Shown: piece by piece, positions 1 through 64,000 of the stretch
Layout of the letters: every line of letters starts with the position of its first letter
Position numbering within the stretch: the stretch's first letter is position 1
NCBI RefSeq assembly: GCF_042453785.1
Contig: NC_091673.1
Location: forward strand, 14,541,501-14,605,500
Reading direction: 5' to 3'
DNA: 64,000 nucleotides
From: Malus domestica
Lineage: Eukaryota > Streptophyta > Magnoliopsida > Rosales > Rosaceae
The notes under the pieces: model-generated
The model's input: the letters and a program-made list of their open reading frames with translations, nothing else
What the model was told of the DNA's origin: nothing
The model's database searches: none
Made by a program: the position numbers and the translations under genes

Positions 1-720
1 CAAAATAAATCCTTCACCAACTGCACAACTTCATCTTTGGTGAGCTGACGAAGAAAGTGAAAGCGTACATCTATATGTTTGTTGCGGCCATGCATCACAG
101 GATTCCTTAAAAGCTTAATTACTGAGCTATTGTCACAATATACTATTGTAACCTTACATTGATCATAAGTTCATAACCAAGCTGCTGCAGAATTCTTCTT
201 AACCATACTACTTGACAAGCACTCGATGCTATAACAATGAATTCAGCTTCGGTGGTAGACAAGGTGACCATTGGTTGTTTCTATGAAGACCATGCATTGC
301 CCTTGAGCTTAGCATAAAAACATATCCTGAAGTACTCTTCCTATCATCCTGATCACCGGCATAATCACTATCTGTATACCCAATAAGCTCTTTATTTCCT
401 CCATTCCTGTAAACATCCCAAGACTAACTGTGCCCTTCAAGTATCTCAACGCCTTTTTAGCTGCTCGTAGATGAATGTCAGTGGGACACTCTATATATCT
501 ACTAATCAAACTTACTATAAACATCATGTCAGGACGTGTGGCAATCAAGTACATTAGACTTCCCACGATTTGTTTATAGAGAGTGCCGTTAACCTGTACC
601 CCATCTTAATCTTTGATAAGCTTGAAACCATGAACAATAGGATTATGGACTGGGTTGCACTGATCCATGTTGAACCTCTCTAACACCTCCTGAGCATATT
701 TCCGTTAACCAATAAATATG
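1..720 (-). pseudogene. Ty1/copia reverse transcriptase/RNase H fragment
   Basis: Read on the minus strand this encodes the end of a copia RT and its RNase H, including a run similar to GYTDSDY and a later STAEAEF-like site. It is a second copy of the segment at about 1519-2236, with many substitutions and frame breaks. The match stops at 720, where unrelated sequence begins. It is therefore a separate truncated copia fragment lying beside the longer element at 1076-5515. It runs off the left edge of the window. Confidence 0.85.
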
Positions 721-727
721 TGGTCTT

Positions 728-960
728 ATAGAAATTCACCATGGAGGTCATCTTAAAGATGGAAAGTATGTTGGTGGTCTTGTACAATGGGTGGACAACT
801 TGGACGCTGACTTAATGTCTATGCTAGACATATATGATATGTGGCTGTATCACTTGGCTACAACCTCTTGGATGCTGACTTAATGTCTATGCTAGACATA
901 TATGATATATGGCTGTATCATTTGGCTACAACCATCTACAGACAGGGTTTCACTACAAAG
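728..960 (+). pseudogene. PB1-like domain fragment of a transposase-type protein
   Basis: The plus-strand frame from 728 reads IEIHHGGHLKDGKYVGG, then a DADLMSMLDIYDM run. This resembles the N-terminal PB1-like domain often found on plant MULE transposase-derived proteins, where the run HHGG...YVGG...D.D.MS is typical. Only this piece is present. A 68-bp internal duplication and a stop follow, and no transposase core is visible. Family assignment is by eye. Confidence 0.5.
800..935 (+). repeat. 68-bp tandem duplication, two copies
   Basis: Copy one starts at 800 (ttggacgctg) and copy two at 868 (ttggatgctg). They differ by only a few substitutions. The duplication lies inside the PB1-like fragment and destroys its reading frame. 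Confidence 0.85.
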
Positions 961-1075
961 ACAAAGTAAAAGGGTTTTGTCCTTCTTATTGCAGATATCT
1001 ACCCATGTTAGTGAATTTGTTTATCATATACCTTAATCTAGGGTTCAAGTTTTATATTTCATAAATACTGGACCA

Positions 1076-1379
1076 TGTTAAAACCAAGAATAAACGTTTG
1101 AAAAGAATGTATGTTTGAACGTGCACACAAGAACTGGGAGAATATTTCTTATTTAAATTAAAAAACATAAGATGGCATTAAATAGCCATACAAAACAAAC
1201 TGAAATGAAAGCATAACAACCCACGTTTTCACAACCCTAATTACGTGGTGCATGACTAGTGATGGAAACAAACTAAACAACGTATCCCTCAAAGTTAGGG
1301 ATTATTATCCACTACTTGAAATAAACCTACAAACAAGGAAGCCCAACCCTAACAGCTAGGTAACCCTAAAACTTCAACA
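1076..1379 (-). repeat. 3' LTR of the copia element
   Basis: On the minus strand the LTR begins TGTTGAAG at 1379, just after a purine-rich tract (rc of 1380-1390), and ends GTTTTAACA at 1076. The last 64 bp match the remnant 5' LTR at 5452-5515 with a few substitutions. Length is 304 bp. Confidence 0.8.
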
Positions 1380-1401
1380 TCCACCATTAAATTGATTCCT
1401 A

Positions 1402-2976
1402 TTAGCAATCAGTTTTTACTTGGATGTAAACAATACCCAACAAGTCACGTAGCTTCAAGAACACATTAAGCTTCAGAGGTTTTGTCATTATATCTGCAAC
1501 CTACTCTTGAGTATGGTACTGAACCAACTGCACAACTTCATCTTTGGTGAGCTGACGAAGAAAGTGAAAACGTACATCTATATGTTTGCTGCGGCCATGC
1601 ATCACAGGATTCCTTAAAAGCTTAATTGCTGAGCTATTGTCACAATATACTGTTGTGACCTTACATTGATCATAAGTTCATAACCAAGCTGCTGTAGAAT
1701 TCTTCTTAACCATATTGCTTGACAAGCACTCGATGCTGCATCAATGAATTCAACTTCGGCGGTAGACAAGGTGACCATTGATTGTTTCTTTGAAGACCAT
1801 GACATTGCCCATGAGCTTAGCATAAAAACATACCCTGAAGTACTCTTCCTATCATCCTGATCACCGGTATAGTCACTATCTGTATACCCAATAAGCTCCT
1901 TATTTCCTCCATTCCTGTAAAACATCCCAAGATTGACTATGCCCTTCAAGTAGCTCAACGCCCTTTTAGCTGCTCGTAGATGAATTTCAGTGGGACGCTC
2001 TATATATCTACTAATCAAACTCACTATAAACATCATGTCAGGACGTGTGGCAGTCAAGTACATTAGACTTCCTATGATTTGTTTATAGAGAGTGTCATCA
2101 ACCTGTACCTTATCTTAATCTTTGATAAGCTTGAAACCAGGAACAATAGGATTATGGACTGGGTTGCACTGATCCATGTTGAACCTCTCTAACACCTCCT
2201 GAGCATATTTCTGTTGACCAATAAATATACCATCCGGCCTCTGTAGCACTTCAATACCAAGGAAATAACTCATCTTCCTAAGATCAGTTATATCAAACTC
2301 AACCATCATAAACTGCTTAAACTCTTTGAACATTAACTTTTCCAGTAAATATAAGGTCATCAACATAGAGATAAACAATCAACATTTTACCTTCATCCGT
2401 TGCTTTGATGAACAAAGTGTGTTCATAGGGACACTTTGTAAATCCTTCCTTGATAAAGTAGGACTCGATATGATTGTACCAAGCTTGGGGAGCTTGTTTA
2501 AGGCCATATAGAGCCTTTTTAAGCTTGTATACCTTCTGCTCGTGTCCCTTTTGTACATAGCCAGGAGGTTGTGCAACAAAAACTTCTTCACTAAGTTCTC
2601 CATGTAAGAAGGCTGATTTGACATCTAACTGGTAAATGGACTAGTTTTCTTGTGGTGCAAGTGAGATCATAAGTCGAACGGTGTCTATGTGAGCAATTGG
2701 TGCAAACACCTCAGCATAGTCGACTCCATGAGTTTGACTGTATCTTTTTGCAACCAAGCGAGCTTTGTATTTATCCATTTCACCTTTCTCATTGATCTTC
2801 GTTCTGTAAATCCATTTTACACCGATCATTTTCCCCCATGTAGCAGGTCTATTAGCATCCATGTGTCATTTTTCTCTATGGCTTCAATCTCTAAGTTAAT
2901 TGCTTCTCTCCATTTTGCATGTTTCTCGGCTTCTTCTTATGAAATGGGATCATTGTCAACAAATATGGCCAGATAA
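1402..2976 (-). pseudogene. copia reverse transcriptase and RNase H, broken
   Basis: The minus strand encodes a copia-type RT (KWIYRTKINEKGEMDKYKAR, then the ARLVAKRYSQTHGVDY run at 2641-2862). It continues through [11 protein letters not shown] and [14 protein letters not shown], and the active site YVDD is intact near 2355. RNase H follows with TDSDY and LSTAEVEFIDAASSACQA. The final residues reach a TAA at 1402-1404. Breaks include an in-frame TAG near 2641-2645, a frameshift after YVDD and further shifts in RNase H. The full reverse transcription machinery was once here but cannot be translated now. Confidence 0.88.
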
Positions 2977-3290
2977 GCCATGTCTTCTTCCTCAGAAAGA
3001 CCTTGCTCGCTCTCATAATCCCTCATCCATATGGGTTGTCTTCTGATTTGTCCTTCACTAGGGGAGCTAGAACCTTCATTTGTTAGCTTATTAGATGAGT
3101 TATCTGAGCTATCAATCTGGTCAGAATCTCCATCTTCCAGTGTCTCTTTAGTTTCCTATCCATTTTCTTCAATGTCTTCCCCTTCTTCCATTGGCCATTC
3201 AAGATCTTTCATAGCTGCCTTATGATGATCAGTGTCCCATCCCCAGCCTTTGTCTTCTTCGAAAATTACATCTCGGCTCACGACTATTTT

Positions 3291-4110
3291 TTAAGAAACT
3301 GGATCAAATAGTCGATAAGCCTTTGACTCCTCACTTACTCCAAGCAAGATGCACTTTGAGCTCTTGTCATCAAGCTTAACTATTTTGTTATCAGGAACAT
3401 GAACATGAGAGATATATCCAAAAACCCTGAAGTGGTTCACTGATGGTTTAGATCCACTCCAAGCTTCTTTTGGAGTCATATTCTTCACTGCAAATGTCGA
3501 GCTCCTGTTTAGAACATGAATTGTCCAGTTCACTACTTCTGGCCAGAATGTCTTTGGAACCTTCTTCTCTGAAAGCATACTTCGAACCAACAGAATGTTT
3601 ATCATTTTTGCAACCTAATTCTGTTGGGGAGTGTACGCAGCAGTTAACTGCCTTTGAATCCCATTGTCATCATAAAAGTTTGTGAACTCACGTGATGTGA
3701 ATTCGCCCCCTCGATTAGTTCGAAGCCTCCTTACGCATGCTCCAGTTTCTTTTTCAATTTTAGCCTTGTAACTTTTGAAAGTAATAAGGGCTTCTGATTT
3801 TTCAACGAAAAAAATACACCCATGTCTTTCGGCTAAATTCATTAATAAAGGTAATGAGATACCTTTTCTTGCTGTTTGAAGTAGGGTTAATTGGGCCACA
3901 TATATCAGCATGTACCAGTTGAAGAATCTGAGAAACTCACCACATGCTTGCTTTTAGGAATGGATCTCTTTGTTGTTTTCCCACCAAACAGCTCTCACAC
4001 ACTTTCGTAGAGGCCTTGAACTATGGTAATCCTTGCACCATCTTCTTCTGTTGAAGGATCTTGAGACCATTCCAACTTAAGTGACCATACCTACGGTGCC
4101 AAAGTTGTGA
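3291..4110 (-). pseudogene. copia integrase, broken
   Basis: The HHCC zinc-binding part is readable near 4020-4110 (WHRRYGHLSWN followed by a C..C pair), interrupted by a TAG. The core at 3615-3911 contains GGEFTSREF and AAYTPQQN. The residue expected to be the second catalytic Asp in the usual T-D-x-GGE motif reads Asn (RTNRGGEF). The C-terminal part at 3291-3605 is in the same frame after a stop at about 3612. The Asn change and the stops argue that the integrase is inactive. Confidence 0.85.
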
Positions 4111-4353
4111 TTGTTCTTCAATGGCTGAGTTGAAACATTGTTGCTATTTTTGCAATGAGCGAGCAAAAATGATAAACATTATGTTGGAAGACATTTTAGT
4201 TTCCATGATTAAACCCATCTCAGGATGATAAATCTTGCATTTTCACGCTGCATGAGGATGGTAAGGCCCTTCTTTTGCAATTGACCAATGCTAAGTAAAT
4301 TGTTCTTCAATTCCGGCACATAGAATACTCATGTAATCACTTGCAAGAGGCCA

Positions 4354-5385
4354 TTAACCCAACATTCGAATATTCACTTTCCCCAGCACATCAAGGCTTG
4401 AGTTGTTTCCCATCTTCACGTATTCTCTAAAGCTTCCATCAAACTCTGAGAATAGCTCATTTTTCCCACTCATATGGTTGCTGCAACCTGAGTCAATAAA
4501 CCAAAGTTCATCGCTGCCAGTTTCCTGGACATCCACATAAGCCATCAATAGCATTTCTTCACTTGCATCTGCGTAATTGACCTTTCCATCTTTGTCTTTC
4601 TTGGTACACTCCCACTGAAAATGACCAAGTTTGTGACACTTGTAGCATTCAATGGTAGACCTATCAAGGCCATACCTACCCCTTCCTCGACCTCGTCCTT
4701 GAAATGCACCATGTCCTCATCCGCTTCCCCCTGATTGATGGTCATAGGTAACCTTCAGTGCTTGTTCATCCACAGTGTGCCCACTCATCCATTGTTCATG
4801 AACCAACAAGCTACTTTGCATCTCATCAATGGACAGGGCATCCAGATTGTTAAACTCTTCAATATAGCATACAACATAGTCATATTTTGGAGTCATAGAT
4901 CTCAGAATTTTCTCAATAACCCCCACATCCCCCATTATTTCTCCATGAACCCTCATCTTGTTGGCTATGGTGAGGGTCTGTGCGAAATAATCGTTCACAG
5001 ATTCGCCTACCTTCATATGAAGCACTTCAAACTCTTTGCGAAGAGCTTGCAACTGTGCACACTTAACTCGTGCAGTTCCCTGATACTTCTGCTTCAATGA
5101 ATCCCAAATGTCATTCGTAGTTTCTTTCTTCAGAATCGTCTTTAGGATGGAGCAATCAATAGCTTGAAACAAATAGTTCTTTGCCTTCAACAACTTTTGA
5201 TCTTCGATCGTCTTCTTCTGTGCATCAGTGGGATCCACTCCTTCTACTGCTGCAGGGATCCCAGTCTCCACCAGGCTCCAATACTGCTTGGAACGCAGGA
5301 AATTCTCCATGAGCATACTCCAATGATCATAGTGTCCATCAAACATTGGTATCGCAGGTTGCACGAAACTACTCTCCGTTGCCAT
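4354..5385 (-). pseudogene. copia gag with zinc knuckle and protease, one in-frame stop
   Basis: Gag starts at 5385 (MATESSFVQPAIPMFDGHYD), a start typical of plant copia gag of the DUF4219/UBN2 type. After 222 codons there is an in-frame TGA where an Arg codon would fit a GRGRG stretch. The same frame then carries a CX2CX4HX4C zinc knuckle (CYKCHKLGHFQWEC, about 4606-4650) and the aspartic protease motif WFIDSGCSNHMSG. The frame is otherwise open to 4354, so this is the best-kept part of the element. Confidence 0.9.
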
Positions 5386-5436
5386 GTCGTTGTTCTAGCT
5401 ACGGTCTTTTCAAACTTCGATCAGGCATCGTGATGG

Positions 5437-5449
5437 GGCTCTGATACCA
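5437..5449 (-). promoter_or_regulatory. primer binding site (initiator Met tRNA)
   Basis: On the minus strand this reads TGGTATCAGAGCC, complementary to the 3' end of initiator Met tRNA. It lies two bases from the LTR end at 5452, the normal position for a copia element. Confidence 0.9.
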
Positions 5450-5515
5450 GATGTTAAAACCAAGAATAAACATTTGATAAGAATGTATGTTTGAACGTGC
5501 ACACAAGAACTGGGA

Positions 5516-5747
5516 TAGGGTTTTCGGGGGGTTGGTAATTTTGGTTTTGAAGAGGGAGGTAAAGGCGAGCGGAGATGCTAGGGTTTTGTGGATGGTAATG
5601 CCCTTGGAGGAGACGTTGGTTTTTGGGTCACAAGGAGATGGGGGCACGTAGGGAGAGTCCATGACGCATTCCACCGTGCTGTCTCTGTATATTCTGATCA
5701 AAGGGAGGAGCTTTGAAGCTATTTCTTTTGCGGTGGGGGAGCCATTA
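5516..5747 (-). pseudogene. N-terminal fragment of a plant carboxylesterase (CXE)
   Basis: The minus frame reads AKEIASKLLPLIRIYRDSTV, then SPYVPPSP, DPKTNVSSKGI and a TIHKTLASPLAF run. This matches the N-terminus of plant CXE / 2-hydroxyisoflavanone dehydratase-like alpha/beta hydrolases, where LP.IR.Y.DG..ER and DP.TGVSSKD precede the HGGG oxyanion motif. The fragment ends at 5516, at the junction with the copia LTR, before HGGG or the catalytic triad. The expected start codon reads AAT, and the nearby ATG is out of frame. The pieces fit a CXE gene cut at the copia junction. Confidence 0.7.
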
Positions 5748-5799
5748 GAGACTTTTTTGACGAGTGTTGAAGTGTGAATCTTTTGGTGAGGGTAGAGAA

Positions 5800-6009
5800 G
5801 GACTTGGATTCTCTGCCCTCCAATTTCTGTGCCCTCCTGTTTTTGTGGTCACGGTTAAGCCACGTCAACATTTTATATTATTATTTCTTTTTGTTTTATT
5901 ATTTTTATAAAAAAAATAATATAAAATATTGACGTGGCTTAACCGTGACCACACAAAACAGGAGGACACGGGAAGGGCACCTAAATGGAAGGGCAGAGAA
6001 TCCAAGTCC
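5800..6009. mobile_element. Mutator-type MITE, 210 bp, fold-back
   Basis: The ends are inverted repeats: the left begins GGACTTGGATTCTCTGCCC and the right is its near-exact reverse complement ending at 6009. Inner arms with gtcacggttaagccacgtca are also inverted, so most of the element forms one hairpin around an AT-rich centre. It is flanked by a perfect 9-bp duplication ggtagagaa (5791-5799 and 6010-6018), the size typical of Mutator-like insertions. It has no coding capacity. Confidence 0.92.
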
Positions 6010-6018
6010 GGTAGAGAA

Positions 6019-7371
6019 ACTACAATTCAAATTTATAAATGGAAGACAGATTGTTTGTTCATAATTTCTCTAGGAAAATGAGAAAGAGAGCAGCTCAAGG
6101 CTGACAGCTAAATGCAGCAATGGTAACCAAAGTAGTCGCCATATGTCCTTCCGCGCGGTGAGTCAAACTATACGTACTTCATGGCCACTCGTAAATCTAC
6201 AGTGCATGTACAATGATTTGTCGATAAATGGGAGGAAAAAGGGCGCAGTCCAATTTGTACCGAATATTTCGATTGACCAAGAAAAGTTAGCATACAAGAG
6301 TTTTAAAAATTTTGTTTGCACATTTTCTACATACTAATACTAATTAGTTTTCCTCTCGATAATGTAAGTGTACAATATGCATCGGTCTCAAACAAGGAAG
6401 TGTGTCAAATACAATCAATGTTGTTGATGCACAAAATCGGAGGGGTCTTGGAACAACGTAAATCCGACCGTGAATCTGCAAGTAAGTAAATAACACAAGA
6501 TGTATCGTGGTTCACCCCAATGTTTGAACTACGTCCACACTGATTATTATATTTCTCTGAGATGTTGAAGAGGGAGAGAGAGAGCTTCTCTGTGAGGATG
6601 AGAAAGAGCACCACATTTTCAAATGTAGTGCAGGGTAAACACATAAGTTGTATATTCTTTTTGTCGATTTAGAAAGAGGGTTTCAGAAAACGGGCTCAGT
6701 TTATTAATACAAGGTCATTCATAAGTTTGCTTCACATCCTCTTTTATTAATAGTCCATGAAACCACTATGACAGTGAACTCGTTTCGTACAATTATTTAT
6801 GCCTATCAATCATCATTCCTCTTACAAACATCCTATTTATTTTTCTAATGCTCTAGTTTTCTCCCATTAAACCAAAGAAGGGTGCTCTTGTGATCTGGAC
6901 CATTTTTTGTTTGCAAAAAAAGTTTTGAGTCACACAATGTTTCAGTTGGGTGTTGTATTATGAAAGAAACAAGTCAATAGATCATATTAGAAAGTGAAGT
7001 CTAGCTAGGAGCTCTACAAATTAACCTTCTTCCGCTCATCCATCATCTAACAAGTATATGCCGGAAAAGAGGAATGAAGAACCATATATGGAGGAGGGAG
7101 AATTATGGAAATGTATAAAACAAAAGCATAGCCGTACAACATTATTATTAATTAAACAAAAGCATAGCTGTACACTGGTAGTATAAGCTTGGAATACAAC
7201 GACCAGAAACTACAGGAGACACACACACTCTTATCAACATTCACTCACTTGTTCAAGTACTCCTGATGTGTCTTGCATCCAGCGCCATGTAAAAACCTTC
7301 CCCCACCGAAACGGATAGAAGTTTAGCTTTTGAAGAGAACGACGACACAGCACTCTATCAGGAAAAAGCTC
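6019..7371. other. Non-coding stretch with a possible LTR-like scrap
   Basis: I see no supported gene. Around 6400-6720 the sequence reads like part of a plant copia LTR or leader (a gtatcgtggttcacccc run, then a ctacgtccac run, and a purine-rich gagagagag stretch), but no termini or partner were found. The remainder is AT-rich intergenic DNA. The right end may include the 3' UTR of the TSJT1-like locus. Confidence 0.4.
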
Positions 7372-8804
7372 CTACTTTGTGGCTGCAAAAACTGCTGGCC
7401 CTTCAACCTGAAATTTCACCCCGTCAAGTAGACGAATATGCGGTCGAAATTCAACATTATTAAAGTTGGTGTGAATTGTCATCATCTGGTCCTAGTCCTA
7501 GTCCTAGTCCCTGTCAATAAATGGTACAACTATAGGGATGGACGAGGGGGTTTGCAATCACGAATACCTAGCTCTAGTCATTGGCTTCATGAGATCTTGT
7601 AAATGATTCTCAAATCAATGGACAATCTTCATCTTCAAAACATACACTTTCTCTTTTTGCTCGGACTATAGTGTCGTCAAAGAGGAAGCTTTAGCATTTC
7701 AATTCCAAGAGCCTTAATCAGGAACACTTATACTGTTATACATCATCAGCTAACTCGCTGCAAAGACTAAGCAGATGATGTGAAACGTATCCAACTAAGG
7801 CTCTTCGTGTTGAGATGCTACTGCAATACTGTTTGAATATGAAATAATGAATATAGTTCTTGCATCGTATAATCTAACTCTTCACTCAGCCTATTTATCA
7901 TCAGCGACGTAAGTCAATCAAAATAGAAATTATGCCTATCCACTATAATGACCTTACAGAAGGAATAATCAGGCTGGAACCCAGACGCTACATAACATCA
8001 ACAGGTGTTCTTGAAAATTTAGTCAGTTCTCTTACTAAAAGGAAAAGCAGGCACTTTTTTATTTACCTTAAATGTTGCACCCGATATCTCTTCATCAGTA
8101 GCAGGCACAGCAGTGATCTTATTTTTAGGATTCTCATAGCTTCTCAGTCCCCCAACCGTCATGGAGTAGAAACATCCTGTACAAATCAATAACACCATTG
8201 TTAACAAAGAACGGTCATTTTCTTTTTCAACTACTCCTCATACATCATGCTGTAATTTGTCAAATTACTGGTGGACTGAAAACTCAAAGACTTAGGTGCC
8301 CCTTGGATCCTGATGCATCCACTAAAACTTTTACACACCTTGTGGGAATGAAGCAAGTGACTTGCCACAAGCACCCTTAAGCAGTTCTGCATCATCGGCA
8401 AAGGCCACATATCCATCAGCAGTAATTCCCCACGAGAGCGGAATCTTGCCAAATTGGTCCTGTCACAATTACAACCAAACCCAATTGTTGTTAGATGCGA
8501 ATCAAATCCATTAGCTTTACCAAGGCAGATCATTGTTTGGTTGGTGCGGAAGGATGACTTACAGACGCCACGAACACCATTGAGGTGGACTTGTCAAATA
8601 CTATGAAAGCAAAATTTCCACTGAGGTGGCCAATAACATGGTTTGGGGGGGTAAGGCGCGCGACCGCACAGGGCCTTGTAAGCCTCGATCACCAAAATCA
8701 CCTCATTTGCAGACTTGGCTAGTCCATATTGCTGCCTCAAACTTTCCAAGTTGTCAAGTGCTCTCTCAAACAAGCAGAATATCTCATCCTTCACTGCAAA
8801 CGAC
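7372..8804 (-). pseudogene. TSJT1 / aluminium-induced-protein-like gene, broken
   Basis: Four minus-strand exons encode a DUF3700 protein (class-II glutamine-amidotransferase-like fold, the YGL/LRDR family). They lie at 8563-8804 (FAVKDEIFCLFE, LRQQYGLAKSANEV), 8339-8459 (WGITADGYVAFADDAELLKG), 8067-8176 (GGLRSYENPKNKITAVP) and 7372-7407 (VEGPAVFAATK, stop). All junctions follow GT-AG and phases join. Two defects are visible. A 1-nt excess in a C-run near 8646-8652 shifts the frame after RAPYPP. The first exon, which should encode about 70 N-terminal residues, was not found upstream to 10.5 kb. The family's LRDR motif reads LCGR here. Proteins of this family respond to aluminium, auxin or stress, but their biochemical role is unclear. 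A sequencing error at the homopolymer cannot be excluded. Confidence 0.8.
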
Positions 8805-8961
8805 CTGAAAACTTTCACATGATTAGACCAACAAGTCCATGTACAAGTTGCCAATATGATCCCAACTCTCCTCACCTATGGATACAACTGTTACTGTCTC
8901 TGTCCTTCAATGATGCATGCCACAAATTAATTTTGTGATTTAATAAATTAGTACTAATATA

Positions 8962-9036
8962 TGGGGGTAAGGCTAGCCGACATTCACCTCTCCCAGACCC
9001 TGCGTAAAGCGGGAGCCTTGTGCACTGGGTACGACC
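8962..9036 (+). mobile_element. SINE, 5'-truncated copy
   Basis: This 75-bp piece matches the 3' half of the SINE at 25029-25191 (gggtaaggctagccgacatt ... ctgggtacgacc). It lacks the tRNA-like head. It is flanked by a perfect 23-bp target duplication starting tttaataaattag (8939-8961 and 9037-9059), so it arrived as a 5'-truncated LINE-mobilised insertion. Confidence 0.92.
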
Positions 9037-9160
9037 TTTAATAAATTAGTACTAATATAAGTTCTAATCTCTATCTGTAAAATAAAAGAAATGATAAAAA
9101 CAGAGCATGTCCCTTAAGAGACCTCCATGACACATCATCTTGCCATCTTCTTGGCATCAA

Positions 9161-9301
9161 ATCACACCTAACAAACAATAATGATCGCTATAGCCTCTCC
9201 GGGCCCGCAAAGAATGAATAACCGTGTTTTGCCACCATTTGTTCTCTTTTTAAAAAAATAATAATAATAATCACACCTAACAAACAATATTGATCGCTAT
9301 A
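9161..9301 (+). repeat. 32-bp direct repeat pair
   Basis: A 32-bp word beginning atcacacctaacaaac occurs at 9161-9192 and 9270-9301 with one mismatch, separated by 77 bp containing an ataataata run. It may be a footprint of a local duplication or a very long target duplication. No element ends are recognisable between the copies. Confidence 0.75.
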
Positions 9302-10147
9302 TTCTTTTGTCACCAATTCGATATTAAACAACTAGTTTACTTTTTAAATCATGTAGGTATTGAACCCATGACACCAGTTAAATCTATATTCGGTAGCAAG
9401 GGAGAATCTCTCCCTCCCACGCTCCGGTTACATCATCCTTCTCATCAGCTCCTTCCACTGCAATTCTTTGGAGACTTCCAGATTGATATTCTTCTTTTAT
9501 CTCATTAGATATCAGACTTATCATAACTACCACTGCACCTTTTATCTCATTCAAATAGGCAAGTGAGCTGATCAATAACTTGCCTCCAAAAATTGGACAA
9601 CCATAAACTGCACTTGGCATGGTTTGTTAGCCTTTCACTCAAAAGTTAAGACCAACCCCAGGCGATGAAAATCGCATCCACCCGTTCATACCCAAAAGCG
9701 TATGTACTCTCCCCCTTCCCCCAACAGAAGAACCAAAAACAATACAAAACAAAAGGTAGAAACCTTCTAACGAGTTGAATAACCTTCTTCCCGAGTGAAA
9801 AAGACCCGAGTCAACTCGAAGTCTCAATTCTCCGGTCACTACCTCACCAAAGTCAGATTCTACAGCAACACCAACCCCAACCCCAGAAAACATGCTCTTG
9901 GTTCTGACTTCACACAAACACCCCCCCCCCCTTGTCTATTATACTTACATATACCCCCACAAACAGTAAATTCACCACACTCAAATCAAATCAACGTTTC
10001 AGAAACCCTAAAAAGTATTCAAGAACAAATAATAAGACCAAATTTCACTACTTAAATACAAAATCTCAATTAATAACAACACACAAAAAAAAATCATAAA
10101 AAAAAATATATAAGTCATGCATGAAAGTGAAAAACACAAAAATTGGT
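9302..10147. other. Non-coding stretch, no supported gene
   Basis: Open frames here are weak and match no family I know. There is a C-run of about ten bases near 9921-9931. If the TSJT1-like gene had an intact first exon it should lie in this interval, but no such exon is readable. Confidence 0.4.
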
Positions 10148-10500
10148 ACCTTTGGCTCACTGCTCTGTTCCCCAATTCTGGGTTTTATCCAACCACCAAA
10201 ACCCTAAAAAAAAACCCAAATAAATTAACGAAATTCATACACCAATTGAACTGAAGCTCAAGGCAAAAATAGAGGCCTGCAAACACTACAAAAGGAGAAT
10301 TATTTAACCGAATATCTTGAAAAATAAATATAAAAATCCAACCTTTTGAAGTGAATTTCTAGGGTTTTTCTGGAAAAATCGATCAAATAAAACTGTAAAG
10401 GAGAGTGGAGTGGGGATCGCAGTGGAGAGAGTGAGAAGATTGAAGGTATGTGTGTGTATGTTTGCCTTCCAATATATAAAAGCGCCAGTTTGATTCGTCG
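10148..10500 (-). promoter_or_regulatory. Possible promoter and 5' UTR of a minus-strand gene
   Basis: On the minus strand a TATA-like tttatatatt (about 10472-10480) is followed by a CT-rich leader with ctctctccactgcg and an aaaaccctag motif typical of plant 5' UTRs. A good splice-donor context (agccaaag/gtacca) lies at about 10147-10148. No coding exon follows clearly. The region could be the ancestral promoter of the TSJT1-like gene at 7372-8804, about 1.3 kb away, but nothing proves the link. Confidence 0.35.
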
Positions 10501-10509
10501 TCGCAACTA

Positions 10510-13500
10510 TAACTTTAAAGTTTGACTTTTTTCCTCCGAGGATTTTGCTCTCCAAATTAATTAATAATATTAAAATAAAAGAAAAAATAAAAATATCTTC
10601 CTCCACTAATCAGCTGCCTAATTTTTATTTTTAATTAGTTTTAAAATCGAGATATTGTGCTTAGTAAAATGGTAATGGACTGCCAAGGGTCAATGGGGGT
10701 ACGAGAGAGCGCCAAACACCATATAAAATAAGTGGATCGGATCTTTTGGCAAGAAAAAAAAAATGAATCGAATTAAATTAGTCCGGTTTAATTTAATACG
10801 AGAGAGTTTTAAACATCCAATTCTGTATTAATAATCTTATCTAGTACTATATACGTCGTGTCAAACAGGGCTTAAGAGAGTGAATTTATACCGGTTGATT
10901 TTTGTTCCACAATGCCTAGATTTCATCTATTTCGTGGCTTTTGCTGACATGGCAAAAAAATTGCTCATGTGGAGTGTGGAAACAAGAGAGAGGATATTAT
11001 GGTCAAAACCAACCATTAATAATTTATTAATCAATAAAACATTAAAAGAGAAAAAAGCCTAAATAAAAATCTAGGCAAAAGTGAAATAAAAATCAAGTTT
11101 CAAAAGATTAAGTGCCAAATTTTAAGTTTCATGAACAAAGTGATATTGTAGTCAAATTCCAGGGAGCAATAGCAAAAACTGGATGCAAGGAAAGAAAAAA
11201 CTTGCAACACACAACACTCAACACTCAACAGGGACCAATTTGAAAGAACAAAAGTATCAAGAACTATCTAAAAAGTATCACAACGTCAGTTTATCAATTC
11301 AACTAAAACTTAGTAAATGACTAATACTCAGTGATACAATGAACGAACTTGTGCACTCTTTATGTTATGGATTCCTTTGATTGTTGAATCATAAAAAGTT
11401 TTTTTTTTAATTTTTTTTACTCGAAACCTTTCTGAAAAGGAAGAGACGAATCAAACTTGTTGCTTGGCAACAATCGATGATAAATTTCGGGCGTATGAGG
11501 TTGTTTAGCGGGTCAAAACATATTTGAATTATTTTTATACTTTCCGGTTTTATTTTCTTTTACTGTTAGGGTTTGTGCAACTGTAAACAATTTTTCAGGT
11601 TGTATTTTTAGTTATACAATTTTCATTCTATTATCTATCAAAAGGACGGTTGGCGTTTCAGAATTATATTCAAGGGTGATCGTTCATCAGTATTTAACCT
11701 CTAATTGCCGTGTCACGAACATAAGACTACGTATTATTAATTTCTACATTTGCTAAGATAATATAAATTGTAACAGTTGGAATTAAAGAAGCCGTCTTTG
11801 AAACAACACATGAACATGTCCATCTCCGCCGCAGTATGATTAGCACCGCCACAACGCATTCAGCAAGTAATGAAACGCTATGCACCAGACAATACCATAC
11901 GCAGGTATCGTGGCATTATTACGTACCAAACGACCCACTCCTGCACCAGTGCTAGGCACACCAACACCAGTACTTCCTCCGCCAGTACTGCCATCTCCTC
12001 CACCGCTGGTATCTTCACCTCCGCTGCCTTCACAGTCATCTCTGCCTCTGGCAGCCACCGTGGTGATGATAGCGAGAACAACCACAACTTTCACTAACGT
12101 GCGCCAAGTTCGAGCCGTATGGATTGCAACTAATCTGAGATTTTCCTATGACAAAATATGAAAATATAATAAAAAGTACGATCATATGCGTTTATATAGG
12201 AATCATAATATTTTGGGCTTAAATACCTAATTATTGACATGCATACGTCAAAATGTTTTTCTAAGACGCGTGCGAATATAATTGTCTTACTATATTCTAT
12301 TTATTAACACTATTATAAACTTAAGAACTGACACAAATACCATAGAGTACATTCGAGATAACATTTAAGAGGTCCTCAATCTAACAAAACTTTAATATAA
12401 AATAAAAGGCCAACTTGGCAAAACTAATTACCAGTGTGCTCTCGTGAGTTTGAGGGCGAAATCATTCACATCCAAACTCAGATGATTGAAATGGCACTCC
12501 ACAACTAGAGAAATGTCATTTTTGATAAAAACTTCTATGCACAAAGCCTTGAATATAATGAACAAGAGGACACTCTTTGATAACGAGCAACGCCGAGTCC
12601 GAAAAGTAACTAGCAACAAACCAACTAGTCTCCTACTAGCACGAATTTTGTGCGAACACTGTCAACGAAGATAATGATTCTAACAAAGTAGATCCAAAGG
12701 AGTTAATGACATACCAACACAAAATTAATTTACTTACGGAGAAAGAGTCACACACCTCACTAAGGAGGCACTTGTTGACAGAAATACTAAGACGAGAAAT
12801 AGATAAGCAATAATTCATGAGAAGATAAAGGAGAAAGATTAGAAAGTTGAGAGAGGGGTTGCCACCGGTCCCAAGTCAGAGTAGGGAGCCGACGACTAAG
12901 GAGTTTGTAGATTTAGAGTTTGGTAAGAGACGTTTTATACATTTTAATTTTTAACTTCCACGCGCAAGTTAGTAAAAGTTGTGAATGTACTCATGATCCT
13001 TTTTACAAAACTTTTGGTTATCGAATAATTCTTAGTTCAATTGTTTGTCACCTTGACTATCATCGGGGACATGCCGTCGTGCGATCGATGACTCAAAATT
13101 GCGTTTTATCTTAAGTATTTCTGATTATTCACTAATCGCTTTTAATCAGTATCTGATAATAATTACTTTCAAATCAAACAACTATCCTCAGCAGCACAAA
13201 TTACTGAGATTGTGCATTGTTTTCTTTAACCATGTACAACCAAAAGGTTCAATGCATAAGAAGGCTTTACCAGGAAACATTGTCGGTAAGCCAATCCCAA
13301 AGTTTTAAGTTTCAACCATACAACACACTCTTAGTTCGATGTTGATCTTCGTTTGGTTGGGACGGCCAGAACCCTCGAGGTGTCTCCGATCCTTTAAGCA
13401 CTCTGTGTAAATTCTTGATCACCATTCCAGGAACCAGGAAGGACCTTCACCGCTTCTTTGTAGGAACGTTGATGAATTTTCTTCCATAGACTGCAGAACT

Positions 13501-13700
13501 CTTATCTACTGATAATACAGTTCTACCAAAATTACAGCTGGCTCATATGTGTGTCGGTATATGGTACTATGTCATCAACAATATTTTTCCCCTGTAGGAC
13601 AAATCGATCGAATCAGAGACACAAGGGCAAAGCTAAAACTACCTGTCCAATAGGCGGAGAAATAAAGGGGGGGATTACCGATGAAAAGTTTCAAAGCAGA
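10510..13700. other. Non-coding AT-rich stretch
   Basis: Apart from the weak frame at 11840-12094, I see no gene, RNA or element with recognisable ends. There are poly-T and poly-A tracts near 11400. The right end, from about 13320, is probably the 3' UTR and downstream region of the ABCI12 gene. Confidence 0.4.
11840..12094 (-). CDS. Doubtful small Gly-rich, possibly secreted frame
   Basis: The minus frame has a hydrophobic start (VVVVLAIITTVAA) resembling a signal peptide. It is followed by an acidic then Gly/Ser/Thr-rich middle and a hydrophobic tail (YGIVWCIAFHYLLNALW). There is no in-frame ATG: the frame opens at a GTG after an upstream stop. It is either a second exon, a decayed gene or chance low-complexity sequence. 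I do not recognise the family. Confidence 0.15.
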   Translation of the reverse strand: MKVVVVLAIITTVAARGRDDCEGSGGEDTSGGGDGSTGGGSTGVGVPSTGAGVGRLVRNNATIPAYGIVWCIAFHYLLNALWRC

Positions 13701-16700
13701 TCAGACTAGAAAGTAGCCAAACCATACAGAAGCACCTATTACACCAACCAGGCATAACAGGGAAATGATATCTGCAGTCCCGATGGATGGATCTGATAAC
13801 AAGTAAATCTTATGAGCATTGCTGTCCCCTCTAAAACCTCTGACAATCATTGCCTGTAAAAGCCATAACATTGGTGAAAAATGCAATACCAGAATTACTT
13901 TTTCTCTCTCTTACTTCTGTGAGTTAATGCACAAACCTGTGAAATCTGCTCTGCATGGCTAAAAATATTTGTGAAGATCCGACGGAAGTAGGCAAATAAA
14001 ACTGAAAAGTAAGAACCAAATCATATAAGGAAAGTCGCCAATGACAATCCAAGAAAAAGGTGATAAGACGGTGTTCAAATAGATAAATGTTTAATATCAG
14101 TTTGTCCCTCATCATCTAAGCTGACAGTTACACTAAAGTGATAAGAGCATGAGGTAGTTCTACATGTAGGCAACGAAACATCTTTAACATAGCACAGAAT
14201 TCATAAAAGATGAAGGTATCAGATTGATAAGATTACTCAGTCAAGCTGAAAATATATTTACTAGACCAAACTAGACAATATCCATAAACAAAAGGAGGGG
14301 GGGGGGGCGCTATAAGCGTTATACAGTGTGAACAACACACAAATATGATAAATTTAGATAGCAGAAACTCTTCCTGCTTTGAGGACCCTACAACTCAGAT
14401 TCATTTGTAGCTAAGGACGAGAAGACCAACAATAACAACACAAAAATTCATATGTTGGATGTATGCTTACGATCGATTGTTTCCACCATTGTCAGCTGTT
14501 CCCAGTTTATCCTACGAGATACAATCCCCAATGCAACATTCCGAACCTACAAACACATGAGAAGTATATTCCAAAGGAGTGGATATCAGTTTGAGTAGAT
14601 TTTAGAGCTAAATCACTAATCCTCTGTCATGAAAATCATCTGAAAATTTTGGAATCACTGAACACAAATCTTATTGACCAATCCCCTTACCTCATCAAAA
14701 ACCAGATTGATGAACCTCAATGAAAGCATGAGGGTAAGAATAATTTCAGCCACTGGCACACCAAGATGTGTCAAAGGGAGCATAAACCACCGCAAAGCAA
14801 ATGCAAGTTCTTCAGGGGTTGTGGTTGTAAGGCAAAGGCTCGCACTTTGAAAGACCTTTCACAAAAATACAAACCCTAATTATCAGTATAAATAAAAGCT
14901 TCTTCATCAATTGTATGGTTACATCACTTTAATCTCAAAATTCGTGTCCCTACATATACAAACACACCCTTATAATGTGATTATATCAATGGGCACCCAA
15001 ACATATCGTTATTTAATAAGAGGCAAAAGGTGCACTGAGCAGAGATAGGAACAACTTACAGTAAAGGTTAAGCAAGCAGCTGTGCTCGCTACAGACAACC
15101 CCTTCCTTGTAAACTGTATTGGACCTAGCTTCATAATTAAATATGAGTAACCTTCCAGGGATGCAGGAAGATTTGATAATCCCATCATTCCAGGAGGTGG
15201 GGTTCTCAACTGAACAAGCGGTGGTACACCATCTGAACCCAGCCCCAGCATAATGAATAAAATTCCAGAAATCAAGGACACTCTTCCCAGTTGATCCTGT
15301 AACCAAGAAAATATCCTGCATTAGTATATTGATTATCAATTCTCAACAAAGGAAGAAGGAATAACAAAATACTGGATGCATCACTAAGGCCTTGTTAATA
15401 AAATACTAAAGACTAAGAAGTTGGTACAATTAAAACTAGCTCCTGACTCATAGGAAGGTGCTTGGTCATGTACCATCCATGTGTGTCTCGGAAGAATCCA
15501 TATTGACAAAACGCCCAAGTATACTACTAATCCAAAGCGCAGTATTATATGTGACCTTGCTGGTAAAACAACTAGAGCCAAAAGCCAAACCTGCATGATC
15601 AAGATGAGAAAAGGTAATAAAACAGAAGTTACATAACCCCATATGCCCTTTCCCAAAAAAAATTTATCATGTAAACTTTACCAACAGTGAGGTGTTATTT
15701 ACAAGTATGCATTTAACAAAAGACAGAAGCCCAGGATGCAGAAGGATATCATTACCATCTGATTGTTAAGTGCATTTAACAACATAAACAGCCTCCGGTT
15801 TTGAAACCATTTGATTGTGCTCAAAATTTTGGTTGATCTAAAAAATTCTCATTCCATATGATGTTTCTACTTGACTTAGCTAGTATATCATTTCAATAGA
15901 AATGTCATCTCTTAAGGTTTGAGAGTCGCCGCCTTTCAATAATAGTTGGAGATCTCAGGTGTATCATATGCATGGAGTTCAACTCCTGTCATCTACAATT
16001 TTAAAGGACATTGCCGTTGCAATTTCTTACACTACACAAATCGGTTCTTCCTAAACCTCGCATGTTGACAGGCCAAGTCGAAACTTGGACACGGAAACAA
16101 CCATTTAATGTTCCCTAACCCTCTCTCTGGTACAGAAAAAAGAAAAGACAAGTGAACAACAACATTCTTTCATATTAAAGTTCTATGTTGTAACACAATT
16201 AAAATCAGGAAGAAGAAGAAAAGGGAACATTTTTTATCAGTCTTATCAAATTGTTCCGCAACTTATACATATCAAACACATAACACTAGAAACTCAATAC
16301 GAAACAAACTGAAATACCTAAAATCAAAAATAAAAACTTGAACTTTAAATGCCATCAAAATCCAAAACCCATACACCAATTCATCCTTTTCAGCTAAATA
16401 TACGGTACCAAATTAGACCAAACCCACCATTTATCATAAAAAACCAACAAATACCCATCAAAATTAAGCATACCAATTTGATTCTGGGGTCCACAGAATG
16501 AAGGAACGTGGTGGGTTCCGAGACGTACTGGCAGATGGGGCTAGCAGTCGCGCCTGAAATCAGCCTGAGGAATTTCTCGGCTCCGAAAGCTTTGGTCGGC
16601 AAAACGTTCACCCACCACGGGCTTTGGCTGCTATCGCTCGCCGCAGCTCGAATTTGGAGGCTTAATCTCGGCTTTGCTTGTATAAGGGTTTTGTTCAGTG

Positions 16701-16875
16701 AGCTCGGGTGAGTGAAATTTGGGGCAATTAGGGTTTTGGGATTAGGGTTCAGCGGGAAAGAGGGGAATGTTACCGTTGTGACGGCACGGTAAGCGAAGCT
16801 CATGGGTGAAGCTGAGTGTGGGAGAGATAGGGAGGATTTTTTAGGGATGTTTCTGTACAGTTGGTTAATTTCCAA
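13701..16875 (-). CDS. ABCI12: ABCI12-like chloroplast ECF-type transporter membrane subunit
   Basis: Seven minus-strand exons join in frame to 404 residues: 16474-16875, 15474-15590, 15060-15296, 14691-14855, 14471-14546, 13937-14001 and 13701-13853 (TGA at 13701-13703). All introns are GT-AG. The product is an EcfT/CbiQ-type membrane protein, the plastid T-component thought to work with ABCI10/ABCI11 ATPases in an energy-coupling-factor-like importer. Its substrate is unsettled. The first ~80 residues are Ser/Pro/Lys-rich without acids, as in a plastid transit peptide. Then follow SPWWVNVLPTKAFGAEK, ASPICQYVSEPTTFLHSVDP and several hydrophobic segments (WLLALVVLPARSH, LISGILFIMLG). The EcfT signature appears as IVRGFRGDSNAHK near the C-terminus. 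Start 16875 gives the longest form; Met at 16803 is an alternative. Length is close to the Arabidopsis protein. A hAT-like element sits just upstream. Confidence 0.95.
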
Positions 16876-16977
16876 AGTGGCGGGAATTTACGGTTTATCT
16901 CAGCTTATGAGAAAATTTTGCAGCATAGGGAGGTTAATATAACCATTAAATGAAGATATTTTTCGGTCTATCCCAAA

Positions 16978-19900
16978 TAGGTCTGGCAAACGGGTCGTGT
17001 CTGTCGTGTTCATGTTATTTTCGTGTAATATCTGTTATCTTAACGGGTCGTCTGTTATCTTAACAGGTTCTTAACAAGTCGAGTCATTTTACCCAACGGG
17101 TAAAGTAACCCGACCCGTTATGACCCGTTAAGAAAAAAAAAATATTCCTTAAATTTGCACATACCACACTTTGCCACATAAATATTACTTCAAAACATTA
17201 AAACACATAATTTAATATATATATATATATATTATAATTATTTTAGTTTTTAGAAGTATAAAATTGTTAAATTAATGTATATAATTATTATAGTTTATTC
17301 ATACTCATTAAGCATAACATAAGATTTTGTGGTATCCATTAGTGTAATTTTTTAAATTGAAGATCGAATTCATTCATTGTATTCATATAGGGTCAAAGAG
17401 TGTAGCTGTAAAAAATCATCAAAATCGGAGTTAAAATAACCGTTAAATCATTATTTTTCTTTTTATAACCGTCAAAAAATTTTGTCCCGTTACTTGATCT
17501 TTGAATGTTTGTTTTTTGCAATTTTTGGCGTATGCGATCTCGAAGTATATACAAATATGTTTGACGATTGAATCGTTGAAACTAGTTTCGAAGAATGCGT
17601 ATCTCATCAAAACAATAGATTCACTAACACTTTTAAGAGTTTATTTATACTTTCATTAAGTATAAGTATAACATAAGATTTTATGGTATCCACTAGTGTA
17701 AATATTTTAAATTGAAGATCGAATTCATTCATTGTATTCATATAGGGTCAAGGAGTGTAGCTGTAAATAATTATCAAAATCGGAGTTAAATAACTGTTAA
17801 ATCATGATTTTTCTTTTTATAACCGTCGAAAGGTTTTGTCCCGTTACTTGATCTCTGAATGTTTGTTTTTTGCAATTTTTGGCGTATGCGATCTCGAAGT
17901 ATATACAAACATGTTTGATGGTTGGATTGTTGAAACTATTTTCGAAGAATGCGTATCTCATCAAAACAATAGATTCACTAACACTTAAGAGTTTATTCAT
18001 ACTTTCATTAAGTATAAGTATAACATAAGATTTTGTGGTATCCACTAGTGTAAATATTTTAAATTGAAGATCGAATTCATTCATTATATTCATATAGGAT
18101 CAAGGAGTGTAGCTGTAAATAATCATCAAAATCGGAGTTAAAATAACCGTTAAATCGTGATTTTTCTTTTTATAATCGTCGAAAGGTTTTGTCTTGTTAC
18201 TTGATCTCTGAATGTTTGTTTTTTGCAATTTTTGGTGTATGCGATCTCGAAGTATATACAAACATGTTTGACGGTTGGATCGTCGAAACTAGTTTTGTAG
18301 AATGCGTATCCCATCAAAACAATAGATTCACTAACATTTAAGAGTTTATTCATACTTTCATTAAGTATAACATAAGAAACACTAGTGGTATCCACTAGTA
18401 TAAATATTTTAAATTGAAGATTGAATTCATTTATTGTATTCATATAGGGTCAAGGAGTGTAGCTGTAAAAAATCATCAAAATCGGAGTTAAAATAACCGT
18501 TAAATCGTGATTTTTCGTTTTATAACCGTCGAAAAGTTTTGTTTGGTTACTTAATCTCTGAATGTTTGTTTTTGCAATTTTTGGCGTATACGATCTCGAA
18601 GTATATACAAACATGTTTGACGGTTGGATCATTGAAACTAGTTTCGTAGAATGCGTATCCTATCAAAACAATAGATTCACTAACACTTCCGAGTTTATTT
18701 ATACTTTCATTAAGTATAACATAAGATTTTGTGGTATCCACTAGTGTAAATATTTCAAATTGAAGATCAAATTCATTCATTGTATTCATGTAGGGTCAAG
18801 GAGTGTAGTTGTAAAGAATCATCAAAATCGGAGTTAAAATAACCGTTAAATCGTGATTTTTCTTTTTATAACCGTCGAAAAGTTTTGTTCCGTTACTTGA
18901 TCTCTAAATGTTTGTTTTTTGCAATTTTTGGCGTATGCGATCTCGAAGTATATACAAACATGTTTGACGGTTGGATCGTTGAAACTAGTTTCGTAGAATG
19001 CGTATCCCATCAAAACAATAGATTCACTAACATTTAAGAGTTTATTCATACTTTCATTAAGTATAACATAAGAAACACTAGTGGTATCCACTAGTGTAAA
19101 TATTTTAAATTGAAGATTGAATTCATTTATTGTATTCATATAGGGTCAAGGAGTGTAGCTGTAAAAAATCATCAAAATCGGAGTTAAACTAACCGTTAAA
19201 TCGTGATTTTTCTTTTTATAACCGTCGAAAGGTTTTGTCCCGTTACTTGATCTCTGAATGTTTGTTTTTTGCAATTTTTGGTGTATGCGTTCTCAAAGTA
19301 TATTCAAACATGTTTGACGGTTAATCGTCGAAACTAGTTTTGTAGAAAGCGTATCCCATCAAAACAATAGATTCACTAACATTTAAGAGTTTATTCATAC
19401 TTTCATTAAGTATAACATAAGAATTTGTGGTATCCACTAGTGTAAATATTTTAAATTGAAGATCGAATGCATTCATTGTATTCATATAGGGTCAAGGAGT
19501 ATAGGTGTAAAAAATCATCAAAATCGGAGTTAAAATAACCGTTGAATCGTGATTTTTCGTTTTATAACCGTCGAAAAGTTTTGTTTGGTTACTTAATCTC
19601 TAAATGTTTGTTTTTTTTGCAATTTTTGGCATATGTGATCTTGAAGTATATACAAACATGTTTGATGGTTGGATCGTTGAAACTTGTTTCGTAGAATGTG
19701 TATTCCATCAAAACAATAGATTCACTAACATTTAAGAGTATATTCATACTTTCATTAAGTATAACATAAGATATCCACTAGTATAAATATTTTAAATTGA
19801 AGATCAAATTCATTCATTGTATTCATATAGGGTTAAGGAGTGTAGCTGTAAAAAATCATAAAAATCAGAGTTAAAATAACAGTTAAATCGTGATTTTTCG

Positions 19901-20457
19901 TTTTATAGCCGTTGAAAAGTTTTGTTCGGTTACTTGATATTTGAATGTTTGTTTTTTGCGATTTTTTAATGATGCAATCTCGAAGCATATACAAACAAGT
20001 TTGACAGTTGGATCGTTGAAATTAGTTTCATATGGTATATATATATATATATATATTTATTAAGTAGATTTAAATCTATTTATTATGTACGTATAATTAT
20101 TATAGTTTTTAGGGGTATAAAATTTAATTTAAAATTATATATATAATTCTTATAGTTAATATTTTGGGGGTATAATTATTATAGTATATATAATTATTAT
20201 AATTATTATAGTTAATTTAATATATATATATATATATAATTATAGTATTTTTAAGGTTATAAAATTATTAAATTAATATTCTTCTTATCGTGTATCGTGT
20301 TACCCACGTGTATACTCGAACCAACCAGTTATCTTAACAGGTGCTTATCGGGTTACCCGATAATGACCCGATTTGTTATCGTGTCGACCCGAACACCTGT
20401 TAATTTCGTGTCGTGTCGTGTCGGGTTATCAGGTTGTGTCAGGAATTGCCAGGCCTA
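16978..20457. mobile_element. hAT-like non-autonomous element, 3.48 kb
   Basis: The left end TAGGTCTGGCAA and right end TTGCCAGGCCTA are inverted repeats with one mismatch, flanked by a perfect 8-bp duplication atcccaaa (16970-16977 and 20458-20465). The 8-bp size and the TGGCA ends fit the hAT superfamily. Subterminal regions are rich in gacccg/cgggtc words (16990-17130 and 20290-20440), as expected for hAT transposase binding. There is no transposase frame; the interior is a tandem array flanked by AT-rich runs. The left end is about 100 bp upstream of the ABCI12 start codon. Confidence 0.88.
17310..20035 (+). repeat. Tandem array, eight ~350-bp units
   Basis: The anchor word gggtcaaggagtgtag (with small variants) recurs at 17390, 17745, 18097, 18447, 18793, 19143, 19489 and 19830. 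This gives spacings of 355, 352, 350, 346, 350, 346 and 341. Unit bodies share long words such as caaaatcggagttaaaataa and gtttgacggttggatcg. On the minus strand each unit can encode a frame of about 97 residues beginning MNT(I/M)NEF. It is kept open in at least three units and broken in others. Perfect (TA)n runs lie on both sides of the array. Confidence 0.93.
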
Positions 20458-20465
20458 ATCCCAAA

Positions 20466-21225
20466 TACAAACCGGTACATTACATGTATAGCTACGAAAT
20501 TGTTGATATTTCCATTGAAATATTTGCAAAATTAAGGAGCGATATGAAAATGGATGGTAAAATGCAAACTTCACCTTACATCGGCAAGATATAAGAAAAT
20601 CAATTAATAACGGCCATATTTATCAATTTACTACAGAAATTTTGCCATAATCCATTGCAGATTTCTAATTTTTAATTATTTTTTTAGAAATTTTTCTTTA
20701 ATTTTGACTAATCTGAATGTAGTATATACCCTTTTCATTGCAAACTTCCATAATTTTCGTTGAAGGCAACCGATATCAATATCGATGTCGATATTTCCAC
20801 TAAATCAATATTTCAAACATCAAATATAACACGTAATCTGTTTTGTTTTCTGAGTGCACATAAAATATATACATTAAACAGAGAAGTGACAACATTATTC
20901 TTTATATACACATATTTTTCTAAAATATTAGATGTTTATTGAAAATATCATAAGATAGTACAAAGGATAGCTCAACCCATTTCTTACCAATAATATCGGA
21001 TTGAATTGATCTGGATTGAAATCTAATCCATTAACTGGTAATTGGTAGTTTAATTGCACTTTTGTATTCTAGTTGCACGTGAGTTGAGATGCAAGATGCT
21101 TATTTCTCAAGACTAGTTGATATTTAACAACAATTAATACATGAATAATCAACATTCAAGCAGTGTATTAGTGTGAAATATAACACTAATTAGGGTGATT
21201 AAACGCTTCCAGTGCGGCTCCTTTC
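20466..21225. other. Intergenic DNA, probable AWPM-19 3' region
   Basis: No gene is visible. A short region near 20768-20800 is built of gatatc/atcgat words and is locally palindromic. The right end should contain the 3' UTR of the AWPM-19 gene, which ends at 21226. Confidence 0.4.
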
Positions 21226-23343
21226 TTAAGCAATAACATCTTCAACCCCAGCATGGATGACACACGTCAAAAACAACTGCGTTGCAGTTACAAGTATTAT
21301 TATTGTCTCCAAAGTACGCTGTTAATACAACACATAACACCGTGATTAGTCATGTAATTAGTTAAGCTTCTTCTGTTTCTGCAATAAAACTTTCAAAACT
21401 ATTACTACTTGCTCTTTCCCTAACTATACGAGCTGTCGGTAAATTCTTGCATGTGATGAATGTATTGTGTATACAATTTGTCACATCCTTACTCGGGGTC
21501 TATCACATCTCATGCCCGCTCCATCACCGTACCACGATATTGTCCGTTTTGGGCCCCGATTATGCCCTCACGGTTTTGTTTCTAGGAATTCACACGAGAA
21601 ATTCCCAGTGGGTCACCCATCATGGGATTGACCTCGCGTGCTACTCGCTTAACTTCGGAGTTCTGATGGAACCCGAAGTCAATGAGCTCCGAAAATGCCT
21701 TGTGTCAGGTAGAGATATGAATATACATATAAGGCATACAAGATCCACTTCCCTGAGTGATGTAGAATGTTACAATCCACCCTCCTAAGGGGGCCCGACG
21801 ACCTCGTCGGCACACCACGGCCAGGGTTAGGGTTTGATACCAAATTGTCACATCCCAACCCGAGGTCTACCACATCCTGGGCCCGCTCCATCACCGTAGC
21901 ATGATATTGTCCGCTTTGGATCCCGACTACGCCTTCACGGTTTTGTTTCTAGGAACTCACACGAGAACTTCTCAATGGGTCACCCATCATGGGATTGCTC
22001 TCGCACGCTACTCACTTAACTTTGGAGTTCCAATGGAACCTGAAGCCAGTGAGCTCCGAAAAGGTCTCGTGCTAGGTAGAGATATGAATATACATATAAA
22101 GCTTACAGGATCCACTCCTCTGGACGATGTGGGATGTTACACAACTTCTTTCTTATAGCTATTAATCATGTGACGACTAGTAGGTGAGGGTTATGTGTGA
22201 AAGGACAATGTGTATGCATCTATGCAAAAAGGCTGCTAGTACTAATTGTAGTGTGCCACAGTGCTTAGTACAAGGAAATCTTAGGTGAAGTGAAACGGAT
22301 TGTATCGGTCTCTCTTGTCACACGACTAGTCACGTATGAAAGAGTTATTACATGTAATTGTATACACAACCGGTGAGAGGGAAATTTTCCTCGCCAAGTA
22401 CGGTAATTATGCTTATATTGGTTTTCTGTTTCAAAAAAAAACATATATATATAAGAGCAGCAACTTACCAAGTTGGAATCTGTCCAACCAAGATCAATCT
22501 CTTTACATGCCAATCTGAAACAGAAAAAGTGGAGTAGAAATACATAAATGAATTGGAGAGCAAACAGATAAAGTGTACCAAAAAAAATTCACAATTACTT
22601 ATTTGATAACATCACACTTTAAGAATAAGCTTCTAACTCCGTACTTTAAATCAAAACCCAATTTTGTAACACTAAAAGAATTTCACAACTAAGAATCAAT
22701 TAGAGCATAACAAGTAGATAGAAAATGATTTTCGCCACTCCAATCGGGCTCTTGAAGTGTTTTTATACAAAACTTATCGTTGTCGGGGTGTTTGTTTTTT
22801 CCTAATTTACTGAAGAACAAAAAGAAGCAGAAGTATTCACCCCATGGCAAGAAGGGTGAGTGACCAAGTAGCAAGAGAAGCAGCAGCAGCTGTGTGCAAG
22901 CTGGGGCCGTCCCATTGGAAAACGTTGTGGAGTCCAGTGAGTGAGGTCCCAAATCCAACAACTCCAGCAATGAGGGAGAAGATCACAAAGAACCCAGTAG
23001 CCGTATTCCCAAATGGAAAATATATTGGAAATATCCGAGCAGGAATCGACAACACAGATGCTGCATGCATGCACGTTACATGTTGTTAGTAACCACAATT
23101 AAGTTGTAATTGACGAGAAATTGTTCAGTGTGATTGCCACAATTCAATCACATGTGATGTGATGGTCATGCCAGAAGATTTCTCGTAATTGAAAGACTGT
23201 GCAAATCGATAATTACCGGTTTCGCCAGACCTTTGGATTCCATGGTTGACAGCCCAAGAAGCGATGACAATCACAATGAAATACAGAACAAGATTAACAA
23301 TTAGGAGAATTGATGCTGCAGATTTTGGCCCTCCATTAGCCAT
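21226..23343 (-). CDS. AWPM-19-like plasma-membrane protein (PM19L type)
   Basis: Four minus-strand exons give 161 residues: 23217-23343, 22841-23060, 22469-22514 and 21226-21318 (TAA at 21226-21228). Junctions are GT-AG and phases join. The protein has the AWPM-19 layout of four hydrophobic segments: SILLIVNLVLYFIVIVIASW, then GFFVIFSLIAGVVGFGTSL, LATWSLTLLAMGLACKEI and IIILVTATQLFLTCVIHAGV. The conserved IPARIFPIYFPFGNTATGF precedes segment two. Family members are ABA- and dehydration-responsive plasma-membrane proteins, and a rice member has been reported as an ABA influx carrier. The start at 23343 (MANGGPKS) is preferred because the longer frame upstream has no ATG. Intron 3 (21319-22468) is unusually long because it holds a Cassandra TRIM. 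A TATA-like atatatag lies at about 23420-23430. Confidence 0.94.
21479..22141 (-). mobile_element. Cassandra-type TRIM, complete, in an AWPM-19 intron
   Basis: Two 296-bp LTRs (21479-21774 and 21846-22141) flank a 71-bp internal region. On the minus strand each LTR starts TGTAAC and ends GTGACA. Each contains a 5S-rRNA-like core (aactccgaagttaagcgag ... atgggtgacccactgggaa), the hallmark of Cassandra. The internal region begins with a tRNA-Met-like primer site (TGGTATCAAACC) and ends with a purine tract (taggagggtgg). Flanks caatt (21474-21478) and caact (22142-22146) are a 5-bp target duplication with one change. The LTRs differ at many positions, so the insertion is not recent. Confidence 0.94.
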
Positions 23344-24326
23344 GGCCTTTGAAGTTTTTTCAGAGATGGAAGGAGAAGAACTAAATGTTGTCACCCTTAT
23401 AGAGCTCAGCTTACAGAACTATATATTCTGAATTTTAATATGTGTCTTTAATTCAAAGAAATGGCTTACATTCTTTTCCTTCATTGGGTTTGCCTCATGG
23501 AAGGGCCAAAGAATCCTTTATTTGAATTCTGCACACTCCCTTTCTTTCTACTACACATTGCTGTTTAGTTTTCGCTTTTAAATTAGATTAAATAAATCAA
23601 ATGAGATATGAGAATTAACATACGGAAATAAACAAATTATAATCACTTCTGCACGGCAGCTCTTTAGACTTTGATGGAATAAAGGATCCCTGCTAAGCAC
23701 ACAAAATAAAAGAATAAAGTTATACTTCTCTCTGTTTAATGCTTCTTTTCTGGCAAAAGACATGCGTATTATTGTACACAGTAGAGCTCGAGTGCTAACC
23801 AATTCATGTGTCACTATTTACGCGTCTGGAACCTTTACAGAATTTATCCCATAATCTGAATCGTTCGTTATTCGGATCCTCATTGAAATCTCACTCACTT
23901 CTACCAGAATTTGATGACAACGTTTAGCTGTCTGTGTGACTATATAAATGGATGAACATAGTGTTTTCAGATTTTGGTGAATTTGCAGGGAAGATCTTCG
24001 AACGAGGACTTAAAAAATGAACAGTTCGAATCAGTTATGAACTTTATTTCTTAAGCAAAAACCAGAGTTCATATGCTGCGTAAAATATCCAATAAACTGT
24101 CAAATGATTCAATTAAGGCTCTCCGATCTACACGATTTCTTCGATACAAGAAAACATTCTACAAAGTTGAGCATGACATGAACAATCACTGACAATGGGA
24201 CCTTTATTTACAAAGGAACTTCTCAAAAGGATTTAAAAGGTCAAGGAATATGCTGCCCACACTTGGCTACTTTGTCCCAATTAGCTGCGTTTTAGGCCCC
24301 AGTGGATTATCTTCGGCGAATTGGTT
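23344..24326. other. AWPM-19 promoter and GLN2 3' flank
   Basis: The left part is upstream sequence of the AWPM-19 gene. The right part, from about 24000 to 24326, is the likely 3' UTR of GLN2, with an aataaa-type signal on the minus strand near 24208. Between them I see no gene. Confidence 0.5.
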
Positions 24327-27261
<2,935 letters not shown>

Positions 27262-27277
27262 TTCGGCCTACTCCTCA

Positions 27278-28308
27278 CTGAAAAACAGTATAAACCATCA
27301 TCAAGGACTTGTAAGTAAACGGATCATGGCGTCTTAACATCAAGATCCATCGAACTTACGAAATTAAGATCAAAATACAACAGTTTGATGATAAATCTTC
27401 ATGTGAGAGTAAGAATACTCAGCATTGCCACTTCAAATTACTGTATAACTAATGAAATTGCATTCCTTCCATTATATAACATGAGATGACCAAGTGTTTT
27501 CTTGTTATTATACAATTTAACTATGAAATTCATCGAATTGACCGCCTAATCTCTCCTTTTGTTTTGTTTTTTTTTGTATGAATATGCATTATCTATTCTT
27601 TCTTGCTATTCCCAAATCTATGTTTAAGCGTTAGTTTCTTAGCATTACCACAATTGTTTTAACATGGTTAACATTTTGTGAGCTTTACAAGTTAGCGCTA
27701 GTTTCTTAGAACAAAATTACCACTAGTTGGTAGTGCACAACAGCGTTTCGAAATTACTATTCGTGAAAATTGTTGTATAAAAAAGTCAACTTTAAGTATT
27801 GTTGGACGAGTAGTGTTATCTACACACTCATTTTTACCCCCACACACTTCTTATTAATTCTGCCATTTAATCTTATTCAATTCATTCAATTTGATATTTG
27901 AAAATTACGTGAATGTTCGAGAGATAAAAAATGGTACGTGGATAAAACTAGCGTATTGGACAAGTGGAAAGGAATTACAAAAAATAGTAAACGCACATTT
28001 GACAGCTGACAACTTTGACATTGTAAAGCATATACCAAATGACGTAACAGAGCCCCAATTAATAAACAAGGTAATAATAAATCTCACAAAAAAAAAAAAA
28101 AAAATGAAGAAGAAAAAGAAACAGAGAAAACAAATGTAGTCAAAACTCTACCATTTGGCAGACTTTTTGCAGCAGAGTTACAAATACAAGGCAAGAAATG
28201 ATAAAATGTAGTATCAGATACTGTTAGTTTTGACCGAATGCTTGACTACCCCATCAGCCATTAATAAAAAAAAAAAGTACATTACTTTCCAGTCCCCCAT
28301 TGATTTAC
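27278..28308 (-). other. GLN2 5' UTR intron
   Basis: An acceptor (tttttcag/tgaggag) at 27278 and a strong donor (cttcag/gtaaatc) at 28308 frame a 1,031-bp intron inside the 5' UTR, leaving 16 UTR bases before the ATG. Leader introns are common in plant GS2 genes. The part near the coding exon is repeated at 30286-30914. Confidence 0.75.
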
Positions 28309-28414
28309 CTGAAGACTGCTGCAACTTGGCTAGGAACTGGGTTGTGCTGGAACGAGCTTAAGAGAGAGAGGAGAGGAGATGTATTTTTGGTGGGGGAGTT
28401 TTATGTATAAAATA
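28309..28414 (-). promoter_or_regulatory. GLN2: GLN2 5' UTR exon and core promoter
   Basis: Read on the minus strand, a TATA-like tattttatacata (28401-28414) is followed about 30 bp later by a CT-rich leader (ctcctctcctctctctctta). The leader exon then ends at the donor at 28309. The start point, near 28375, is inferred from spacing only. Confidence 0.6.
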
Positions 28415-28417
28415 GTG

Positions 28418-28640
28418 GGTGATGGGCAAAAGATTTTGTTGGCCTTTCCTTAGCAGATAGGGGTGTGGATGTGTGGAGGAAAATAGTTTCTGGTCCCTTT
28501 AGAGGCTCCAAGAGAGGATCCAAGAGAAAGGCTTTGGATTATGTGAATATTTATGATAGGCATATGTAAGGAAAGGAAATAAAGTATGATTTTAATGCTT
28601 GGTCAAGGTTATATATTGCATTGTAAAGTAATATATTTAC
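28418..28640 (+). repeat. GLN2 upstream block, copy 1 (intact, empty-site reference)
   Basis: This upstream sequence (gtgggtgatgggcaaaagat to gtaaagtaatatattt) is the reference copy of a block that recurs in part at 30915-30999 and in pieces at 53757-55131. It lacks the gypsy insertion and both MITEs that interrupt the other copies, so it serves as the empty site for all three. Confidence 0.88.
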
Positions 28641-29402
28641 TTCCCCATAACAAGAAAGTCAATGGGGGATTGAATTTCATTGTTTATTATTCAATCACTT
28701 GCTTGTTTCGTTTGATTAGAAGAGATTTCATGTTCAATTACAAGAAACGAAGCAAACAACTAAGTCGGCAACGCTGCAGTCTAAGCGTTAGCGGTTCCAA
28801 CTCCTGATTTATATAACTCCTGATGGAATATCAATTGTAATGAACAAATTTCTTCTAGGGTTCGTATCGAAAAGGAACTTCAATTTAATGATAAAAATAG
28901 TCAACCATCTTGTATTTTGACTAACCACTAAAGAGATATGTCTAACCTTGCTAACGTGAAGCGGATACGAAGAATATATATATTGGCGGTCAGATTAATA
29001 CCTACCTACCTAGTTGTGGTTGATTCCATAATAATAACGCAGCTTTATTGTATGCATGTCACCTAGTCGTATAGGTATCATTATAAATATCATATGGTTT
29101 GTAGTATAAAAAAAAAGAAAAAAGGATTAGCTTCTTGATTCCAAGGAAATATATCATTATCATATACAAGGGGTGATCAACGTAATCATGTTCACTAGAG
29201 ATACAACTCAAACTTCAAAGTAAAAGCTTGAAAAGATGTATAAACTTCGATGACTTATGCTAAACTCATATTTAATCATACAATTCATTGGATGGACTAA
29301 TAATTGAGTTGTATAATATTTGATACATGGAACTGATTTTAACACGCTTTTTTTCTTCACACGTACACTCCATGCTTGTTTCTGAACTTTTAATTTAGTA
29401 AA
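28641..29402. other. Intergenic DNA between GLN2 and the repeat cluster
   Basis: AT-rich DNA with no supported gene. It replaces the position that the gypsy LTR occupies in the other two copies of the GLN2 upstream block. Confidence 0.4.
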
Positions 29403-29567
29403 GGTCGTACCCAGTGCACAAGGCTCCCGCTTTACGCAGGGTCTGGGAGAGGTGAATGTCGGCTAGCCTTACCCCCATTTATGGAGAGGCTGCTCCCAAG
29501 TCTCGAACCCGAGACCTACAGCTCATGGGCGAAGGCACTTGCCATCGCACCAAGTGCGACCTCTTAT
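29403..29567 (-). mobile_element. SINE, full-length, minus orientation
   Basis: The same family as at 25029-25191, in reverse orientation. The box B-like ggttcgagacttggg is better preserved here. It is flanked by a perfect 20-bp duplication beginning tgaacttttaatt (29383-29402 and 29568-29587). Confidence 0.93.
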
Positions 29568-29643
29568 TGAACTTTTAATTTAGTAAAGTAAAGAAAATCA
29601 ATCGACGACATCAAACAAGCATGCAAACAAAAATCAAAGGGTG

Positions 29644-30174
29644 CGATGAAATCAGTTCCGTTGATATATAATAAGGAGTAAGCCCTCTTTTTCTTCATTT
29701 CGAATAATCCAACAAATGCTTGGTAATGTTTGTTGGAGAAAAAGACATTATGAAAATTACACTTTTGGGACCATGGTGTGTCTTTATATAGAGATTTGAG
29801 ATGCACATTTCAAATGCGATTCCTTCGATCGAATGAGATCATATCTGCTGCTATCTGGTGGCTGAGTTTTTCACATGCTTTCCAGCCAAGCTTTGTGTGG
29901 CAGTGTGGGAGAGTCTCTTATTAGTCTTGCTAGCATCTGCACTTCTGAATCTCCAACAAATCTCTCAGCTTTTTAAGGTACAAAACAGTTTATAAAATGT
30001 TGACGCCAGTGTGATAATAATGTAGTACATGTGCGCGCCCATTTTGGTTTAGGAAATAGGTTACTTTAATCTGTTGGTTGAATGGAAAGAAACTTACATC
30101 TGAGACGTTACTGTGATGGTGTTTTAATGTATCTAACTTTGTCACATGATATTTTGTTACTGATTTAAGATACC
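29644..30174 (+). repeat. Block X, copy 1
   Basis: About 530 bp that is near-identical to 56409-56940 (gaaatca.ttccgttgatat to ttaagatacc). Here it joins directly to the GLN2 exon 1 fragment at 30171-30174. In the other copy the sequence runs on into different DNA. No protein is recognised in it. Confidence 0.88.
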
Positions 30175-30264
30175 CCACATCTTTGCTGTCATAGGACTGG
30201 CAGTGGTTGAGCTCTTTGTAATCTTCATCTGCCATTGTGAAGTGGGTGCCAAAATCTGCGCCAT
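30157..30264 (-). pseudogene. Orphan GLN2 exon 1 fragment (35-residue frame)
   Basis: The start matches GLN2 ([20 protein letters not shown]) with N8T and R17K changes. It runs through the first ~31 residues of the transit peptide, then crosses the junction at 30171-30174, adds ILNQ and stops at 30157-30159. Upstream, the 5' UTR acceptor and part of the leader intron are kept (30286-30914). The leader exon and core promoter are missing because 27893-28552 of the parent is absent. It has no catalytic part. Confidence 0.9.
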
Positions 30265-30914
30265 TTCGGCCTACTCCTCACTGAAAAACAGTATAAACCA
30301 TCATCAAGGACTTGTAAGTAAACGGATCATGGCGTCTTAACATCAGATCCATCAAACTTACGAAATTAAGATCAAAATACAACAGTTTGATGATAAACCT
30401 TCATGTGAGAGTAAGAATACTCAGCATTCCCACTTCAAATTACTGTATAACTAATGAAATTGCATTCCTTCCATTATATAACATGAGCTGACCAAGTGTT
30501 TTCTTGTTATTATACAATTTAACTATGAAATTCATCGAATGGACCGCCTAATCTCTCCTTTTGTTTTGTTTTTTTGTATGAATATGCATTACCTATTCTT
30601 TCTTGCTATTCCCAAATCTATGTTTAAGCGTTAGTTTCTTAGCATTACCACAATTGTTTTAACATGGTTAACATCTTGTGAGCTTTACAAGTTAGCGCTA
30701 GTGTCTTGCCCTCGAACTTGTGACATCTTCCAACATTCAAAACAAAATTACCACTAGCTGGTATTGCACAACAGCGTTTCAAAAATACTATTCGTGAACA
30801 TTGTTGTATATAAAAAAAGTCAACTTTAAGTAGAAGTAGTACTATCTACACACTCATTTTTACCCTTCTCCCACACCCCTTATTAATTCTACCATTTAAT
30901 CTTCTTTAATTCAT
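30175..30914 (+). repeat. Duplicated GLN2 exon 1 / leader intron segment
   Basis: Near-identical to 27174-27893, with scattered substitutions and small indels, including a short extra piece near 30706-30740. After 30914 it jumps to sequence matching 28552 onward. The copy therefore carries an internal deletion of about 660 bp relative to the parent. Confidence 0.92.
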
Positions 30915-30999
30915 TTGATAGGCATATGTAAGGAAAGGAAATAAAGTATAGTTTTAATGCTTGGTCAAGGTTATATATTGCATTGTAAAGTAATATATT
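30915..30999 (+). repeat. GLN2 upstream block, copy 2 (cut by the gypsy LTR)
   Basis: Matches 28552-28640 up to taatatatt, then the gypsy LTR begins at 31000. It contains the uninterrupted site aaagtatagttttaatgc, which in copy 3 is filled by the MITE at 54869-55080. Confidence 0.9.
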
Positions 31000-33900
31000 T
31001 GTTGAACAACAAAATAACTGAAGATGAATGGAAGTAAAGCTGCACATCAAAACCAAAGAGATAAAAAAAATCCTACCGTTGTGTACGAAGACATCAGGCA
31101 AGCTTCCAAAGCAAAGAGTCACCACCAAAAGACACCTGCAACAAATCATGAATAAAAAAATGAAGTTGCGGAATATTAATCAAATCCAAACAAAACGGAA
31201 AAAAATGAATGAAGCCTTACTGACCGTTCTGTTCTTCTTTTCAAAGAAAATAACGAATAGTAAAACAATGGTGCGGGAGAAGCTTGTGTGGAAGAACTGA
31301 TCAAAAGAAATTCAAAAAAAGGTTTGGAAGAATGTTATTTATCTAAAACTACCAAAATGGGGGAATTTGAATTGCTTTCTTTGTTAGTCGCCTAGCATGA
31401 GATAAACCCCTAAATAAAAAAAGAGTTTTGCGGCAAACAAACTTCTCAAAAGAAAATAGGAATGCTTCCGCCCACGTGAAGTCCTGCTTAGACTTGGAAA
31501 TCCAAGTCAACAAGGAGAAGAAACGAGAACCGAAAATAAAGAATAAAAAAAAGGAAACAAAAAGAAAATATGTATTTCTTCCTACAAAAAGGGGAAAGTT
31601 ACGTGGAACAAGGGCTTCCTATTTTTTTCTGCAAGACGTGGAAGATTGCACAGTTAGTGGGAGAGGTTAAGAGAAAGTGGCGGAAGACATGGCCTCCATC
31701 TCCCCACGTAAAAAAAAACTCTAGAGCTCTCCTAGGATGTCTATAAATAGGCATCAGCTACAGTAAGAAAAGAGAAAAGAAAAAAAAAATAGGAGGAGGT
31801 ATTCTGCAAAAATTGAGAGACAACGGAGAAGAACAGACGGCAGAGATCTTGAGAAAGTTGGAGAGAAATCAAAGAAGTGAACTACTACGGAAATTCAACG
31901 AGACAAAGGCAAACAGAGAAGAGAATACACGACAAAGGAAAGCAACAAAGCATTTAAAGGTACAAATCCATCCTTCTAAATCTTTCTTTCTTTGGTTTCT
32001 CTCAGTTTTGCAAGAAAAAAAAGAAACAATTTGCTTCTCCGACCTCTCCCATTCCCCAACTTTCTATCAAGTTGCAGCCCAACAAACTGCAACAAAACCA
32101 CCACATCCCTCTGCCGCCGCGGCGGCGATATACAATGGAAATTTCAACAAAACACAATGGTTGGATTCAACCCAATTTCAAAAGGAAGAACCAGTTGCAT
32201 GGGTGCCCAAAGAAGTTTGGAAGTATGATTTGCATGGAGGAACAATGCCTACCCACCGTGCCCAACAATGATTCTGAAATTCATCAACGACGCAAGGGTG
32301 GTTTCCGAATGAGACAAGCCATAGATGTACGAGAACGCCACCGAGAATCTCTGCCCAACTTGCCGATGCGATGCCACCGAACACCACCACTTCAACAACA
32401 CCGACGGCCACAGCAGCCTCTCTGTCCTCCAGCCTAGCGTCGCAGCATGCTCCATTTTCTCACCGACGGCGTAAAAGAAGATGGTCATGAACGAAGTCCT
32501 CCGCCGTGAGAATAACAACCGCAGTGGCTGCTGAAGTTGAAATGGTTGTTGCTGCTCCATTTTAGGAGTTCATTTCAAAGAATTTGGTGGTTGCTGCTGC
32601 TTCGTTTTAGGAGCTTATTTCGAAGAATTTGGCAGTTACTGCTGCTCTGTTTTAGGAGCTCATTGGGAAACTTCGAATTAAGAGGAATAAGACTCGAAGA
32701 ATTTGGCACAAAGTTGGAGAAAGAAGTCACACCAAAAAGAAGGATGCTTCCAGCAAAGAAAAAAACCCTGTCGCAGCCGTTGTCTTGGAGTTAAGAAGAA
32801 TAGGGGTTGCTGACGATAAAGAAAAAGAAGCAAAGTCCACCTAAACTGGTTCCTTTGTTCCGCAGAGAAGAAGACTATTGGTTAGTGAAGTAGGAGAACG
32901 AGCGTCCGTGGTTCGGGATGTCGACAAAGAAGAAAATTACTTTCAGAAATTACAAAAGGGTTCCCGTTCAAACCAAAGTCTCCTGTCGGTGCCGCTGTTG
33001 TCCATGTTTCACGACCAAAAACTCCCTGCCATGATGCCTTCTTGAATTGCTAAGAGTGATCTAGATCACTCGGATGAAACTCGAATCCAAAATCAATCCT
33101 GCAAAAGGTGCTCTCTGCTGTCTTGCCAAGCCATTACTGACCCAGCATGGAAGCCATTTAAAGACCCGGTCGTTATAAACGAAGCAGTCCAAAAATGGCA
33201 ATAGCAAGAAGTTTTCCTTCTGTCTAAATGTGAAGAGAACAAGAGTACCCAAGAACTCCATTCACCGCCGTTGACATCAAAACCTAGATAAACATCAAAA
33301 TCTCGGTTTAACCTATTGATCATGGTTATCCTCAAAAGCCCTTGGTGTTCTTCCTTGCGACAAAAACCCAAAAAAAGCCCAGCCAAAGAAGAATGGGCTT
33401 TGCTTGTTGCTGAACAAAGTTTCTTTCAAATTCTGTCTAAATTAGGAATTGGAAGAAATGATTTCCAACTAGCAAATAAAAAGGTGAAGAGGTGACGTTT
33501 GTCATGACTCTAATTAAAGACTAGTTTGATCCTACGAGAACAAATCCAAACAGGAAGTTGTAGCTTGAATTAATTCATGGGCATGATTGAATTAGTTCAT
33601 AGACAAAAGAGAGCTTGTTTTAAAATATAAAAAAAAAGCTTAGCACATGGTGATTTTCAAATGAGCAGCTCACCGTTAAATGTTGGTTGAAAGTTTAATC
33701 AAAAGCATGGAGACAAAAGCTACAAGCCAAAAGCAAAGGAAGGGAAAAAGTTTAAAACTCAAAAGGAAAGACAAGTAAAAAAAGTCTTTTTCACCAAAAA
33801 AAAGGGACCAGCTTTCTTGCTTTCAAAGACAAATTTCAAATAGGATTGAATTCCTACGAAACCTATTGGAGAAGGAAGCTGCAAAGGAAGAGGAAAAATA

Positions 33901-34148
33901 AAATACCTCTCATGTGAGTTTATCACAAGTATGACCTCCATCAAGTTAAAATTAAACATGGAGCAAGAAATAGTACCAAGCCAAAGTCAAATGCCAAAAC
34001 TAAATATTAGTGGGTTTTATTACAAATATACCCGTTAATTTCATTTGACAAATGAAGTGGTACAAAACCACGAAAGCTTTTCAATAGTCATCCAACCATA
34101 AAGTTTTCTCATAAGGCACAAAGCCACTCCAAATTCAAATGGCACAAA

Positions 34149-35962
34149 TGAAGGAAATCTTTTGGGAAAACATGTTCATTTGAGCAACATCATATAGCAT
34201 GCAATTAACAATTAAAGGCGGAATCATGCTTACATGTACTCAAAAACAAAACATGACCATGAAATTCAAAGCCTAGTAGATTGGTGAACCAATAATCAAC
34301 TCAAAAACAAAGTGAGTTGAAATTTACCTTTGTAGATTCCTCTTTGCATAAGCAAAGGCTAATCACCCAAAGAGATAGGGCCTTCATTCCTTGCTTCTTA
34401 GATCCATGGATTTGGATGGAAGAATAGGTTCTCCAAGTTCCCAAAATTGAGAACCTCTAAGTCTCTACACCAAGGAGAGATTGGATGATGAATGAGTGAC
34501 CTTGGAGGATTAGATGACTAGCTAATCACCTCCAAGGTGTTGGCCTCTTTAGAGAGAAAATGGAGAGACAATTCTCACCCATTTTCCCCAAAAATAAACC
34601 CTTATTTCACTTAATGAATATTTAGTTATAAAGTCATTTATATAGTCACTTCTTTAAGTGACCTAAATAACCAAACAACCCTAATTCATCTTCATGGCCG
34701 GCCATATAGGGATTTATGGGCTTTTGGGCTTTAATGAATCTTTATTCATTAAATTGTCATACAACTTAAGTTAATGGGCTTGACGTTCGAAGCCCATTGG
34801 GCCTTAAGGTCCAAAACTATCCCGAAGTCTTTAACGAACTTATTCGTTTGATTAATTAACATATTAATTAATCCTTGCCATAAATAATTAAACCATTCAA
34901 TTAATCTTACTCATTTCATTTATTTCGTCCATCTCTACCTTACACGGTGTACGATCCATTAGGTTCCTTTTAGCGAGGTAGTGGGCGATTAAAACCATTT
35001 TACATCGATTGTGAATTGAAACTATTTTCAATTCTCCCTTTAGTGATTACACACGTTTAGGGCTTCCACAAACCATGAGTGACACCTAGCCGTATGTCAT
35101 GGTTACCCAAGCTAATCAGAAGAGGTGGAGAACCTATTCAGTCTGGGATTACAAATGCAATACGGTCTTTCTCTAATCTAATACTCTTGACCACATTGTT
35201 TGGTTTGATAGTTTATTTTCTCATGTCTACTATCCAATGTGTGTCTTGTGCTTATATGATTACCTTGAATGTGATTAGGAACGCATTCCCAAATCTCATT
35301 CATACTCTGGCCAGAGATTCAAATCATATCAGAGAGTATTCTCCTTCAAACGGTTTGAAGGTTAGAGATCCCTTGTTGCGCATTCACTTGTCTCCATAGC
35401 TAAGCGGCTTGACCCCAACGATGCCGTGGACACCCTCCTGGTGGGATGACTTTGACATAATCAAAGATCAAGGTCTTAACCACAAGACAACTATGATGCC
35501 TCAGGTCAAAGGACTACTTTGCATTATCCCAACCATGAGTTCTCATGTGACATGGAATATGAGAACTCTTCGTTGATCGCGTTCAGTGAACTCATTCTCT
35601 ATTGAGCACCTACCGTACTTGTCTTGATGTCACACACACCAATGACTAGAGACTAATCACTCTCCCTGAGAGAAGACATAGTACGTACCGATCTTGACGG
35701 ACTGTCAATGCCCAATTGGCAATCCTATGATCAGGAACGTTTAGGATGTGTCTACGAAAGAATGGTCTCAAGAATCTAACTTCATTAGATTACATTCTCC
35801 CAATCACAAATTCCTTGGACTTTATTGTTTAAGCATATAACATTTATATGAGACGGCTCAAACAATAATGTATGCCCTTTATATGTAAAACTAGATTAGT
35901 TTAACATGTGAAATGTCCGTAAAGTATCATCACATGATTGGCTTTAGGGCACATTTCCAACA
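34149..35962 (-). repeat. 3' LTR of the nested copia-type element
   Basis: The 1,814-bp copy at the low-coordinate end. Its plus-strand 106-residue frame (35079-35399) also occurs in the other LTR and has no known homology to me; I treat it as chance. Confidence 0.94.
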
Positions 35963-38900
35963 ATCTCCCACTTGCACTAGAGCCAATCAGCTTGGTCATC
36001 TTGATGATACCTCTTATGTAGTCATTTCATAAATGGCTGAATAGTAGGCCTAGACAGTGGATATCTATATGTGTTATCCATAGAAGCAACCTTGAGAATA
36101 ACGACGTCACCATTATACATGATTCTCAATCATGTGGTTCAGTCTCTCATTTGTGTTCGGATCTTGATGAGACCTTGATTCCCAGGCTTGAGCTATCGCC
36201 CCATTAGTGTCATACACTTTCTGGTTGGAACCGAATAGAGAGTTCATAAATGAACTTTCCCATCCAAACAACATTGTTGTAAACTTCTATATGGCAATAT
36301 ATCTTGCATTCATAATGGAACACACTAAAGTCATTACTTTAATGTTTCCATCCAAATATCTCTTTAGTCATAATAAAGAGATATCTGTTTATCTCTTCAT
36401 TCATAATGAAGAAACATCCAATGATGAATTAGATTCATAATCTAATACATTTACGTTTCCATTACGTTACTTTGATTCTTCCTCGATCTTTGAGGAATTT
36501 ATCCTTAAGTATTTCTTAAATACTTAAGGACTCACTTGACAGTTGCCATGGTTCTGATCCTGGGCTTGCACTGATATCGTCTTGTACCGTTCTAGGTACA
36601 ACTCATATCAATGTTTTTCATACAATATGAAATACATAAATCACCTTTCTGCGTATGCATAAAGGATTCTATTTACGCATTATTTCTTTGGGAGTCAAAG
36701 AGTACATTCCCTTTGAGAATGGCAACTTGCTAGTCTCACTAGAATCGTCCTTCTATTGAAGTTTATCATCATATGAGAAACTTTCTAGCATCCATTGTCT
36801 ATTATTAGGGATTGATATAATCCAATTATATCATGAAATATATCATTATAGATTTCCATCCCATGTATATAGACTATGTCTCCCATATACATTCTATCGT
36901 TTATAGAATGCTTAAAGTCATAACTTTAACGAAGAAGCTTTCTTTTCATTTCCAAAATTAATATATCATATATATTTAAATTTTTAGGAACATGATTAAC
37001 TCCCACTAATCTTTTGTAAACCTAGTAAACAAAAGATTCATTTACATCTTTATGAGAAATCAAACGATTTGATCCTTTTTCTCATAAAATGCAAATAGCT
37101 CCCACTAACTTGCTAAGATCCATGATGGATGGATCTCTACAACTTACATGTCTTGTGATTCATAGTTTTAGACATATATTATCAAGACTATCTTAATAAT
37201 GGTTTCGGAAACCCATATTATGTCAAAACATTGAATCACCATTTAGTTGTAGCTAGCAATCTTCGAATTAATTGAAACTAAGACTACGTCAAAAATGGTT
37301 CCTTTAAAGTCAACCATTCTCTTTGATTGTAGTCACCTTAAGCTACCAATTAGCTATGAAGGTTTCATTATTTCGAGTCAAATGGTACTTTACCATTTCC
37401 TTGAGTATATATCGTATATGCACTCAATGTAGTCATAAGGATTTTCATTCTTACTTCTTTCGAATTAAGAGGTGTAACTCTATGACATAGTCATAAAGTT
37501 CAAAACCATTCAACTGAGACGGTTTATAAATCCTTATCGACTACCTTGGAGCTTGTGGTATAGGAACTAGGTTGTTATATTTGTTGATTACTATCTTGTC
37601 TCTCAAAGAACCCATTCTTCGAGTTCTATCTCTCGTTCATTTGCTTTTAGGCAAATCACATTGTAGAATTACAATGAACTACCCAACAAAACAACATTTG
37701 TTAGTTGGTTTATAGAAGCGATATCCAAAAGTTATTTTAAGGATATCCTACAAGATTGTTATCTAACAAATATTGCTTATTAGCACACAACCCCAAATCT
37801 TTAACATGCTTAAGATTTGTCTTTCTTTCCAACTACATCTTATGGAGTCATGAAAATATTGGAAGATCTTCTCATTGACAATCATATTGTTTTAGAAGTA
37901 TATATCCTATATATGGGTAATTGATAATATCTAACGAACTAAATCTTATTCGAGTTCGTTCTTCTCCTAATGGAGAAATACATTATCTTATGATGCTATT
38001 TTCCTTGATATCTTTCAAGGAAACTTATCTAAAGTGTTACCTTTCCTTGGATCAAATCTAAGGAGGTAAATACTTTAGATGTCTTACTCATCAACTTACA
38101 TTACTTGAATTCTTTGAAACATTTTGCAAAGTATTCGGACTTGTGTTTATTCAAAATAAACTATAGTCCAACCGAGAGTGATCTTCGGTGAATGTTATCC
38201 AACATGAGTAGTATTATGTTTGTGGACAAGTGCCACTAACATCTAAGTGAATTAACCTCAACAACTTTGTGATTCTTTCTTCTTTCCAAAAGAATAAAGA
38301 TTCGAACATTTCGCCTCCATACAATTTTAACAAGAAGATATTGGATCCGGATCTAACGATCCAAAGCGTCCATTTATGACCAACTCGTAATTTATGTTTT
38401 AGAGGTATCACAACTTTAGTTGGGATTAGTCACTATCTTGCAACCTTTTGGGTTTTAAGCATCATTATTTTCTAAACAGTTAACACCACCATATTATCTC
38501 TACTATAGAGATAATTAATTAGATTACCATAATCCAATCATTGATTAATAAAGAACATTGTTTTGTCAAACAAAACATTTATCCATTTCACATAGTGACG
38601 GAATTTAGTTCCTTAAAATTGGAATATAAAGACAATCTATGTTTTTCCAATTTCTTTGGTAGTTCATATGAGGAAGTAAGTACCATCTGCTTTCGCAGAG
38701 ATCTACATTTGATTCACGCTTCGAATGTGAAGTACTTTCTCTTCTCTCATTTATCTTCTACTTCTTATTAGTCACACTTTTACAACGATTTGTAAAACAT
38801 AGTTACTAATACGGAATCAAGCATTCAAGTAGAAGAACCAACTGTTTTGAACTATTCAAGAACAATTTACAACACCTTCGAAAGGTGTGTTCTTGACACT

Positions 38901-41900
38901 TGCAAGACATTTCTTGCAAATACTCCTTCCAATATCCATCCTTTCATAAAGAAAGTTTGTTCCCTTGGAGTTATTAATCTTCTTTATCTGACTTCTCCTT
39001 TTGACTACAATAGTCATGGTCCCTAAACTCCCACTATCTCTCTTGAAACCTTTTTCAATTGTGTTATACACATCAAACATTTTGGAGAGAGTGCGGTTAT
39101 TGTTCACTACACAGTTTACAATAAACTTAGTGAACGATTAGTATAGGGAAACAAAGGTGAAGTCCTTGCCTAGTTTCCGTCTCATTAAGTGGTTTTATCA
39201 CTTCAACACTTAATGATTCAAAATCATTATAAATCCATGTTAATGGACTATTTTTGTCAACCAACCATTATGTTCTAAACATAATTACAAACTTTAAAGA
39301 GTTGTACAAGGCAACTCTTATTTCTTCACACAACAAATTGTAAGTGAAGAATCATGGCACATAAAGTGTCCATGCCTTTGTGCTTTCTTCTCAAGTTCCT
39401 TGTTCATGTAACAAAGAAACAAGCACTAAGTGTTTGCATTGACTAAGGGTTGTTCAAAGCAACTCCTATTTCTTCATACAACAATTTGTAATTGAAGAAT
39501 TATGACATTAAAAGTGTTGTCCTCTTTATGATAGACCTTTTCTAACATATTCTTCTAATGATACATTATCAATAGGAAGATTGTGAGGATGAGACTACTT
39601 TGGTACTTTTACAAGCCATTAAAGACAATCTATGGTTTTGTAGTACCAAGTCCGTAAACTAAACGTTCGGTTTTGTCAAGTGTTGGATAGCGTTTGCAAA
39701 TATATTGGTAATCAAATACATAACGAATATAAATTGATTGATTTTAAGCCATTTGATTTGGGTCTTTAAATCAAATAGCACCACCCACTATTTTTGGCAA
39801 ATTCCATATCCCTCATAGGAATTCGAGAGTTTTGGATGAAACTCCTAGTAGGTTATGGGAGGCTCACTATTACCAAGCCCACCTCACGATGATACGATGT
39901 ATGGCTAGCAACAATAATAATGAGAGAGTACGCTTACTCATTTGCAACTAATGCAAGTACCCATCTTATTTGGCCTCTAGAGAATGTCACCTCACAATGA
40001 TATGATGTTGGCTCCATTTCACTTAGTTAAGTTCTTCCCACCATGCTTAGTGTGTGAAGGGGTTCAAGAATAGCCTCACGATGATACGATGTATAGCTAT
40101 CCTCGTTGCCTACACTCACCTCATCATATGTATATGGATTCCTCCTGAGTATAAGCATGCACTTTGTACTCCCCCATGATAGGGTGAAGCCGGTGTACAA
40201 GTCATAAACGATTGGATCCCACCACGGTGGAAGGCCACGAAGAGATATTCTAAACATCTCTCGCTTATCAACTTAATATTGGTTTGGTTGAGGGTTTTAG
40301 GTCTCATCACATATAAACATACATTTTAATCTCTATTAAAACTATTTTGGTCCTATAACAACTATTGGTCCATCCCTTTGTTTTAGTTGTACATAATACT
40401 CCCACTATGCTTTTAAAACGATTTTTAAAGCAAGAGTATATGATACTACTAACATAAACTTTGCATTCATTTGATGGACTACATAGTTGCCTTAGGGCCT
40501 AAGGATGATTATGAACCTTTGTTTAGATTCAACATGAGCCTTGTGTTGAACCTCGGTCTAGGAATGAAGATTGATTTTAGTTACGCGTTTAATCACATTA
40601 AGGCGTGTTGTCTTATGGGCGTTGGACCCAACTACTTCATTTTCATGCATATCGTATAAAGCAAGAAAGAAGTACTTCAAAGTAAAGGTGAGCTTATGCT
40701 CATTACAACATTTGCATATAACAAATTACTTTAAAGTAAAGAAGAGCTTAAGCCCTTTTACAACATTTGATCAAATCAAATTACAACCAAAATTTAATCT
40801 ACACATTCCCATGGTTCAAACAAATTTGAAACGCCTTTCACATAGCTCAATTATATTAGGCTTAGGTTCATAATCACCCTTTAATTAATTAACACTTTAA
40901 CTAATTAATTGAATGCAACATTTTCATTTGGTTTTTGTATCCATAAGATTGATTTAAATGGAGCTAAACAAAATGAAAATCCAATTCTCATTTAAAGAGA
41001 CAAAACAATTTTGTTCTCATCCTATTTGGGCCATCTTGCAATTAACCTCAACTTTTGGGCCATATTGCAAATACAAAAAACTTTTGGGGTCACTTTGTAT
41101 AATACACAAAAGTCACAACTTCATGTAAATACAACTAGAACCCAAACTTTAATCAATGCAAAAACTTCATTAAAGGAACAAAACAATTTGTCCTTTAGCG
41201 TTTTTGGACCTAAACGTAAAAACGTAAACTTTTGGGCCAAAGTGCAAATACACAAAAGTATCAAAACTTTATGTAATTGCATAAAAGCCCCAAAAGTACT
41301 CCCTTTGAGGGAGTGGCCGGTTTTAGGGGAAGATAAGGTGGGAGTGTGTGTTGATTTGTGAGTTTTGTCAAAATCAATCATGCAAGTGTATGTAAGATAA
41401 GTTTATGAAATAATTCAATCACAATTATTTCAATCATCATTTGTACAAATATCTAACACTTTAAATACATAATAAATCATTTAAAAACATATCACATAAA
41501 CTTTATGAAATAATTCAAAACTTTGAATCAATACACCAAACCTTTTTGTTCTTGGCAAGAACATCAAGAACAATGAAGAACATCCATGAAAAACCCAAAT
41601 TTTTCCATGAACTTTTTCCACCCAAAAACATTCCAAAACCATTCTTACTTAAGGGAAATAACATCTAACCAAACTAGGGTACTTAGGGGTTCCAAAGAAC
41701 ACATTAAAACACTTTTAACAAGTCAAACAAGAATCCAAAAATCCACCCTTTGGATTTGGCCGAATTTTCCCAAAAGCATGGCACCAAATTTTAGCTCCAA
41801 TATTCATGCTCATATGAACAACATCTACAACATTTGAGATAGCAAATTTTCCAACAAAATTTACTTTCAAAGAAGCAAGAATAAAGCTTGTAACAATTAC

Positions 41901-41978
41901 AACTTTTAAATCACAAACTTATGAACTACAAAACACAAAAGGATTCACCAACTACTAGACCTAGGCTCTGATACCACT
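35963..41978 (-). pseudogene. Decayed copia gag-pol interior of the nested element
   Basis: No long frame survives, but scraps on the minus strand fit copia order. Near 38860-39110 there is a degenerate zinc-knuckle neighbourhood ending in KKCLASVKNTPFEG. Near 38214-38300 there is an integrase-like ITKLLRLIHLDVSG. Near 36050 there is a DPLSRPTIQPF scrap like the RNase H tail. The leader side (39880-40110) has three copies of a motif like ctcacgatgatacgatgtat. The coding region looks far older than the LTRs. Confidence 0.6.
41964..41976 (-). promoter_or_regulatory. primer binding site of the nested element
   Basis: The minus strand reads TGGTATCAGAGCC, complementary to initiator Met tRNA, next to the 5' LTR end at 41979. 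Confidence 0.92.
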
Positions 41979-43792
41979 TGAAGGAAATCTTTTGGGAAAA
42001 CATGTTCATTTGAGCAACATCATATAGCATGCAATTAACAATTAAAGGCGGAATCATGCTTACATGTACTCAAAAACAAAACATGACCATGAAATTCAAA
42101 GCCTAGTAGATTGGTGAACCAATAATCAACTCAAAAACAAAGTGAGTTGAAATTTACCTTTGTAGATTCCTCTTTGCATAAGCAAAGGCTAATCACCCAA
42201 AGAGATAGGGCCTTCATTCCTTGCTTCTTAGATCCATGGATTTGGATGGAAGAATAGGTTCTCCAAGTTCCCAAAATTGAGAACCTCTAAGTCTCTACAC
42301 CAAGGAGAGATTGGATGATGAATGAGTGACCTTGGAGGATTAGATGACTAGCTAATCACCTCCAAGGTGTTGGCCTCTTTAGAGAGAAAATGGAGAGACA
42401 ATTCTCACCCATTTTCCCCAAAAATAAACCCTTATTTCACTTAATGAATATTTAGTTATAAAGTCATTTATATAGTCACTTCTTTAAGTGACCTAAATAA
42501 CCAAACAACCCTAATTCATCTTCATGGCCGGCCATATAGGGATTTATGGGCTTTTGGGCTTTAATGAATCTTTATTCATTAAATTGTCATACAACTTAAG
42601 TTAATGGGCTTGACGTTCGAAGCCCATTGGGCCTTAAGGTCCAAAACTATCCCGAAGTCTTTAACGAACTTATTCGTTTGATTAATTAACATATTAATTA
42701 ATCCTTGCCATAAATAATTAAACCATTCAATTAATCTTACTCATTTCATTTATTTCGTCCATCTCTACCTTACACGGTGTACGATCCATTAGGTTCCTTT
42801 TAGCGAGGTAGTGGGCGATTAAAACCATTTTACATCGATTGTGAATTGAAACTATTTTCAATTCTCCCTTTAGTGATTACACACGTTTAGGGCTTCCACA
42901 AACCATGAGTGACACCTAGCCGTATGTCATGGTTACCCAAGCTAATCAGAAGAGGTGGAGAACCTATTCAGTCTGGGATTACAAATGCAATACGGTCTTT
43001 CTCTAATCTAATACTCTTGACCACATTGTTTGGTTTGATAGTTTATTTTCTCATGTCTACTATCCAATGTGTGTCTTGTGCTTATATGATTACCTTGAAT
43101 GTGATTAGGAACGCATTCCCAAATCTCATTCATACTCTGGCCAGAGATTCAAATCATATCAGAGAGTATTCTCCTTCAAACGGTTTGAAGGTTAGAGATC
43201 CCTTGTTGCGCATTCACTTGTCTCCATAGCTAAGCGGCTTGACCCCAACGATGCCGTGGACACCCTCCTGGTGGGATGACTTTGACATAATCAAAGATCA
43301 AGGTCTTAACCACAAGACAACTATGATGCCTCAGGTCAAAGGACTACTTTGCATTATCCCAACCATGAGTTCTCATGTGACATGGAATATGAGAACTCTT
43401 CGTTGATCGCGTTCAGTGAACTCATTCTCTATTGAGCACCTACCGTACTTGTCTTGATGTCACACACACCAATGACTAGAGACTAATCACTTTCCCTGAG
43501 AGAAGACATAGTACGTACCGATCTTGACGGACTGTCAATGCCCAATTGGCAATCCTATGATCAGGAACGTTTAGGATGTGTCTACGAAAGAATGGTCTCA
43601 AGAATCTAACTTCATTAGATTACATTCTCCCAATCACAAATTCCTTGGACTTTATTGTTTAAGCATATAACATTTATATGAGACGGCTCAAACAATAATG
43701 TATGCCCTTTATATGTAAAACTAGATTAGTTTAACATGTGAAATGTCCGTAAAGTATCATCACATGATTGGCTTTAGGGCACATTTCCAACA
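41979..43792 (-). repeat. 5' LTR of the nested copia-type element
   Basis: The 1,814-bp copy at the high-coordinate end, with the same length as its partner and one visible mismatch. Confidence 0.94.
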
Positions 43793-44405
43793 ACAAAGCC
43801 ACTCCAAATTCAACTGGCATGAAGCCATGACAAGTTTCAAAGGGCACGAAGTTGTATCAAATCTCAATGGCACGAAGCCGTACCAAGTATCAAAGGGCAT
43901 GAAGCTGTAACAAGACTTAAATGGCACAAAGCCACGTATTGCTCTAATGGCTCAAAGTCCTTGCCCACACGAGCTAAAACTGCACTAGGCATCAAATGCT
44001 CCAATGGCTTAAAGTCCTTACCCGCAAGAGCTAAAACTGCACACGGCATCAAAAGCTTCAATTGTTCAAAGTCCTCGCCATCACGAGCTAAAACTGCACA
44101 AGGCATAAAGCCCCAACAAATACATCATGAACTACGAGTGACTTGATCCTTCAATGATGGTACGTAGGCAATCTAGGGCTAAACCTAGGTGTAGTTGCAA
44201 AATCAAATAAACACCTAAATCCCCAATTTATGATTTATTCATATTAGAATCAAAGGGTATTCCTTTCCCATTAATAGGCGCATAGCCTAGAATAGGTTGA
44301 ACTCAAATTAATAAAACCCTCTTCAAAAAAATGAACGAGAGTGAAATTGTGTCGAGTGAAATATTTGTTTACATATTGTGTACAATTTTTGCTCAACATG
44401 ATTTT

Positions 44406-44423
44406 TGGCACGCCCAGTAGGAC
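44406..44423 (+). promoter_or_regulatory. primer binding site of the gypsy element
   Basis: The sequence tggcacgcccagtaggac lies eight bases after the LTR end and resembles the primer site of Tat-lineage gypsy elements. I did not assign the tRNA. Confidence 0.65.
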
Positions 44424-44495
44424 CCATTTTCCGTTTCATCTCTAAATTCGAAGATAATTAATGTGCTATGTTTTTGTTTTTTGTAAACAGGAAGC

Positions 44496-46253
44496 ATGGC
44501 GCCACAAGTTACTGTTTACTTCCACGAACTCCCTGCTGTTGAATCCAAACTTGGATGTGGAAGGCGTGCTAGTCGCCGAATCATCTTCACCATCAATCAA
44601 GCACCAACTAACTGTAGCATGGTGAAGACGAAGGTAGCGACAAAGACATGCAAGGTGGCTGTCAAAGTCATCAAAGATGGGCCGAAGAAATGCCCATCCA
44701 AGAACGCCCTAATGAATGCAAGGAAAAGATCGACATGAGCTCTTAGGAAGAAGATCGCTAGGGAGCATTTACTCAAAGACATCGAAATTGTCTCAAGGGA
44801 GCTTCTTAGAGCTGTTTCATCTAAGGACACCATGGTGCCTCAACGCAAGATTGTCAAAGTGACATCATCACCGCCTATCAAGGTTCCTGTCATCACTCAA
44901 ATTATGATCGAAACAATCCCAATCACTTTACATACAACGGAGTTGGTCATGATGACCTTTGTTGAGGAAGATGGAGAAATCCTACCAATAGTGTCCGAAA
45001 ATGTTCAACAAAAGGCCAAGGCCTATGAACTTGTCGAGGAAGATGACAACATTCAATTCGAGGGGCCTATTATGCGTACAAGGGCCCGAGCATTGACAGT
45101 CCACTCTCCTGAGAGTTCATCTTCCATTGGAGACACTTCTGGAGGAAACAAATCTTTTTCCCAAGAAGAGATTCCTAGAGTAATGACTCGATTCCAAAGG
45201 TTGGAAATAAATGAAAGCATCGAATCTAAGAACATGCAAGTTCTGATGACTGGTGCATCAAACACTGAAGAACAACTGCTAGAAATGTAATGGAAACTAG
45301 CAGAAAAAGAAGCAGAAATGGCATCTTTGGTGGCTGATAAGGAAGCGAAAATTGTGACTTTAGCAGCTCAGTTAACCCTGCAAGCTAGCATAAATAATGT
45401 TGGACATAGAGCAAGAAAAGAAACAGAATGAGAAAGTTTCGTAGCCAGCTCACGCATCAAGATATCAATGCAATTTTCACTAAAAAGATCAGAATTTCAA
45501 ATGTCTTTAACGACACCAATTCTCGGATACCAGAAGCCTTATCCAGCTCACTATGACACAGTGCCATTTCCCCGAGGGTATCAAAAACCAAGCCTTGATA
45601 AATTTGATGGTTTGAATGGTTCTCCCTAAGAACACTTAGCTCATTTTTACTCAGCTTATAGGGAAACATCACAGTCAAATCCTTTATTGGTTCAACAGTT
45701 TGTTCAGTCACTCAAAGTGTTTGCTTTCACATGGTACACTCAGGTAGAGCCATGATCTATTCTAACGTGGGATGATATGCAAAGAGCTTTTCTAGCTCAA
45801 TTCGTCAATTCAAAGAAAAAGGCCACGTTAATGAATTTGGCTCAAACGAAACAAAGGCTTGGAGAAAGCGCGATCGAATTCATCACAAGATGGAGGAGTC
45901 TTAACCTACAATGCATGGAAAAGATTTCTGAATTTTCTGTAGTGCAAATATGTTATAACAATCTTATCCCCGAGATTGCAACATTTGTAGGAATTGCAGA
46001 GCCTCGAACATTTGACGGGTTGGTATATAAGGCAAGTAATGTGGAGAAGCAAATGTCCCAGAAAAATGTGATTGGAAAGATGATCCAAGACTTAGAAAAG
46101 AAGTCTGACACCAAGAAAGGAGATAACAAAAGAACGCCGAAGAAGGGAGATTCTATGGTGACATTTGTCAAAGTAGACAAGAAAAATGACAATGCAAAAA
46201 GAAAAGAAGAAACCAAAGGGATGAGGAGGTTTTCGCTTAAGGAAAGAAAATAA
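44496..46253 (+). pseudogene. Gypsy gag, interrupted
   Basis: The frame begins MAPQVTVYFHELPAVESK, basic and Lys-rich, with a stop at 44736-44738. It re-opens through an acidic linker (to about 45290). The gag core is then recognisable: LVQQFVQSLK, AFTWYTQVEP, WDDMQRAFLAQFVNSKK, QRLGESAIEFITRWRSL. These match the retrotransposon gag domain of Tat elements. At least three stops interrupt it. Confidence 0.82.
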
Positions 46254-46472
46254 GTTAAATATAGTTTCGATGATGAAAATGTTGGAACCATCTTCGATTA
46301 ACTCCTTGCACCAAAGATGATCATGCTTCCTGAACCAAAGTGTCCCGCTGAAGTAAATAAGACTGATGATGCAAAGTATTGTCGGTGTCATCAACTCATC
46401 AACCATACGATAGAGGATTGTTATATCCTTAAGGATATAATTTAAGAGAAGATCAACAAGCACAAGATCGAG

Positions 46473-47930
46473 GTGGATTCATCCTTGAAACATCAAACGG
46501 CAATGTCCAACATGATCGAAGGAAAATCAACACCCTCTTCTCCATTACCAAAAGGGTCAATCCCTGTAGGATTCCATGTCGATAATGAAACCACAATTGT
46601 CCATGCTTATCCTGGCATGCCTCGTTTCAGAAATCCAAAAATTCTAACTTTGTACGAGCTCATGACAGCACCAAGTTTTGATGTTTGGGAGGATTCGTCG
46701 GAGTCATCACTCGAATCCGAAGACGAGTGGCAAACTGTTAGAGAAAAGAAGGTGAAAAAGACCGCTAAACGTCTTTCTTCCATAAAATGATCAAAAGAAA
46801 AATTATGGAGTTGACCACTCTCAAAGGATAGAAAGAATAAGAAGAAAAGTACTCAAAGAAGTATTAGAGTCTTTCAAGATGATGAGTACAAGCAGCCTTT
46901 CAGAGCACTAATAACCCTCAAAGACTACCTCCCTCCAAAACTTTTCAAGAGTAAGATAACCGAAGAAGAAATTGGAAAGTGTCGTGCAACCTCATGTGAA
47001 ATCCATAACGATGATGAGGTAGATGAAATAACTTTAGGCTCTGGTCAAAAGATCCCGTATGAGAATGAAAAAGGATGTAAAGAAGCAGTTGATTCAGTCA
47101 ATCATTTTGACAATCCAAGTGCAAGAAAGGTTCCAGTCACTACCACTGTAGAGCTTGCGGTAGAAATTTCAGTCTCAACCACAAAATCAAGTACCTTTAA
47201 GAGACATGCAAAAGATGTACTACAGTCCTAAGATGGCAAATACAACATCGTCGACCATTTTAAGCTCATCCCATCTCTTCTCAGTGTGTACGATGCTCTG
47301 AAAATGTCAAAGGAGCTTAGAGAAGCATTCATCGCTTCTTTGACAAGTCCTAAAGTATTTGAAACAAGCTTCAAATTTGTAGAAGTGGATACAACGTCGC
47401 CAAAGTATTGCGCTTGCTGCCTCGCAAGTATCACATTTGACGAAATTGACCTTATACTTGGATACGAGTATCATAATCGGCTCTTGTACGTCAGTGGACT
47501 GGTAGGAGATACATCAATAAATCGAATCTTGCTTGATTGTGGATCAGCAGTAAACCTGCTTCCTCTTCGAACACTTCGAGCTTTGGGGATGAATGTTCGT
47601 CAACTGACACCGTCAATGCTAACTACTCAAGGCTTCAATCAAGTGGGACAAAAAGTAATGGGAACGATAACGTTACAAATAGAGATATGAGAGTTGTACT
47701 CCGACGCCTTTTTCCATGTAATCGATGCTGACACATCTTACCGTGTTTTATTAGGACGTCCATGGCTTCATACATATGGTGTCGTTCATTCTACACTCCA
47801 TCAATGCTTCAAGTTTTTGGTGAATGGCGAAGTCAAGAAAGTTCTAGTGGACATCAACCTATTTAGGGGTGAAGAAGTGAATTATGCAGATGCAAAATTC
47901 TATAAACAGTCAAAAGTCACTTTTTCATAA
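46473..47930 (+). pseudogene. Gypsy protease region, interrupted
   Basis: After a gag-pro linker, the 47286-47690 frame carries the retropepsin-like segment ILLDCGSAVNLLPLRTLRAL. The active-site triplet that is normally D-(S/T/G)-G reads DCG. It is followed by LTPSMLTTQGF and, in another frame, by RVLLGRPWLHTYGVVHST, which is typical of Tat proteases. Stops and one frameshift separate the pieces. Confidence 0.8.
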
Positions 47931-48775
47931 CCAACAAAAGATGTAGTGGTGCAGAAGGAATCACAATCACCAACTGTGGAGAAGGCAAAGTCGTCGAGGC
48001 TAGTCAAAATTACGGTTCTAAAACTCCAAAATCCAGAAAAGTAGTTCTCAACTGCTCATTAAAAGATCAAAGAGAACTTGAAAATAAGGCAATGGAGCAA
48101 ATCCAAAATGCATTTGAAGAGCTCATGACCAGCTACACGAAGCTTCTGCGCAGAATCAACCAATCAATTCTTGGAGGCAATTTGATAGTCTCAACAAATT
48201 TGCAAATGAATAATGGTCGACATGGTCGCATTGTTTCGTTCAACGGAAATGAGTCCTCATCAAAAGTTCCATTCAAGATAAAAGTGAAGAGGCATTGAGC
48301 TAAAAAGAGTGCTATCAATGTCACGGTGCACCAAGAAAATGGCATGCTCAAAACATTTGTCTCAGAAACCAAGAATCATGAGTTGGAAGGCTTTACTGAT
48401 CTCGAGAAAGCAATGTTGACTAGAGAAGAGTCAAATAACAAGCCACCTTGAGTTTCTGTCTTCTAACGACTTGGTAAAATCACTAACTCTCAATCTAAAA
48501 TCTCATAAAAGCAAAAAGTGGAGAGTCAAAAGCCAAAAGGTGACGATAAACAGAGACAAAAATGATGACGCACAAGAAGAAGTACAAGACGTTGTTCAAG
48601 TTAGCATGGTTGGTATTAAAGAAAGAAGCAAGGAAGCTCATAATGAGCCAGTTGCACCTGTTAGACAATTCCCCACCTATTTCCTGTCAAAAAGAAATAT
48701 GGGCAAAGTCATACTTGCGCAAGCTTCAGAGCCATCAACAAAGCATCGCCACTTCTAGAAAGTGAAGCTTATGGA

Positions 48776-50790
48776 ATGGATGAGGAATCAAGCACAGAAA
48801 AAGAAGTTCATAACGTTGCTAAAGTAAATTGTGTCACCATTGAAGATGAAAAAGAGGGGAATGGTGACAAATCAGTCAAGTTTATTGACAACGCTCAACC
48901 GACACCACCTCAAATAGAAAATGGGGGGCAAGCCACTATGGTTAAACTTCGAGAAATCAATCTCGGAACAAATGACGAGCCCAATCCTATATTTGTAAGT
49001 TCCTTACTAACACCGGAAGAATTAGAAGATTACAGATGTCTTCTCCAAGATTACCGAGATATGTTTGCATGGGGTTATCAAGATATGCCTGGTCTAGACA
49101 CTAAGGTGGCAGTTCATAGATTGGCTATATCAAAAGAAAGACGTTATGTTAAATAAGCACCACGACATTTTCAACCTGAGCTTGAAGTACAAATTAAGGC
49201 TGAAATTGACAAACTGATAAATGTTAGGTTTATCAGAAAAGTTCAGTACCCTACATGGCTCCTCAGTATTGTACTGGTAAAAAAGAAAAATGGACAAATT
49301 CGTGTCTGCATAGATTTCAAATATCTTAATGACACATGTCCAAAAGACGAGTTCCCACTTCCAATTACTGAATTATTGGTAGACGCCACAACCGGTTTTG
49401 GGGCTCTATCTTTCATGGATGGATTCTCAGGGTATAATCAAATTAAAATGGCACCTGAAGACAAAGAACTTACGACATTCCACACTCCGAAATGAGTCTA
49501 TTACTACATTGTAATGCCGTTTGGACTAAAAAATGCAGGAGCCACATACCAAAGAGCCATGATCGTCATTTTCAGCGATATGTTACATAGCACCATCGAA
49601 TGCCATATGGACGATCTCATCATCAAAACAAGAAAAAGGGAACGTCATTTGAACGACTTAAAGAAAGTCTTTAACAGACTCTGAAAACATCAATTAAAGA
49701 TGAATCCTTTGAAATGCGCATTTGGAGTGACATCTGGAAAATTTCTTGGCTTTGTGGTAAGGTACAGAGGAATCGAAGTTGACCCTTCAAAAATCAAGGC
49801 AATCGTGGAAATGTCTCATCCTTGAAACCTGCGAGAGCTACGAGGACTGCAAGGAAGATTGGCATACATTAGGAGATTCATCTCAAACTTATCTAAGAGA
49901 TGTCAACCATTCACGAGGATGATGAAAAAGGGCGTGCCTTTCGTGTGGGATAACACGTGTTAAAACGTTCTCAGCAGCATTAAAGAGTATCTTTTGAAAC
50001 CCCCAGTGTTGATGGCTCCAATTAAAAGGAAACCCTTAATTTTGTATATCGCAACACTTGAACGCTCATTGGGGGCAATCTTGCACAAAACAATGAAGAA
50101 GGAAAAGAAAATGCGCTCTACTATTTAAATCGAATGCTTGTAGGGGCAAGGCAAAATTACACCCCTATCAAGAAGATTTGTTTGGCTTTAGTCTTCGCTT
50201 ACAAAAGCTACGACATTACTTAGGGCTGGTTTGGTATTGCTGTGCTTTGAAAAAAAACTGCTTTGAGAATAACCGGCTGTGTTATGAGAATAAGCGGTTG
50301 TGAAATAAATCAGCAGAGTGTTTGGTAAACTTTTTTGTAAAAGTGCTTTTGGAAAAAAAGGTAGTCTGATAGTGGGTCTTTTCATTAAAGGAGCACTGTA
50401 GCTTTGTGTGCTTTGAAAAAAAGCCAGTTTTCTGAAGCTGCAAATAGCAGCTTCAGCTTTTTCCTTTAATTTCAACTTATTCTCACAGCAGCTTCCAAAA
50501 TAAGCCTTTTTTTTTTAGTTTACCAAACACCTAAAACTCTCACAGCTTTTTTTCATGGGTGTTTTTTTTTAAGCACCTTACTCCCAAACCACCTCTTACT
50601 GTCACACAATATTACTTTGATATCTAAAGCGGACCTGCTCATATACTTGATGTCAAAACCAATGCCATCCGGTCGTCTTGCAAAATGGTTTTTGCTACTA
50701 TTGGAATTTGAAATCAAGTATGTCTATCAAAAAGCTATAAAGGGATAAGCACTAGCTGATTTCTTAGCAGCTCATCCTATTCCCAACAAC
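48776..50790 (+). pseudogene. Gypsy reverse transcriptase, split by a MITE
   Basis: The linker LLTPEELEDYRCLLQDYRDM leads to RT: VKKKNGQIRVCIDFKYLND, CPKDEFPLPITELLVDATTG and FMDGFSGYNQIKMAPEDKEL. The catalytic motif reads HMDDLIIKT, where Tyr is usual before the MDD, then LGFVVRYRGIEVDPSKIKAI. Near the RT-RNase H boundary the frame is cut at 50222 by a MITE and resumes at 50599 with SKADPLIYLMSKPMPSGRLA. Several point stops are present. Removing the MITE by eye restores the local frame, so the MITE entered later. Confidence 0.88.
50223..50595. mobile_element. PIF/Harbinger-type MITE, 373 bp
   Basis: Ends are GGGCTGGTTTGG and, in reverse complement, GAGGTGGTTTGG. The flanks are a 3-bp tta duplication (50220-50222 and 50596-50598), the size and sequence typical of PIF/Harbinger. 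The interior is rich in gctttg/cagcagc words and has no coding capacity. It sits inside the gypsy RT-RNase H region. Confidence 0.88.
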
Positions 50791-51162
50791 ATGGAGTTAC
50801 CGAGCAATTTGTCAGATGAAGAAGTATTCTCAACATACATTTCTCAATGGCAACTTTACTTCGATGGAGCGGCAAGGAAAAAAGGCACAAGGGCAGGTAT
50901 TGTGTCCATCCCACCATGTGGGGGCCTAATCCCGTATTCATTTTCACTCATGGAGTTATGTTCAAACAATGTGGCAGCATACGAGGCACTCATCATCGGA
51001 CTTGAAATTGCACTCGAACTGCATATTGATTACCTTCAAGCTTATGGTGATTCACAATTAATCATCAAGCAAATGAATGGTCAACACGTCGTGAAAAATG
51101 AAAATCTAACCTTGTATTATGAAAGAGAAATTTGTAACTTGGCTCGACTACGTATAACTTGA
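50791..51162 (+). pseudogene. Additional RNase H domain of the gypsy element
   Basis: A 123-residue open frame with WQLYFDGAARKKGTRAGIV, ELCSNNVAAYEALIIGLEIA and AYGDSQLIIKQMNGQHVVK. The DG, E and D residues expected for an RNase HI active site are present (YFDGA, YEAL, YGDSQL). A second RNase H after RT-RH is a known trait of Tat elements. The frame stops at 51162, where the integrase would normally follow. Confidence 0.85.
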
Positions 51163-51881
51163 TCATTCAAAAAGGGTACGTAGGCAGCCTATCATCAAAA
51201 ATTGGTGTAGTCATAAAATAATAATAATAACAAAAAAAGTAAAAAAAAATAATTCCCAAAAATCAAGGGATGAACTACGTTCAACTTGATCCCTTTACAG
51301 GGTACGTAGGTAGTCTAGTTTTATTACTAGATACAGTCGTAAAAACTATTTTCCCAAAATCAAGGAATGAACTACATTTGGCTTGATCCCTTCAAACAAA
51401 CCACTCAAGCTCTATTCGACCAGATTCCAAAAGGTTAATAATGGGATGCAAAACATCAAACACCAGATTCACTTCATCACGACAGCCAAGAATTTCTGTA
51501 GGTGAGTTGCAAGAGGAAAGTTTGACAAAAATATTCTTTACTTCACTAATAATATATCATTGCCTAAGATGATGGGACAACTTCATCTGACACATAAGCA
51601 ACTGAATTCTCCCCGTAAGGTTGGTTCATCACCTTTGCATGCAAAGATGGTGTAATCGAATTTTTAGACATCACTTCTGAAGTAAATTACCTGCATCAGC
51701 AACAACTACAGTTTCAATATCCACACCACTAAGATCATCAAGTTTCTCATAATGAGCACGCTTAAAATTCTCATCATGGCTACTCCCTAAAGAAGACTTT
51801 GGTGAAAAAGATGATAACCTTGCACTTCTTGTCAGCTATTGCATTCTTGTTTTTAGAAAGACCAGAACTCTGACCAGTTTG
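51163..51881 (+). other. Gypsy spacer with LTR-like repeats; integrase absent
   Basis: Three imperfect copies of a motif (gaactacg..cttgatccc... ggtacgtaggcag..cta) lie at about 51147-51210, 51270-51330 and 51368-51400. A similar motif occurs in the LTR at about 44130-44190. No HHCC or DDE integrase motif is readable in any frame. The integrase appears to have been deleted. Confidence 0.6.
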
Positions 51882-53756
51882 TCACAATCTAAGACTCTCA
51901 CCAACTGGTCGCAAGCTAGGAGACTTCTCAATTCCCACTTCAGAAAGCAAAACTTCTTTTCTCAGACCTGGGGATATGTCTCTCAAGACTGACACAATAA
52001 AAATTGTCTTTTTATTAAAAGGACATTTATTGAAGATAGCGTAAATATTGGTCAAAGAAGTCCCAAGATATGTTGCACAAGAGGTCCTCCACCACTTGCA
52101 ATTGCAATACCAATATGTACAGGTTCCTTGATGAGTTGAGCGTGGAACATAAAAAAGAGATTCAGTGTTCCTCCTAAGAAGCACAACCTGCGCTTCGAAC
52201 ATATCCTCAACACTACAATTTTGTCTACTAGAAACACCAAATGCTAATTTGTTCGCTGGAACCCCTTGATCGAAGCCAAATTGACGAGCAAACCTATTAG
52301 GAAAATATGGTTCTATCCAAAGGTGTTCACCAATTTTGACAAGAACCTTTGCAGTGCGAACATAGACCAACAATTCAAAATGGTCATCAGATAAGTCTTC
52401 ATTATCCATCAAAGAACAACCTTTCTCTTCCACAAAAGCAGTTGGGCGATAAATAACTGATTTTTCACTACGGAAAATAAACCTTGCATAAGATATACTA
52501 ACCTTCCTGGGTTCAATACACGCATATCTCGCTAAGGGAGGATAACCCTTAGGAAAATCACTGTCAGGACGAGGTCGGTATAAATATGGAAAATGCTCCC
52601 CTAACCAACCAACAATATAGTGAACCGGCATGGAAGTATATGTTGATCCAGGCCCCCTCGGACAAGAAGCAATATTCCCAAGGCCATGATAAATATAGCC
52701 AAGAACAGTGGGCGCAAGAGAGACTTTAGAGCCTTGTGCCATCAAACAAGCCATGGGGAAAGTCTCGGGCCTCATTCTACTACCCTTTAATGGCAAAACA
52801 AATCTACAAAGCCAGAATTTTAAAAATGCAGCCAAGGCCCCTTGTTTCGTGACTTCCAGTGGGATTTCTTGGACCTTAAAAATCTTTTGCTCATTCGGGA
52901 ACATCCGTTGATTTTCCTCACCATAACCCACATAAATTATTTTTCCTCGATAAAAATGAGCCAACCATTGATCCCAAAATTTTTGTTTCTACCCATAAAA
53001 CTTGCACATTTGGGAAATGAACTCTCAAGAGTTCGAAAAAAGTAGACGGGTACACTCTTTCTTGCACAAGTCATGATTTGAAGGAATAAACTCTTTGTAA
53101 GGAGCACCAAGAATTGGTGAACCACCTATAACCTTCAAATCATATAATGAAATACTCATCTCTCAATTTCCCTGATGGAAGGTGATGGTTAAAGGACCTT
53201 ATAACTCACAAAAAGCTTTCCATACATTGGATGAGTATCCATAAGGATAACAAGACACTGCCATAACGCCATAAATATCTGCTTGACGCAGCATACTTGC
53301 ATAAGTTCATAGGGTAGCCTCTGTCCACTCTAGCACACCAACCTGAAAAGTAGCACAACCTGTGACTTTGACATCGGAACCCCATTATGTCTTCTCCCGA
53401 ATCATTTTGTGTAGAAGCGGAAAAAAATCATGGTCAACCTTAAACTTGGTGTCTCCATTAGCCTCATTGTTCACTTTCATCAGAATATAGGCCTGAAATA
53501 AGTCGCCTTGATTCCGAGCAACTTTGATAGCACCATCTTCTGAAGTAAAGTCAAGATGACCAGAGTTCACTTTAGAAGGGAGAAACCAAGTGGGAGGATC
53601 ACCAAAAGATAGATTGTAGTTAAGTGAAGCCAATGGAGAAGAACTCTTATACTCTAGACCCGTGGCAAACTCTTTTCCGTCCTTGTCAACAGCTTGCTGG
53701 ATACAAATTTTTCCATTTTCATTCATTCCCTGAAATATAAAATGCGGGTCAACAAA
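51882..53756 (-). pseudogene. Antisense plant-mobile-domain (PMD) ORF of the gypsy element
   Basis: On the strand opposite to gag-pol, two long frames (53385-53756 and 51882-52964) with a stop-interrupted bridge encode a PMD/aminotransferase-like protein. Readable in order are FGDPPTWFLPSKVNSG, EWTEATLSTYASMLRQADIY, VSCYPYGYSSNVWKAFCEL, EMSISLYDLKVIGGSPILGA, AALAAFLKFWLCRFVLPL-type (printed GALAAFLKFWLCRFVL), TVLGYIYHGLGNIA and GWLGEHFPYLYRPRPDSDFP. The domain occurs in host MAIN/MAIL proteins and in transposon-borne ORFs. Antisense extra ORFs downstream of pol have been described in Tat elements. The upstream end is lost at 53757. Frame breaks lie between about 52970 and 53385. Confidence 0.75.
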
Positions 53757-53848
53757 AGTGGGTGATGGGCAAAAAGATTTGTTGGCCTTTCTTTCCTTAG
53801 CCGATAGGGTTGCGGATGTGTGGAGGAAAATAGTTTCTTGTCCCTTTA

Positions 53849-54783
53849 GACCATTTTTAACCATGGGCTAAATGTCAAATTCCCCCTTATCCCCCCCTCC
53901 CAAACCTAACCTAACCCAACCCAAGCCAAATCTTTGGGCTAAAAGCCAAACCCAAGCCAAATTCCCCCCAAAATTTAGCCCATGATTCGATGTGGGCCTC
54001 ACCGAAATGAGTGAAACTCGGCGTCTGTGCACCAATCCCCCCCCCACCCACTCGCCTGACGCGCGCGACGCTCTACCCTTTAGACAGACAAGGCCCCACC
54101 CACGTGGGCCTGTCGGCCACCTTTCCCAGGCGTCCCAATGGCTACTTTGATCCGACGATCGCGATCAATAGGCCGTTGGTTGATCCAATGGCCTAGATTC
54201 AAATTTATATTTTTTTTGTTTTTATATTTATATATTTATTGAATCCAACGGCTGAGATCGAATATAATCAAATCTAATGGTAAAAAAAAAAAGATCTAAC
54301 GGCTCAAATTTAAATCCAAAGACTAAAATAATTAAAAAAAATTATTTAACTCAAAATTTACCAAAAAACTCTATAAATACCTATGTATTTGTTCAAACAT
54401 CCATACAAAATTCACTTTTCTCCTACAATTATTCCAATTTTTCTTTCTACCATTTCCAAATTTTGTGTTTATACATCTATATCATGATTTTCATATTCTT
54501 CCATAGTGTTTCATGAGTTTCATATATGGATGTAGTAATTTTTCAATATTTATCGGAATTTAAATATTTTTAGATTAAAATGTTCGTATAATTAATTTAC
54601 GATAGTCTACATAATTTTTTTTAAAAGTAAATTTAAGAAAAAAATTAGCCTAAGTTCATTCTTTAATAATCCCGGGCTAAAATTTTAGACCAGAAGGGTT
54701 GGAATAGAAAAACTATTTCTGAGCTAAAAGCTAAATTGTCCGAGCTAAAAAATTTGGCTTTTAGCCCAACGTTGGAGATGGTC
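53849..54783. mobile_element. PIF/Harbinger-like element, 935 bp, non-autonomous
   Basis: The left end gaccatttttaaccatgggc and the right end gcccaacgttggagatggtc are imperfect inverted repeats, flanked by tta (53846-53848 and 54784-54786). The empty site ccctttagaggctccaag is present in copy 1 at about 28496. The interior is pyrimidine-rich on the left and AT-rich on the right, with no coding frame I can support. Confidence 0.85.
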
Positions 54784-54868
54784 TTAGAGGCTCCAAGAGA
54801 ATGGCTTTGGATTATGTGAATATTTATGATAGGCATATGTAAGGCAAGGAAATAAAGTATAGTTTTAA

Positions 54869-55080
54869 AGGAAAACTAATGAAAAAGGCTTGAAAACTTT
54901 GAGTTTTAATGATAATGACAAAATAAAGGGTAAAGTGAATAGTACCAGGATTGACTTTTTAGTGTAAAAATGTGGTTTTTCGTTAAAGTGAACAGTACCA
55001 GGTGCTTTTCGTTAAAGTGAACAGTACCAGGTGCTTTTCGTTAAAGTGAACAGTACCAGGTGCTTTTCGTTAAAGTTCCC
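54869..55080. mobile_element. MITE, 212 bp, with a 29-bp minisatellite
   Basis: The ends aggaaaactaatgaaaa and ttttcgttaaagttccc are imperfect inverted repeats. The flanks are a 9-bp duplication tagttttaa (54860-54868 and 55081-55089). Empty sites are visible in copy 1 (about 28590) and copy 2 (about 30946). Inside, a 29-bp unit (gtgaacagtaccaggtgc + ttttcgttaaa) is repeated three times between about 54988 and 55073. The 9-bp size suggests a Mutator-type origin. Confidence 0.88.
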
Positions 55081-55131
55081 TAGTTTTAATGCTTGGTCAA
55101 GGTTATATATTGCATTGTAAAGTAATATATT

Positions 55132-56400
55132 TGTTGAACAACAAAAAAACTGAAGATGAATGGAAGTAAAGCTGCACATCAAAACCAAAGAGATAAAAAT
55201 ATCTTACCGTTTTGTACGAAGACATCAGGCAAGCTTCCAAAGCAAAGAGTCACCACCAAAAGACACTTGCAACAAATCAAGAATAAAAAAAATGAACTTG
55301 TGGAATATTCATTCAAATCCAAACAAAACGGAAAAAATTGAATGAAGCCTTACTGACCGTTCTGTTCTTCTTTTCAAAGAAAATAACAAATAGTAAAACA
55401 ATGGTGCGGGAGAAGCTTGTGCGGAAGAACTGATCAAAAGAAATTCAAAAAAAGGTTTTGAAGAATGTTATTTATCTAAAACTACCAAAATGGGGGAATT
55501 TGAATTGCCTTCTCTGTTAGTCACCTAGTATGAGATAAACCCCTATATAAAAAAAAGAGTTTTGTAGCAAACAAACTTCTCAAAAGAAAATAGGAATGCT
55601 GCCACCCACGTGAAGTCCTGCTTAGACTTGGAAATCCATGTCTACAAGGAGAAGAAACGGGAACTGAAAATAAAAAATAGAAAAAAAGGAAAAAAGAAAA
55701 TATGTATTTCTTCCTACAAAAAAGGGAAAGTAACGTGGAACAAGGGCTTCCTATTTTTTTTATGCAAGACGTGGAAGATTGCACATTTAGTGGGATAGGT
55801 TAAGAGAAAGTGCACAATTAGTGGGAGAGGTTAAGAGAAAGTGGCGGAAGAGATGGCCTCCATCTCCCCACGTAAAAAAACTTTACAGCCCTCCTAGGAT
55901 GTCTATAAATAGGCATCAGCTGCAGTAAGAAAGGAGAAAAGAATAAAAAAATAGGAGGAGGTACACTGCAGAAATTGAGAGACAACAGAGAAGAACAAAC
56001 GGCAGAGATCTTGAGAAAGTTGGAGAGAAATCAAAGAAGTGAACTGCTGCGGAAATTCAACAAGACAAAGGCAAATAGAGAAGAGAATACACGACAAAGG
56101 AAAGCAACAAAGCATTTAAAGGTACAAATCCATCCTTCTAAATCTTTCTTTGTTTGGTTTCTCTCGGTTTTGCAGGAAAAAAAAACAATTTGCTTCTCCG
56201 ACCTCTCCCATTCCCCAACTTTCTATCAAGTTGCAACCCAACAAACCGCAACAAAACCACCACATCCCTCTGCCGCCGCGGCGATATACAATGGAGATTT
56301 CAGCAAAACACGCTGATTGGATTCAACCCAATTTCAAAAGGAAGAACCAATTGCATGGGTGCCTAAAGAAGTTTGGAAGTATGATTTGCGTGGAGGAACC
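55132..56400 (+). repeat. Second copy of the gypsy LTR start, truncated
   Basis: Near-identical to 31000-32244: it starts TGTTGAACAAC and includes gtctataaataggcatcag near 55900. It diverges after ggaggaac at about 56400 and joins block X. Because the same left flank precedes both LTR copies, this is a duplicated segment, not an independent insertion. Confidence 0.9.
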
Positions 56401-56408
56401 AGCAAAAC

Positions 56409-56940
56409 ACGACGAAATCAATTCCGTTGATATATAATAAGGAGTAAGCCCTCTTTTTCTTCATTTCGAATAATCCAACAAATGCTTGGTAATGTTTGTT
56501 GGAGAAAAAGACATTATGAAAATTACACTTTTGGGACCATGGTGTGTCTTTATATAGAGATTTGAGATGCACATTTCAAATGCGATTCCTTCGATCGAAT
56601 GAGATCATATCTGCTGCTATCTGTTGGCTGAGTTTTTCACATGCTTTCCAGCCAAGCTTTGTGTGGTAGTGTGGGAGAGTCTCTTATTAGTCTTGCTAGC
56701 ATCTGCACTTCTGAATCTCCAACAAAGCTCTCAGCTTTTTAAGGTACAAAACAGTTTAAAAAATTTGGACGCCAATGTGATAATAATGTAGTACATGTGC
56801 GCGCCCATTTTGGTTTAGGAAATAGGTTACTTTAATATGTTGGTTGAATGGAAAGAAACTTACATCTGAGACGTTACTGTGATGGTGTTTTAATGTGTCT
56901 AACTTTGTCACATGATAGTTTGATACTGATTTGAGATACC
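56409..56940 (+). repeat. Block X, copy 2
   Basis: Near-identical to 29644-30174. It continues beyond the breakpoint as gtcacaatgacatttt, showing the sequence that the other copy lost when joined to the GLN2 fragment. Confidence 0.88.
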
Positions 56941-57835
56941 GTCACAATGACATTTTAAGCACAGATAAGTTATTCTCAAAACGAGTCCAAAGTGACTTAC
57001 TAGTCGGATCCAATGTGAGATCGATGTAACCTTTACTTCTAATTAAATGAACCTCTCTCTCTCGTTTTTCACCTATCTTAGCTTCATTTTTTTTCTATGT
57101 ACTTCATTCTTCTATGTTCTACATTTAAGATTTATATAGCCAAGAACAAGATTAAGTTGCAGTAATCACAATCAAGAAAGCACAAAACCTATTGCATGTA
57201 AACTATTGCAATCACACTAACCTGATGTACCTCCATTGGAAAACGCCATGGCTGCTGCTGTCCAAGCTCAGTGCACTGCAATTCTTCTCCTCTCTGTCAG
57301 ATTACTTAATGCTTTAACTAAGAATAGGACTTGGTTCTTAATCGAGCGTGTATCTGTGAGAGCAAAGATTACAACATATATATAGACATATATCTCTCCT
57401 AATCCAATAAGGATTCCCTATTAAAATCCCTGTAGGAAACAACTTATGTCTCCTAATCTATATCAGTTCACCACTATGATAGACTCCTCTATCAACAAGA
57501 ACTCATATTCATCTTCCTATAAGGCTTTCTTAGACTAATTGGTCCAAATAGCTAATGCAAGTTCACCGAAAACTCATGTTCATATTCTTGCACTAAATAA
57601 CTTATTAAGAGAGTTCATGTAATATCTTTTCTGCGATGAGAAGTCATTTTCCAACACAGGATGGTTGCACGATATGAGTGATTAGTTGACTGGTTACTCA
57701 TATTCCGCGACTATCATGTCTTGCAACGAAGAAAACCTAGTGAATATTTTGAAATTGGACTTTCTTCTTTTTTCTTGTAGGGTCTAGTTTCCAATGGGCC
57801 ACAATGAAGTGGGATGACATTATCATTACTATTAT
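56941..57835. other. Non-coding; possible LTR fragment at 57120-57657
   Basis: On the minus strand a stretch starts TGTTGGAAAATG at 57657. It contains a TATA-like atatatatgttg and a leader, and reaches a short frame MAFSNGGTSG near 57242. This looks like a retrotransposon LTR plus leader, cut off. I found no partner LTR or target duplication, so the assignment is weak. Confidence 0.35.
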
Positions 57836-59077
57836 GGGTAAATTATATAGTAACCCCTCAGGTTTGAGGTCTATTACAACCCCATACAACATCTTTAAAA
57901 CATTTCACTTTGATACCTCACGTACTGTTTTATTTCAAAATAATATCTCCGTTACATTTTCCATCCATTGATCCGTTAAGTACTGACGTGGCTGCCACGT
58001 TTGTGCCACATGGCTGCCAAATGTGTGCTGCGTGGCAAAAAAATAATTTTTAAAATTTTTTTTAAACTGAATTTTCTTAAAAAAAAAAAAACAAAAAAAA
58101 AAAACAAAAGCTGAAACAAATGCCCACAATGTAACATCCCACACCGCCCAGGGGAGTGATCCTTAAATGTATATTCTCATACCTACTTAGCACAAGGCAT
58201 TTTGGGAGCTCACTGGCTTCGAATTCCATTGGAACTCCGAAGTTAAGCGAGTAGCGCGCTAGAGCAATCCCATGATGGGTGACCTACTGGGAAGTTCTCG
58301 TATGAGTTCCCAGAAACAAAATCGTGAGGGCGTGGTCGGGGCCCAAAGCGGACAATATCGCGCTACGGTGGTGGAGCGGGCCCGGGATGTGGTGGACCCC
58401 GGGCCGGGATGTGACACACAACCCCCCAAACCCATGAAGAAAAAAACCACCCCACCTCCTTGTTGATTATTCCCCCCACCCTCATCTCCCCTCTCCTCCT
58501 CCTCCCTCGACTGACCCCTACCCTCCCCCTCCTCCCGTGACTGACCTCGCCAATTATTCCCCCGCCCCCCACACACACTCAGAAAACCACATCTCTCCCT
58601 CCGCACCACCCTCTTCCCTCCTCTACACACCCCACTCCTTAAATCCAACACCCATTCCTCCCATCTTCACCTCACGAACCTAGCGTAAAAGGGATCTGAG
58701 TTTTTTTTTTTTTTTGGGTTGCAGGTGGGGGGTTGGGGGAAGAAGATGAATATGGGGGAGAAGAAAAGGGAGGAGGAGGGGGAAAGACGAACTAAAGGGT
58801 TTTATTTTTTATTTTATTTTTTTCTGGGTTTCAGCTTTTGTTTTTGGTTTTTTTTTTTTAATTTAGAAGATTCAGGTTTTTTTTTAAATATTTTTTTTGC
58901 CACGTGGCACACATTTGGCAGCCATGTCAGCGCTTAATAGATCAATGGATGGAAAATGTAACGGATGTATTATTTTGAAATAAAACAGTACGTGAGGTAT
59001 GAAAGTGAAATGTTTTAAAGATGTTGTATGGGGTTGTAATAGACCTCAAACCTGAGAGGTTACTATGTAATTTACCC
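57836..59077. mobile_element. Mutator-type element with long inverted repeats
   Basis: The left end gggtaaattatatagtaacc and the right end (reverse complement gggtaaattacatagtaacc) begin inverted repeats of roughly 200 bp, which continue through tttgaggtctattacaaccc and the ctgccaaatgtgtg region. The flanks are a perfect 9-bp duplication tactattat (57827-57835 and 59078-59086). The interior holds a Cassandra solo LTR, a CT-rich tract (58440-58640) and T-rich runs. No transposase frame is seen. The CT-rich part could be a captured gene leader. Confidence 0.9.
58130..58416 (+). mobile_element. Cassandra solo LTR
   Basis: One 287-bp LTR, beginning TGTAACATCCC and ending GATGTGACA, with the 5S-like core aactccgaagttaagcgag and atgggtgacctactgggaa. 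A perfect 5-bp duplication cacaa flanks it (58125-58129 and 58417-58421). No second LTR or primer site is present, so it is a recombination-derived solo LTR. It lies inside the Mutator-type element. Confidence 0.94.
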
Positions 59078-59086
59078 TACTATTAT

Positions 59087-61779
59087 TTAAGAAGAAAAAA
59101 CAAAACAATATGGAGTAAAGTACCCCACCCTTATATAATTTGTTAAAGCTAAAATTAAAGGATGCAATTGGACCGTTACCTTTGTTGGTTTTGGCCTTAA
59201 ATTGTATCCTATTTTTGGTGGCCAATACATTATTTGGCAAGTGACTTCACCTCTAAAATATATATTTTGTATCCAAATTATTCATCTGCAAAATCCAAAC
59301 TAAAGTTGTAGAATCTAATTTCTCTTCAAATCTTTTTGGTGAGGATTTTAGGAATATGTAAACCGTGTCTGTTCATCGTACATAATGTTTTTATCAGATA
59401 TTGTTTGTATTTAATTTTAAATAAAAATATGTAAAATAATTTATGATAGCACGATGTACGATAAACGGATATAATTCATGGATTCCCGAAATCTTCACAA
59501 AGAGGATCCGGCGAGGATCCGATTACGAATCCAACAAACTAGGTCAGATGATGGGCTAGAAAATAACAATACTTGTGTTTATGTGCATGACATCACTTAC
59601 CTTAAACATGATTACACAAAATCTCCAATTGTTAATTATTCCTTTATAACAATTAATTTTTTCTTTCTATTTGTATCTTCTACAAACTAAAGGCTCGTTT
59701 GAATGTGCTTTTAAAATAGCTGAAAGGGTTTTTAGTGAAATTGATTTTTGATTCCAAAAACACTTTAAGTGCTTTTTGGAAGAAGTATCAAATATTTAAA
59801 GTGTTTTTCTATAATACACTTGAATTTTACTAAAGATTAGTTTAAAAAATATTTTCACAAAAAACGATTCCAGTCATTTTAGAAGTATTTCGAAACGAGT
59901 CCCAATTATTTGTGTGACAAATTTTTCTTGTTGTCGGAGTTGGACATGAGAATAATCGTTATGCTTGAGTTAGTCTTTTATGTACGAGTAAACGACTATT
60001 CTTAACATATTTTATTCGACCCTTTAAATGACTAGCTACTCTTAACATTTTTTTTTTTTTTTTTTGGTAGTTTTTGGACCACTGGTCTTATCATTTCTCG
60101 AAGTGATCAAGGTGGTTACTAGAGTGATTGATTTGCTTATTACTTGAAGGCAAATGGATGATCCCGTGACACAAAGTGGGAGACCATTTGGTAAGGTGGG
60201 TGCTACTTCACATCATGAATTACCAACATTGGTAATTGGTCGTTATCATTACCTATTTTACTTTATCTACTCAATCTTTGATTAAAAAAGTCAGAAGCTG
60301 TCCTAATTTAATACCCTACGTAAGCTATAATCCATTTGCATTTGTGGTTTTTTAGAAATGATACGATATTCTTTGAATGGAGAGATACCGTATAAATGAT
60401 GAGGATATGGTTCTTAATAGTTCTCAATAAAAATTTTGTTAGGAATTTTAATTTGATCGAAGGAAAAAAAGAGTGTTCCGCACAAACAACTGAACAATTA
60501 ACTATCCTCTAAAAATTTATTTTCAAAAGAGAAATAGTATTGGAATTTATATCAACAAAATCAGATTAAAAATAAAAATAAAAGTAAAATGGTTGTTTTA
60601 TTCACATCCTACGTTTTGTTAACTACACCCCACATACTTAATACATTCCACATATACTTTTTAAATCAAAATTTATCTTAATGCGCCCCACATGTTTTCC
60701 AATACTATCCTCACACCCCATATTCTATATGTACACCCCATACGCTCTACTTAAACCCCACATCAATACGAAGAACGAATAAGGCGATGAACAAGCAAAG
60801 GAACTGGAGTCAAGTATGAAACAAATTTTTTCCCTATTCTCTATTCAATTTATAACATTGTCATCCGGTGGGGTTAAATAGCCCATACCTTCTGCCGATC
60901 TATTATTTGATAATTGGATTGCATATAAGATTGTATCGTTCCTTCTCAGTCCGAATATATATGAATTCACATGCACAACTATTTGGCGTTCTATCATGGT
61001 CAAAGCCAAATTTGTGAACACATTGCATTTTATTATATCAGTTGTTCTTCTAGGTTGCACCTGCAAAGTAAAAAAAAAGTATTGCTGGCTTTAAACTGAC
61101 CAGTTTCCTTTTCCTTTTTCCAATTCTAAAATTTATCTCATCATAGAATCAAGCAAATTAAAGATCTGCAGAACGAGGATGAAAAATAATATTTTTCCAT
61201 GTATTGTGCTTTTAGTAGATAGGATCTTGTTTTATAATGAAGGACGTGAGTGACTTTGAGAGCTTGAAGAAAAGCAATCTTAGAATACAAGTCTAAATTA
61301 ACTTGGGGTGTATTTAGAAATTTTTTAGGCCTAAATAGTCATTTTATATTAGGTATATAAGCCACTTAGCAATAAACTTTTGTGTGGAGTGTATTCAACA
61401 ATAAGTGGAGTGTTAATAAAAAAATAAACAAAATAATATTATAAGTAGGAAACCACTATCTCTCATTTGTATTAAAATAAATACAGTTAATTAGTTTCTA
61501 TTAATAATTCATCGCATATATTTCAATACATTTTTATTGAATATAAAATACATTTGCACTGAAAACCCGACCCTTTTACCCGGTTCCAGCTCTGAAATGG
61601 AGACGTATGCGTAACACGTGCGAGGAGCGAGGGAGGTTAGAGAAAAGAAAAGAAGAAGAGCCAGAGAGGCAAAGAGAGAGACATGCGTCGGGACTCGGAA
61701 GGAAAGAACAACAGCAATCAAATTAATTAAATAATAATAATTAATACTTAAATAAATACGTATTTTTTGTTCTTCTTGT
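59087..61779. other. Intergenic DNA with one MITE-like piece
   Basis: No gene is visible. There is a T-run near 60048-60065 and an accccac-rich patch at 60600-60770. The right end, from about 61580, is presumably the promoter side of the alpha/beta-hydrolase gene. Confidence 0.4.
59692..59902. mobile_element. Possible MITE, about 211 bp
   Basis: The ends ggctcgtttgaatgtgc and (reverse complement) gggactcgtttcgaaatac are inverted-repeat-like. The interior is built of short inverted words (aaaagcactt / aagtgctttt). No clean target duplication was found, so the boundaries are uncertain. Confidence 0.4.
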
Positions 61780-62035
61780 TTGCAAGGAAGCAAACACAAA
61801 ATTCTTCTCATATTTCCACCCCAACAGCACCGGGCGGGTCCTTTCTTCTTCTTGTTTTCTTATTGGTCTCTGCAACTCCTGATCACCCATCAAGTTCAAT
61901 TTTTGTTTCTTCAGGTATTATTTTTTGTAATTTAATTTGTTTTTTTTGTAATATTTATTGTATTTTTTGCTGAAAGAAGTAAAATCTGTGGAAGAACAGC
62001 TAACAGCTCGGAGAGGGAGATCGTTTTTTGAAACC
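61780..62035 (+). promoter_or_regulatory. 5' UTR of the alpha/beta-hydrolase gene
   Basis: Leader sequence upstream of the ATG at 62036. A donor-like tcttcag/gtatta near 61914 suggests a possible leader intron, but no acceptor is certain. Confidence 0.45.
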
Positions 62036-64000
62036 ATGGAACAGCTAGTCAACTTTATTATTCGGCCTCCCAGGTGAACAATTACCCTTTAGCCCTCAGT
62101 TTACTCTGTAGCTCTTAGATTTTGTATTTTTTGGATTTTGGGATTAGATTTTGTGATGGGTTTTTGTTTTTACTGTGTTTGGTTGCTGAGAAAGATGGAT
62201 TTGGAGATGAAAGTTTGAATCTTTAGTTGCTTTCCTGTTTGGGTTCTCAAGGAAAAAGAAACCCTTTTGCTGAATTAGCCCAATTCAACTATTTGTTTAT
62301 TTAGAATTCATAATTTTCTACTATTTCCTCTTTTTTAGTAGAAAGAAATAGAGTATGAAAGCATATGATTTGAAATTTGATTTGATTAGCGTATTTTTTT
62401 ATGGTAGAGGTGGAGTTGAACCTTGTTTCTGTTTTTCTTCTCCTTCCTCGTATGTTGGAAAGCAAGATCATTTTGTGTAATTTCGGTATTTCTCTGTCCC
62501 ATATTTGTTCTGGTGTTAATTTAAGATTTTGTGAAGTTTATTTGTTGAACATGATACTTTGAGTGATTTCTTTGCCTTTCAGAATTAGAAACCGAAATGA
62601 TTTGTAACTGTTTGAAGAATATATGAGTTTACGGGTGTTTGGTTTCAGGGCTGAGTACGACCCACAAAATGATTTGTTGGATCAAGAGTTCATACTGAAA
62701 GGGAAATGGTACCAAAGAAAAGATGTGGAGGTAAGCTTTCCATATTCTGTATGTCCACGGAAGGTAGATTAAGTATTTTATTTCAGTTTCTGAACTTACA
62801 AGTGTTCGTCCTGTTGGAGGGCGTAAAAACCTTTTGGATATGCAACCCTTGTGATTGTTTGTCTCAGAATTTTTTTATCTTGCACATTATTTTCTGAATG
62901 ATATTCACTTTCTGCCTGCTTATGACTTGAGAATTCCTGTGGTTGTCACTTGTCACCTTTTGATATAATGGTGTTTGAAAATCCTGCAGTTGAAAAATAG
63001 TCGGGGAGATGTCCTGAAGTGTAGCCATTACACGCCCATTGTTAGTCCAGAAGAAAAGCCTTTGCCTTGTGTAATATACTGTCATGGAAACAGGTATGAA
63101 AATTTATGCTTAGTTTGAGTTTCATTGTTTATTTCATGGGCGTTTCATCCAGTGTTTACAGCCTTTCTGACATTTCAGAACTTGGAAGATTGTGATTTTA
63201 CTGCTAAAATATGGATTTCATGTAGTAACTAGTAACGAAACAATTCTAAATGCCCTTAATCTTCACCAAGAAAATGAGGTTGCTCGACAAATACTGAAGG
63301 TCATAGTTACCTCTGGTTTCACATTCTTTTTAACCCTAGGATATGCAAGCGATGTTTATCCGTAATGGTCACTTTGATTTAGAATTTCATATTAATATAG
63401 CCTGGAAGAGTACATCCAGTCACAATCTTATACCAGTAATGATTCACTGTAGAAGAATATAATACAAAATTATGTTATTCTCTTGAGGTTTACGTACAAA
63501 AGAGAAAACCTAGTTGTCTTTACATGGGCTCTGGGATTCAATGGTCCTCAGCAACCCTACTGATATTATTTGCACATATCACACGTGTGAAGCATACTTC
63601 ATAGCTATGTCATCACTCATGTGTATGCTTGTTATGTCCCTCAGATCTAAATGATATTTTATGCCTTTTTATTTTTCCTCCATAGAATATAACGTGACTG
63701 ACTGCAGCATATTGTGTTGACAGTGGGTGCAGGGCTGATGCCAGTGAAGCAGCCATTATTTTGCTTCCATCAAATATTACAGTTTTCACTCTTGATTTCT
63801 CCGGGTCCGGAATCTCCGGAGGAGATCATGTGACTTTAGGGTGGAATGAAGTAAGTACTCAATAACTATTTGTAACAGATTCATCATAACGACCGGAGCA
63901 CAACAACGTGGAATGGGTTTCTTCCACGTTATTTCTATATTGTATGACGACTACTGTTGACTTAAAGAATTTGTAAGTTGAAATGGAAGGTGTAATAATG
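62036..64000 (+). CDS. Alpha/beta-hydrolase superfamily protein, 5' part only
   Basis: Four plus-strand exons are complete in the window: 62036-62073, 62649-62730, 62990-63093 and 63724-63850. They join in frame to 117 residues, and a donor gtaagt follows at 63851, so the gene continues off the right edge. The start is MEQLVNFIIRPPRAEYDPQN. Later parts include LKGKWYQRKDVE, the oxyanion-hole region PCVIYCHGNSGCRADASEAA and FTLDFSGSGISGGDHVTLGW. This is the N-terminal half of a plant serine-hydrolase-like family whose nucleophile elbow (GxSxG) should lie in the next exon. The substrate is unknown. No defect is seen. Confidence 0.93.

Follow-up and report, generated by a model that had tools for sequence, protein, structure and literature searches.

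An antisense plant mobile domain gene downstream of gag-pol in three retrotransposon families in Malus domestica

In the genome of Malus domestica, three retroelement families (A, B, and C) carry a gene for a plant mobile domain (PMD) protein downstream of their own genes and antisense to them. Comparison of coding sequences shows purifying selection on the PMD protein in all three families, and the extra gene probably does a job for the element. The window, meaning the whole 64,000-nucleotide stretch analysed here (contig NC_091673.1, positions 14,541,501 to 14,605,500), holds a decayed family A copy. Its carrier is a Ty3/gypsy element of the Tat type (Ogre/Retand group), in which the antisense accessory gene lies between pol and the 3' LTR.

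An earlier note on this DNA described a PMD-type antisense ORF downstream of gag-pol and took its carrier to be a Ty3/gypsy element of the Tat type. Both descriptions hold. A 368-aa stop-to-stop frame at 51882-52988 on the minus strand matches PF10536 at E 5.7e-23 and 82.1 bits, above the cut-off of 34.9 (hmmscan), gag-pol lies upstream on the plus strand, and in relatives a second RNaseH precedes the integrase. The interval given for the gene, 51882..53756, covers the PMD ORF but misses the last part of the remnant. When an open relative is used as the tblastn query, the window PMD gene runs in several pieces from 53738 down to ~51395, and a genome-search match to residues 1-716 has 19 stops within it. 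The window gene is thus antisense, downstream of a decayed gag-pol, and broken. The features of the window are as follows.

31000..44398, plus strand: 5' LTR, TGTTGA...TCAACA; the LTRs of relatives match on both sides of an insert, with the same LTR end and similar post-LTR sequence
46086..48793, plus strand: decayed gag-protease region (tblastn; DNA match to a relative at 44072-48874)
48794..50787, plus strand: decayed RT-RNaseH, split by an insertion of ~373 bp at 50223-50594
50788..51126, plus strand: truncated second RNaseH (RVT_3, E 1.4e-8), with the integrase deleted behind it
51395..53738, minus strand: PMD pseudogene with frameshifts and stops, spanning residues 1-791 of the 941 in the open relative at C8:15.10 Mb (tblastn and genome search)
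52089..52844, minus strand: PF10536 match (hmmscan), profile positions 106-346, within the 368-aa frame; nucleotide positions derived from residues 49-300
53385..53867, minus strand: open frame with the N-terminal PMD part; a TTTCAG/GG splice-acceptor-like site near 53735 is also found in relatives
55132..56399, plus strand: LTR-like fragment downstream of the PMD gene, lying within 1331 bp that align to the 5' LTR region at 91.9% identity

The N-terminal piece at 53385-53867 aligns with the N-terminus of the relatives' PMD and gives no Pfam match at E up to 0.1. A single-sequence AlphaFold2 model of the 368-aa frame has a mean pLDDT of 33. Searches of solved structures gave nothing at E up to 1 for one PMD protein, and the top hits of a PMD profile, two fusions of dynein light chain (E 0.26 and 1.4), were no better than chance.

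On the plus strand, the window gag matches Retrotrans_gag at E 3.2e-6, the protease stays below the cut-off at E 0.011 (Pfam), and the domain order can be traced only as far as the truncated RVT_3. The match to the relative skips from 51130 to 51147, a jump that reaches beyond the end of the relative's pol frame, and the integrase is therefore missing. The right end of the element is rearranged, because the same non-element sequence precedes the LTR-like piece at 55132 and the 5' LTR at 31000, and because the stretch between the PMD gene and the LTR-like piece is unlike that of relatives. The LTR-like piece is probably a duplicated fragment and not an intact 3' end, so dating of the window copy by its LTR pair was rejected.

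Nested in the 5' LTR is a young LTR element (34149-43793; LTRs of 1815 bp, 99.945% identical), which has no frame of at least 130 aa between its LTRs and looks non-autonomous. The ~373 bp insertion in the RNaseH region is not in the relative and appears MITE-like by eye. Another insertion of ~935 bp (53851-54785) is not in the parallel copy at 28503-28513, and its ends look like inverted repeats by eye. Around both element ends, at 27169-32243 and 53754-56940, there are several local duplications, ~88-98% identical and in shuffled order. Further to the right lies an inverted repeat (57836-58014 / 58899-59077) with 179-nt arms that are 92% complementary and 884 nt apart.

The earlier note considered the window copy broken and its relatives worth examining, and the PMD frame is indeed open in some of them. 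In the genome searched (651 Mb, 19 contigs), close relatives of the window PMD occur at five further places with 58-84% identity, after which matches drop to 28-35%. Two of these are open and the remaining three are broken. At C8:15.10 Mb, a single open frame (2046 aa in the stretch examined) contains a weak protease match, RT, RNaseH, a second RNaseH, and integrase; after it, on the opposite strand, comes a PMD frame that is open over 941 aa. The element at C10:22.69 Mb has LTRs of 3542 bp that are 100% identical and a target site duplication, ATGTT; it carries a gag frame and an open PMD frame of 960 aa and is without RT-integrase. In its gag frame Pfam shows gag only, the protease part being deduced from alignment to the C8:15.10 Mb relative. 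A young relative has an LTR pair 99.85% identical over the 1311 bp examined. The antisense proteins of the two open relatives consist of the PMD domain, a linker, and a C-terminal part that is coiled-coil-like by eye. They match PF10536 at 133 bits (cut-off 34.9), and their frames show PMD only, with no Transposase_28 (PF04195) match in Pfam at E up to 0.01. At C7:14516342-14532132, a family A PMD gene is found as two matched parts ~15 kb apart, probably owing to a nested insertion.

A PF10536 profile search of the genome returned at least 118 matches (the best 117 of 1706 candidates were scored). The earlier note had allowed that the ORF might be absent from other members; instead, several family A members as well as families B and C carry it. 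For families A and B, an integrase lies within 8 kb of 25 of the 111 PMD matches listed (24 elements), and in all 25 the PMD gene is downstream and antisense. Here the distance limit was 8 kb and the best 105 of 9639 integrase candidates were scored; random placement, with four chromosome lengths approximated, predicts ~0.4 pairs. The same holds in family C, where 75 of 98 listed PMD matches have an integrase within 8 kb (best 102 of 9467 integrase candidates scored) and 75 of 75 are downstream and antisense. The 98 family C matches were picked by score and length, with 20 dropped (12 genic-looking or unplaced, 3 family A, 5 partial). Among the matches listed, 86 of 111 in A/B and 23 of 98 in C lack a scored integrase in that range, which is no sign that none is there, given how few of the integrase candidates were scored. 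The antisense layout was read directly at a single locus in each of families A, B, and C, and at two relatives LTR pairs enclose both the PMD gene and the element's own genes. A B-type PMD match shares its strand with a family A integrase 19 kb away (C14:17.64-17.66 Mb); this exceeds the 8-kb limit, and we take the PMD to belong to another element.

The order RT, RNaseH, RVT_3, integrase in a family A relative and in family C places both in the Tat lineage, whose defining mark is an additional RNaseH domain that sits after the first and before the integrase. Gag-pol is a single long frame in the family A relative; the family C copy has two frames. PMD frames in family B are, for example, 735-811 aa long, and those in family C mostly 549-603 aa. 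The genome also has other PMD genes, such as those at C11:30.94 Mb and C3:27.57 Mb, with PF10536 at 361-380 bits. In a tree of 19 proteins, which included no named MAIN/MAIL sequence and in which long branches were flagged, family A groups with B (100/99) and C groups with one genic-looking copy (100/99); the genic-looking proteins, a label given from Pfam scores, do not form one group. Against the genic-looking copies compared, the family A protein has 20-24% identity, and it stands apart from most of them in the tree.

In each of the three families dN/dS of the PMD gene is well below one. It is 0.21 in family A (two open copies; bootstrap 0.169-0.27, 937 codons), like the gag-protease piece of the same two copies (0.22 over 900 codons). 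In family B it is 0.15-0.46 (7 copies, 21 pairwise comparisons) and in family C 0.07-0.12 (3 pairs of 3 copies, 441 codons). In the family C pairs, third codon positions differ at 130, 150, and 64 sites, whereas each other codon position differs at 9-27. Open frames were the basis for choosing the copies, a choice that may depress dN/dS to some extent, though hardly to 0.07-0.3. A passenger without function is rejected by these values, and a lack of purifying selection, the other outcome that the earlier note set against its own idea, does not describe these families.

The anatomy of the antisense gene is clearest in family C. In one element of 13.5 kb within LTRs of 940 bp (99.89% identical), the antisense strand has a TATA box, CTCTATAAATACC, 149 nt before the ATG in ACAATGGCC, and the ATG is in a good context. 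The earlier note proposed looking for a promoter in the 3' LTR region. In this family C element the TATA box is internal, with 469 bp between it and the 3' LTR, so that location does not apply there; it comes near in family A, where only ~28 bp separate the start of the PMD frame from the 3' LTR in the C10:22.69 Mb element. With up to 2 mismatches allowed, the 20-nt TATA motif has 192 occurrences genome-wide, against 10 for a reversed control. At 66 of 100 places listed it stands 470-478 nt before a family C PMD match on the same strand, leaving unpaired 34 of the 100 TATA places and 32 of the 98 PMD matches listed. This co-occurrence reflects recent common ancestry of the copies, not independent conservation.

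Past the PMD part, two gaps bounded by GT-AG break the family C coding sequence and were judged by eye to be introns; the donor of the first is common to three copies, and the second was seen in one copy. In family B, GATGTAT follows the PMD part in 8 of 9 copies shown and is a possible, less certain splice donor. In family A, TTTCAG/GG is found in the window and at 6 of 10 loci scanned; of the four loci without the exact motif, L043 and L056 still have N-terminal codons. In one open copy an in-frame stop is followed by three codons and then GG, with no ATG in the next 82 codons or more. In this region 91 codons look mildly constrained (dN/dS 0.21-0.48; 6 pairs, few changes). Since a splice-acceptor-like site, a stop just before it in one open copy, and constrained codons that lack an ATG occur together, the family A gene likely has an upstream, spliced first exon. 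By eye, no shared TATA box, first-exon ATG, or donor could be fixed in four aligned family A copies.

Some derivatives lack pol, the full PMD gene, or both. The pol-deletion junction of the C10:22.69 Mb element (C10:22689800) is common to 9 loci (at least 270 of 281 bp, 91-100% identity), and the pol-less form has therefore multiplied. A full PMD gene is present at only one of the nine. Four of the other eight were examined: two keep 40 and 53 N-terminal codons (tblastn), a third has ~17 N-terminal codons as a DNA match, and in the fourth nothing was seen. The whole-genome PMD search missed such short stubs and is silent on small remnants. Among 11 close integrase loci, a full-length PMD lies near three (one open, two with broken frames, one of these 19 kb off). 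The integrase match is stop-free at these three; the other eight have stops and no full PMD, an association for which age and kinship could be the reason. Three of these eight were examined and have N- or C-terminal remnants, and a fourth, at C13:27.05 Mb, has a C-terminal one. Two copies, one with integrase and one without pol, have the flank of the same PMD deletion, an indication that a form without PMD has been mobile. Because derivatives without full PMD multiplied, the gene seems not to be needed in cis; supply in trans and dispensability both fit.

As to function, the reading rated most likely, though tentatively and at less than even chance, is that the PMD product is a trans-acting helper in the chromatin or transcription of element copies. 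In family C, RNA polymerase II would transcribe the gene from its own antisense promoter, and in family A transcription would come from LTR-proximal sequence and include a spliced first exon. The antisense transcript would be spliced, and its nuclear protein product would act in trans. The effect could go either way: counter-silencing, through interference with host MAIN/MAIL-type PMD complexes, or self-restraint. Antisense orientation would keep the introns, which are not spliced from the sense genomic RNA and so, we infer, survive reverse transcription. A silencing role is a guess from host MAIN and MAIL1, which are reported to act with PP7L in silencing (PMC7156037, PMC5418596), and MAIN-like action is an extrapolation given the low identity to genic-looking copies and the place of family A in the tree. 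The anti-silencing or targeting role suggested in the earlier note is likewise hypothetical.

The PMD protein might instead serve the replication cycle, in nuclear entry, integration-site choice, or as a particle or intasome cofactor. This is a weaker possibility: PMD is kept beside the gag frame in a young pol-less copy, and nuclear localisation is reported for GENE23 of Grande (PMC7264820), but derivatives without full PMD multiplied, so that the protein seems at least dispensable in cis. Somewhat more doubtful is a fuller form of the helper reading, in which a complete antisense Pol II gene (TATA promoter, introns, PMD) would counter MAIN/MAIL-PP7L by mimicry, its orientation would be selected for intron survival, and non-autonomous derivatives would profit in trans. 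It would have a parallel in HTLV-type viruses, where an antisense gene is used. An accessory gene whose nuclear role is a different one, or whose target is the host and not the element, is unlikely too; sequence searches gave no solved relative of PMD, as it would allow, and nothing specific counted against it. It is improbable that the antisense RNA and not the protein matters, through dsRNA/siRNA or interference with genomic RNA as a self-limiting brake. Such a brake has been proposed for antisense aORFs (review PMC7264820) and suits the promoter-like anatomy in family C, but the low dN/dS and third-position excess in three families are marks of protein selection that RNA alone does not produce. 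That a host PMD gene was captured just once, or that an unrelated host gene happens to adjoin a dead element, is scarcely credible and was rejected: the genome does have candidate host genes (C11:30.94 Mb, C3:27.57 Mb), but the downstream antisense layout recurs in many elements of families A/B and C, two relatives have LTR pairs around both genes, and in the tree the window family joins retroelement family B.

The earlier note overstated how poorly PMD ORFs in the Tat context are characterised, as they are published (PMC6317226, PMC5418596). Neumann et al. (2019, PMC6317226) give the share of Ogre elements with PMD (pfam10536) as 57%, PMD-A clades are described as exclusively Gypsy (Ikeda et al. 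2017, PMC5418596), and PMD is given as the most frequent non-canonical domain in one survey (PMC9289625). Ogre elements with a PMD ORF share with those described here the Tat lineage, the second RNaseH between RNaseH and integrase, PMD, and large LTRs; two ORFs are reported for Ogre (PMC6317226), whereas the family A relative has one long gag-pol frame and the family C copy two. In Ogre the two ORFs encode gag-protease and RT-RH-INT and are set apart by an intron-like gap, and the primer-binding site is complementary to tRNA-Arg. By description, the families resemble PMD-A1/A2, Gypsy-encoded and apart from genic PMD-B/C (PMC5418596). Retand shares an antisense ORF between pol and the 3' LTR and non-autonomous derivatives, but its antisense domain is Transposase_28 (PF04195), reported in 97% of Retand clusters (Vicient 2025, PMC11963269), in contrast to PMD in the open family A relatives. 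Grande GENE23 is likewise an antisense ORF, driven by a promoter upstream of it; its transcription and nuclear localisation are reported, with no PMD mentioned in the relevant part of the review (PMC7264820). MAIN and MAIL1 share the PMD domain but are host silencing genes and not element-borne (PMC5418596, PMC7156037). For PMD captured by MULE elements, Ikeda et al. speculate on anti-silencing use (PMC5418596).

A statement that PMD ORFs are specifically antisense was not found in the relevant passages of the literature searched, though the supplements of PMC6317226 may contain one. The presence of PMD in Gypsy/Tat elements is itself already established; as far as searches of the open-licence literature show, what is new is how the antisense gene is built, the estimates of selection on it, and the existence in this genome of derivatives that lack PMD or pol. 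Steinbauerova et al. (2011) reportedly described extra ORFs of Tat elements whose position and orientation vary, and that work may cover PMD orientation.

These families bear on what the antisense extra genes of plant retrotransposons do, an open question according to PMC7264820 and PMC11963269, and on whether MAIN/MAIL derive from elements of this kind or the other way round (PMC5418596). Family C is young, high-copy, and near-identical, with a promoter-like site, introns, and a strongly constrained PMD, which makes transcription, splicing, and partner binding directly testable. Its sequences indicate that it has been active very recently. In this burst (C15:40802627-40816141 and others), at least 20 of the 102 listed integrase matches are 100% identical to the query after rounding, and 6 of these, the query included, share the query's score.
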